Assembly (NCBI GenBank): GCA_003550305.1
Contig: QKYT01000522.1
Coordinates: 9,528 to 73,376, forward strand
Length of the DNA stretch: 63,849 nucleotides
DNA from: Glomus cerebriforme
Lineage: Eukaryota > Glomeromycota > Glomeromycetes > Glomerales > Glomeraceae
Reading direction: 5' to 3'
Shown here: piece after piece, positions 1-63,849 of the stretch
Numbering within the stretch: the first letter of the stretch is position 1
Layout: each line of letters opens with the position of its first letter
Program-made: the position numbers and the translations under genes
The notes under the pieces: model-generated
Database searches by the model: none
Seen by the model: only the letters and a program-made list of their open reading frames with translations
What the model was told of the DNA's origin: nothing

Positions 1-856
1 TTTATAATAAAATTTCATAAATTTCATGTAAATATAATATTTAATAAAGGATTTTGTAATTTATCGCAATGGCGATGCATCGCCAGTGTCACGTGATTCA
101 TAATTCCGGCCGTAATTAAATGATCTGCAATTAAATTGCCTTTTTAGGAATATTGCGTAACCCAAAATTTCAATTTTCGAGAGAAACAAAATTGCCTTTT
201 TTGGATTGTATAACGTTACCTAAGATCCAAATAAGGATATTTTGGCCAGCGTTATAAAATTTGGGCAAAATTAAACATGTGATGAATAATATNTGACAAA
301 TAGTATTTATCATACCGAAAAAATTCTAAGTCCCTAGAATAAATAGTAAAAATGGAAAACTACGGTGTGACGCGGGGGTGACAAATTATTATATAGTATA
401 AGTCACGTGGGGTGGCGATGCATCGCCATGGCGATAAATTACTTTTTTCTTTAATAAAATGCAAATCAACTTTTATTTAATAAAATTGTGCAAAAATATT
501 AATATTTTTATTCTTTATGATAATATTTAAAAGTATGCAAAATTCATTTTTTTATTCTTTTACATCACTTTAAAAAGCGCAGAAAATTTTTTTCTAAGAT
601 AAACATTACACAAAAAAATTCGAAGTCAAATTTATGACAGTCAAGCAAATTGACATTTACAGTTGAATAATATATTCAGCGTAACCTGTCACACATTTCA
701 GATGTCACGTGGATGAATTTTACTATAAGAATGAGTAATGTGATAATGTGACACTTATACGCGTTAGAAATTTTTTTAATGCTTTCAAAAGCTTTTTTTT
801 GTGTGTATCTATCCCTTTGTCATTGTTGGCACTAAAGAATTTCTTTCAACAGGATT
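1..856. other. Upstream intergenic region of the INCENP-like gene
   Basis: No gene is visible. The stretch is AT-rich and carries the inverted-repeat element at 56-442, described separately. A further CACGTG palindrome lies at 706-711, about 145 bp before the first ATG of the next gene. A single ambiguous base sits near 293. Confidence 0.6.
56..442. mobile_element. MITE-like element with ~40-bp terminal inverted repeats
   Basis: The left end (56-95) and the reverse complement of the right end (403-442) align over about 40 bp with few mismatches. Both start GTAATTTATCGC, contain the palindrome GGCGATGCATCGCC and end in a CACGTG palindrome. Similarity weakens but continues outside (about 34-56 and 442-465). 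The ~390-bp size, the absence of coding potential and the long TIRs suit a non-autonomous DNA transposon. I could not fix a target-site duplication, and the superfamily is unknown. Confidence 0.7.
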
Positions 857-2423
857 ATGACAGCGGTAAACAACAAAGTTTTTAAAGGATGCGAGACTTG
901 GCTAACAAAAGAACGTCAGAAATTTGAAAGTATTACTGAGGATAATTTTCAAAAGTTTTCAACTGAATATCAGCAAGAGGTCGATTGGTTGAGAAATTAT
1001 TTACAAAATATTATTCGGGCAACAAAAGTTGAATTTTCAAAGAAAAACGAAATTTCTAACCAAGTTACTGATAATGAAATTACACGTGATACTACCTCTT
1101 GTCGTAATAACGTTGAAATCACAACCAACGCGACTCATCAGATAAAGAGATTGGCTACAAAACGTACACCAAAATCAAAACATGAAAAGCCAGAAATTAA
1201 ATCCTTGATCCTTGCAGCAGCAGCTGCAAAAAGGGTAAATAGCAAATTGATTGTCTTTCATAGTTAATATTTAAAAATTAATAATTTGTTACATTATTAA
1301 TAGGAACAAGAAAAACAAGAAAAAAGGATCATAAAAGCAAAAGAATGGGAGATAGCACGTCAACGCGCGAAAGGAAAGGTGTGCTTTAATGTATTATGTT
1401 CTCTATTACGATTTATCAATGTCTTACAAGTCATCGTGTATTATTATAAAGAACATAGATTTAATTAGAAAAAAGAAAGCGGATCAAATCCAAGATAATG
1501 GTGAAAGTATTATATATAAAAGAAAACCCGAAATATTAGAGCAAAACAAGATTCCATCGAATGTTCCAAATGTTCAATTAATTGAACAACCTAAACAGTT
1601 TGGTAAAAAAATTCATGAAAAATCATTGTATACTGAAAAACAAGGCGATCAAATTCAAGATAATGGTGAAAATATTATATATAAAAGAAAACCCGAAATA
1701 TTAGAGCCAAACAAAATTCCACCGAACGTTCCGAATGTTCAATTAATTGAACTTAAACAATTTGGTGAAAAATTCCATGAAAAATCATTGCATACTGAAA
1801 AACAAGACGATCAAATTCAAGATAATGGTGAAAATATTCTACATAAAAGAAAACCTGAAATATTAGAGCAAAACAAGATTCCATCGAACGTTCCGAATGT
1901 TCAATTAATTGAACTGAAACATTTTGGTGAAAAAATTCATGAAAAAACATTGAATACTGAAAAACACGGCGAATTACCAGAAATAGATACCGAGTATATT
2001 GGATTTCTTTTATTGTCTTTAGAAATATTTATTAAATAATTATTTTAATTCAATCAAATTTCTTATTATAATAGTAATTCTAGTGATGAGGAAGAAGTTA
2101 GAACGAAACATCAACAACAACGTAAAGATTGGGAACAAAGTCCTGAATTAAAGGCGGCTTTAATACGCCAGGCTTCAATTGATCCTGAAACTATTTTTGG
2201 GAAAATTTCTCCACTTAATGTAGATGGTAAGTTTTTTTTATAATTATATTACGGTTAATGAGAAAAAAAAAATTTAATTTTATGTTTTTCTTTATTAATA
2301 GAAATCTTTAGAGGACGAGAGTATAGAATTCGTCCAAGATCTAGTTCAGCAAATTGGTCAGGTCTAGATGCATTAACAGAAGAAGAAGAATTGGAATATA
2401 AAATACGCATGGGATTTTTATGA
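857..2423 (+). CDS. INCENP/Sli15-like inner centromere protein (chromosomal passenger complex)
   Basis: Likely exons are 857-1234, 1304-1378, 1452-1993 (an in-phase acceptor at 1431 is also possible), 2075-2226 and 2302-2423, giving about 422 aa. The last two exons form a clear IN-box: SPELKAALIRQ, DPETIFGKISPL, EIFRGR, then RSSSANWSG followed by LTEEEELEY and a final MGFL. In INCENP family proteins this segment binds and activates Aurora B kinase, and the SSSANW serines match the TSS motif that Aurora phosphorylates. The N-terminal ~60 residues are helical and sit where INCENP binds Survivin and Borealin. The middle carries three near-identical 54-55-residue repeats. At ~420 aa it is shorter than yeast Sli15, so an upstream exon cannot be excluded. 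The family call rests on the C-terminus and is firm; the start is less certain. Confidence 0.85.
1482..1970 (+). repeat. Three in-frame tandem repeats (165/162/162 bp) inside the INCENP-like gene
   Basis: Units begin at 1482, 1647 and 1809, each with GATCAAAT(C/T)CAAGATAATGG. Each unit encodes DQIQDNGE, YKRKPEILE, NKIP-NVPNVQLIE and HEKSLYTEK-like blocks. The units differ by only a few substitutions and keep the frame, so the duplication is recent. The repeat region sits between the predicted coiled N-terminus and the IN-box. Confidence 0.9.
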
Positions 2424-2945
2424 AAAATAGTAATTAAATCAGGAAATTACTATCCATTTTTTATTCAGTTCTTTATTATTAATAAATCAGTTATATTATT
2501 AGTTGGATTTTAAATATTATAATACAGGAAATTATGTATTTTGTGTAAATCAATTTATTATAAAATATAATACATTTAAATTATTTAATATCATAAAATC
2601 ATCATAAAATCTTGTCAGCGGTTGAAAAATGATAATAAATAATTAGTTGTTGATGGAAATTTATAGAATTTTTTTTTTTTAAAAAAAAATGCAAAAAAAT
2701 TTTAAAATGGACGAAAATTATTTAACAAAAAGATTAAATAACAAAAATAATGTTAATTAAAGAAAATGTACCTTAAAAAAAAAATAAAATAAAATTTAAT
2801 TTTTCTCTTAATTATTAAATATAAAAAAAACTAGTATATTCGTATAGAAACGTAGAAAAATCTTTTAGAAATCCTTTTTCTTTATATTGGATAAGTCTAG
2901 TACTCCAAGGTAACACTAAATGTTTTTTTTCTCATCCGCCGATCA
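2424..2945. other. Convergent intergenic region
   Basis: This is the shared 3' flank of two converging genes. It is very AT-rich, with several AATAAA-like motifs and a T-run directly followed by an A-run at about 2669-2689. No coding or RNA signal is seen. Confidence 0.6.
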
Positions 2946-4858
2946 TCAGTCATGCGGCAATTCCGGAAGTGCAAAATTCGTGATTTGTGGTAGATACGCG
3001 CAGGCAGATAGATCGAGCACGTACACATCATCAAAAACCGAATGCCCATCATACCCACCAAAAACGAATAAGCGGGAATCATACAACACAGTTGTATGAT
3101 AACCTCTACCGGATGGAGGAGTTCCATATACTTTACGACGCTCCCACTCCATGGTGACTAATTATTTTAAGATAAACAATTATTAAATTTTCTCAAATAA
3201 ATCGTATTATAATATATTTTACGTACCTAAATTTAATAATAAAACCTCAGACGTATATTTCGATCCATCGTGACCACACACGATGAATAAATAAGAGCCC
3301 ACTTGGGTGGACGTATGTGAAAGTCGCGGATAAGATTTTTCAACTGCTTGAATCCACGTATTGGACTCTACAAAATTAAAAAAAAAATAATTAAATTCAT
3401 CTTTAAAATAAAAGTACTGAAAATTACCAACTTACCTAAATCCAATATGTGGACATCACCGAAACACTCGTGGCCATCACTGCCACCGTAAACTACCAAT
3501 TTGCTTCCCACAAGGTTACTGGTGTGATATCCTCTAGAAATTGGGGGTCTCCCCTTTGGTTCTAGTTTCTGCCATACAAGATTGTTTAAATCTGTTATAT
3601 CTAGCATATACACATCATTAAGGGCTTTAAACCCATCTCCGCCTCCAAATATGTAAAGGCGGTTATTGTAACAAGCGGAAGTGTGAGCACGGCGTGGTGA
3701 CGGAACATTACCAGACGTTTGAGGTTTAATCCATGACAGTACGTCTGTAATTATGAATAAAAGTGTCAAAATATTTTATAAAAGAAAAGTTTTTAAAAAT
3801 TAATTTACTACTTACCCGTATCAAAAATATATAAATCATTAAAATATGTAGGGCCGTCACCACCCCCGAAAATAAACAATTTTTTATCTACAAGCGTAGA
3901 TGAATGTGCACGACATATTGGAGGTGGATCTCCAATAGTTCGAGTGCGATTCCAATACATCGTGTCTAATTAAACCATAAATAAAGTGAATAAATAGAAA
4001 ATAATATAAATATATATGTTATATAGAACAAAATAATACAAACCCGCATCGAATATAAGTATAGAGTTAAAGCAAGTTTTAGCGTCGCATCCGCCAAAAA
4101 CATACATCAATTCGTTAACTAAGTTTACGGTATGGGCTCTTAATGCCTTAGAGGGTTTACCGTGAGTTCTTGCCTTTGACCAGTACATTGCAGGCGCTGG
4201 CGCAGGATCTACATGAGGAGCGAGAGAAAGATGTGACTCGCCCGGATAATTTCTTCTTGCTTCTCCATGATGATGGTGATGATTATGATGGTTATGACGT
4301 CTTGTTGTTATTATTGGAGATGGATTATTGGTTTGTATTGAATTAGGTGATGCTAGTGATTGACGGCCTGATTGACCAGGTAAATTTGACGATAGTGGTG
4401 GGGTTATAGTAGGAGAGGTAACTTAAAGTAATGAAGAAACAAATTAGTATCATTTGTAAGACGATGGGATAGAATCAAGGTTCGTTTACATACTTTGATT
4501 AGGAGAATAGTTTGGAGCGGGATTAAGAGTGTCTGTGCCATTGTCACCAGGAGTTGGCGGTAGGGTAGGAGAATCATCTTGTTGTGTGTTATCCAGACTA
4601 TCCGATCCTTCGTTCGAAGAATTCGACCTTTGTCTTCAATAAAGTAATAATGAATATAATTAATACACTTTTCTGAGCGAAAAGTATCCTATTGCTTCAA
4701 TTTTCCTAGTAATTGGTACTAATTGTTATTCATTAAATATTATTATCCATTGAATTAAATTATTGTATCGCACTTGACTTTTTCACATGGTTGTATTTAC
4801 GATATGGATTAAAGATATAATAGTATTTAGCAGCATACCTAGGATTGCCAGTAACCAT
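2946..4858 (-). CDS. Kelch-repeat beta-propeller protein
   Basis: Seven exons read on the minus strand without a frame break: 4858-4839, 4633-4494, 4421-4044, 3965-3816, 3744-3436, 3367-3227 and 3157-2946, giving 449 aa. The start is MVTGNPR in a 20-nt first exon. The first ~135 residues are low complexity (Ser, Pro, Asn) and include a His-rich run. Six kelch motifs follow: YVFGGCD, FIFGGGDG, YIFGGGDG, VVYGGSDG, FIVCGHDG and FVFGGYDG, each with an upstream HT/HS turn, enough for one closed six-bladed propeller. Blade five has CG in place of the usual GG. No BTB, F-box or catalytic domain is present, so it is probably a protein-binding scaffold; fungal relatives act in cell polarity and signalling. 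The exact role is unknown. Confidence 0.9.
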
Positions 4859-5578
4859 CTGTGATTATAAATGACCTATTGGTTCAAACTCAAAGATGTT
4901 ACAACACAAGTTAAAAATAAAAGATGGCTAGAATTTTTTAAAGAAATGAAGTAAACGACGAAAAGGTGTTCGGATGTTGGACATTGATTTCACACTAAAT
5001 TTGAACGTTTGAACAACGAAGGTATTTATTTGTACTCGAAAGTTAATGAAACAAAATTTTTCTCTCTAAATTAAAGTCATGTGAATTTTCATTGGCCGTT
5101 TAAACTCTTCTTCCACGTGACTTAACTATAATTTCCATTCCACGTGATTTTGGCCGATTATGGCATTATGCACTCGGCTGGAATTAAGAAATTAGGCAAA
5201 TAACTTAGGATCTACGATCTACGGATAAATTTGATATCAGATATCATTTTTTATTTATTTTTTGTATATTGTAATATCACGTGACAAGCAAGATTTCATA
5301 AATAGCTTGGTGATTTTATTTCTCAAATAATTAATTACTTTAAAATGTTTTTGCAAAATTCGCATACATTCTTAAAATCTTTTTGGGATATTCGAGTGAA
5401 GGTTTATTGAAACATTATTATTATTATATTATGAATTTTTATTTTTACGTAAATAGAATAATTATTAAAGAAAATAAAATAACGTATATGAAAATATTTA
5501 ATTGTATATTAATTCAATTTTAATAAATTATAGTTCACAAAACGTAATATCTTTGGAATAATAACATCATCATCTTTA
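4859..5578. promoter_or_regulatory. Divergent promoter region with three CACGTG palindromes
   Basis: This ~720-bp spacer separates the kelch gene (minus) from the IF-2 gene (plus). CACGTG occurs at 5114-5119, 5141-5146 and 5278-5283, each followed by a purine (CACGTGA). The hexamer is the classic bHLH E-box in fungi (for example the Cbf1 site). The motif is seen; the factor and function are inference. Confidence 0.4.
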
Positions 5579-8500
5579 ATGCCAAGTGTAATTCCTAGAA
5601 GGAAGGTAAAATTATTTCATAATACAACAAAATTAATGAAAGAGAGACCAAATCCTGCAGCTGATGATTGGCTTATAGTCGATCCCGATGCTGATATATC
5701 TTCATCACAACTTCAAAAAGCAAGAGCATACATGAAATTTGATAAATTAAACCCAAATAAATGGGAAAAACCCAAGTCTCTATTAATAAAACAAACCGAG
5801 ATCAATCCTTCAGGAAGAAATGAGGATGATTCGTTATTTTCATTCAGATCGAATAATGGAAAAGATAGCCATCTTTTTGGTACAAAATGGGATAAACCAA
5901 ATACTTTCAATTTAAGTGAGAGTTCTAAAGATATTATGGTAAAAAGAAATCGGCCAAAACATAAATCTGGAGGACTTAATAATAGTAAAAGTTATAGAGA
6001 GAATTTGTCAGGAACAAATCGGTTTAGTGATGAATATAAAAATTCAAGAGGGAAAAATAATGAAAGAATAGAAATATTTAATGACGGTTTTAGAAAGAAT
6101 TGGACTGGGTCAAAAAATCTTGAAGGTCCTGATCATAAAACTATGAAATCCAGAGAGAAATCTTTGGGATTAATTGAGAAGGAAAAGGTGCAACCAAGGC
6201 TTTCACAAATTGATCAACTTCGAAAAGAAGTTGGTATTGAGTCAGATAAAAAAGTAGATTTTGTTTCTGCTTTAACTGAATTAAAAGCATTTCAAGAAAT
6301 CAATGTTGAAGAAGAAGATGATTCATCAGTATTTCGTACGCGTCAAAAATTCTTTTCTAAAAAAGATAAACTTGCAGGGACATCGGAGCATCGCAAACCA
6401 AAGTTTTTCAAAAAAGAACGCGATCTTCTTGAAAAGGAGGAAGGATATTTTGATATAGATTATAGGTTTGATAGGCCAAAGCAAAAAATCCGGACTCATC
6501 AAATAGAACAAAAACTACAAAGAGAAATATTTATTCCTGATGCAATCAGCGTCTCAAATTTGGCGAAAATGATTGGCGTGCATTTAGGTGAGCAGTTAAC
6601 ATGTAATAAAATAATAAGTTTTTTTTGTTTATTATATTACTTTAATTTTAATATAAATGCAGGTTCCGATTTTTTTCCTTTGCAGCCTCTTTTGAACAAA
6701 AATTACAGAATCTCGGAATCGAAAGTGTCTCGCACGATCATTGTAAATTAAATTCACTTTTCAATTATTTAACATTTAAATTTACAATTATATTAATTTT
6801 ATTTTGGTTTTAGTATTGAATGCCGAAGAAGCATCATTAATTGCTATGGAATATGATTTAAATCCTGTAGTTAATTCAGAAGCCGCAATTGACCTATTTT
6901 CAAAGTAAACTTTTTTTATAAATTATATTTCAAAGTCTTTGATATAAGTTAATTTTCTTACTGAAGGCGTTGTTTTTAATGAAACATTCAAGACCAAAAC
7001 CGGCCGATATGTCTAAGTACCCACTTCGACCTCCAATAGTTGCGGTATTAGGTCATGTTGATCATGGGTGCGTGATTTGTTATAGTATAATTATTTCTTA
7101 ATAAAAGGTCTTTCTTTTCTTATGCTTTCCGTTTTTAGTAAAACAACCTTATTAGACACATTGCGAAAGTCTTCTGTAGCAGCTGGAGAAGCAGGTGGAA
7201 TTACTCAACATATTGGCGCTTTTTCTGGCAAGCTATTTATTAAATTATGTAAATTCTTTTTTGCTTTCTAAAGTTAATTCATGTACTTTTAAATCTTTAG
7301 TTTCGTTAGCTTCGAGAAGGACAATTACGTTCCTTGATACCCCTGGTCATGCCGCGTTCTCTGCTATGCGTGCTCGTGGTACTCATGTAACTGATATAGT
7401 AGTTTTGGTAGTGGCAGCTGATGATGGAGTTATGCCACAGACTCTTGAAGCTATTAAACATGCAAAGGATGCTGAAGGTAAATATATATAATTACCGTGC
7501 CTTGTTTTGATATGCTCACAGTGATCATTTATTTATCTAGTACCAATGGTTGTGGCTATCAACAAAATCGATCGATATAATGCAAATTCGGTAATTTAAT
7601 GAGTAAATATATTAACTGACATAAATTATTAAGTATTTTAATACGAAGTTTTGTGAAAATTTTAGCAAAAAGTTCGTGAAGCTCTTCTAGCTAATGGAGT
7701 GGAATTAGAAGAATATGGTGGAGAAACGCAATGCGTTGAAGTTTCAGGTTTAACTGTAAGTCAATAAAGGATTTATTTTTTCTTTTTATTTTTCTTTTTT
7801 TTTAAAAAAAAATTATAATTTTATAGGGACAAGGGTTGGATCAACTAGAAGAAGCAATTGTAACACTTGCTGAATTGTCTGATCTTCGTGCCGAGGTTGA
7901 TATCGAAGCAGAAGGTGCTGTTATTGAATCACAAGTTGAGAAAGGAAAAGGGTATGTGATATATAATTATCAAATCTATTAAATATTTTTTAACTCTTTA
8001 ATTTAAGTTGTTCTTTCTATAGATATGTTGCAACAGTCTTGGTGAAACGTGGAACTTTGAAACAAGGAGATGTTATAGTAGCAGGCACAACGTGGTGTAA
8101 AGTTCGAATGATGACTGATGAGAAAAGTCAAATAGTGAAAAATGCTTTACCTGGTACTCCTGTTAAAATTACAGGATGGAAAGAGTTACCAATTGCTGGA
8201 GACGAAGTGATTCAAGCTACAGACGAGGTATTCTCTGACTAGTAATTTTTGAACTTTTACAAGAACTTTATAATTTAACTTTCTTTTATAGGAACTTGCC
8301 AAAATAGTCGTAGCTAACAGAGAATTAAAGAGATCACGTGATCAGCAGCTCAAGGACTTGGAAGTAATCAATGAGAAGCGAAGACAACGAAAACAAGAGC
8401 TAGAGACTCAGAGAGCTAATTTCAGAAGTTTCAAAAAAGAAGTATGGATGTTCCATCAAGGTTTACTTAAAGAATATCCAATTGCGAAACAAAATATAAA

Positions 8501-9369
8501 TGAAGAAAAACCTTCATCAGATACTAACATCAGGGAAATCAAGGAACTTAATGTCGTTGTAAAAGGTGCGACAATATATATAAATGAATGTATATTTTTA
8601 TTTCCATTTTGATTTATTTAAACTTTTTTGATATTTTTAGCTGATGTAAGTGGTACGTCCGAAGCTGTTGTAGATGCATTGCACGGCTTAGGCAACAAAG
8701 AAGTTCGCGTCAATGTAGTTGATTCTGGCGTTGGTGATATAACAGAATCGGACATTCATATGGCAAATATAGCTAAAGGTATTTAAATTATATTGTGATT
8801 TTATATTTAAAACTTCAAATATTCAATTTATGTTATACAACAGCTATAGTACTAGGCTTTAATGTTAAAGCTGACAAAAAAGTCCAATTACAAGCAAGGG
8901 TAGATAATGTGGATATGAAGTTTTTCAAAGTTATTTATCATCTTTTGGATGAAGTTAAAGAACAATTAAGCAAATTGTTACCACCTATTTTAGAAAAACA
9001 TGTTACAGGTGAAGCAACCATATTACAAATTTTCCGGATTAATGTCAAAGGCAAGGAATTTAAGTCAGTTGCCGGTTGTCGTGTAACAAATGGGGCAATA
9101 TTTAAGAATCAAAAAGTTAGAATACTTAGGAATAATAATCAAATATGGGAAGGTAGGAAATATTGATTAATCTATTATAATATTTATAATTGATTTACTA
9201 ATTATCTATTTGTACAGGCTCCTTGGAAACTTTGAAACAAGTGAAAAAGGATATTAACGAAGCAAAGAAAGGAATAGAGTGTGGAATATCATTTGAAGGT
9301 TTCACCGATTTTGAAGAAGGAGATTTTATCCAAAGTATAGTTGTTAAAGAAATACCTCGTAGTTTGTAA
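5579..9369 (+). CDS. Mitochondrial translation initiation factor IF-2
   Basis: Fourteen exons: 5579-6587, 6686-6742, 6814-6904, 6993-7067, 7139-7227, 7301-7477, 7541-7590, 7666-7755, 7827-7951, 8023-8227, 8292-8565, 8641-8778, 8844-9152 and 9218-9369, giving 946 aa. All GTPase motifs are present: GHVDHGKTTL (G1), [10 protein letters not shown] (G2 region), DTPGHAAF (G3), NKID (G4) and VSGLTGQG (G5). Domain II ([19 protein letters not shown]), domain III ([18 protein letters not shown]) and the C-terminal beta-barrel that binds fMet-tRNA in the family ([14 protein letters not shown]) follow in order. IF-2 delivers initiator tRNA to the small mitoribosomal subunit. The ~400-residue N-terminal extension starts with a basic, Arg/Lys-containing stretch that could be a mitochondrial presequence. 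The intron at 7228-7300 appears to use a GC donor. The N-terminal start is less certain than the rest. Confidence 0.93.
7228..7300 (+). other. Probable GC-AG intron in the IF-2 gene
   Basis: Splicing after TTTTCTG at 7227 to the acceptor TTTAG at 7300 gives [20 protein letters not shown], the length expected between the G2 and G3 regions of IF-2. The donor is GCAAGC. The nearest in-phase GT donor (about 7249) would insert seven extra residues. Confidence 0.55.
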
Positions 9370-9793
9370 GGCAGTTGATTATAATAAAACTTGGTTCAAT
9401 GTTAAATTTTAAGGATAAAAATGTAGGGAAGTTTCCTTTTTGGGGGAATGTCTAAAACACGTGACACGCATATCACACATTATTTGTCACATGGACAATT
9501 TCTTAATGGGCCAAAAAATCCGCAGCTTTAGACAACCCTTTTTTGGTAAATGACATCTTCACACATGTGAGTCATATTATTTATGTACAGTGATGCAGAG
9601 TTCTTATTTTGGCATAGTAAATAGATTTGTGTAACAATCACTCGTAATAAACCTGCGAGAAAACAAATTTCTTACTGCTTTTCACTGCTTTACAATAAAT
9701 TCTAAATCGACTAAACTAAATTATTGTTTAATATTTATCAACTATCTCTAAACCTTCTCATATCCAAAGGAAACAAGAATAAATCTAATAAAA
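9370..9793. other. Intergenic region, IF-2 to dynein light chain
   Basis: No gene is visible. It contains a CACGTG at 9458-9463 inside a CACGTGACACG context and a nearby GTCACATG. It probably holds the 3' end of the IF-2 gene and the promoter of the light chain gene. Confidence 0.5.
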
Positions 9794-10287
9794 ATGTCTT
9801 CCGAAGAAAAACAAATCATCAAGAACGTTGACATGTCCGATGAGATGCAGCGGGAAGCTCTGGACACTGCTAAGCAAGCGTTGGATAAATATAATATTGA
9901 AAAAGATATTGCAGCACATATCAAACGTGAGTTCGACAAAAGATACGGAACGACTTGGCATTGTATCGTCGGAAAGAACTTTGGAAGCTACGTGACACAC
10001 GGTAAGTTTGAAGCTCGTTTGATTCAAAATTATTTTTATAATTAAGTTCGTAAAATTTAATGAAAAGTAAATCACAATTATGGTTAACATTAATATAATT
10101 AAAGAACATTTGTATGTTAATATAGAAAAAATCGCGTAATTATTTATGATTAATGATTTCTTTTCTTTCTTTTTTTTTTTTAAAAAAAAACAATTTCCAA
10201 ATCACATCACGAATCTGATCAGAAACCAAACACTTCATTTATTTTTATATTGGTCCAATCGCCATACTTTTATTTAAGTCAGGTTGA
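9794..10287 (+). CDS. Dynein light chain LC8 (DYNLL type)
   Basis: Two exons, 9794-10001 and 10223-10287, give 90 aa, the normal LC8 length. Diagnostic blocks are [47 protein letters not shown] and, on exon 2, ETKHFIYFY ending in [11 protein letters not shown]8 is a homodimeric hub that binds TQT-type motifs in dynein intermediate chains and many other partners. The second exon is only 65 nt and is easily missed: it lies 221 bp downstream, with acceptor CTGATCAG. The C-terminal YIGPIAILL replaces the common YLGQVAILL. The family identification is essentially certain. Confidence 0.96.
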
Positions 10288-11434
10288 GATAAAATAAATT
10301 TGTTTATATAACTTCATTATTACAAATGATTTACCATTTTTTTTATTCATTGTTCAATATTTTTAAGAGGAAATTTTAATTATCTCAATCAGGAGCAGGA
10401 ACGCAGAAGTATGATTCTATTTTTATATATAGGGGATACTTACGCACTAATTAGTTAGTACATTATGATCTTCATAAAGATCAAAAGCATTTTATATGTA
10501 AGACAAAAATATCCAATAATATTTTTCCTCAAATGATTAATTGGAATATAGTTAAATTTTCAAATATCATATAATCTTTTTATCTCCTTTTCCTTTTACT
10601 TTTACTAAAAAAGCGATTTTATTAAATCATAAACAAAAAAAAGTTATTTTATTACATGCTTTTGTTTAAGGTTTTATCTTTTGAAGTCGGATCATAACCT
10701 TTCTTCTTTAAAAGGGACAATCATCAAATAAATAATATATGTTCGAGCTGATCTAACGATTAGTAAAGAATCAAAAAAATTAAAAAATTTTTCTTACATT
10801 ATCTTACATTTTTAGATCAAGCAAAGTTTATTGAGATTGTACAACATCAAAATATATGCTATTCCAAAAAAGATATTACATTTTCATGTGATTTGATAAA
10901 GAAACAATCCAAATTCGTTCGCTTATCACTTATTGAGTATTGGCCGTTACCTGCTTTTGTATTATTAAATTTTATGAAGTACTTGTTTATTTTTCCGCCA
11001 ACCTTTACAAANAAANANAAAAAAAAAAAAAAAAAAAGATTTTTAATGAATATAAGCCATTTTCAGTAGCGAATTTTATCACATCTCATCTTTTTTATCT
11101 TTTTTGCGTTCATAATTTATATGTAAATCAAGTATTGTTTAATGATTGATTTCTTGAATTGTATAGTGACGTAACAGGATAAAATAACATGTTATACTTG
11201 TGACATCCGCATCCGCGTTTATGTAACACTTTGCTGTGCCTGAAAAAAAAATTTCTTTAAAGTTACACATTTAAGGCATTTTTTTTTAAAAAAAAGAACA
11301 CATCCAATTTCGTAAATTTCTATTTTTTGTTTATTGGACAAAGCGTATTGTCGTTTGTTTTTTTAAAACTCGGTTTCACTCGTTTTCTTCCGGTGTTTTT
11401 CATAAGATCAGTTATATTTCCTATCGATATTCAA
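10288..11434. other. Intergenic region with an ambiguous poly-A tract
   Basis: About 1.1 kb without a supportable gene. It includes a poly-A run interrupted by N at about 11011-11038 and a T-run/A-run junction at about 11279-11295, just upstream of the next gene. Confidence 0.5.
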
Positions 11435-13748
11435 ATGTCACCCTCGCAAGCGAATAAAATTTATCCTTTTCATAGGAAGGATTTTCCGAAGCCACCGAGT
11501 GACTTCGAGGAATTAAACAGCGCATACGCCGCTGGAGACTACACTACTGCTGTCAAGATTCTCGATTTTTTGCTAACAAACATTACTGATCAAGTCAGTA
11601 ATTCTAAGCGTTGTGAAGCACGTGAACATGTTTTACTAGCGCGAGCCGTGTGTTTTCAGCAAATGAGAGAACATCAACAAGTAATATCAGATACTAATGA
11701 AGTCGTGAAAGTTACACTTATAAATGTTACTTCAACTTCTAACGTATCTATCAAAGCAAATGATCATATTTTCTGCCATATTTTAGCCTTATGGCTTAGA
11801 AGTTTGGCATTTGAGTCTCTCGAGAATTGGGAACGTGCTAAAAATGATCTTGGAGCATTGAAAACCCTAATCCTCGAGAAAAACAACAATATGATCACTT
11901 TCAAAACCGAAGGAGCACTTTCGGTTTTTTTACCTCACATGACTCCTTTAATAGCTCAATATAAAGTCAATTCTATTATGTTTAACTTACATTGTGTTAA
12001 TGATCGTCAACGACGTATGAATAGTTTGGTAGTAAAAGATGCAGCACGACGTAATGATTCATCTTTAGCATTTCGTTTGATCGATGAAGATATAGAAAAT
12101 TGTAATGATCTAGCTAAAAAATTTCACTATCGTTTATTATTACGAAGACCTTTACATCCCAATATTCATGTGAACATGTGGTATACCCTGGATCTCATGT
12201 TCGTAAGTGAAATGGGATTATTTAAAAGAGAAGATCTTATCGGAGTTCAAGGCTATAAACTTGGATGTAGATTGGTGGAAATTAATGTTGATAAAGAAAT
12301 ACCAGGGGAATATGAAGTTCAAGTTCGCCCTATGAGTGCGGAATCTCGTGAATGGAGCGATTGTGCTGATACAGATTGGGCAGGAGTTCAAAATGGAGGT
12401 AAAGGAGGTTTGGAGTTTCGTGTTGTACGTACCAGTAAGCAAGGACGTAACGGATTGAGTATATCTGATAGTTCTTCTTGTGAATCTAATGGATTTATTA
12501 CATCTAATGGATGTAATGGATCTAATGGATTCCTAAAATCTTCCGAGATTTTGAATGAAAATGCGAGTGGACATAGGCGAAAAAATTCAAATTCTAATCA
12601 GCAATTATACTTGTATGTTTATCCAATTCAGGCGATTATTAATGAAAATTACGACCATAGGAACGAAAATTCAGATTTTTTCAGCGGCAATGATATTAAT
12701 GGTAGTGTTAAGAATAAAAATATTGTGAATAGTAGTAATGATGATAAAGAGTACAATAGATATGTGCAAGAAAATCATCTTGTACCTTTGGCTATTGGAC
12801 CTATTCGTATTGTTAGTTGCAAAATATATTCTACTTCTTGTGTCCATCACTTACCACCAAATGGATCTAATTGTCCCATCCTTACTGAAAATAATATTGT
12901 TGCCATTCAATCTAAACCTTCGTGTGATTCAAAAGAAGTAACAAACAATTCTTTGACACCTCGTAGAAAAAGTCCCTGGAGTATTGATGATTGTCTTGTT
13001 GATAATTACCGAGGTTTTATCTTACCAAATGGGAAATATCTGATGATTAAAGAATTGTGGGATGCCGGGATTCCCGGAAAAGTATGGGATTCCGCATTTA
13101 TAATCGTTCAAATGATTAAAGATAATATTCTAAAAAATGGTAACTTATTTGTCGGAAAAAGGATTCTGGATATGTCAACAGGAACGGGTTTTGTTGGTTT
13201 ATATTTAGCCGCGTTTTTATCTTCTCTATCCGAGAAAAAGATTAATAATTCAAAAACGAATTTGATATTAACTGACTTGGATTATGCTCTGAAGTTGATT
13301 CGTGAGAATTTAGAATTAAATAAATTTCTACTAAACTCTAATAGTAACGTGACAATTGATGTGGAAGCATTAAAATGGGGTGATGTGTCAAAGGCAAAAA
13401 AACTTGGAGTTTTTGATTATGTCCTGGCCTCAGATGTTGTGTATGAACCAGGTAAAGGAATTCTTATGATTATACAAATTTATCATATCTTATTTATATC
13501 TTATCTGAGTATTAATTGTTTTTTTTTATATAGATTTGTTCGACGATCTTATACAAACTCTTATGGCCGTGTGTACTCCGGGGAAGACAAAGATATATCT
13601 TGGATATAAGAGACGAGGATTAAATAAAGATGAAGAGGCTCGATTCTTTGACAAATTACAAAACAAATTTCATAAATCTGCAGTTCAAGGACTAGGAAAT
13701 TTGGCTGAAGAGGGAAAGGTTAATGTTTATGAATTAAGTAGAAAATAA
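11435..13748 (+). CDS. Lysine methyltransferase-like protein (Methyltransf_16 type) with TPR-like N-terminus
   Basis: Two exons, 11435-13451 and 13534-13748, give 743 aa. I chose the ATG at 11435 (MSPSQANK) because the frame further upstream opens only with TTG. Residues ~25-110 look like TPR helices (LNSAYAAGDYTTAVKILDFL, ARAVCFQQM). The middle is variable and Asn/Ser-rich. Residues ~525-743 form a Rossmann methyltransferase: motif I ILDMSTGTGFVGLYLA (~577), an acidic LTDLDYAL strand, and ASDVVYEP (~667), the D-V-V-Y signature of METTL21/FAM86-type protein lysine methyltransferases. YLGYKRR and the late RFF segment follow. FAM86 enzymes modify translation factors, but the substrate here is unknown. 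No frameshift is seen. Confidence 0.82.
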
Positions 13749-15346
13749 GCTTATATCTGGCCAGCGAAATAGTCATGATGTATTGAATCAATAAATGATG
13801 TATGAATATGTATCATAATTAGCTTTTTTTTTTTTTTATGTATTTTTTTTGTGATTTATATTTATGCTTATTGAGGAATTTTATAAATTTTGACTTTTTT
13901 TTGACTCTGTTGATTTATATCATTTACAAATTTGTTCATTATCAAAAGAAAAAAAAATATTCATTTTATGAATGATAATAAATAAATAAATAGTAGGTTT
14001 GTAGAAGAAAAATGTATACATTGTTTAATTTCAAAGATAAATGCTTTCGATCAATTTTTTTTTAACGCGTTAAAATGACACTTGCACATGATTGGTAGTA
14101 ATTAATTTTTTCAGATGCAAAGTTACATGACCGATAATGAAAGAACAATGTTTTTTTAAAAAAAAAAAATTTTACAATCAAATCTATAAATAGATTTTTT
14201 AATTTTGAGTTTTCCTTATAAATAAAATTCATAAATAATTAAACCTTATTTGGATTAGTGAATAATAAAAATCAAAGGGATGCAATTAAAATTCAGGAAT
14301 TACATAACAATCTATAAAAAGTAAGATATTATGCAATAATATTAAGCGGGAAAAGATTATGATGAAATTTCCATTCGAAAAAGAAATTTTATTGCCTATT
14401 TAATACTATAATAATTTGGTGGTTTGATTAGAAGTTTACATAACTGCGGTTGGAATTAACAGGAAGTCATTTTAATTTCGGGTCCCAAGCTCAATTTAAT
14501 GGCCCCGATCTCTGGGTTCACAAGATCACATGATTTTAGTTTAAACGGAGTTTTATTGGTTGCTGCATATTACTCAATATAAAAAAAAATTTTATCCAAT
14601 TGATTTGGCGTAAAGCCGTAGTACTAAACTCAGCCCACTGCCTTTTTAGGGTTTGTGCCGCTAATCTGCTTTATTATGTTGTACTTTTTATCATATAAAC
14701 TCATTTTTCCAATCGAATGGTTTTTGTAAGTGCTTGCACTTCGGCTTTACTTCATAACTTTTCCGAAGGGTTTTTTCTTCTTTCTAAAAAAAAAAAATAC
14801 AAGTGGGTCTAATTAACGAAACGAAAGGTGTTTTTTTATATATAAAAAAAAAATTTTTTCCTATTTCTTTATCTTTTTATTATATTTTTCTTGCTTACTA
14901 ACATCCTTTTTATAATAATAATACATTTTTTTATATTAATAAAAAAATTTATTATTTATTATATATTTTTTTTTTTTTTTTATTCATATATATATATATT
15001 TTCACAATTTCAAATAAATAATTTTATTCACGTATATTTTTTTAATATTTAATATTTAATATTATTAATACTTATTTCTTTCTTTCTTCATATACACTTT
15101 TGGTTTCTTTCATCTTCAAAATCTTGGTGCAAATATATTTCTTTCCTTTTTTTAAACAATATATTTACAAAAAAAAATTTTTTTTTATCAAACTATATCA
15201 TTTCCTTTTTTTTATATATATATAAATATATATATACATATTATTAGTTTGGTTAAAAAAATTTTTTTCATTTTCAATATATATATATTATATATATATA
15301 TTTTTTTTTTNAAAAAAAAAATAATTAATTAAAATAATAGTAAATA
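13749..15346. other. Long AT-rich intergenic region upstream of the ankyrin gene
   Basis: No coding sequence is supported. It is dominated by A/T runs and (AT)n stretches. A run of ten T, one N and then A (15301-15322) lies just before the start codon and marks an unresolved base or join. The 5' leader and promoter of the next gene are probably here. Confidence 0.5.
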
Positions 15347-18183
15347 ATGGGCGGAAAAAATGGAAAAAATAGCCTCGAAGCATTAACTGTAACAGGTTCT
15401 GAAGACGAATGGGCAACAATTAGAGGTGAAGACTCTGAAGCAGAAAAAGAAGGAACCGGTTATTCTAGTCAAATAGAAGATAAGAAAAATGGAGAAATTA
15501 CAAACGATTTAAATGAAAATAAAGGTAAACGTGGAAGATCCCATACATCATCTTTTTTAGATGAAGGTTCGGAATTAAGTTCAGTAGACTCAAAAGATGA
15601 TGATGATTTGGATAGTGACAGTGAATATAAATATGAAGAAGAGGATGATGATTCAGCAAGAGCTGGACCAAGTAGAACTGCACAACCAAAAAGAAGAGGT
15701 CGTCCAGCAAAGAAAGTACAACTTTCTAAAGATAGTGAGGATGAAGATCATAAATCTATAGAAAATGTGGTGATGCCTAAAAAAAATAATGTAGTTAGCA
15801 AAACAGTTGGTAAACCAAGGGGAAGGAAACCAGGGAAACCAGGAAGACCAGCTGCACAAAAAGGTAAGCCGGGTAGGAAAAAAAATCCGGTTAAACCTAT
15901 AATTAATGATGATGATGAAGATGATAATAGAACACAACCAAACAAAAGAAGAGCTGGTGGTAAACGAAAAGATATCGATGAAAATGATGTTTTTGCTAGA
16001 GATAGAGCAGGACAAACTAATTTACACCGAGCTTGTCAGGAGGGAAATTTAGATAGAGTTACCAATTTAATAAATAAAGGATCTGACATTAATGCTCAAG
16101 ATCATGCAGGTTGGACATCACTTCATGAAGCTGCATTAGCTGGTCATTTGGACATTGTTGAATTCCTTTTGGAACAAGGTGCAGAAGTTAATGCTGCTTC
16201 ATTTGAAGATGGTGATACACCTCTACATGACGCAAGTGCTAAAGGTCACGCAGATGTTGTCTGGGCTTTAATGCAATATGGTGCGGATCCTGAAAAAACA
16301 AATGTGAAAGAAGAAAAACCAGAAGATCATGCAACAGATGATCGTGTAATAGATTATTTAAGAACTCCTATTGAATTTGTCAAAACACCTGGAAAAGCGA
16401 ATCAAAATAATAAACAAGGACAATTACAGGATAAAAAATCAAAGGATGAAGGTAACAGTCGTATTAGTGATTCAAAATTATCTAGAACTCAAAGGAAGGA
16501 ACAACAATTAATTAGGAACTTTCAATCTTTACAAAAACAAGAGGCAAGAAAACAATCGAGCGGGGGAAAACGTGGAAGACCACGTATCAGACGTGATGAT
16601 AATAGAAATGAAAACCTGGGATCAAATAATGTCTATCCAACAGGTACCAGAAGACGTTCCCTTAGAGACGGTAAAAGATTAAGCGGTGAAGTTCATAATA
16701 ATGGTGCTAGAGCATTTACATCAGCAAATGATGTTTTAAGAATGGATTTACGATTTAAAGATCCATCAACTGGTCGAACAAATCTTCATTTGAATGCAAA
16801 ACGTGGTAATAGTGAAATGGTTGCAAATATGATCGAAGCTGGGGCTAGCTATCTAATTAATACTAAAGATTATAATGGACGTACAGCTTTGCATGAAGCA
16901 GCTTATGAAGGTCATACTACAACTGTAGAAATTTTGATTGCTTTAGGTGCAGATGTTAATGTCAAAGACAAAAAGGATAATACTCCACTTCATGATGCAT
17001 CACATAAAGGTCATGGTGATGTTGTTAATATTCTATTAACTAATAATGCTAAACCCGATGATAAAAATAAGGATGGTAAAACACCTCTTGATATGACTAG
17101 GAAAAGAAAAGATATTGTAGAATTACTTTGTGATGCTCTCGAATTGGATGCTGACGAATACTTAGGTGCTCAACCTGCTGAAACTCCAAATCAGATGCAA
17201 ATAGACTCAGATTATGAAATGGAAAATGAATTTTCTGAAGAGGAATCAATACCTCCTCCTAATAATAAAAAATTAAAAGTAGAACATACTGAAATAACAG
17301 AAGCGGAAACAATAGAATTAAATGAATCAATAGAAGTTTCTGAGCCAATAGAAACTCAAAAGTTTGAAAAAAATTCAATACTTGAAATATCCAATAGTGA
17401 TGTAGACCTATTTTATACAGTTCAATTAGCCACAGATCGTCCAGGATATCCAATAACTGCATCAACAGATCCTCCAAATTCCCCATCGTTTGTTGTTGAT
17501 TTTCAAGCAGAATTATTTTTGCGATATCCTTTATCTACGTTATTGCAAAAACATCCAAATATAGTACGGAGAGAAGTAACGTATGTAGAAAAGGAAAGAT
17601 TATGGCCTTGTCTTCGTTCAACTATATGGAATCCACCGAAATGTAAACGTCCTTCAGAACTTGGAGTATTAGAAGCAGAACAGAGACAAAAATTTCTAAT
17701 ATATAAAATGTATTTTGTTAAGGTTAGTTTTCTTTTCTTTTCTTTTTTTTTTTTAAAAAAAAAACCACTTTTTTTTTAGTATACGATTACTTAAATAATT
17801 TTATTCTATATATTTAGTTTGATCAAATTTTAGAAATTTCTAATATTTCTAAAGAAGATATACCAACAATACCGTTAGACATATCAGATTATACAAATAA
17901 CGAAATGGAAGATTCTGATGATTTAACCGGTGATGTAGATTGCAATGCAATGGAGATCGACGATTTCACTTCTAAATTGCCACTTACCCCTACTTCACCA
18001 ACGACACCTTCTACAACTCAATGGGTTTCAGTGACATCAGATACGAATCAAATACAACCAACAATCAAGAATAGTCAACTTAAAACAACGACTTCGGGAA
18101 TAATAAAAAAAAGTTATTATCCGAAGCAACCTCCGCTCAAATTAGAATTAAAAGTTGGATCAACAATTAAAGAACATGAATAA
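15347..18183 (+). CDS. AT-hook and ankyrin-repeat chromatin protein, Hos4-like
   Basis: Two exons, 15347-17722 and 17818-18183, give 913 aa. After an acidic N-terminus, residues ~115-190 carry AT-hook-like cores (KRRGRPAKK, GKPRGRKPGKPGR). A first ankyrin block (~218-330) has GQTNLHRACQEGN, GWTSLHEAALAGH and GDTPLHDASAKGH. Another AT-hook (GKRGRPRIRR) lies near 408. A second ankyrin block (~471-585) has GRTNLHLNAKRGN, GRTALHEAAYEGH and NTPLHDASHKGH. The C-terminus is acidic, then a conserved-looking FLRYPLSTLLQKHPN/RLWPCL region. This layout resembles yeast Hos4, a subunit of the Set3 histone deacetylase complex, and metazoan ANKRD11/12. The nuclear, DNA-bound co-repressor role is inferred from family. 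The weak donor is GTTAGT. Confidence 0.8.
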
Positions 18184-18413
18184 ATACCTGATTATAGAAT
18201 TATATATTTGATTGAGGACAAAAAAAAATTTTTTATATTGATTTTTCATGTTTTTCCTTTGTTACGGTTGGTTTAATTTCCACTTTATAAAAAAAAAGGT
18301 ACTCTATGGACGTCCAAGGCGAAATGGTTTTTTATATAGTTCATTAAAGTACCCGTTGAAAATAGTTTTCTTCTCTTTCGGAAGGTTGAATATATAAATA
18401 TTTTTTTATAAAA

Positions 18414-18456
18414 AATAAACCCTATTATATATTCATTGTATATTATAGGGTTTATT
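18414..18456. repeat. Hairpin (imperfect 18-bp inverted repeat)
   Basis: AATAAACCCTATTATATA pairs with TATATTATAGGGTTTATT across a 7-nt loop, with a one- to two-base mismatch. It lies about 230 bp downstream of the ankyrin gene stop and could act at the 3' end or be a repeat remnant. Confidence 0.6.
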
Positions 18457-19065
18457 TTATTCTTTTTTTTTTTTGTCAAAAAAAAAGTGGCCTATTTCAA
18501 AAGTTATTCCTGTAAAAAAAGAAAAAATTTTGAATATTTAATTTGAAATTGGATTGAATTCATTGAAGTATGATTTGGTGGTTTCTTTTTGGCGTGTTCT
18601 TTACTATTTTCATGGATATACCGTATGGCTGGACATTTTTTAACTAAAGTTTTTGTACTTGGTTAAATCGATTTTTTTAAAAAGTTCAACTTCTTCCAAA
18701 CGGTTTCTCTTATGGTACTTTTTCACGTTTAATCACTTGTTAAGTTTCCCCATTGGAAAAAAAAATACCGTTCATATCCCTTTTAATATAATCTCTTTCG
18801 AATTTATACTTTTGAGATTATGATAAGCAAAAAAAAAAAAAAAAAAAGGAAAAAAATTAGAATTTTAATTTTACTGCCGTCTTTATATAAGGAAATTTAA
18901 TGAAAAAAAAAAGACTTTTTGGGAATAATTTACTTAACTTATAATATATTATTTCCGATAATTTTATCAATCATAAAATAAAAAGTAATAATATAATAAT
19001 AAGTACGTATTTCACGTGACTATTGGTCGGAGGAACCAAGCCTCGGATAAATTATTTTTTTTTTT

Positions 19066-19480
19066 NNNNNNNNNNNNNNNNNNNNNNNNNNNNNNNNNNN
19101 NNNNNNNNNNNNNNNNNNNNNNNNNNNNNNNNNNNNNNNNNNNNNNNNNNNNNNNNNNNNNNNNNNNNNNNNNNNNNNNNNNNNNNNNNNNNNNNNNNNN
19201 NNNNNNNNNNNNNNNNNNNNNNNNNNNNNNNNNNNNNNNNNNNNNNNNNNNNNNNNNNNNNNNNNNNNNNNNNNNNNNNNNNNNNNNNNNNNNNNNNNNN
19301 NNNNNNNNNNNNNNNNNNNNNNNNNNNNNNNNNNNNNNNNNNNNNNNNNNNNNNNNNNNNNNNNNNNNNNNNNNNNNNNNNNNNNNNNNNNNNNNNNNNN
19401 NNNNNNNNNNNNNNNNNNNNNNNNNNNNNNNNNNNNNNNNNNNNNNNNNNNNNNNNNNNNNNNNNNNNNNNNNNNNNNNN
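19066..19480. other. Assembly gap (415 N)
   Basis: The gap is bounded by a T-run on the left and an A-run on the right. Open frames reported across it are meaningless. Confidence 0.99.
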
Positions 19481-21199
19481 AAAAAATAAAAAAAAAAAAA
19501 GTATTTATAAAAAATTTTTATCAAAAAAGATTTTATTTTATTTTTAAACCATGAATGAGCGAATATTTTAGAGTACGTCATAGATTTATATGTTTTGTGT
19601 AACAATGAGTTACGAGTTTATTAAATATATTATCAAAGAATTAAATTTAAAATTAAATAAATAATAATTATTTTTTTTTTTAAAAAAAAAAAAGATCAAA
19701 AGTTTGGTGTAAGTGATCTCGAAATTGATTCTTTTTAAAATAATAATATATTGATCGTGGCTATGTTCTTGAGGTTGAGTATGTTTGTGTCTTTGAACAA
19801 ATTATTGAAATATCAGAAAAAGATTTTTAACAAATATTTTTTTTTTCTTATCGAACCAATAAATAAACACGGATAATAAAAAAACCAGAAATTTTTAAGA
19901 GATATTTTATTTTACTGACGGGAAATTATATATTAAAAGGCTTTTCTTCCGTTAAACATAACCACTGAATTCATCGCGATTATAATCAAAAGAGAATTTT
20001 CAATAGATTTTATTATGATAAAATAAATAAATATATTTAATATATCATCATAATTTCTCGTTCAGCCCCGTGAATAGATTATGTGAAAATCAACTGAGGT
20101 GAAGTCTGAACTCTGAGGTACTGTAACCGTAATCGATGCAAAAGTTTCTTCATGTCAAAAAAAAAAAAATAAAATTTCATGTCGTATAAACTGTTAACAA
20201 ATAAACAAATATGTAAATATATATATATATATGCAAGGAATATTAAAGCGCATTATTGTTTGTAGCCTATTATCAACCACATTGACATAAAAGAGAATTC
20301 ATATCATAAATAATCATACATATCATAAAAATTCTCAACTTAAACGCGTAAATACTAAATTTCGGTAAATTAAATTCCCAGTGACAGGTTTAAAAAAGGT
20401 TTTTAAAGTTTTTTTTTAAAAAAGATTATAAATATAATTAACCATAATAAGGTATATTAACCCTGGGAAACTTTTTGGAAATCTTATTAATAATGATTTT
20501 ATGTAATTTCATTTCATAAATTTTTATCCATCTAAAACTTTAACCTCTTATCAATTAATTAATGCATGTCGGAATTCCCTAGTATTACTACTTATTACTC
20601 TTTACTTAATAAAAGATGGATTTCGATATACACAAGAAAAAAATATGGTTATTAAAATTTATTTTTCGTGTTCAAGGAGGGTGATTGAAAATTGTGAACG
20701 CGTAAAATATTAACCTTTTTTAATTTTCTAATTTTAATGTTTGACTAACTATTTTATTTATTTCTTTGGATTTCTTTTCAATGAGTTAGACAAAGTCTCG
20801 TAAACTATAAACATTGTGTGAAAACGGTATAAAAAATGATGATCTAATTCATTTTCATCTTAATTTAGTTAATGCATGAAAATAAAAAATTCATACAAAA
20901 AGAGGAGGATTTGAGCGGTTTTTGATTCTGGAACGGTCTAGACAGGTCTATTAGAACACAACTAATTCGAGTATCCCGTTACTAAAACGGAAGATATCAA
21001 AAAAAGCATTCTTTTAATGGATAAAGCATTGAGTGAGTCAATATATATACAATTTTTAATATATATCACATATATTTCCTCTTTTAATAATTCGATTTCT
21101 TATCATACATTATTATTTATATCATTTTTGAAATCATTATTTTTTTATTTTTTAATTTTAATTTTTAACCTTTTTTTGTTCTTTAAATTTTTCCCCTGT

Positions 21200-21205
<6 letters not shown>

Positions 21206-21261
<56 letters not shown>
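21206..21261. repeat. 56-nt poly(T) tract next to the histidine kinase start codon
   Basis: An uninterrupted run of 56 T ends 15 bp before the ATG at 21277. It lies in the presumed 5' leader or core promoter. It may be a genuine homopolymer, a 3' splice tract, or an assembly effect. Confidence 0.9.
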
Positions 21262-21262
<1 letters not shown>

Positions 21263-21276
21263 AAAAATAAGCTTAT

Positions 21277-24200
21277 ATGTCGTTTGCTGGAACTGCAAAT
21301 ATTACCGAAATTCCTAATCAAAATGAAATTCCTATTGTTGACTTAAACTTAATCGAGTCTTTCGACTGGTCTTCTACTCCTTTAGGTCCTATGGACTCTT
21401 GGGATCCTACTTTTAAATCCACTGTGGTAATTATTCTATATTTTTATTATTTTTAATTATTTTAACTAATTGTTTAATATCAAAATGGTTTCTCCTCTTC
21501 GATAATTTTAAAATAACCCTAGTAAAAAAATAATCAATTTAGAAATTATGTATACATTCTGTTTTTCCAATAGCGATTTATTATGGTCCAGAATTGGTCC
21601 ACATATATAATCAAAGTTTGTATCATCATCTTACATAATTTAATTACATCATAATCATTAAATTACTGAATATTTTCCGAAAATACAAATTTAGTGTGGG
21701 TACCAATATTAAAAATGAAACACCCTCAAGGTTGGTCTTGTTTTTATTAATGCACATTTATGTTTATCATGTGACTTGTAACTAATCCTAATATTCTTTT
21801 TTGTATTAGCAATGGGACAACCATTTAATGAAGTATGGCCCGAGATTTATGAAGATCTTAAACCACTATTTAACGAGTAAGTTTTATTATTAAAAAAAAA
21901 AAAAAAAAGAGAACTAAAATATCATCTAATCTCTTTCTATTATAAAAGAGTGTTAAGCACAGGAAAAGGAAGATTTGAGGATGACAGGTTATTTCTATTG
22001 TTTAGAGATGGTTATGTTGAAGAAACATATTTTTCTTTCACATTTAGTCCAATCTTTAAAGAAAATGGAACAGTGGGTGGTATATTTAATGCGAGCCAAG
22101 AAACTACACAAAGAATTTTGGCAAACAGAAGAGTGAAAACTCTATCAGAATTAGGCAACAGGACTCCCGGTAATTTAAAATTTTTTGTGATTGTCACCTT
22201 TTATTTTATTTTTTTTTCCCAATATTAAGTCTAATATTTATATTTAACTAGGAGCGAAATCAGTCGAAAATGCGTGTCATTTAGTGACACAAACTTTACA
22301 CGAAAAAAATACCGATATATCATATGCCTTAATGTATCTTATAGAAAATTCTACTGTAAAATCCTCATTACAACCACGAGAAGCTCATTTAATAGCTACA
22401 ACATTTGATAAGGATTTAGATTTTCAAAAATGTGAAGATGGAGTTGATGAAATAACATTTGTACCTAATAAATCAAAAAGAGATTTACCTGAAAATCTAT
22501 TAGAAACTAAAGAAATTGTTGATTTAATGGAAATTCCTGATGAGATTAATGAATTGTTATATGGTGATTCAAAATTTGAATTATCACATAGAACCGGAGA
22601 AAAATATGTTACTAAAGATTCCTTATCAAGTTGGCCTTTACATTATGTAACACAAAAAAATTTACATATAACCGTGACTTTGAAAGATAAGTCACAAGCT
22701 GTATTATTTCCGGTGAAAACATCATCAGGTGGAAAAAATGTTTTAACTGCCATCATTATCCTTGGGATCAACCCTCACAGAGCACTTGATAAAGAATATA
22801 TGGAATTCTTACAGGTAATAAAATTTAAGATGTGGAAAAAAAAACTCCTTTGTCAAATGATAACACAATATAATGATTTATCTTTATATAGCTTGTAGTA
22901 GGTCAAGTATGTGTAAGTTTAACACATGGTAAATCTAGAGAAGAAGAACGTAAACAAGCCGAAATTTTGGCGGATCTGAATAGACAAAAGATCATGTTTT
23001 TTCAGAATATTTCACACGAGTTACGCAGTAAGTTTTTTTTTGTAGATAAAAAAGAATTAATTTGATTGAAGTTTCCTCATTAATCAATTGAAAATGTAAA
23101 TTTTAGCTCCCATTACACTTATGTTATCACCACTTGATGAAGTAATTTCCGAATGTGCACCTAACACAATTATGCATTCACATTTAAGTATGATTCAACG
23201 AAATACCAGACGATTGCTCAAATTAGTCAATACTTTACTACAAGTAAAATTAATTTTGATTTTAATCCAATCCAATTTTATATTGAGTATAATTGATTAA
23301 AAATGATAATTATTATATAATTAATTTAGTTTTCCCGTATTGAAGCTGGTAGAATGGATGCGATTTATTACGAAGTTAATATTGGACAATTAACATTAGA
23401 ATTAGCATCTAATTTTGAAAGTATGGCGAAATCGCTTAATTTAGATTATCGAATTGAAATACCCGAAAATTTTGATAATATGATGGAGAGAAAAACTTTT
23501 GTCGATTTGGACATGTACGAAAAGATCATATTTAATTTATGTAAGTGTTTAAATTTTCTTAATCGGATGAGGTTCATATTATAATAATAATAATTTTGTT
23601 TATTATTATTTTATTTATATAGGTTCAAATGCATTCAAACACACATGGAATGGTAATGTTACTGTGAAATTATACGCCGATAGAAATGAAAATAAAGAAA
23701 TTGTTGTAATGGAAGTTTCTGATACAGGTTTGTTTTAAATTTATTTCGATCTCGAAATTATATGATGCTCACATGATTTATTCTTCTGTTAGGTGTGGGA
23801 ATTCCAGAAAATGAAATCCCAAATTTATTCCAAAGATTCTACCGAATAGAATCACGTCAATCTCGTAGTCATGAAGGAACTGGTATAGGATTGGCATTAA
23901 TACATGAACTTATTACGCGTCATGGAGGTGGCATCAAATGTACTTCAGTTGTAGATCAAGGTACAACTTTTAAGATTTGGTTACCAACCGGACATGAACA
24001 TTTGCCACCGGGAAGGCTTCTCTTTCAAAAGGATATTAGCTCAGGAAAAGGAGGATATCACATGAATCAAGAAAATAAATTATTTGATAATAAACAATTA
24101 TATCTTGAAGAAGGATTACAATGGATTCAAAATAACGGACCAGAATTTAATGATGATACAGAAAATTATGATGATATGAATATGGATGTTGATAATTATG

Positions 24201-27200
24201 AAAGTAATGAAGTAGATTATAAAGGATTTTTTACAGAAAATTTAGAAAATGAGTTTTCTAAACTTGATGATGATCCTATTCCTTTAAGTGGGTCAAAACA
24301 TGTAGTTTTATTGGCCGATGATAATACTGATATGAGGAATTATCTTGCTGGATTGTTAAGGAAAGAATTTACTGTTTATTGTGCATGTGATGGACACGAA
24401 GCTCTCAGAAAATTAAAAAATTTAAAAAATCCTCCTGATTTGATTCTTAGTGGTAAGATTATTATTTATATTCATATATATATATATATTACATTCTTTA
24501 ATATCCCCCCCTTTTTTTTAATATAAAATTTTTAGATATCATGATGCCTAATATGAATGGGTTTGAGTTGTTGAAAAATATTAGAAGTGATAGTTCAACT
24601 CAATTAATCCCTGTGATCCTTCTATCTGCAAAGGCTGGTGAAGAAGCTAGCGTTGAAGGTGATTTATAATAATTTTTACATGAAAATCATCATACATTCA
24701 GTATATAACAAATTAATCTTTTCTTTCCTTTACTTTTTTTTTTTGAAGGCCTGGATAAAGGCGCTGATGATTATTTAACAAAACCATTTAGCGCACGAGA
24801 ACTTATAGCGAGGGTTCGTGTAAACATTAAACTTTCTTATCTACGTCGTCAACTTTTCCAACAACAACGTCGTCAAGCCGAGACGAAACAACTCTTATTT
24901 TCGATTTCAAACAAAATCCATTCCGGATTTAATTTACAGAAAACACTATCAGCAGCAGTTGAAGAAATACATAGCATATTATCAGCTGATAGATTATTAA
25001 TAACAGCCAATGAACAATCGGAAAAAGGTGACAGTATAATTGTAGCATTCTCAGCTAATGATAAGAATGAAATTAATTTGGAAGGTCAAACTGTTAGATT
25101 CACTCCAGAAAGAATCAGATTACAAAGTGATCCAATAATTGTTGAAAAATTAATTAAGGAATTAGAAAAGAGAAAATTATTGGATGTTTCTGGTGAAGAA
25201 AATGAAAATGAAATTATTAATATTGTTAATAAAACTTTAGCTACTTTGAAAAATGAACCAAGTCAACTTTTACAAAATGATAATAATAACGAAATTTCAA
25301 CATCTACACCTTCCGGTTTATTTGATAATAAAGATTTGGAAATTGCTGTGGTACCAAATTTTTATTCAATTAATGTACAAAAATGTGTATCATTATTAGC
25401 TGTAGCTATTAAAGTTAATAAAACTATTTGGGGATGGATAATAGTACATAGACCACCAAATTATAATTGGACGGATAGTGAAAAAGAATTTTTACAGCAA
25501 ATTTCCAATCAAATAAGTTTGGCTATTACGCATGCTAAATTATTAGAAGATAAATTGAAACGGGAAGCACAAATCGAAGCTGCTAGAGCTGCGAACGAAG
25601 CTAAGAGTCAAATATTAGCTAATACTAGTCATGGTAAGTATCAAGACTAATAATTAAATGTACATATATAGTATTATTTTTCATTTTTTTTTTTTTTAAA
25701 AAAAAAAAATTTCAACATGTAGAATTAAGGACTCCGTTAGGAGCAATCATAGGAGTATTATCAGCGTTTGAAGATACAGCGTTGACAGACGATCAAAAGG
25801 ATATGATTCAAATAATGACACGTGCGTCTGACGTTGTTCTCGCTGTGGTTAATGATATTCTTGACGCGGCAAAACTGGAAGCACAAAAAATTAAACTAGT
25901 CAATCGAACTTTTGATCTATTCGATTTGGTGGAAAAGACAATTGAAATATTTGGTGAAAGAGCTGGTACTAAACAAATTGAATTAATCTTGAATTGTGAC
26001 CCAAATAGCTTACCCAAATATGTAAAATCTGATCCTGAAAGGTAAGGGTATTATAATTTTTTATAATCATTTGAAATTTTGGGAATACGATTAATAATTT
26101 TTTCTAACCTATTACTTATTAATAGATTACAACAAATATTGATGAACCTATTATCAAATTCGTAAGTATTTAGAATTTTCAATAAAATTCCACATATATT
26201 CGAGTTGTTTTTGCTAATTCAAATTTACTTTTTATTTAGTATTAAGTTCACTGAAAAAGGACAAATCGTACTTAAAATCTCAATGACTTCACACGAAGAT
26301 ATTGAAGAGTCATCTGAAACTCAAGCTCAAGGACAAAAAGTCGGGAAAAAAACCAAATTATATGTTGAATTATGTGATACTGGTATTGGGTAATGTTAAA
26401 AGTTTTTTTTTTATTTATTTATATATGATGATTTTAATTCTCGATCTATCACCCGATTTTAATATTTTTCCGTCATTTTCTTCTTTACAGAATCGAACCA
26501 GCATTTATGAAAGATATTTTTGAAAGTTTCTCACAAGGTGACGCGTCAATGACACGAAGGCAAGATGGTACAGGTCTCGGTTTATCCATATGTAAACATT
26601 TGGTGAATATTAACGGAGGAGATTTGGGAGTACGAAGTGAACTTGGAAAAGGAAGTCAATTCTGGTTCACATGGAATGTCGAACCTTTACCATTAACAGC
26701 GAATCCGGTAACCTTAATATCTTCGATTCCACAAGATTCATTAAACGAACAAACAAGTTTAATATTGTCTTTAGATGTACGATACAAAAAAGTTCTTATA
26801 ATAGATTCAGTTGAAACTGCAAGAGATTCTTTGGTGAAATTGCTTAATGATAATGTAGATAAAGTTGATGCATTCGATAGTTGTGAGAAAGGAATTAATG
26901 CAGTGAGAAAATTGAGTGAGAAGTATAATGAATCACCATATGATATAGTTTTCTTCAATGTATATATAGAAAATGCAGAATTAGTTAAAAATTCTGCATT
27001 ACAATTAAGATCAATTTGTGGACAAGATCTATCTATAGCCTTGTTGGTATTTTGGAGTGCTAAAGGAAGAGCTTTAGGAAAAGATCTTATTTATCAAATA
27101 GGAGGTCATACAGCTGCACTATGTAAACCTATCATGCAAAGAAGGTTATTAGATTGTTTGCATAATAATGATTTATTTAAACAAACGGACATTACTTCCC

Positions 27201-28099
27201 CATCAAAACACGATGAAAGAGAATATAATTCTGTCAAATCTTTAGCTGACATTCGTGTGGAAAGGTATTATCATCAAAATAGATCTCTGGATACAAGTAA
27301 GAATGAAAAGGATTCAATGATTGTTGAAGGTAATCAAGTGAATGATCAATCTGCTGACGCCATGATAATTGATCAAGATATTAATGTTAGAAAGGAAACA
27401 AAATCGCGAGTTTCTGACATAACCGGAGATGGTATGATTAGAGGTGTTAAGAGAAATGTAGTTGATAATAATTCGCGTGCCTTGAAATCTAGGTCAAGGC
27501 AAATAACTAAATCAAAATGTATTTTATGTGTGGTTAGTAAAAGTTTTGTTTTTGAAAAAAAAGAGTTTTTTTTTCGCTTACAACTAATTAATTTCTATTT
27601 GTAATACATAGGAAGATAATCCGATAAATCTACAGGTTATCCAACATCAATTAGCAAAACTTGGATATCCTACTTTATCGGCCACAAATGGACAAGAGGC
27701 CGTAAATGTAATGGAAGCAGAATTGGCAAATATTACTCCAATTGATGATTCAGATAATCTATCAGATAAATCAAATACGTCTCCAAGAATTTCTTTAATT
27801 TTAATGGATTGTGCTATGGTAATTAAATGATAATTATTATATCCAATTTTCCTTTTGTTTTATATATATTCTAAACATATTACTTTTTTTAGCCAATAAT
27901 GTCAGGTTTTGATGCATCTAAAGCTATTAGAATGATGCAACCTCCGTTATCAAATGTACCTATAATAGCATTAACAGCTTCAGCAGTACAAGGAACTCGT
28001 GATAAATGTATAGCAAGTGGAATGAATGATTATCTTACCAAACCACTTAAGATTGGTCAACTAAAAGAAATGTTAAATCAATGGCTTGGAGATGAGTAA
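21277..28099 (+). CDS. Dual hybrid histidine kinase (two kinase modules, three receiver-like domains)
   Basis: Nineteen exons splice in frame to about 1,775 aa. Order: a PAS-like N-domain (FDWSSTPLGPMDSW, IYYGPELVHIYN); a GAF-like region (~190-370); kinase module 1 with H-box NISHELRTPITL (H~412), N-box NLCSNAFKH, G1 DTGVGIP and G2 GTGIGLAL; receiver 1 (LLADDNTDM, phospho-acceptor D~787 in SDIMMP, KPF); a second GAF-like region (~877-1098); kinase module 2 with NTSHELRTPLGA (H~1122), NLLSNSIKFT, DTGIGIEP and GTGLGLSI; a degenerate receiver in which the acceptor position is Asn (VFFNVY, N~1447); and a full terminal receiver (VEDNPINLQ, D~1704 in LMDCAM, LTASA, KPL). No transmembrane segment is seen, so it is probably cytosolic. 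By family it should feed a His-Asp-His-Asp relay to an HPt protein. Such dual kinases are known in some fungi; the stimulus is unknown. Confidence 0.92.
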
Positions 28100-28985
28100 T
28101 AATTTCAGTTAATTATATGAGAATTTTGTTGTCAATAATAGGCAACATTTTTTTTTAAAAAAAAGGGTGAAAAGCATATTATGTTGTATTATATAATTCA
28201 AATTTTTATTTAATGTTTTTTAGAATTTGTAAAATATTTTGACCCTAATTTATTTTTTTTCTTCTTTCTTCCTTTTTTTATTGTAAAAATATAAAAAAAA
28301 AAATCAATTTTAATATATTTATTTATACAAATCTATTAAATTAACACTTTTTTTCTAAGAATAGAAATGAAATAATAATAATTTACAAATTTTTATTTCA
28401 AAAAAAAAAAGTTTTTTTTTTAAACATTGTTTTTTTTTTGAAATTTTATTTTTCTTTCTTTTTTTATTTTATTTTATTTTATTATTAACTAAAATTCTTT
28501 CATATTTCACTACTTTTTACCCTTTTTTTTATTTTCAAATTTATAATTTTTTTTTAATAAAAATTAATCATTTTAACTTTTAGTATAGTTAAAATAATAT
28601 GGTTAAGAATTATTTATTTAAGATTAATTATTTAAGTTTTTAACTTTTAAGATTAAGTTTATTATCTGTTATGTAAATGATTTTATATTATTTTTAATAT
28701 TTTTTTATGCAAGTATAATATGTTAATATAAAATTAAATAAGTATTTTTTTTAAATAAGTTAATCATATTTATTTATTTATTTTTTTTTTTTTGAAGACA
28801 AAATGAAAAATACTTCTTTATTTTCAGTATTACAGTATGCATAGTCAGAATACATAAAAAAGATAAGATTATATTAATACCCTCTGTAGGTCTAAGATCC
28901 ATTATGTCACTATGACATAAGCTAATAAAAGGTGATAATAACAAGTAAGTCTACTTATTTTTAAGATTGTATAAACCACAGGTGC
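28100..28985. other. AT-rich 3' flank and border of the repeat island
   Basis: Almost pure A/T with homopolymer runs, including a T-run/A-run junction at 28148-28164. No gene is seen. From about 28,790 the base composition changes and the repeat island begins. Confidence 0.5.
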
Positions 28986-28989
28986 AACT

Positions 28990-29500
28990 CTACTCACTCA
29001 AAGCTATTATCACATTCATTTCGAAAGTTTCCTCCAAATTGACATCGTCTACAATCAGTGCTGTTCTTTCTACTTTCCCAATCATTGATTCCGCCACTTT
29101 TTGAAAATCATCATCTGAATCTGAGTTAATTCGAATAATTGTGTCAGCAATGTAGCGAAAATGTAGCACAAACAATTTATTTGTAACGTACCACTAGCTA
29201 TAGCATGCTTATTATCTTCATTCCTCTTGGCTATTGTTGATTCGTTATCCTGTAGATTAATGAGTTCATAATTTTTGAGATAATTTTCCTGGTCTTTGGA
29301 TAATTGACTCCCAATAATTTCATGTTCTTTTTGAAAGTTTTTTCACGACGTCAGACTGTGATTCGTTCCTATCATATATTGGTCATGTTAATCATTAAGA
29401 AATTGATAAAAGCAACTGCTAAAGTATTCTTGTAACATACCTTATATCTCTTTTCAATAATATTATTCCAATCAGACGTGTCAATATTAATCTATATATT
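28990..29500 (-). pseudogene. Fragment of an unrecognised spliced gene
   Basis: A minus-strand frame ends DTIIRINSDSDDDFQKVAES...NVIIALSE and stop at 28990. Upstream on the same strand are exon-like pieces (INIDTSDWNNIIEKRYK before a GTATGT donor near 29441; NESQSDVVKK and DNESTIAKRNEDNK further on), but one frameshift and no clean acceptor join them. I do not recognise the family. It may be the 3' part of a decayed accessory gene. Confidence 0.35.
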
Positions 29501-29899
29501 TAGAATTTAAAAATAATTAATACAAGTTTCTCTAGTAATTAAGTAACCAGTAATTCATCAATGAAGTTAAAGGAAATTGCAATTATCACAATGATGGGGC
29601 TGAGGGTGATACCTAACTACCCATAGTACCAGGGCAAAACCTGACTGGGATGTCATAAATGCAAAAAAACTAAAAACACTGATACTTTCCTCCATATTAA
29701 GTATTTTTGCAACTATAGTGAACCTTTTTTTTCATGTACCATCTAAATTTTTAAAATCGTTTACTTCTGAAGGGGAACGAAACTACTAAATCAGTATTTT
29801 TCCTTACAAATTCTGAACGAAGTCACATTTCGAGGCCAGTTCAAAGTACTTTTTGATATCTAAAAAAATAGTATTAATAAGCAAATATGGAAAGTCGCT

Positions 29900-32840
29900 A
29901 TTTTTACTTTAAAAAAAATATTTACCTTTGAAAGCATATGGACAAAAACATTTGGCAACTGTATTCTCTAGCATATTTTCTCATTAGTTCTGAATGATGA
30001 TATGCATAAGTTTTTATAGCAAACTTTTTGTGTTATGTAATATATAAAAAATCTAGCTTACAGCCATATCTTTGGTAATCAATCTCATATGACTGGCCTA
30101 TGCGAACTTGAATTTACTGCTTGAAGTGTTGCAGGTAAGACAATATTTCATTCCATTCCTATACCATTTGCCATGTAATCCATAATTCCCATGTTTTCCA
30201 TCACAAATAGGATATGGTGAGCTCCATGACTGAAGTGATGTAAAATTATAATTATCAATCCCCCTAAAACTATTTTGGCATGGATTTTATAATTAATTCT
30301 GGATCAGGTTTGGTTTTGAAAGTGATAGGCCTTTTTCTTCACATTGCTCAGAAAAAGATACTTTGTTTTCTAGCTTCAAATTTATGAGAAGGCGGGCTTC
30401 TGATAATTGCTATGGCTCACATTCAGTTTCTTTTTTATATTTTTTGTATAAGTTGAAACAAATCTTATTTGTCAAAATGCTTGGTAATCCACTTAATTTG
30501 GCATGCCAATCCAGATACTCTAGGGTTAATATTTTGTTAGACTTGGACATGTTGCCTTTCTATATGATTGCAAATCAATTTAAATTGCAGTAGGTAATAG
30601 TTGACATAAATTAGCCCTGTAAAAAAAATAAAGCGTAAACAAAAATATAATATTGTAAAATAATGAGATTCAGTATGAAACTATCTCAATTTTGTGCTAT
30701 TTACATTTAATAAAATAGGATCCAGCTTTATATCTATCTTCTATACTTTCTTCATTATTATGATCTAATTTGCATAATGGGCATAATGTTTTATTAGTAA
30801 TGCTATCATAATAATCAAAATTTTCACTACTAAATTCTCTATATAAATTTGGATATTGATTCAATATCTTATTACAAAAATAGGTGTAGTCACAAGCACT
30901 AGTCAAAAACTGATCTATCTTACAGATATCTTATAAATATCGGGTATCCAAAATGCAGAAAATCTGCTATACATCGAGTACCCAATATGTATACTATAGA
31001 ATTAAAAATACAATTTATTAATTATCTCGCTATCTAGTGATTATAAAAGATGAAATATAACTCATTCAATTTGTCTCACTGAGACGTATCGAATGATACT
31101 AATTTCGCATTTCTAGGTGCGATATATATCGAGATATTGCATTTTTTGTTTGTTTTTTTACAATTTATCGAATATCTCAGCATCTATCATACCTAAAAAT
31201 GCGAAATTAGTACCATTCAATACGTCTCAGTGAGGCGAATTGAATGAGCTATATTTCATCTTTTATAATTACTGAATAGCGAGATAATTAATAAATTGTA
31301 TTTTTTAATTCTATAATATACATATTGGGTACTCGATGTATAGTAGATTTTCTGCATTTTAGGTATCTGATATTTATAAGATATCTGTAAGATATCTGTA
31401 AGATAGATCAGTTTTTGACCAGTAAAGTTGGCTTAGATTGAGATGCAGATAATACATTTGCTAATGTATTAACCTCAGTTGATTCCAAAGCTAACAGAAT
31501 ATTTATAATTTTTTCACTAGTTTTAGGATTTTTGGTTATATAATTTTGGCAGGAATTCCCAACTAAAATTTTATGAGTTGAGAAATCATCTTCCTGCTTG
31601 AAGAAATTATCTATGATCTCTTAAACTTTATCATTAGTTAACTTCAAAATAGAGTTTACATTATAAGTCAAGATATACTTAATATTGTCTATACCTAAGT
31701 TTTCAAATATATTATATATTTTTATAACTTTCTGGATTTTCCTTTGCAAGTATTTATATGATATTTCTGGAAGTTGTAAACCCATATCTTTAGATCTCTT
31801 TTTACAGAGTTATCATAGATTATTTCCTTTGCCTTTTTTTTGCTAATTTTGTCTTACCATCTTGTACAATCATACTAATCTGAATTAAGAATTCTTTTTC
31901 ATAATAATACTAGCACAAAATCTCTTCTTGTTTAACATGAATTGTGATATATTCAGCATCAGTTGCTTTATCGAATAATTGAGCTAGAGAAAGGGTCCCT
32001 CTAGAACTAAGTAATGAAACTGTAGAAGAATTTTGGCAAAGGTCTTCAGTTGAAATCACATCACAAGGAATGGCTTTATCACTCAATTGGACATTATCTT
32101 TAATACTATCATCCATTAGCTATCATTTATATAATATTTTCTGCACCTTTCTTCCTATAGCTATTTTAGCAGGAATTCCAACTGAAATTTCAGTCATAGA
32201 ATTTGATATTTCTGGTAGTGTCTTTTCAGAAAAGAAAGTATCAGATTCTTAAACTTGGTTAAGAGATACCTATTCTGCTTTTTTAAGTTTCTTCTTCTTA
32301 TTATATCATCTTATTCCATCACTAATGTTTTTTTTATCTGCCTCATCCAAGAATTTATCTATTTTTTTTTTTTCTGATGATTTGCCATTAAGGCACTTCA
32401 CAGAGTTGGCAGATATTGTTATTATCTCTGATTCTGCACCATTTCTCTACTAAGCTTGATCACTACAGATTTTAGTATGATGATAGCTTTCTTAAATTAT
32501 GAATCATTCTATGACTATCTATCTACTACCAAAAAAGTCTGTTTTATTTTTGTAAGTCTACTCTTAAGCTTTGTATTTTTTTACTCTTATTTCTCAACAT
32601 TAGTCTTAAGCTTCATAATCTCATTTTTAAGATCAAAATTTTCAATTACAAGATCACTACTTTTAATCTTAAGCTTAGTAATCTTTTCTTTATGCAAAGT
32701 AATATATTGCTTTTATACTTCAAGCTTAGCATTCTTAACCTCAAACTCAGTATTATGCTATTTAATTACTTTGAGTTTGGCATTCTCAGCCTCAAGCTTA
32801 GTGATATACGTACTATTTCAATACTTTAAGCTCAAATGAC
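29900..32840 (-). pseudogene. Decayed coiled-coil / zinc-ribbon family gene, split by a foldback element
   Basis: Reading the minus strand from ~32,840: a coiled coil (ITKLEAENAKLKV with stops), ESDTFFSEKTLPE, then from 32116 MDDSIKDNVQLSD...SLAQLFDKATDAEYITIHVKQEE, a helical segment (IYNIFENLGIDNIKYILTYN), SALESTEV-like helices, then the foldback insertion. Past it come CDYTYFCNKILNQYPNLYREF and a zinc-ribbon-like CPLCKLDH (30697-30906), LEYLDWHAKLSGLPS, SYNF/SLQSWSSPYP, and CDGKHGNYGLHGKWYRNG...YCLTCN. Many stops and shifts prove it is dead. From memory it resembles a very abundant Glomeromycotina protein family of unknown function; I could not check this. Confidence 0.55.
30902..31419. mobile_element. 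518-bp foldback MITE with ~240-bp inverted arms
   Basis: The left arm (30902 to ~31130) and the reverse complement of the right arm (~31180-31419) match at roughly 90% over about 240 bp, leaving a short loop around 31,150. The ends are GTCAAAAACTGATC. The left flank is TA (30900-30901) and the right flank CA, which on the other strand is TG, one mutation from TA. A TA duplication would suit the Tc1/mariner-like class. It lies inside the reading frame of the decayed gene at 29900-32840. Confidence 0.8.
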
Positions 32841-32879
32841 ATGATTATTAATATTTTTTATAAGATAAAAAATATTCAA

Positions 32880-34130
32880 TGTTGTATGGCAAATGTAAAA
32901 CACTTTATTAATATAGAAATAAAAATAATACAAAAGATCGGGACAAATCCATAATATATGACGTTTCTATGTTATATTGCAAATTATTAACCATGCTTAT
33001 TTTTTGAATGATATTTCTTTATTCTAGCCTTTTTCTTTGAGAGAGAATTGTCTTTCACACATGTCTTATTCTTTAATAAACCCACTATTATGCTCAACAT
33101 CTTTTTATGCTATTATGTATATTTACTGATAATCTCATCAAGCTGAACCTTGAAATCCTTTTAATAGAGGTATTAACATAAAATTTCTTTCTAATTAGCT
33201 CAATTTGCTCTATCTTCAGCATCAATAACTTATCATATAATTGAGCTAAATATTATGAGACTTCATCAATGCTATCATAGGTAACTTTTCTGGAACAGAC
33301 TGTCTCAGAAACTTTAGTTACATTATTATAATTTATAGAGGATGAATTATCTGATTCTAAAAGGAAATTAAATAATTTATGCTTTAATTCATTTTCTTTT
33401 TTCTTATATAATCTGCTATCTCAATAATTATCTTTTGATTATAGATCATAAGATCAGAGATAGAACACTTGAGCAAACCTAAATCGATATTTTCACTGAT
33501 TTCAGATGTTAAATTATTATATAGTTAAATAACTGAGTTGAGCTCTTAAGGCATTTTCTCTTCAGGATGTATTAGAAAGAACTCTTGGATTTGAAATTTT
33601 TTTTTCTAATTTCTCTACCTAATTCTATCACTAACCTTTTTTTTATACATCTCGTTCAAGAAAGTATCTATCTTCATTTTCTTTGATGGCTTAGAGCTGG
33701 TAGGTGAAACTTCTAATATCAGTTCTTTGGGTAATGATGTATCAGAATTAAAGTTAGATGAACTATTGTTAGGAAAATTAGTTATTATAATAGTATTATC
33801 ATTTTGCATCAGCCTGTAATTTTTCTTTAATTTTGCAATTCTGATTTTAAGTTCAGCATTCTTAGATTCGAGTTTAGTGATAACTCCATTATCTTTTTCT
33901 AGCTTCTCAATTCTGATCTTAAGCTTAATATTGTCCTTCATAATCTGCTTTAGATGCTCAACATCTCTAGCTTTAAGTTCAGCTTTCTTGGTCTTAATCT
34001 TAGTATTCTCAGTCTCTAAATCAATAATATCCTATCTCATTACTTCAAGTTTAAATAGATTAACTTCATTAACTAATATGATCAATAATAATTTTATATA
34101 TAAAAGAAATTGTTTAATATTTTAAAAATT
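32880..34130 (-). pseudogene. Second decayed copy of the coiled-coil family
   Basis: The longest open piece is 33615-33941, encoding a heptad-rich coiled coil (KLKIRIEKLEKDNGVITKLE, NAELKIRIAKLKK), a Ser/Asn linker (NFPNNSSSNFNSD) and SKPSKKMKIDTFLNEMYKKK. Coding remnants extend upstream to ~34,130 (LFKLEVMR) and downstream (SYLAQLYDKL near 33,240), interrupted by stops. The order of blocks matches the copy ending at 32,840, so these are tandem paralogues on the same strand. Function unknown. Confidence 0.55.
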
Positions 34131-34259
34131 ACCAAAAAATTTCTGGAATGAGCCATCTCAAAAAAATGCCAAGAAAATTTTTTATTAATACATATGAAAA
34201 ATAAATACAAAGGTTTAGGATATAGCTTAGAATATATATAACAATTTTTTCTATGCTAA

Positions 34260-35429
34260 TGTCCTATATATTATTTCTTAACATATTTTTTTATCCTTGC
34301 TCTCTTAACATCAGGAGAGTCTTTAACCTTTATCCTATCCCTTAATAAACCTACAATTACTTTCATAACTTTTTTTACATTTTAATAAAATTTTCTATTA
34401 TCATTCAAATATCTTTAGTAAGAATAATATAATAGTTAGCTTTCAAGCAATAGATCCTTTCTTGTATATACATAAGGAAGTACCAATCTGAGACTAGAAT
34501 AAAGAAAAAAGAATATGAGATTAGTAATAGGAAAAGTATTAGGAAAAAAAATGCCATACTAGTAGTAATGATTCTATATAGGTAGTTGAACTCATTATCA
34601 AAAGCTTTAAATGCCTTTCTTTTTCTTATATTTGTGAAGTAGAAACTTTTAAGTTGCATCACGTTTTGCATGAAACTCATCACTAAATCCTTTTGTTTAT
34701 CTTTGATTATAGCTATCAGTTCCTCATTTACAGTATCTATAATTTTCTTAATAGCAAGATTAATATGACCTGTTGTTTCTCCACCTTCAATCTCAAGTTA
34801 AGAGTTTAGAGTGATCTTTTTCTTAGTGTCTTTTGGTAATAAAGATAAATGCATATAATATTTCCTTAATATAGTTATATAGAAATAATGTATAACCTTA
34901 TTTTTTCTCATTGTTAGACCCAAGTTACATATTTTGCATTTTATCTCATTAATACAATACCCCAACTCTTCATCCTTAACATTTATTTTTTCTATTTCAG
35001 ATATAAATAGGAAAATACATGTTATATCATTACCACTAACTTCAATATCTTCTTCAAGTTTGTTTTAGTCTTGTATGATAAGAAGATCCTTAATTTTTTC
35101 TTCTTACACTTCTTAGTAAAGTTCACAAGTCTGGTCATAGGATCCAATTTCATTCCATATCATTCAAGCTCTTCTTTAGTTATCTTGAGAAAGTCACAAC
35201 CTATTATTTTTTGCTTACGAATAATTTTTAAGTCATTTTCATTAAGACCTAAGTTCTTTTTCTTTCGTAAATATTTGATAAGAGCCTCCGTTTTATATTT
35301 TTTAATTTCATCTACCAACAAGATCATCTCATTTTTAGCAACAATAATAGAGATGGAAGCTAAAGTATAAGGTATACTAGTTTTAGACATAATATTACAT
35401 TTTGGTATTGTATCATTACATATAACCAC
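34260..35429 (-). pseudogene. Decayed SAM-domain / nuclease-like family gene
   Basis: An intact N-terminal piece (35160-35429) starts MVICNDTIPKCNIMSKTSIPY (or MSKTSIPYTLAS) and holds a SAM-like helix set (LIKYLRKK, LNENDLKIIRKQKI, DFLKITKEELE). After a frame change come MTRLVNFTKKCKKKKL and IEGGETTGHINLAIKKI. The C-terminal piece (34405-34683) has QNVMQLKSFYFTNIRKRKAF, NEFNYLYRIITTS, a ~20-residue hydrophobic insertion, then SDWYFLMYIQE. From memory this resembles an expanded Glomeromycotina family with a PD-(D/E)XK-like core; the candidate catalytic Asp and EGK positions read INLAIK and IKDK here, so activity would be lost. Inference only. Confidence 0.5.
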
Positions 35430-35539
35430 TTCTTTTGTATGTTCGATAAAATAATAATACTTTATTTATGAAATAAAATGTTACTAGAATTCAGTTTATA
35501 ATAAATAAAATTGCAAATATTTTGCTACATGATATAAAT

Positions 35540-35910
35540 AAAAAAATACTATTTATTCTTAGGTTTTATGAGAATGTGAATTTGTTGATTTCGTAGGTTA
35601 TCTTCCTTAAGATCATTAACATAAAGGTTAAAACTAAGGAAAAGAACTTGGTAACCTTGATTTGCTAATAGAGTTTTAATAGCAAATTCAAGAATAGTAA
35701 CTTTATCTTTCTTGCAAGATAAAATTATAAAAGTTTTTTCATCCTATTCATCTTTGAGTCAACATTTAAAATTGATAATACTTATTTTATTTTTCTAAAT
35801 ACAAAACCTATAGTAAGAAATTTTTGCTCATATGTAAATGTAACTTCTGCTATATACATACCTTGTTTTTGTATTATTTTACAAGAAATATTTTTGTGAG
35901 AAAGTTAGCT
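35540..35910 (-). pseudogene. Coding remnant, unknown family
   Basis: The minus strand between about 35,900 and 35,550 gives MYIAEVTFTYEQKFLTIGFV and, after shifts, LFLSLVLTFMLM-like and NKFTFS segments. It looks like an eroded member of another repeat family beside the hAT element. Not recognised. Confidence 0.3.
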
Positions 35911-36659
35911 GAACTTTTACATACCACTCATGCTTTATATCTCACTGAAAAGAAAGAAAGGAGATAAAAATAATGATTAGCATTATCATATGATACCAAG
36001 AGTTCTATGAAAGTATATGTAAATAAAATATTATATTTCTTTATATGTAGATCTATATAAACTTAGTTTTATGCCTAGTGATTTCAGAATTGTGAATAGG
36101 GCTCTGATTGGTTCAATTCAGTTCAGTATTTGCTAAAACTGATACTGAACTGAAATTATCAGTATTAATATCAGTAATTTACTGAAACATTCAGTTTAGT
36201 TTTTGACCAAACTGATACCGGTGATAAATACTGAAAACTAAACTGATTTACCAATTTTTTTTGTAAAAAACTTGTATTAATTAGACCTNNGAATAAGTTT
36301 GGATCAATTGANTTGAATNAAAGTCNAAAGATCTTTAATTTGTTACAGCACACCTCGATATAATGAAGTTAGTGTCCGAACTGATCAGTCTTTCGTTATA
36401 AGAATAATTTCATTGCACAATACCAAATATGTNATCACATTTTATATAAACAGATTTATAAAAATTGTACGATTACTTTTTATAAATAAATATAAATTGA
36501 TATTTAAGCATTTTTAATTCAAAATTGGAATTAATATCAATAAGAAACAATTTATAAAATATAAATTTGTATATATTTTAAAAGTTTTCTTTATTTAAAA
36601 AAAATGGATTATTATTTAATGTCCTGTATTACAGGATGAACAATATTTATAATTGCAAA

Positions 36660-37150
36660 CTACTGGACATTATTGCTTAATAGTTGGCAAGTTATGGTTG
36701 CGTCTTCGGATGTGTCTCGTTACTAAAAAAAGTAAATATACTTAATATAAATCTGAAAAATTAATTCATTCATTTTAATAATTACCCGATCATTCCCAGA
36801 ATCTAGTTCTGAAGATACAATAATATTTTTCTCCAGTATATGACCACCTCCTCCCTCTTCTCGTGCCATTACACCAGTTACAAAAATCCTAAAAGATATT
36901 AATTATATTGTTATTAAGTTATATTTATCTTCATATTATTATTTATTATTTACTTATCCCATAATTTCTAACTAAATTTTTCCATTTCTGCTCGCATTGG
37001 CGAGCGGTATAAGTTCTAGTATATCTTCTATTTATTTTTCAGGCAACGTTTTTTCAGAACTTCATTTTATTGCCTCTAAACCTTGTATAATATTCATCAT
37101 TCCTTCTCCTCTTTTTTGAGATCAAAAAATCCGTTTTGGGTCTTTCCAGA
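36660..37150 (-). pseudogene. Myb/SANT-like DNA-binding exons inside the hAT element
   Basis: On the minus strand, a segment near 37,045-36,970 reads RRYTRTYTARQCEQKWKNL followed by VRNYG. This is the third-helix region of Myb/SANT-like (trihelix/MADF-type) domains, where a Trp packs the core. An intron-like gap follows, then VTGVMAREEGGGGHILEKN...SELDSGND. It is on the same strand as the transposase but after its stop, so it is a second gene or a captured fragment. Upstream pieces contain a stop. Confidence 0.45.
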
Positions 37151-37911
37151 TGATTCTTGTTGTTATTTTTATTTTACAATTATTGAAAAAAAATATGTAA
37201 GAAAATTTTTAAATGTTAAAAGTTTAAAATACGAAAATTAAATAATGATAAAATACTTCCCTTTATAAAAAAATTTAATTAATTAAAATACTGATTTGAT
37301 ATTTTAGGAAAACTTAGATCAATACAGTAAATATATTATTGAAATACTTAATACTGTACAATAAGAACTCTTTGTGTTATTTTTGTATTTCTTAAAAATA
37401 TAAAGACAAGTAATTATATAAATTAGGCATTGTATTATTTATAGAATTAGCAAAATTTAATAATTACAGTAAATCGGACAATTACGGTCATAATAACAAA
37501 ACATCATCTTGGTGATAAATATAAATCATTTTAAAAATATTCGACAAAAATGGATAAGTAATTTCAATACAAATTCAACACAAATTTGTTATAAATTATA
37601 AATAACAATATGAATTGTCAACACTATTTCAACACTATTTTAATACACGAATATAGGAACACAGAGGGGTGTTATTTAGTCAATGTATTATATTAAATTA
37701 TATTATGTAATTATTAATGAGTAGTTTGTCATACAGAAATAAATAGCTTCTTTTCTAAGTTTTTTAATTCTTCTTTATTCAAATTAAAAACTTCTTATAA
37801 TGCAATATCAAATATTTATTATTTCAAAAAAAAAGCTTGTGCTAAAAAAAATTACATGCAAGAATTTAAATTTTTTTTTTTTAACTTGTATATTAATGAA
37901 AAATGATTAAT

Positions 37912-40568
37912 CTAAAAAACCTGAGCAGTACTAATGTTTAAACACATAATAGAACATATTGTTTTAGGAGCAAGACTTGCTCTATCAGGAGTAATAATAT
38001 CAGCCACACTTGAAAAAATTCTTTCAGCAGGTGCACTTGTTGCTATTTAATAAGAATATTTTTTTTATATTAATAAATATCATTAAAAGTAATTTAAAAA
38101 TAAAAAGATAAAAACCTGAAACTCTGAGGTAATCTCTAGCCATATATGACAAGTGTAAGTATTCTTTCTCATGTCGCTATTTATAAAAAAAATTGTTANA
38201 AATAATTAATAAAATAAATATTCTTCAAATAATAAAACTTACTTTTCACCATTTAAAACATCAGTAAGAGGCTGTGCACGATCAGCTTTTAGATAACGAT
38301 TTAATTTGCTTACAGGTTCTATACATTATTGTTTCAAAAAATGAGAAATTAGGTATTTATCAGATAAATTATATTCTATGTAATTATTTTGAATTTCTTG
38401 CAGTGCATATAACATATTATAAATTTAAATTTGTTAATATAGTATGAGATAAAGAAAGTTATAATATAATTTAAATAAAACGAATTAAAAAATTTGCATG
38501 CTCATACATCTTTCTTTATTTTATCAATCTAATAATTCTCCCACTTATTATCATTCATGTATTCTAACTTAATAAACTATTAAAAAAAATTTAGCAAAAT
38601 TAATATTAAACTAAATTAATATATTTGATATATAAATGTATTATAACTTACTTAGAGAAGTAGAATATAAAGTTATATCAGTTTTATTATAATATTCTTG
38701 GANCTTATTAATNNCCTTNTTTGCTGCTTCCTATTAAAAAAAAGGANNTTAATTATAATTAACATAAAAAATATAAATAAAATTTCAATTTACTTTTCCA
38801 TCTTCAAATCGATCTGGAGTATCGCAAAAATCTTCTAATTTATTTATTAAAATATTATATATTGGAATTATATATGAAAGCGTTAGATAGACTTCACTAC
38901 AAATTTGTTTGGTTGCTTTAGCAAAACACTGAAAAATATATATATATTATATATTTAACACTATATATATATATATGTATATGTAAATATATAATATTAA
39001 ATTAAACCTTTAATAATTCCTTTATTTTTGACGGTCCCATTCCTCTTCACTTATTGCAAAAGTATGAAGGCTCAAGTCACTATTACTTAATGTATTAAGA
39101 GGCTAAAAAATAAAATTATTAATAAATTAATTAAAATAAAATTAAAAATTAAAATAATAAACTTACTTCTTTGAGAATTCTTGCTCTATTAAGCATATCG
39201 TGAGTTGAATTCCACCTCGTGTGTATGTCTAGTATTACATTTAAATTGAAAATATCTGCAGCTTTATATTGAGCTAGAAATTTTTCTTGTTATTGAGGGG
39301 ATGCTTTTATTTTTTTGATGAGAGTATGAAGCTAAAAACAATATAATTAACAAATTTATTAATTATTAATTAAATAAAGGAAAAGAAAATAAAATAAAAC
39401 AAAATAAAATAAAAAAAATCTACTTTAATAAGACCATTATTTTTGTTTAATAATTCATTACCTTCTATAGCTTTAAACGTAACAAGAACTTGTTATACTG
39501 CTAAATTCATTACATGGGCAAAACAGCACATATATTTATCTTCACTATTAAAATTAATAGATTTTTCAGCTAATTTGGCTTGAACAGCCTGTAGGAATGT
39601 AATGTTATTACATTATCTGTAGTTACAGTAAGGATCTATATAGAAAACTTTTTTTAACTTTATTTTTGTGTTTTAAATTATCACTATTTATAAAACTAAC
39701 CTTTGATTCAATACTATAACTTCTTAAACTTTTTAAAAAAACTTCCTTAATATTAGCTCCTGAATGTGGACCATCAAGNTTAATAAAATCTAGAAGAAAA
39801 CTCTTTAATTCCCATTTATCTGTGATCAAATAGACTGTTATACCTAAAAATGATATATTATTTGAAGATNTCCAGCCATCAATNGTAAAAGAAATTTTGC
39901 TAGACATATTCTATAAAATTAAAATAATAATTAGTAGAATTCAAATAAAAATATTATTAGAAAAAATACAAATATATAACCTGTAAAATAGAACGAATTT
40001 TCTTTTGACTTTCTTCAAAAATTTTTATTGTATCATTTTTAATTGTGTCTGCAGATGGTATAAATGTATTCTTATATAAAAAACAAATCATTTTCCTAAA
40101 ATCTTCAGATTCTACGCATATGAAAGGAAGATCATATTTTATGATCCATTTAATAATAAACTTTCTAAAAGTTTCTTTATTATATGCCTATTAATAAAAA
40201 TATATAAAAAACATATTTAATATCACAAATAATAAATGTTTTATCATTATACTTATGACTGGCTCTGCTGAATTATTTATTATTTTGTGAAATGTGAATT
40301 GTCTTTGTTGACTTTTTTCTTTCGTTAGATTATGTTTATTTTTTAGGTNANCTGTNAAACCNGAANTNCTNCCTTTGTTACAAATTATTAAAGCTTTACA
40401 GTAATTGCAACATGCTTTTTTTATTACATTATCAAATACAAAATGAGCCCAAGCTTAACTACGTTTAGTATTACTTCTTGTATTTGTTTTTTCAACATTT
40501 ATATCTGGTTTTGCTTTATATTTATTTTGGTTATTGTCCACTGCCTTTCCAGTTTGATTATATGTCAT
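37912..40568 (-). pseudogene. hAT transposase, several exons, inactivated
   Basis: Minus-strand blocks in order: MTYNQTGKAVDNNQNKYK, then (after an in-frame stop) AWAHFVFDNVIKKACCNYCK, a BED-type zinc finger; TIDGW-region ISF-IDGW-SSNNISFLGI and LDGPHSGANIKE (39623-39907); TRWNSTHDMLNRARILKE (about 39,170-39,260); PLNTLSNSDLSLHTF then a shifted IKELLK; ICSEVYLTLSYIIPIYNILI (38,805-38,935); and the C-terminal dimerisation block ARDYLRVS joined across an intron to ATSAPAERIFSSVADIITPD, ending at 37912. Introns have normal GT..AG borders. At least two stops and one shift make it non-functional as assembled. Confidence 0.8.
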
Positions 40569-40892
40569 TAATGTTTATTATTGGATATTAATTAAAATTA
40601 AGATTAAAATTAAAGGAAAAAAAAGGAAGTATGAAAAAAAATGAAATTAAAAAAAAATATTGATAAGATCGATCTAGATTGCTAATCTATATATATATAT
40701 AGTATATAAAAATTTTGGTAAATCAGTTCGATAAATCACAAAACTGATACTGATACCTAAATTACCAAAACTGATCAGTATATTTACTGAAGGATTCAGT
40801 TCAGTAAATCGCAAAACTGATACCAATCTGATACTGAAACTGATCAGTTCAGTTCAATAATTACCATTACCGATCAGAGCCCTAACTATGAA

Positions 40893-41160
40893 TGGGCAAA
40901 AGAAGTAGCAATGGCTCTTCTTTTGTAGGTACTAATAACCTTTATCCATCTATAGAGGAGGAGCTTTTCACAAAATTGATTAAAAAAAATTAAAATTAAA
41001 AATGAAAAAAAAAATGAAAAAAGGCTCATAATATATTTTTTTGTATTACATGTATCATATAATACGAGCTGCAGCCGCAGTTTATTTTAGTTAATCATTT
41101 ATTTAATTCTTAAATCAGTAACTTTTAATCGCCATTTGAATTTTATTCTAGAAATTGAAA
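40893..41160. other. Spacer between hAT element and intron-like array
   Basis: Short AT-rich stretch without a gene. It contains an acceptor-like TCTTCTTTTGTAG (40,917-40,929), and its last bases (GAAATTGAAAAACG) run into the first GTAAGT of the array, resembling the end of an exon-like core. Confidence 0.5.
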
Positions 41161-43420
41161 AACGGTAAGTTTTTTTGTGAAACTTACCATTTTTTTCAAT
41201 TTTTTTTAAAGAAACGTTTCTAATATTTCTTCTTTTTTCTTTTGTAGGTTTCTCAGTTTTTAGTCTGATACTAGAAAGTAGGAACTGGTAAATTTCTTTG
41301 CAAAACTTACCATTTTTTTTTGTTTTTTTTTAGAAATGCTTATTGACATTTCTTTTTTTTTTGTAGGTTCTCTGAGCTTTTCAGTCCAGACTGGGAAGAA
41401 AAAATGGTAAGTTTATTTATGAAATTTATTATTTTTTTCATTTTTTTTAAAAAAATGTTTTTAATGTTTCTTCTTTTCTTTTCTTGTAGGTTCTCTGAGT
41501 TCTTTAGTCTGGAATGGGAAGGGAAATCAGTAAGTTTCTTTGTGAAACTTATCATTTTTTTTTGTTTTTTTTAGAAACACTTATTAACATTTTTTTTCTT
41601 GTAGGTTTTCTGAGCTCTTCAGTCTGAAATGAAAAGGAGAACGGTAAGTTTCTTCGTGAAACTTACCATTTTTTTTTGTTTTTTTTTTTTAGAAATGCTT
41701 ATTAACATTTCTTCTTTTCTTTTCTTATAGGTTCTCTGTACTTTCAGTTTGATACTGGAATTGGAAATAGTAAGTTTCTCAAGTTTTTTTGAGAAACTTA
41801 CCATATTTTTTTTGATTTTCTTTTATTAGAAACATTTTTAACACTTTCTTTCTTTTTCTTTTATAGGTTCTCTTAGCTTTTGGATTAGTACATGAAATTG
41901 GGAAATAATAAGTTTCTTCACAAAACTTGCCATTTTTTTTCTTTTTTTTTAGAAACGTTTTCTAACAGTTTTTTTTCTTTTCTTGTAGACTCTTCTTTGA
42001 TTCGGGTACTTGGATTTAGAAAACGGTAAGTTTTGTAACGAAATTTATCATTCTTTTTTTTTTGTTTTTTTTAAATAGAAACATTTTTAACATTTCTTCT
42101 TTTTTCTTATAGGTTCTTGGATTTCATTTTGGATATGAAAATTTCTTTGCGAAATTTTTATCTGAAGCATTTACTTAAAGAATCATTAGTAAAAATAGTA
42201 CTAACATTTCTTTTTTTTCATTTTTTTGTAAGATCAGATTTTTTTTTGATTTCAGCTTGGAAATCTGGTAAGTTTTGAAGTTGAAACTTTAATACTTTCT
42301 TTTCAGAATGTAAGTTTCATAACAAAACTTCATTTTTTTTATTTTTTTTTAAGAAACGTTCTAACTAAACATTTCTTTTTTTTTTTGTAGGTTTGCTAAA
42401 AAACTGAAACGTAAGTTTCGTAATGTTCATTTCGTTACAAAACTTCATTTTTTTTTATTTTTTTCTTTAAGAAATGTTCTAATTGAACGTTTCTTCTTTT
42501 TTTGTAGATTCAGCTCTGAGAATTTGGAATCAGAAAAGAAACGTAAGTTTTGTAACAAATTATTTCATTGCAAACTTCATTTTTTCATTTTTTCTTTCTT
42601 TATTAGAAATATTCTAATCAACTGTTTCTTCTTTTTTTGTAGTTTGCTTCTGTGAATTAGGATTGGAAACATAAGTTTCGTAATATTTATTTTATTACAA
42701 ACTTTGTTTTTCATTTTTTTTCTTTGTATAGAAACGTTTTAACTAAATATTTCTTTTCTTTTATAGATTCAGCTTTGAAAACAGAAATGAAAACGTAAGT
42801 TTCGTAATGTTTATTTCGTTATAAACTTCATTTTTTATTTTTTTTTGTATAAAAACATTCTAACTGAACGTTTATTTTATTTTGTAGATTCAACTCTGGA
42901 AACAAAAATGAAAATGTAAGTTTTGTAATGTTTGTTTCATTACAAGCTTTATTTTTCATTTTTTTCTTTGTATAGAAATATTTTAACTGAATATTTCTTC
43001 TTTTCTTTTGTAGATTTAGCTCTGAAAACAGAAATGGAAATATAAGTTTTGTAACGTTCATTTCATTACAAGCTTCATTTTTTATTTTTTTTTCTTTGTA
43101 TAGAAATGTTTTAACTGAATGTTTCTCTTTTTTTGTGGTTTACTCCTGGACTTGGGAACCAGAATGTAAGTTTTGTAACAAATGTTTTATTATGAAACTT
43201 CATTTTTTCATTTTTTTCTTTGTTAGATCGTTCTAACTAAATGTTTTTCTTTTTTTTTGTTGATTCAGTTTGTTTTTTAAAATTTGGATTTTTGGAAATT
43301 AGAAACATAAGTTTCGCAACTTAGCTGCAAACCTTAGTTTATTTATTCTTTTATAAGAAATGTTAATTAATGTTTCTTTTTACTTTTTTGTAAGTTCTGG
43401 ATTTGGGTATTAGAATTGAA
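41161..43420 (+). repeat. Tandem array of ~19 intron-like units (~120 bp each)
   Basis: Donor-like GTAAGT/ATAAGT sites recur at 41165, 41288, 41407, 41530, 41644, 41770, 41908, 42026, 42268, 42310, 42411, 42543, 42671, 42795, 42916, 43042, 43166 and 43307, plus a degenerate one near 42137. Most are followed by a T-rich stretch, GAAACGTT-like sequence, a TAAC/CTAAC branch-like site, a C/T tract and TAG. Between a TAG and the next donor lies a short core: 40, 40, 40, 39, 39, 41 and 37 nt in the first half, about 28 nt in most of the second. Cores share GTTCTCTGAGCTCTTCAGTC, later ATTCAGCTCTGAAAACAGAA. Spacing is not a multiple of three, so it does not encode a repeat protein on either strand. 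Whether it is transcribed or spliced is unknown. Confidence 0.9.
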
Positions 43421-43424
43421 TAGT

Positions 43425-43829
43425 TAGTTAATATAGTATAATTAGTATATCTAGGAAGAATTTGTAATTTAGTACATTTTTAATAAATGAATATAGTTTA
43501 AATATAATAAAATCAATTTGATAAGTTTAACAATACTTTTATTTATTAAATGTAGTTAATATATACTAAAATTTGTATTATTATATATATTTTTCAATAT
43601 TTTTATGTGTTTTTCAACTAATAATATGCATTTTTCAACTAACCTAGTATTGTTATACATATTTTTAAACTGCCATTATTTTACTATATATTGTTATACA
43701 TCTAAAAAATTGTTGCGCAATATGTTTTTAATCACGTTAGTTGACAAAAGGTTTATTACGTAACACTTTTTTGGTGTTGAACAACATATGGCATATGTTT
43801 ACACTTTATATGTCTGTTCAAAACTTTCT
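43425..43829. other. AT-rich spacer between array and dispersed repeat
   Basis: No gene or RNA signal seen. It may belong to the same repeat as the array and the dispersed segment that follows. Confidence 0.4.
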
Positions 43830-44400
43830 GATGAATAGTCTTCAGTTTACCAAGTTTCTTTGTAAGTCAGATTCATGATAACTTTCAGTCATTTACATTT
43901 TTTTCTAATTTGATATTTGAAAGGCCATTTGATATTCTAAAGCACTTTCTATAAACATAAGATGGAAGAGTAGGACTTGTGACTATTTTTGGTAGATTTA
44001 GAAGTGGGTCTAATGCAAAGTTTTTTTGGAAGTAAAGCAATTTTTCACAGAATTAACACATGGGCTTGGATATAATAAGGAGAGTTTTTTTTGGCATTTA
44101 AGTTTAGTAAATAATTTTCTTTATTGAAATTTAATATTCATTTTTATTGGATCTCCTTTTTCAACTATTTGCTACTGAATTGGACATAAATTGCTTGTTG
44201 TGTAGAAATTAAAAACATAAATTCCTTGGCTGCAAATTTGGTTTTAGTAGTCCATTAGGTGGAAAATGGTGAATACTAAAAAAATTAATTGATAGTTGAT
44301 TACCCATTGGCCATTGGTAATTGATTCTCTTGTTGTTACATTCCTTTATTTTGTTTCACAGTTAGTGATCCTTAATTTAGGTGACATAATATGTTGTTAT
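43830..44400 (+). repeat. Dispersed repeat, copy 1 (~550 bp)
   Basis: This segment matches 61650-62180 along its whole length with scattered substitutions and small indels. Shared blocks in order: TTACCAAGTTT, CTTTCAGTCAT, GATATTCTAAAG or GGTATTCTAAAG, TTTTTCACAGA, CCTTGGCTGCAAATTT or TCTTGGCTGCAGATTT, TTCTCTTGTTGT, and TTTTGTTTCACAG followed by GTGATC. No protein frame is conserved between the copies. The TTTCACAG is acceptor-like. Confidence 0.8.
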
Positions 44401-45900
44401 TGAAAAAAAAGTACAATATATTTAAACAAATGTATTAATTAAATCATAACTTTATTAAACTTAATGGGTATTTAAAAGAAGAATTAATTGATTAATATAT
44501 TATAAATCCCAAAATATCTACCTTAAAAAATTATAGCAAAAATACTATATAAAATAAAAAATTTAATATTTATATAGATAGTTTACTAAAAATAATATTA
44601 TAGTACTTTTTACTATTTTTAAAATCAAGTTAATTTGTTAACTTCATGCTAAATTTGATCAAATTTGCTAAAATTGAAATATAATCTATATAAATTCAAA
44701 TTTAATAAATCAATTAAGGAATTATTAGATTTAGATATATATTGAATACATTGTAGTTTTTTTAGTTATAAATATATTTTATCAAATAAAAGTTATGTGC
44801 TAGTATATCCAGATAAAAAAAAACTACCAGTATTTTCTTATAAGTATTGGCAATATTGGCTAATAATCATAAGAGAATACTGGTATTCATCTGAAATTCT
44901 GAATATATCAACACATACCATATTGATAAATGTACAAAGGATTTAAAAAAAAACATCTAAATAATGTAATTATGATTTATTAGATAGTGAAAAATCATAT
45001 TTATAATAATTATGGGAATCAAAGAATCCGTTATACTGTAAATGTCAATTGTGTTAATTGACATAATTGGCATCAAAGATCGTCATATAAGTCGCATTTC
45101 AATATTATCAATTAACCATGTGATAAATAAGGTAGAACATCGGAATCTATTTTTAGAAGTGAGGGGCTGAAACAATCACTACTTCTTGTTGTCATTGCAT
45201 GAATAGTACTTCATTCTAGTGGACCGTTATTTTTGTTGTTGATCAATAACTGGATATACTTTTATTAATTATTAAATTATTAAATGGGGGGTAAGATTAA
45301 TGAATGTTTGAAAAAAAAACCTTTTTAGAATAGATTTTAGAACAGCATGCAAGATTATAAAAAAATCTAAAACGTAATGGCTTTCTTGTTTATCATTATT
45401 TACTGTATGATTGTTTTTTGCCAAATTAGCAAATATAATAAAATAACAAACTCCAATTGTACTACTGTATGAGGCGTTTTGGAAATTGGCTTGGCGATCG
45501 ACCCGTATCACCCTATATTTTGTGCGAAGAGGTTTTCAATATTCAATTCAGTAATAATGATTGATACATGATTTAATTCCCCAGTTCATTGATTTTACGC
45601 TGAAAAAAAAACCATCTGAAATGGTCATATTTCGTAACTAATTAACACTGATATAGTAAATGCTTAAGCACAAGCACAGAATGTCACACATAGTTCATTT
45701 TTCATTTTTCTTATGCTTTTTTTTTTAGGGATTTTTTTCATAATTCCCATAACAAACATTGTGTACAACACAGTAGTGACAAACACATTCATGATAAATA
45801 AAATTTTATATTGATCAAATCGTTTCTTCATACATAAAAACCCTTTGCCCAGTCCGTTCGATCATTCCAACTTCTAACATTCTTGTACACTTTGTTTTAA
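44401..45900. other. AT-rich region between repeat island and the GRAM gene
   Basis: Contains the foldback at about 44798-44925. A 79-codon minus-strand frame at 45272-45511 (MIRVDRQANFQNASYSSTIG...) has unusual composition for random sequence but no recognised domain; it may be a repeat-family fragment. The last ~350 bp are the presumed promoter of the next gene. Confidence 0.4.
44798..44925. repeat. Small foldback element
   Basis: CCAGTATTTTCTTATAAG pairs with CATAAGAGAATACTGG around a ~20-nt loop. The pairing continues outward (GTGCTAGTATATCC...AGAT against ATCTG...GAATATATCAACAC) for a total span of about 125 bp. It is probably a short MITE remnant. Confidence 0.55.
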
Positions 45901-48900
45901 ATGTTATCGATTACAAAAACCGCTTTGCAATCTACTATAAGAGACTCATTTTCTAGAAATAATTCGGATAGTGAGCAATCTAAAGACGGCATAAACGATT
46001 CTCCACAAAAACAAAGTATACTCCGTGAAAAAACAGACTTGTTAGGTAATACGAAATTTAGCGAGACAAACGGAAACTCTCCCTTTCCTACTCCTATATC
46101 AACACCAAAAGATGAAGATAAACAGCTTAATGCAGGCGTTGAATCGTCTATATCACTTCAAGAAAACTTGACAGGGACAGTGACTAATGTGGATAATACA
46201 CAAGTCATAATTCAACCTTCTAGTTCACCCAGTAATTCTGTTGCTTCTTTGAAGATTGAGCATTTTGATCGCGAGCTCGACGACGAACTTACCACTCCTA
46301 TAGCTGGTGATATTACTTCACAAATACCACCGCCTTCAAATACATCTACTACTTTAAATGATCGAAACGATTTATTACTTCCAAACGATGCAAATACTTC
46401 ACGAAAATTTCGTTTGCCTACAAAGTCAAATTCTGCAAAGACATCAAAACAAAAGAAAAGGAGGAGCCGAGGACCTAGTATTTTAGATGAAAGCTTAATC
46501 GATTCTCCACCACTGAATGGTTACGTTCCTGCTGCTCCAAGAAGGAATGTGGAATTTCATGCTTTGTTCAGAAGTGTTCCCGAGGAAGATTTTCTTATAA
46601 ATGGTATGTATATGAGATGATTTTATCATTCCATCAATTAGGCATTTATTAATTCGAATAATTTTGCATATTTAAAGATTATGGATGTGCTTTGCAAAAA
46701 GAAATACTTGTACAAGGACGCTTATATGTTTCTGCAAATCACGTGTGTTTCAATGCGAATATTTTTGGATGGGTTACAAACGTACGTAAGATGGAATTGT
46801 TATAATATATTCATTTATTGTATCTAGATGCTAAATTTATTCGATTCGTTATAGCTGGTAATTGCGTTTTCGGATATTGTATCAATCGAAAAAAAGATGA
46901 CGGCATATGTTATTCCTAATGCTATTCTAATATCTACATTACATGCTAAAGTAAGTTTTGAGGTACTTTTTTCATTCAATGTATGAAAACTTCATATTAA
47001 TTCATATTACATTACATTAGCACTTCTTTACGACATTTCTTTCAAGGGACAGCGTTTATGATTTGCTGATTGCATTGTGGAAGCAGATCCATCCATCTCT
47101 TACTATGACCTCCCTTACTGAATCTGAATATGGAACAAGTCAAAAATGCTCTGATGCTTCTGAAACATCAGAAGAAAATTTTATATCTAGTGACGATGAA
47201 GGTATGTTTATTAACTCTTTATTTCTTCTATCGTACAATATAGTAGCTATAAAATAGCAAAGTTTTGTTACAGAGTTAATTGAATTATCATTGGGAAAAG
47301 CGATATAATATTGTATATCGTTATTTGATGTTTTGAAAATTCACTACATTATACTACATGCGATCAGGAAAATCTACAATTTCACAAGGAGGTCCTCGTA
47401 AAAAATTTGCCTTGCCAAAATTAACACTTGATCCAATGAGATTAATGCGTGGATCTTCGAATTCGGTATTATCTTCGGATGATGATGCATTACGTCAAGA
47501 AAAAGTGGATAATGTATTTCAATCATTACCTCCTTCACCAAAAAAACGTGATTTTGTTGGTTCTAGGGAAATCAAAGAACAAAAGACACATCGTCCTAGA
47601 TCAAAATCTGATGCTGAGTTACAATTATTTGATGTAGATGTTGTTGATTCCAAACGTACAGAGAAACTTCATCCCATATCCCCTCGAAACCAATCCCGTC
47701 ATCTAGCTAGCAATGGTGTTAAAAAACGTCGACCTACTCAATGTGCTTGTTTGAAAAAAGGACAACATTACGATAATGTATCATTGGATACAAAATTTAT
47801 TGGCAGTGTTGAAAAAATTTTTAACTTAATTTTCACGAGTGAGTTTTTGAAACGATATCTCACAGAAGAAGATAAGTGTACAGGTATAGTATAAGCTTTA
47901 TTTATGATATATATATATATTAATTACACAAAAATATTTAAAATTGTAATTTCTATAATAAAAGATCTCGAAATTGGAGAATGGAATACTGAAAGTAGTA
48001 AATGGACAAGATCGCAGAGTTATATAAAGCCATTGAATAATGCTATAGGTGAGAAATTTAACATTTGAAAAAAAACGAAACTGTTGATAATAAATATGAT
48101 TGAATATTTATATTATTACTTTAGGTCCTAAGAGTACTAAATGCATTATCGAAGATGAATGTCAACATCGAGATTTTGACAATTATGTTACCAATGTGTC
48201 AACGACAACAACACCTGATGTGCCATCTGGAAATAGTTTCTGTGTAAAGAACAGAATATGTATTATGTGGGCTGGAGCTAATGAGTCTAGAATAATTGTC
48301 ACCTGTTCTATAGAATGGTCAAAGTCAAGCTGGTTGAAAGGTAAACAATAAATATTGTACCAAATTTTTATAATATATTTAATAATTGACAATAAAAAAT
48401 TTTAACCAGGGACAATTGAAAGGGCTTGTATTGATGGACAGCAAACATATTGGAAGGATCTTGCACAAGCTATTAAAAAATATATTGCAACTCATCCTTC
48501 AGAGTTTAGAGATGAATCAGTTCAAGAGGAGACTGTTGATTCTGATGAAAAGGTAGCACTTAAAAGAACACAAACTCGTCCCAAGGATCGCATTCATCCG
48601 GCAGAGGAAATACCGGACATACAAGAAAACGAACCAATAACAGTAAAACATCATAATGTTTTGGATATTGTGACAAATATAATGACATCAATTCTAAATT
48701 CATTGACTAAATATATCACAATTCCCTCTACAAACGCCATAATATTGCTAATATTATTAATGTTAGTAATTAATAATTTTAACAATTGGTTAACGCTTCG
48801 AAATATTGGATGTAAGCTTGACAGTTTAGATAGTAGAAAAGGTGAACTTTTCTCTAAGTCACATGAATATCGAGAATATACGCCATTATTTCTTGAGCGT

Positions 48901-49266
48901 ATTGAAAATGAAGAGGATGATCCTCTTTGGCAGTGGTTACAGGAAAGATCAAAAATGTATGAAGAGGCTACCAAACAAAAGGGTGCATCAAATTCGGAAT
49001 CAACCTCCACCAGGGATCATACTACATCATCTGAAACTTCGCCTTCACCACAAATTCATTCTGATGATAATAATAATTCACAACATTTCGGGCAAAGACC
49101 AGTTTCTTCACAAAGTCTTCATGAACAAATAGGAGATATATATAGATTAATACAAGTTGCTGAAGGGCATGTCAAGAAGTTGGTGGATGTCGCTGAATTT
49201 GAAAGTTCTTATTATAGAGGTTCTGAAGATAATATAAACAGGCAACATTATAGCGATGAATTATAA
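45901..49266 (+). CDS. GRAM-VASt-TM sterol transfer protein (Lam/Ysp/GRAMD1 family)
   Basis: Eight exons: 45901-46603, 46678-46781, 46855-46950, 47021-47201, 47368-47883, 47965-48048, 48125-48340 and 48410-49266, giving 918 aa. Residues ~1-215 are a disordered Ser-rich tail with a KQKKRRSRG basic cluster. A GRAM domain follows (~219-335: FHALFRSVPEEDFLIN, QGRLYVSANHVCFNANIFGW, HFFTTFLSRDSVYDLL). After a linker comes a VASt/StART-like domain (~500-660: GSVEKIFNLIF, EIGEWN, WTRSQSYIKPLNNAIGPK, VKNRICIMW). One hydrophobic segment (~734-757, NAIILLILLMLVINNF) is followed by a short C-terminal coil. In yeast and animals such proteins sit in the ER at contacts with the plasma membrane and move sterol between membranes. 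The domain order is complete. Confidence 0.92.
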
Positions 49267-50109
49267 AGATTTATTTATTGGCAACTTAAATAATTTAAAT
49301 TACATATTACTCACTGATATCTTTAATACAAAATTTTATAACGTTAATTACATCCTTTGTTTGGATTCGACGACTTTTGTCACTATATTTCTCTTGTAAA
49401 AACGTTTAACTGTAATAAGTAGATTATATATTATTTGTCCTGTGGGCAAAAACAAAAAGAAATTCATGTATGATTTATTGTATCAATAAATTTTATTGAA
49501 TTCTTGTTAAAAGATTATATGAAAGTGAAACTTTTTACAATTTAAAAATTTCAAGCACATTCATTAATTATACTTTGTGCAAGTATTTTTGTACAGAATT
49601 ATTAAAATTATATAACAAGATTTAAAATGCATGCAAAAGTTTAAAATTTTGTGCGCGCACATCCCATAAGTCCATAACCATATGGCGAAACTATTTATCA
49701 AAACATTCATGAAATAATATGATTCATTTAGCGATTTTAAATTAAAGACAAATCTATTATGCGTGATTACATGATTGAACCATTTGAAAACAACTACGAA
49801 CGTTGAAAGTTTCCTTTACTCCCTCTAATTGAAATACTGGTAATAATGTTTCTTTAGTTAAGTATTCTAGAATCACGTGTTTCATGTGAACTATGATAAT
49901 TTACCTTACTATTAATATTATTATTCATTGGATACGTTCAAGACCGTTTCCAGTGCCTCCAATTTATGAATTAGAAAGTATAAAATAATCGCTTATTATT
50001 AATAAAGATAATTACCAGTGCGTTCTAAGACAAGCATAATTGTATAATTGACTTGGACTTTATCTGAAACAATATTTCAAGGTTTTGCAAACCTTCATTA
50101 CAACCTCTA
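49267..50109. other. Convergent intergenic region
   Basis: About 840 bp between converging genes. AT-rich with AATAAA-type signals (for example near 49,485) and one CACGTG at 49874-49879. No gene seen. Confidence 0.5.
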
Positions 50110-50782
50110 TCATTTTGGAAATCTATCATTTGCATTTACATACATCCATGCATCAGAATCCAATTCGCGCACTCTTTGTCGTAAAGCTCGTAAAGTTTCT
50201 AAATAATGTCTCAAAGGTTCTATTAAAGAATTTTCAAATAAGATATTTAAATTGGAAATTGGAATCACAATTTGTTTTTATTATTTACCATCTGGTTGTT
50301 CACCATTCATTTCATCATTTAGTTCATCAATTTCTGAAACTTCTCTTGTATCATTATTTTGATTGTCTACATCATCTAAATTAAGAAATTCGACAATAAA
50401 TGCATCCAGACAATTACATTATTTATATAACAATATTTTTTATTTGTGAAAAACCTGTATAATTCATTCCATTATTAATGTAATTTTGTACAGAAGATAT
50501 AGGACGTGCAATCGTTTGCATTCGTATTGCAGAAGATATTTCAGAGGACGTTGCTCTTGGTGAAACTGGTGAAACCTCCGGATTACTACTTTCAGGAGAA
50601 TTCGTATTACTGTATATCACACCGTAAGATCTTGGTATATCGCTATCACTGTCATCAGTCTCATATGAATGGAATTGGTTTACAATTCTGGGATCACTCG
50701 GTGCTGGTGGTTGTATGGGAACCGGTCGCCAATATGTTTCTGAAGGTTGATTCATGAAACGACTATTAGGATTATTAGACAT
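50110..50782 (-). CDS. Small protein of unknown function (174 aa)
   Basis: Three exons on the minus strand, 50782-50455, 50375-50289 and 50219-50110, keep one frame. I chose the ATG at 50782 (MSNNPNSRF) because the frame further upstream runs into the divergent promoter. The N-terminal two thirds are low complexity (Pro, Ser, Asn; TDDSDSDIPRSYG). The C-terminus is helical and looks like the conserved part: EPLRHYLETLRALRQRVREL then DSDAWMYVN. The two introns have donors GTTTTT and GTAAAT and clear TTAG/ATAG acceptors. I do not recognise the family. The short divergent promoter shared with the TMF-like gene suggests co-expression, which is inference. Confidence 0.7.
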
Positions 50783-50984
50783 GATTGAATAACTACTATT
50801 TTGAAAAAAAAACCCACCTTTATATATTTTATTTTTGTGTAACAATGACGAATATTTTGAGCTAGTTTAAATAATGTTAGCGTGGTTGAGCTTTATTTGT
50901 ACTTATTTCTTTATTTTATCTTTACTTTGGTATCAAAACTTTCGTTAATACTTCGATAGAAACAGTAATTTATATTTTACAAAT
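50783..50984. promoter_or_regulatory. Compact 202-bp divergent promoter
   Basis: This is all that separates the start codons of the small minus-strand gene and the TMF-like gene, so both promoters must lie in or overlap it. AT-rich; no motif stands out. Confidence 0.5.
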
Positions 50985-53900
50985 ATGAGTTTCTTTAATA
51001 ATAAAAGCGGCTCAGGTGGATCGTCCTGGGGGAATATGTTAAAACAGGCTATGAATACTGTTGAGAGCAAACTTGATAAGGCTCTTGACATGAGTGAAAG
51101 TAAGTGTATCAGTTATCTTAATTTTTTTTATTGATTTGATGATAATAACAAATTGTTTTACGCTAGATAATTCTTATCAGGGGGACGTCTATGTAGACCC
51201 AATAACTGGGTTTGTTACCACAGTTGATCCTCCTGCTGGTGGTGCACGTCCAAAATCGCCAAATATTTCAAATAATACAGCTTCAGCGTCAACGTCAAAT
51301 AAACCATCACCTAAATTGGTTCCACGAACCAATTCAAGTGATTTAATTAGTTCAATGTTGGGAAATATTTCAACGTCTAATCTTCAGAATTCTCTTTCAA
51401 GTCGTCAGGTCCAGAATTTTTCACAATCATTAAAATCTAAAAGCAATGATATACTTGCCAACATTCGTACACCACGCAGGTCAATTGATATTGATAATGT
51501 ATCAACACAAGTGTCATCACAAACTGAGTCACCTCGATCATCATTACAGGGAGAATCTCCCCGTTCTTCTTTACATAAAACTTCAATAGAAAGTGATACT
51601 GAAGTTCCTAATGATTCAAATTTAGGAATAAATTTAAATACAAAGGACAATTCAAACAAGGGTAATAGTTCTGTTTCTGTTCCAAGTGAGAAAGACAATA
51701 TTGAAAATAAAATAGATACTCCTGTTATAATTTCTGATCCCTCGGAATCAAATCAAAATGAGAATGGAACTATTAAAAATAGACATTCGATAAATAGTTT
51801 AATACCGGTGTCTAGTGAACCTGAAATTGATACGCAGAAGGAAGAACCTGATACCAATAATAATGATAATAAAGTTTATGAAAAATCTTCAAGTGAAGAT
51901 TCTCGGGAGATCAATGTAGTAGACAGTCAAAAATCATTGATTGTTGAATCTAATGAGTCTTCTAAAAATTTCCAATCGATTATTATTGAACAAAGAGAGC
52001 GTCAGCTTACAAGTGCTATAGAACAAAATGCATTATTAAATGATACCGTAGAAAAGCTTAAATTGCAATTGAAGGAATTGGAGGAAAATAAAAATGAAGA
52101 ATTGAAAATTACAAAAAATCATGTGGAAGGTTTGGAAAATCAATTAAAAAGCGCAAATAAGGTTGAAATAAATGAATAAAATTTTCTTTTTCGAATGCGA
52201 GTTGTTTAGGTTTGACTTATATTATTAATTCATTTTAGGAACTAGATTTATTTAGACAACAAGAAGCAAATAAAGAGAGTTCATCTATTCAAAATTTGCT
52301 TGAAATGCAGAGAAAATTGTTGTTGGAAAAAGATGAACAGATTTCTGGACTTATGTCCGAAGGTAAATAAATAATTATCATTGATTAAGAATTAATTATT
52401 GACAATCCTTTTTTTAACAGGCGAAAAATTATCAAAAAATGAGCTTGAATATCGCACAAATTTAAAAAAATATCGAGCCAAAGATGTTGAGCAAGAAAAT
52501 AGATTAGCTGATCTTCAAAAGAAATATGATAAGGCCACTTCAGAAATAACAGAATTATCGATTAATTTAAACCAATTAAAAGAAATTGAAAAAAAGAATG
52601 TTCATGATTTGAAAAATATTGAAAATGAACAAGAAAAGAAAATACAGCAAAATCTGAAATTAGAGATTGATATTGCTGTTGCAAAAGAAGAACGAAATAA
52701 ACTTCAAGTATGTTTATATTTTATTGACTATTGGTTTAAACAATAAACCTTTTCTTTTTAATTAAAATGACGTCTTACTTTAAAGCGTCTTCTAGATCAA
52801 ACAAATGAGGAACTTAAAGGAGCACTTGAGATTAATGCTACCTCACCTTCACAAGTTCAAACTGCAGCTTTGGAAAAGGAGGTTGATAACTTTACTTATG
52901 AGTTAATGGATAATTTTATTCTTTTATGTTAAAGATTAGTTAATTCTGATGTTTTTAGATTCAAATTAATGAAAGACTTCATCATGAATTGGAGCAGTTA
53001 CGTACTGAGTCAGAGAATACAGAAAATTCTTTGCGAACAGAGGTTTGTAACTTAGTTTGTGTATTTGATTCAATAGTTTCAAATCATAACGTTTGTTTAT
53101 CACAGATTCGTGAATTAAGAGCAACCCTTGCACGAATTGAAGAACAGGCTGGCCTAAGAGAAGATAATTTACACCATGAAATATTGGTAAAACAATGAAA
53201 TATATCTTAATTTTAATTTATAAAGTCATAAATAATTCAATTTTAATTTTTACAGATTTTACAACAACAATTGCAAATTGCTAAAACTGCAGCACAAGAT
53301 GTAACATCAGGAGAATGGGAGGTGGAACGTATTCAAATTCTTCGACAAATAGAGGATGTACAGACACAGCATGCTCTATCTATGAAGAATTGGGAAAAGA
53401 TTGAAAATAGGTAATTATATAACATAAACCAATTTTTTATCATATTAAAAAAATCACTAAATTTTTTTTTAGTCTTTCTAAACAATTGACTGAAATGGAA
53501 ATGGAACGGGATTATTTTGTTGAAAAATATGAAAATATAAACAATCAATTTAAAGAGTTGGTAATTATTTCCTCAACTTCATATCTTATATTTCATTACC
53601 TAGTTATTTACCAATTCATGTTAATATATATTTGTATTTGGCATTAAATAAGTCATTAACTGTAGAACAACAAGAACTTCAGTTAATAGCTAAACATAAT
53701 CAAAACACACAATTAAATGAGGAAATCAAGTCATTACGTACTAGAATTCCTAATTTGGAGGTTAAAATTGAGGATTTAATTTCAGAATTAGAGTCTTCCA
53801 AAGAAACATATAAAATAGCATTACAAGAAGCAGAAGGACAATACCGTCACATGTTAAGACAAACATTAGACGAAAAACAAGAGGAATTTGAACAAAAATT

Positions 53901-54707
53901 ACGGTCTGAACAAGAGAATAAACTTATTAAAGAACATGAACAGGAAAAACGCCGAATCAAATTAGAGTCTATGAAAGGAAATTTTTTGAAGTCGGCTAGT
54001 GAAACACAATTGGGATCATTAAGATCAGCAAGTGAAACACATTTGGAAAGACATTATGATGGAGGATTATTATCACCTATAATATATAGTCCAACATCAA
54101 GTACAAGATCAAGTATTGATGGAAGTAATAGTATGATAAGTTGTGTTATGATGGTTGAAAAATTAAATTCATCAGTAAGACATTTGGAAGGACAAGTTAG
54201 TACTTTACAAGCTCAATTACATATAACTACAAAAAATAGAGGTAATTATAACATATTAAAGTAAATTTATTTAGAACATCTTAATTAATATTTTTGTATT
54301 ATATTAGATGAATTAGCAGATGAATTAGTTAAACTAACTGTTCAAATGGAAGAGCTGTAAGTGAATAATTATTATTAAATAATATTTTAAATAATAATTT
54401 TTAACCAATATTCTTTTTATATTTTAGTTCTATAAAAGCAGAAAGACTTCCAGTAGTAGAACAACAATTTCATGAATTAAATGAAAGGTAATTTAATATA
54501 ATTATTATATTCATAAATTAAAAAATTTTATATTTAATGTATTATTACTTTTTTTTATTTAGATATCAAATTACATTAGAACTGCTTGGAGAAAAAACAG
54601 AACAAGTTGAAGAATTGCAAGCTGACATTAAAGACATGAAGGATGTATATCGTAATCAAATAACTGAACTAGCTGCGGAGTTAGAAAAATCTAAAAATAC
54701 TGGTTAA
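50985..54707 (+). CDS. TMF/Sgm1-like Golgi coiled-coil protein
   Basis: Thirteen exons: 50985-51099, 51167-52161, 52239-52362, 52421-52707, 52786-52881, 52959-53042, 53106-53186, 53256-53410, 53473-53560, 53653-54241, 54308-54356, 54428-54487 and 54563-54707, giving 955 aa. The start is MSFFNNKSGSGGSSWGNMLK. A Ser-rich region (~40-300) is followed by long coiled coil. Residues ~380-440 match the TMF segment (QRKLLLEKDEQISGLMSEG then EKLSKNELEYRTNLKK). The C-terminus (~835-955) matches the TMF TATA-binding/Rab6-binding coil: MMVEKLNSSVRHLEGQ, ADELVKLTVQMEEL, YQITLELLGEKTEQVEELQ. TMF (yeast Sgm1) is a Golgi tether that binds Rab6/Ypt6; the DNA-binding name is historical. The first ATG is in a 115-nt exon with donor GTAAGT. 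All junctions hold frame. Confidence 0.88.
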
Positions 54708-56124
54708 TTTAATATCCTTTTTTGTTATTAATTGACATTGTTAATATAATATTGTATTTTAATATATAATGGTTTTTTTATTCGAAAATTAAATCTTTTT
54801 TTTAAAGACAATTTATATTACTGTTTTACAACAGAGAATAATTTGTTTTTAATACTAACTAAGAATTTATTAGTAAAGGATATTATAATAACAGATGGAT
54901 ACAATGTTAATACAATGCTAATAAAACATTATAAAGACATGTATAACATATAAACGTTATGAGATAAACTTAATTTATATATATATATTTGAAAAATTAT
55001 TTTAAATAACCCATTTTTAAAAAGAAAAAGAGTATAGCCAAAAATGCCAAATAAAATAAAACCTAAATTTCAACTAGCTCTTTTAATATCGATTTATCTT
55101 TGTCGAGAATTAAATACTATTCTTTTAAAAAGAATCAATATCTATTTTATAAAAGAAATCATAAAAGGATAATTATTTTGGTCCAGTCTAGTCAGCTTCA
55201 GTCCGATCTGGTCCTTTAATGCTGGCCGAAACTAAAATAAATATTTTTTTTCTAAATTTCTATAATTATATTTTAGTGTTTTATATTCTCATCATCAATA
55301 TATTAATTAATATTGTAATTTCTTCTTCTACAGTCAAAGCTCGTTATAGTGAACCTCATTATAGTAAAATCGTGATATTGTGAACTTTTTTTGATTCTCC
55401 AATTCAATTTTTATAATAAATTTCTCAAGGTAAACAAAAACAGTCTCGGATCACTATAACGAGCTTTGACTGTTAAATTCTTATTGTTTTCCCTAATGTA
55501 TTGACTCTTTATATATGCATTCTCATTTAAGATAATTACAGCTAATAATAAAAGAACCTTCATAATTATATATATATAAAGATTTGCAGTTTGTAAGATC
55601 CGCCAATAGTAGGTTCATATTGAACATCTTATCCTTTATTTTATGCAATTAATAATATAATGTACGATAATTATTATATGGTTTATAATGATTGTTTAAA
55701 TTGCTCAATAATAGGATTATAATAGGTAATACTTTTAACGGATTTGTTAAAAACTTTATACTTCCTACAGATAAAAGTACTCAAAGCAAACTATTAGAAG
55801 CAAGTTCTTTAAATTCTAAATAAAGATTAGCAACAAATCAAGATAAAACGATAATATAATTATTTAATAACCGAATTTTATATATAGGACATTTTCATCA
55901 TTCCTGTTGAAATATTAGAGCGCAAAAAAAGAGGAAAAAAGAAAATACTTATTTGTACAACGTTATCGTATTATTAGTTAAAAATACTTTTAAGAATAAA
56001 CAAAGGTGACGGTTTATAAATAATAAAACAAACTGCCCAAACTTACATAAAAACGATATTTTTTTTTTAAAAAAAAACGGGAACTTTAATTAAAAAAAAA
56101 AAATTTGAAATTTAAATTAATTCT
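54708..56124. other. Convergent intergenic region with a MITE
   Basis: About 1.4 kb between converging genes. Apart from the element at 55331-55472 and a T-run/A-run junction at 56059-56077, nothing recognisable. Confidence 0.5.
55331..55472. mobile_element. 142-bp MITE, pogo/Tc1-mariner-like ends
   Basis: The ends CAGTCAAAGCTCGTTATAGT and their exact inverse (ending at 55472) form perfect TIRs of over 20 bp. The left flank is TA; the right flank is TT, so the TA duplication is not intact. CAGT...CTCGTTATA ends are typical of Tigger/pogo-derived elements. No coding sequence. Confidence 0.75.
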
Positions 56125-57449
56125 TTAAAGAGATTCTTCAAGACTAGGGAAAGAGAGAAGTCTGCTAGTATAAATGGCCTCGGTATGAATTTTTATTTCC
56201 CCGGATGAATTTAATTGTTGTACAGATTTAGATTCTTCTATTTCTTTCATTAATCTACGAGATAATTTACCTTCATCTTCATAAATAAAACAACATCTGA
56301 TCATACTAAAAATTTCTATAGCAGTAATTCTCTTTTTAGGATCTGGATCCCAACATCTTAATAACAAATTGACGATAGATTTAGGAATGTGATCAGGAAT
56401 AATGGGTCGAGCACCATTACAAATATCCAAAGCAAGTTGTAAATCATGAGGTCTATCATGAAAAGGTGGATACCCAGTTACAATCTCATAAATTATTCCA
56501 CCAAAAGCATAAATATTAGAGGCTTTACTATATGAATGGTCTCTTAAAACTTCTGGTGCCATATAAGGTAACACCCCGTAGATTTCAGAAATTTTGGACT
56601 TAAGAAAACAAGTCCCCTTATTAACAGGATGATAAACTCCCAAATCACTTATAATTAAAAAGCAATTAATGCGAACATTATTTTTACATAATATGTTTCC
56701 AATATGAAAATCTTTATGAATGATTTCTTTTTCATGAAGTCTACAAAGGTGATGTCCAACTTGTTTTAGAATCTCAATCTTTTCAGGCCAATCAATAGAT
56801 TTTGATTTTTTCAATTGATTTCTCAAATTTCCATCTTCTACATATTCAAGGACCATGGCAAAATTCTTTGAGATTGGATCTTTGGTGAAACCATAACATT
56901 TTACAACGTATGTGAGACCACATTGTAAATTCAAATGCAACTATAAAAAATAAATAATAAATAAATAACCTTTATTAAAATATAATAATTAGAAAATCAA
57001 AAATTAATTACCTCTTCCAAAAAATCAGAAGAAATATTTTGTGAATCTTCAAGAACTTTTAAAGCAACTTTGGTCTTTCCAAATCTTTTCCATTGTTTCT
57101 GTTCAAAACTCCAACCTTGAATTAAACCGTCCAACCATATAGCTGAATAAATTTTAGAGAAACCTCCTTGCGTTATGTATTTGATATTAGATAATTTATC
57201 ATAAGGTATCCATTCTATCAGATCGCCAGATTTTTTTGCCTTAATTTGTTGAAATTTAATAAATTCATCCACTTCTTTATTACCACTAGTCCAACAGGAG
57301 AATTCTTTTTGGAGATGAACAGGAGAGCAATTATTACACCAAGTGCTAGAATGTTCCGAAGGATATATTTTGTTATCCTTCCTTCTAAATTTGCAATCTT
57401 TACAATTGTGGGACTTGTATTTTATCTTAATGCTACCAAATCTTACCAT
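56125..57449 (-). CDS. Protein kinase (tyrosine-kinase-like) with Cys-rich N-terminus
   Basis: Two exons, 57449-57012 and 56940-56125, give 417 aa. The N-terminus has two CxxC pairs (NCKDCKF near 16 and WCNNCSP near 39), a likely zinc ribbon, then SCWTSGNKEVDEFIKFQQ. The kinase domain (~85-360) has a glycine loop ITQGGFSKIYSAIW, the lysine in VALKVLED, catalytic loop IIHKDFHIGNIL (HKD in place of HRD), SDLG in place of DFG, and MAPEVL. The Asp, Asn and Lys needed for phosphotransfer are present, so it is probably active. The ribbon-WTSGN-kinase layout is one I recall from expanded kinases of arbuscular mycorrhizal fungi. The partner and pathway are unknown. Five extra residues (VRINC) sit between the catalytic loop and SDLG. 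Confidence 0.88.
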
Positions 57450-59272
57450 ATTTACGATGATTATTTATTTTTATTTTATTTTATTTTATTTTATTTTATT
57501 TTTTTTTTTTGAATTTATCAAAAATTCAAAAAGAATTTAAAATTATAGATAAGAACACAGAGATATCCGTAATAATATGTAACCTATCCAAAGGGCAGGA
57601 AAAAAGAGCGAAGGGAAAGGATAAGGAAATAAATAATATATATATATAATATATATATCGTAAAAGATTATTATGAGAATGAAACAAAAAAAAAAATATG
57701 AAATGAAATAAATGAAATAATGACAGAAAGGATGTTGAAAAGATAAAAAGTATGTTTAAATAAGTGTTAAAAGGAAGTAAAATACAATATGTACATATAT
57801 GTTTAAAAATATTTTTTTTTAATCAAAAATTTCCATGAGAGATATTTCTTGCATTAAATATGAAACATCGGAAATTATCACGGTCGAACTAAATAAATAT
57901 TTCTCCATTTAACTAATCTATAACAGAATGAAATTCTTTGTGGTAATTAAATGATAATCAATAATATTTAAAAACGCGATAACAGATAAACCGAATAACT
58001 TTAAATAATATATAAAGTGACACTTTCTTATCAATAGGAAAAGGAATCTATCTTGGAAATGTTATAATACAGTAGAATGAACGCCGTACAACGGGATGAA
58101 CCGCCTATGCATATTTATATAAACATATGTAACAGGTTTTTTAGTATTATTTGACTTAACTACAGGCGTTTTTACACAATAATTAAATTTTGCTCTTTTG
58201 GATGATTTTTAAATTGTTGTAAATCTGTTGTGGAGAAAAAAAAAGGATAAAATAGGTAAAAGATTTTAATTTCTGTCGTATCAGTTCATCCTCGTATGGA
58301 ATTACTTTTTAAAGAAATAAAGAATAAAGGAATATGATTGGATATTTGAATACCACGTTGCCTTGCATACGATTTTTTTCATAATTTTTAATTAAATCGA
58401 TGACATGATATTGTAATTTCTAATATATTAAATTAATGAATTATATATTAATATAAAGAAATCCCGCAATATTTTTCATTAATATATGACTATATATCAA
58501 TCAAGTTAGATTGATTACAAGGTTACAAGGTAGTTTGGAAGTTTCTGATTACAAATAATTAAAATAAAGTATTATCTAGATAAGATAATGTAAGCGACCT
58601 AATTGGGTGACAACCTGTTTCTTTTTTAGAGATGGAAGATACGAAAAAAAAATATCCTGCATATCATCCGCGGAATTTGCAAGTGAATCGTTTCTCCACG
58701 TGATTTTACTACGGCAAGAGATTGATGGGGGGAATTCTCATAATTCCTATAAAAGAGAGAATTCATTTGATGTTTTCAAAAAAAGATTTTCACTGCAAAA
58801 TATACTTACATATACCGTATAATGTATACTACATGTAAGTTATTATTTAATGATGATCCCCGAAAAACTTAATCCTCTTTTAAATTTTTTTTAATATCAA
58901 GCCGTTCAGAAAAAAAAAGTCCGTTTCTCTTTTTTTTTTATTTTTACTTAACGTGACATTGTTATACCGCAGCAAACAAAGAAAAATATAAATAGCTGAC
59001 CACTTATCTTTCTCCGTTGGGCCCAAGTGTTCATTATTCTGCTCAGTTCTTACATAATTGATTATACGCCACACACCAAAATTAGTAAGTAGAACTATCA
59101 AAAAGGGTCCCATTGTAGGTTGTATTATCTAAAAATTAAACTTTAGTTTTTTTTTTCCTCAAAAAAAAATTTTTTTTTGTTTAAAAAAAAATATTCTTTC
59201 AAAAAAAAACCATCCACTTGAATTCGTCACACCAAAATTATTCACATTGAAGTGAAACAACCAACTTTATCT
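57450..59272. promoter_or_regulatory. Long divergent intergenic region, kinase / F-box
   Basis: About 1.8 kb. It starts with (TTTTA)n repeats (about 57,465-57,505), then AT-rich sequence without a gene. CACGTG lies at 58697-58702. The minus frame at 58880-59113 has no recognisable content. Confidence 0.4.
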
Positions 59273-61069
59273 ATGTCACAACGACCTTCACAACAACAAT
59301 TATTACCTGAATGTTTGGAAAATATTCTATCAAATCTTTCTGAAACCAAGGATTTATATTCCTGTTTATTAGTAAATAGGTTTTGGTGTACTGTAGTTGT
59401 TCCTTATCTATGGAAATATCCATTTAATATAGCCGGTGAATCTAAAGAAAGATGTAATATGATAATTAGAACCTATTTATCATGCGTTTCAGAAGATTCT
59501 AGAAAAAAATTGTTAAATGCTGGGATTAATATGTCGGAATATCCTTGTAAACCTTTATTCGATTATATTTCTTATTTACAAGATTTAATCATTGATCAAA
59601 ATACATTTGATGTGGTTCCTTTAATCTTCCGACTAAAAAATATCAAAATTTCTTCTCAACATGAAATACAACAAAAACTTCAAATTATGTCGGCAAATGA
59701 TGAATGGATTTTCAAATCACAAAAACAATTGGTTGAACAAGAATTAGCAAAAGTTTTATTGAAAGGTTGTACTAAATTACATTCTTTAGAAATTTATCAA
59801 TGTGATTTTTTATCAAATTTAATTCCAAAGATTTTATTATCATCTAAACTTGATAATCACAATCGTCCTACTTCTTCTTCTTCAAAATCTTTATTATTAT
59901 TAAATAATTCTTCACCTTCCCCTTCCTCTTCTTCTTCTTCTTCCTCTTCAAATAATTCTTCTAATCAATTATTTTACGCGTTAAGAGAATTTTCTTGTGG
60001 TTCATTAAGTGATGATAAACCAACTTATGATTTTCTTATGATGATGGCAAATAATTGTAAATTTATAAATTCAATCAAAATTCATGATATAGCTTCTTTA
60101 AGATTGGGAAAAGCTTTAGCTTCTCTTGTTTCTTCTCAAAATTATTTATCTTGCATTGATTTAAATTATTCAAATTTTTATAATTTTTCTACTTATGAAC
60201 AAATTTTTCATTCACTTTTTAATGATCAATATAATCAAATTCAATTACCCCCTCATTTACAACATTTATTTCAACCGAAATTATCAGATAATACCAAAAA
60301 GAAAAATTCTTCAGATAATTCTCCTTCTTTAAATCGTCTTAAACTTACAAAAACCATTTTAAATAACATTCAAAAACCTACTTTAGATTTTATGATTAAG
60401 AAATGTAATAAATTACATTCACTTGAATTAAATAATTGTGTTTCAATTAATTCTTTAGCCCCTTTACAACATTCTTTAACAAAATTAAACAATTTAAAAA
60501 TTTTTTGTTATGAACAAGATTTAAATTTTATTACAGAATTCTTTCAAATTTCAAATATTAATTTAAAAAATATTTTTTTGGGTTGGAAAATTAATTCTCC
60601 TCCTCATCCTACTACAACTTTTACAACTTCTCAATTATTATTTAATACATTTAATTCCCCTTCACCAATTTCTACTTATAATTTAGAAGAAAGTTTTAAA
60701 AGAATTCAAATTTTATCAAATCATTGTACTAATGTTGAAAATTTATATCTTGAAACTATTTTTCCTAAAGAATTACTTTTAATTTTTAAATCTCTTATTC
60801 ATTTACAAAAATTAAGTATTACTTTTAATGAACAAACAAATTGGGATGATTATATGGAAGAATTGGGTGAAAATATTCCTAAAGAATTAAAATGGATTGA
60901 AATTAGAAATAGAAAAAATTTACCTTTTAGTATAAATGGATTACAAGTTTTTTTGAAAAAAGTTAAAGAGATAAATGAAGATTTGGAATTGGGCTTTAAA
61001 AATACACAATATATAGATATTATTAAGAAATATGATATTAAAATTAATAATTATGATTTTAATTGGTAA
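59273..61069 (+). CDS. F-box protein
   Basis: Single exon, 598 aa, start at the ATG 59273 (MSQRPSQQQ); the frame further upstream opens only with GTG. Residues ~10-52 form an F-box: LLPECLENILSNL, DLYSCLLVNRFWCTVVVPYLW. This motif binds Skp1 in SCF ubiquitin ligases. The rest contains leucine-rich helical segments of LRR character (CTKLHSLEIYQCDF, CNKLHSLELNNCVSI, LNNLKIF) that would bind substrate. A Ser-rich tract (about 200-235) comes from a TCT/TCC microsatellite at 59,866-59,960. The lack of introns contrasts with the neighbours and fits the expanded single-exon F-box families of these fungi. The target is unknown. Confidence 0.88.
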   Translation: MSQRPSQQQLLPECLENILSNLSETKDLYSCLLVNRFWCTVVVPYLWKYPFNIAGESKERCNMIIRTYLSCVSEDSRKKLLNAGINMSEYPCKPLFDYISYLQDLIIDQNTFDVVPLIFRLKNIKISSQHEIQQKLQIMSANDEWIFKSQKQLVEQELAKVLLKGCTKLHSLEIYQCDFLSNLIPKILLSSKLDNHNRPTSSSSKSLLLLNNSSPSPSSSSSSSSSNNSSNQLFYALREFSCGSLSDDKPTYDFLMMMANNCKFINSIKIHDIASLRLGKALASLVSSQNYLSCIDLNYSNFYNFSTYEQIFHSLFNDQYNQIQLPPHLQHLFQPKLSDNTKKKNSSDNSPSLNRLKLTKTILNNIQKPTLDFMIKKCNKLHSLELNNCVSINSLAPLQHSLTKLNNLKIFCYEQDLNFITEFFQISNINLKNIFLGWKINSPPHPTTTFTTSQLLFNTFNSPSPISTYNLEESFKRIQILSNHCTNVENLYLETIFPKELLLIFKSLIHLQKLSITFNEQTNWDDYMEELGENIPKELKWIEIRNRKNLPFSINGLQVFLKKVKEINEDLELGFKNTQYIDIIKKYDIKINNYDFNW

Positions 61070-61649
61070 ATAATTTATAAGATTTTTATAGAAAATTGTA
61101 TTTTTATTTATTTTTAGAAGAAAAAGTTTTTTTTTTAGAATGTTTTTATTTATTTATTTATACTTTAAGAAATATTTATATGTATATTTTATTATTTATC
61201 AATCATATTTTATCATTATTAAGATTTCAATTTATTAAGATCTTAGTTAAATTAGAAACAAAAAACATTTATAAACATTTATGAACATTGAGGCGAACTG
61301 TATTTTATTTACTTATTAAGACAAAATAAATTAAGAAAATAAAAAATTATAATAATATAAATTATAAACTTTAGTAAAATGTTATTTGGTTTTATTTTTG
61401 TTATATAATTTTTTTAAGAATTAGAATAATTTAAAATAAAACTAAAGAACCAGTTATAATTAATTTAATATTAAATAAAATTAATTTATTATAATAATAT
61501 ATATATTTTTTTGAAAATAAAGGGGGACAACTCTCCCTGCTAATCCCTACACCCATTTCTTCAAAGAAGTTTTGAAAAGAAAAATTGTGCTTTTTGGCCA
61601 TTTTGTTCTAAGAAAAAGTTGCTCTATGCCATTAGAGTTAACTAAAAAG
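61070..61649. other. 3' flank of the F-box gene
   Basis: Nearly pure A/T to about 61,515, then more balanced sequence marking the start of repeat DNA. No gene seen. Confidence 0.5.
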
Positions 61650-62180
61650 GTTTAGAAAGTTTGGAATATAGTCTTTGGCTTACCAAGTTTTTCCACAAGT
61701 TAGGTTCATAATACTTTCAGTCATCTATGTCTTTCTCAAAAGTTGATACCCGAGTGGCCGTTTGGTATTCTAAAGTACACTGGATCCAGGAGTGAGCTTA
61801 ACGTGAAATTTCTTTGGAAATTAAGCAGCTTTTCACAGAGTTGATGCATGGATTTGGCGTAGCAGGAAGAGGCTTTTTTGGCGTATAAGTTTGGTTAAAT
61901 TTCCCTGTTTATAATTTTATAATTTTGTTTTTGGTAATAGAAAAGTGAAAGGACATTAAGAATTTCAGGCTTATAAAGACAAATTCTGAATTGGCATTAG
62001 GTAGACCGTATACTGCTATAGTAAATCTGCTTTTCTTGGCTGCAGATTTTTAAAAACTTCAGTGAGAGGTACTGGAATTTTTGATTAACAGCTGATTATC
62101 TGTTGATGATTGGTTCTCTTGTTGTAATACATTTCCTGGTTTTTGTTTCACAGTGGTGATCTCTAATTTTACCTCTTAAA
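61650..62180 (+). repeat. Dispersed repeat, copy 2
   Basis: Same strand and block order as 43830-44400. This copy is less AT-rich and may be younger. It is not preceded by the intron-like array. Sequence after it (62180-62840) is unlike that after copy 1 and holds no recognisable gene. Confidence 0.8.
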
Positions 62181-63084
62181 GTGACATCATTTGTAGTTGA
62201 ATAGAAAAATTAATAGTATAAAAGATTCAGAAGATGTTAGGTATAGGATCGGATGCATTTGTTAGGTAGAATCAGTTTGGATATACGGGAGCAAGTCCAT
62301 TATCTTTTTGTAATAGGTATATCAAGGATTAAGATTCTTTGACAGGATTGGATTATTAGCTATTTTGGTAAGAAGTCTTCTTGATTCGCAGGGTAAAGTC
62401 TGAGCCGTAAGGAATTGATCTATTTTGGGAAATACCTACTAGAAAGGCACAGGATTTATTTGACATGGTTCAAATGATAGATTGGCAAAGTATGGAGTAT
62501 TGGAGGACCCCAAACAATCTATGTATAGATCAAATGAAAATTTCAAAATTTACTATGATCAATAAGCAAACTATTTTCAACTCTACTAAGCAAACTCTCA
62601 TTATGACTTAAGAAAATTTGGCTCTGCTAAACAAACTATTTTGTGACTTATACTGTATATATTAGGTAAAATTTGTAGTTTTTCTATATTAAACTCAAAA
62701 TTGGCATTTAAAACCTACTTTATAAGATTAAGTAAAGTTGTATAGCAAATAAAATTATACATAATACTCAAATTTCAAAAGTATATAACAGATAGTTAAG
62801 GCTCACAATTAACTTTCGTACTCTGATTTTGTATTTTTAGCCAGTGATGGGAAATTCCAGTTTCCAGTGAAAATTTTACTGGAACTGAAAATTGGAATAT
62901 CGGAATACTATTAGAACAACAAATGGAACACCAGATCACTGGAACATTAGAATTTTTGATGGAACATCAGAAATTTATTCCAAAATTAATTCCAGTATTC
63001 CAGTATAACAAAATTGATCATAAATTAACCAAAAAAAAAATTTTTTTTTTCTAACTTTAAAAATCGAAATAAACTAAATACAAT

Positions 63085-63725
63085 ATGTCAAGTCACGGTG
63101 GAAAACCTTTCCACTGTTTTAATGAGTTTATTCATGTAAAAAAAGATGTTAAGGTTAACCAAAGTAATTATTTAACAGTATGTCAGGGTTGTGTAACTGT
63201 AAAAGGCTGAACTTGGGCAGAAGCGAAAGCGCATAAAATAAATATGTCAAATACAGTTCCTAGTATTGGCAAATATATATCTGTATGTGAAAATTTCAAA
63301 ATGACATATTTAGATAGAGTTGAATATGTAAAAGAAATTATAGAGACAAGAAAACAAAGAACAGCCAAACTTCGAACAGCTAATAATTTGAAAAGATAAA
63401 TAAATCAATGTATATTTAATTTATTCTTTGTATTTTTTTGATTTACATTTTTAATTTATATATATATTTATTTATTTTATATTATTTAATTATTATAGTG
63501 CCAAAACTAGACGAAGATGATGACAATCTATCTCAAGCATCATTTCTACACGATTAACTGCATTAATTTCCACAAGTAGTACATCAAAATGATTGCGTGA
63601 TAATTCTAAAAAAGTTGAAAAAGTATAATCAACTATAAATCAGTATATTGGAAGAAACCTTTTACTAAATGAGATAGACACATTTTACAAATTGTTATTA
63701 CGTATGACAATTTCAAATAAATAGG
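63085..63725 (+). pseudogene. hAT-type transposase, 5' part, disrupted
   Basis: The frame from ATG 63085 encodes MSSHGGKPFHCFNEF, YLTVCQGC, then after an in-frame TGA TWAEAKAHKINMS and YLDRVEYVKEIIETRKQR. A second piece has VPKLDEDDDNLSQASFLHD. A third has INQYIGRNLLLNEIDTFYKL then LLRMTISN, the helix preceding the catalytic core in hAT transposases. The next residues are replaced by the inserted TIR at 63732. Confidence 0.55.
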
Positions 63726-63731
63726 CGTTCC

Positions 63732-63849
63732 TAGGGCTCCGATCGGTAACAGTAATTACCAAACTGAATTGATCAATTTTGGTATAAGATTGGTATCAGT
63801 TTTGCGATTTACCAAACTGAATCCTTTGGTAAATATACTGATCAGTTTT
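63732..63849. mobile_element. Another copy of the 36-41 kb hAT family, nested insertion (one end only)
   Basis: TAGGGCTCCGATCGGTAA followed by ATTGGTATCAGTTTTGCGAT and TATACTGATCAGTTTT matches the reverse complement of the right end of the element at 36097-40884 at roughly 85%. It continues past the window end. Confidence 0.8.

Follow-up and report, generated by a model that had tools for sequence, protein, structure and literature searches.

Micro-exon gene families encode secreted proteins in other organisms, and transposons are known to turn into introns through single insertions. The closest described systems among the papers surveyed are the following. Tetris of Drosophila virilis is a DNA transposon linked to satellite or internal tandem repeats (PMC4079207), introners are intron-making transposable elements with transposon ends (PMC9860276), and the symmetrical stwintrons and related introns of the Hypoxylaceae are found one at a time in genes, have terminal inverted repeats of 45-55 nt and lack flanking duplications (PMC8469720). 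A literature search limited to titles and the beginnings of abstracts returned no transposon with a tandem array of folded introns as its interior.

The locus described here lies in a window of 63,849 nucleotides from Glomus cerebriforme (contig QKYT01000522.1), which is the whole stretch of DNA that was analysed and to which all positions refer. It shares with Tetris (PMC4079207) a transposon with an internal tandem array of changeable length, but the repeat unit here consists of the whole order of a spliceosomal intron together with a short core. As with introners, transposon ends in the form of terminal inverted repeats (TIRs) and target duplications are linked to introns, but an introner adds one intron per gene insertion (PMC9860276), whereas here many introns stand in tandem within a single element, and the ends of that element are not splice sites. 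The Hypoxylaceae stwintrons (PMC8469720) are likewise fungal introns that have multiplied, show inverted symmetry and have predicted folds; in the present case, however, there are two short hairpins per intron, the introns are in tandem and the element is flanked by 2-bp target duplications.

The first-pass annotation placed a tandem array of intron-like units at 41161..43420. The array is indeed there, but the feature is larger and belongs to an element covering 40885-43833; the array is the interior of a dispersed TIR DNA transposon and not a lone locus. When the array was used as a query against its own genome (112.5 Mb), scoring of 40 of the 328 candidates gave at least 80 matching pieces, the array itself included, and the best other copy among the scored candidates had 84% identity over positions 1-2187 of the 2260 of the query. 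The suggestion that the genome be searched with a unit for other arrays proved productive, as dispersed arrays were found and 24 of them were profiled. The right boundary is sharp, with 42 of 44 non-self matches to 43380-45000 stopping at window positions 43810-43850, most of them at 43832-43835, and with the other two being small pieces. On the left, matches to other copies start at 40885, and complete copies, whose left end was reached in 13 of those fetched, extend about 450-500 nt further left than the window copy.

Inverted repeats at both ends, as they define TIR transposons, are seen in the 15-bp ends of one copy, L013, and in the genome counts. The left end of L013 reads CATCAGGAAGTTTTG, the inverted repeat of the right end, which in the window is CAAAACTTTCTGATG (43819..43833, plus strand), one mismatch away from the common form. 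Allowing at most one mismatch, the 15-bp TIR has 196 matches in the genome versus 6 for the reversed control. A target site duplication of fixed length (2 bp) is also evident, in that identical 2-bp flanks of varied sequence occur in 10 of the 12 copies with both ends found, among 26 copies examined; L021 and L011, of which L011 has a weak left end, are the two without such flanks, and L013, which by eye has TG on both sides, was missed by the script and is outside the 12 counted. The element's left 490 nt have no match over 43 nt within window positions 30001-45000, and the window copy (40885..43833, plus strand) is therefore a cut one, with its left end of about 480 nt missing.

Neither a transposase nor an autonomous relative was found in L029 or in L031-L037, of which L031, L032 and L036 are gapped and L034 and L037 end at a contig end. 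The inverted ends of L029 are 10.3 kb apart, but this is an array copy with an interruption of about 6 kb (about 343-6386), whose frames, read by eye, we take to be Helitron-like. L031, L032 and L036 have gaps in their interiors, a contig end truncates L034, which is otherwise a normal copy, L037 stops at a contig end, and no more than the first 666 nt of the element remain in L035. By eye, both arms of L013 contain many short TGTTGA/TCAACA palindromes, which resemble the subterminal repeats that occur in some DNA transposons. The left flank of the window copy (40000-40884) is a different dispersed repeat, with 47 non-self matches, none of them beyond window position 40895. Its end has inverted similarity to sequence near 36.1 kb, and this repeat, perhaps starting at about 36.1 kb, may be another TIR element. 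Elsewhere in the window there is a 162-nt tandem repeat of three copies within an open frame (1482-1966), and host genes at 11261-13606, 15344-17776, 23777-24523, 56128-56940 and 59222-61066 encode lysine methyltransferase, ankyrin, histidine kinase ATPase, protein kinase and F-box-like domains.

Within the element, the array proper (41165..43392, plus strand) is a head-to-tail repeat of a unit of some 120 nt (period about 114-141 nt), with about 18 exon-intron-like units that, as read by eye, lie side by side; a stwintron would have one intron lodged in a splice element of another. It begins with the intron-like part of unit 1 (41165..41247, plus strand), followed by a 40-nt exon-like core (41248..41287, plus strand). 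A script found 18 donor-like sites alternating with 14 acceptor-like sites on the plus strand, and recovered all 14 of the TAG positions previously listed, exactly as given. The earlier count of about 19 complete units was somewhat high, since the repeated intron-like units number about 18 and some 13-14 of them have all signals; similarly, the cores are short as described, but the 13 that could be measured span 20-41 nt and not 28-41 nt. The ordered signals on the plus strand were confirmed using a strict pattern of donor, branch-like site, pyrimidines and TAG, of which there are 13 full sets in 41161-43420 on the plus strand versus none on the minus strand, compared with a mean of 0.066 and a maximum of 2 in 500 dinucleotide shuffles. 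The remaining window outside the array has one such set on the plus strand and four on the minus strand. The array units thus have the ordered donor, branch site and acceptor of a U2-type intron at normal spacing. There are also irregularities, as no donor lies within 80 nt of the acceptor at 42112, the unit after that acceptor has no GTAAGT by eye, and the last three units (donors 43042, 43166 and 43307) by eye have no TAG at the expected place. Downstream lie the last exon-like stretch and the right arm of the element (43393..43833, plus strand), with an AATAAA-like signal near 43482. A minus-strand match to mir-244 (Rfam) scored 26.3 bits against a gathering score of 62.5 and was read as a chance hairpin.

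A unit profile search gave, after filtering, 344 units in the 24 arrays, with 7 to 19 units each; a contig end or the limit of the fetched stretch truncates some of these arrays. Introns of about 80 nt alternate with cores of 20-44 nt, the median intron length being 79 nt among the 195 of 344 units that satisfy a strict donor-acceptor pattern. A rough scan of the rest of the window for frame-joining introns yielded nine weak candidates of 61-166 nt in the window's genes, of which six have TAG at the end and two have GTAAGT at the start, and the array introns are like these in length. Unit types 1, 5-10 and 16 were each recognised in between 14 and all 24 of the arrays and in the same order, type 10 being the least certain assignment, and the number of units of types 2-4 and 11-15 varies between arrays. 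Because the order of types is the same across the 24 arrays, arrays with already diverged units predate the spread of the copies. The junction between the unit-5 core and the unit-6 intron has 75 matches in the genome versus none in the reversed control, some of them about 250 nt apart on one contig, a spacing that fits unequal exchange.

The intron-like parts are predicted to fold. When 80 of them were picked at random and folded alone, the mean z was -3.3 and 70% were below -2. Five introns from the window were folded as well: z is -5.1 to -5.7 for three of them, and the other two fold weakly (-0.8 and -1.8). The intron-like part at 41644..41730 (plus strand, z -5.1) illustrates the predicted arrangement, with the donor in the stem of a first hairpin (41644-41666) and a branch-like TAAC in the loop of a second (41691-41712). 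In a unit of type 6 (41770..41866, plus strand, z -5.7) the donor stem is 14 bp and the second predicted hairpin is away from the branch site, and in a B-type unit (42411..42507, plus strand, z -5.5) the branch-like site is in the loop of an 11-bp hairpin; another B-type intron-like part (42795..42887, plus strand) has a weak fold (z -0.8). Across the 195 units, local pairing of the donor is predicted in 68% at position 1, 40% at position 2 and 91-95% at positions 3-8. A first hairpin with the donor in its stem is predicted in seven of eight unit-type consensuses, type 16 being without it. The second hairpin is predicted to hold the branch-like site in its loop in types 9, 10 and 16; in types 1, 5, 7 and 8 the site falls among the last pairs of that hairpin, and type 6 has its second predicted hairpin elsewhere. 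A script located a suitably spaced branch motif in 103 of the 195 units, with its A unpaired in 70. The arms of the main stem are nearly the same in all unit types; what distinguishes the types is extra sequence added in matching fashion to both arms.

The first-pass annotation argued that splice signals were kept while the rest diverged, and between the unit types this holds. All eight consensuses have GTAAGT, TTGTAG and YTAAC with its A 23-25 nt from the end, and the intervening cores have a mean identity of 58% (range 43-78%, z against shuffled sequences 0.7-7.2). The borders of the units were set with the same strings that were later counted as conserved, and the eight-of-eight conservation is therefore support but not proof. 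Moreover, the hairpin arms AAACTT and AGAAA, which are not splice signals, likewise occur in all eight unit types, and so splicing is not the sole possible preserver of the motifs, contrary to what had been supposed. This conservation of arms alongside the splice signals is not required by splicing alone and counts against the explanation that we prefer, in which each repeat looks like a small folded intron that was once spliceable.

An alternative is that these are arrays of palindromes used either as DNA, to which a transposase or some other protein would bind, or as hairpins, their likeness to introns being left over from one captured intron. Both hairpin motifs are present in all eight unit types, and the central stretch of the array (42113..42267, plus strand), which is kept in all 24 aligned copies but no longer has a canonical donor in any of them, retains by eye a hairpin-like inverted repeat. 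The first bases of the donor point the other way. Among the 259 of 344 units that fit the pattern used for this count, 83 are of the B type, and in 79 of these the outer pairing partner is CA, so that their donor GT is unpaired; nonetheless it reads GT in 63, AT in 19 and TT in one, compared with GT in 143 and AT in 28 of the 176 A-type units. AT at the start of the donor would be the expected product of CpG decay there. The retention of an unpaired GT in B-type units favours splicing as one constraint, and it is joined by the constant 23-25 nt between the branch A and the end and by TTGTAG, which lies outside both palindromes and is kept in all eight types when the adjacent cores are not. We regard the palindromes-only explanation as unlikely.

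Substitutions in present-day copies were counted on extended units against rates expected by context from the arms of the element. At the donor, G1 has changed in 23 of 161 cells versus 36.0 expected (ratio 0.64) and G5 in 7 of 161 versus 12.5 (0.56). The acceptor G has changed in 32 of 160 cells versus 11.9 expected, and this ratio of 2.7 is the highest observed. The right arm of the first stem is slow (11 of 962 cells versus 19.0 expected, 0.58), the left arm of the second stem has changed in 83 of 963 cells versus 58.2 expected, the cores have changed in 505 of 4655 versus 344.9 (1.46), and the remaining columns, at a ratio of 1.98, show alignment noise. Since the acceptor G is not protected, most copies seem not to be kept spliceable now. 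That donor and stem positions change less than expected, and the acceptor does not, counts in favour of arrays of palindromes, and the slow donor and arm positions may reflect either real constraint or sequence context; AAGTTT and AAACTT represent one context read on the two strands, and low mutability is therefore possible. The same data bear on the suggestion that the array is a decoy that ties up the spliceosome, for which the many strong donors in a short stretch might speak, with nothing direct in its favour. Most donors are predicted to be in stems and acceptors are decaying in present copies, and we consider a decoy function extremely improbable.

Rows of very short exon-like pieces are what the locus has in common with micro-exon gene families, but here the reading frame is not kept. 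Core lengths are mixed (28, 29, 30, 35, 37, 39, 40, 41 and 44 nt), among the 20 arrays measured the length of the unit-6 core is 40 nt in 8 and 41 nt in the other 12, and the number of cores between the fixed units 1 and 5 ranges from none to several among arrays. Hence an open frame is not maintained across the short exons, and a protein gene, as one reading of the micro-exon locus raised in the first-pass annotation, is not borne out. A protein-coding micro-exon gene carried by the transposon might still be argued from the G+C content of the cores (34% versus 24% for the array) and from copy L013, in which by eye the first cores join into one open frame. The frame test, for which L033 was dropped from the 24 arrays as having too few exons, found a longest spliced frame with p of 0.05 or less against shuffled exons in 4 of 23 arrays (L009, L011, L018 and L025), which is slightly above chance and speaks for a coding gene, and against shuffled order in 3 of 23, bearing in mind that the copies are related, so that the p-values are not independent. 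The window array gave p of 0.71 in what is an imperfect test, as the exon finder missed some cores. The shuffle test and the frame-breaking changes in the cores did not bear out a gene based on the L013 frame. Our assessment is that the cores probably do not code for protein, although some doubt persists, and that a coding gene is improbable.

It was also considered that a unit might spread by itself into genes in the manner of an introner. Two unit motif patterns have 186 and 188 matches in the genome and none in controls. Of 20 mostly isolated-looking hits picked by eye among the matches listed, 17 are arrays of three or more units and three are single-unit fragments (L038, L040 and L044), L040 and L044 being the same sequence. 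Solo copies, for which the first-pass annotation had suggested a search inside genes, therefore exist as fragments among the 20 picked, but none is a precise intron, and copies as single introns in many genes were not seen among these matches. The fragments include core sequence and their ends do not fall at splice sites, and they thus do not behave as introners. We judge unit-by-unit spread into genes, for which these fragments are the evidence, to be very improbable. The CpGs of L038 (373-524, reverse strand numbering) and of L040/L044 are intact, though most copies have lost theirs. A search with two junction patterns at up to three mismatches found no intronless, that is spliced, genomic copies, versus 75 matches for the unspliced control junction; a DNA transposon has no RNA step, however, and the absence of such copies therefore says little about splicing.

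We propose, as the probable explanation based on these sequence comparisons, that the element is a non-autonomous TIR transposon whose interior has grown by tandem duplication of a once-spliceable exon-intron module. One such module would have been duplicated in tandem to form the interior, the number of units would keep shifting by unequal exchange, and while the family was active the modules would have retained their U2-type splice signals. Movement would have depended upon a transposase supplied from elsewhere. We infer transcription and splicing of the element as further steps, in which its transcript would have been spliced many times to give a short, probably non-coding RNA, and the simplest reason for the signals having been kept would be that transcripts running into the element were spliced. 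The dispersed copies, which number in the dozens, would now be decaying. A bolder version of this proposal is that the transposon family carries as cargo a many-times-spliced non-coding RNA gene, with about 18 self-folding introns in 2.2 kb, in which donor and branch site in matched hairpins would control splicing and which would be kept because splicing helps the element. Such help may consist of escaping silencing, sparing host transcripts or loading the spliceosome. We put this version forward tentatively and consider it rather unlikely.

A transposon thus seems to have multiplied an intron within itself, with the splice signals kept while the intervening pieces diverged. Gene finders may call false many-exon genes at these elements. 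If copies are transcribed, the family would serve as a natural test case for the splicing of densely packed, folded introns in a fungus, and it would be a possible source of new introns.
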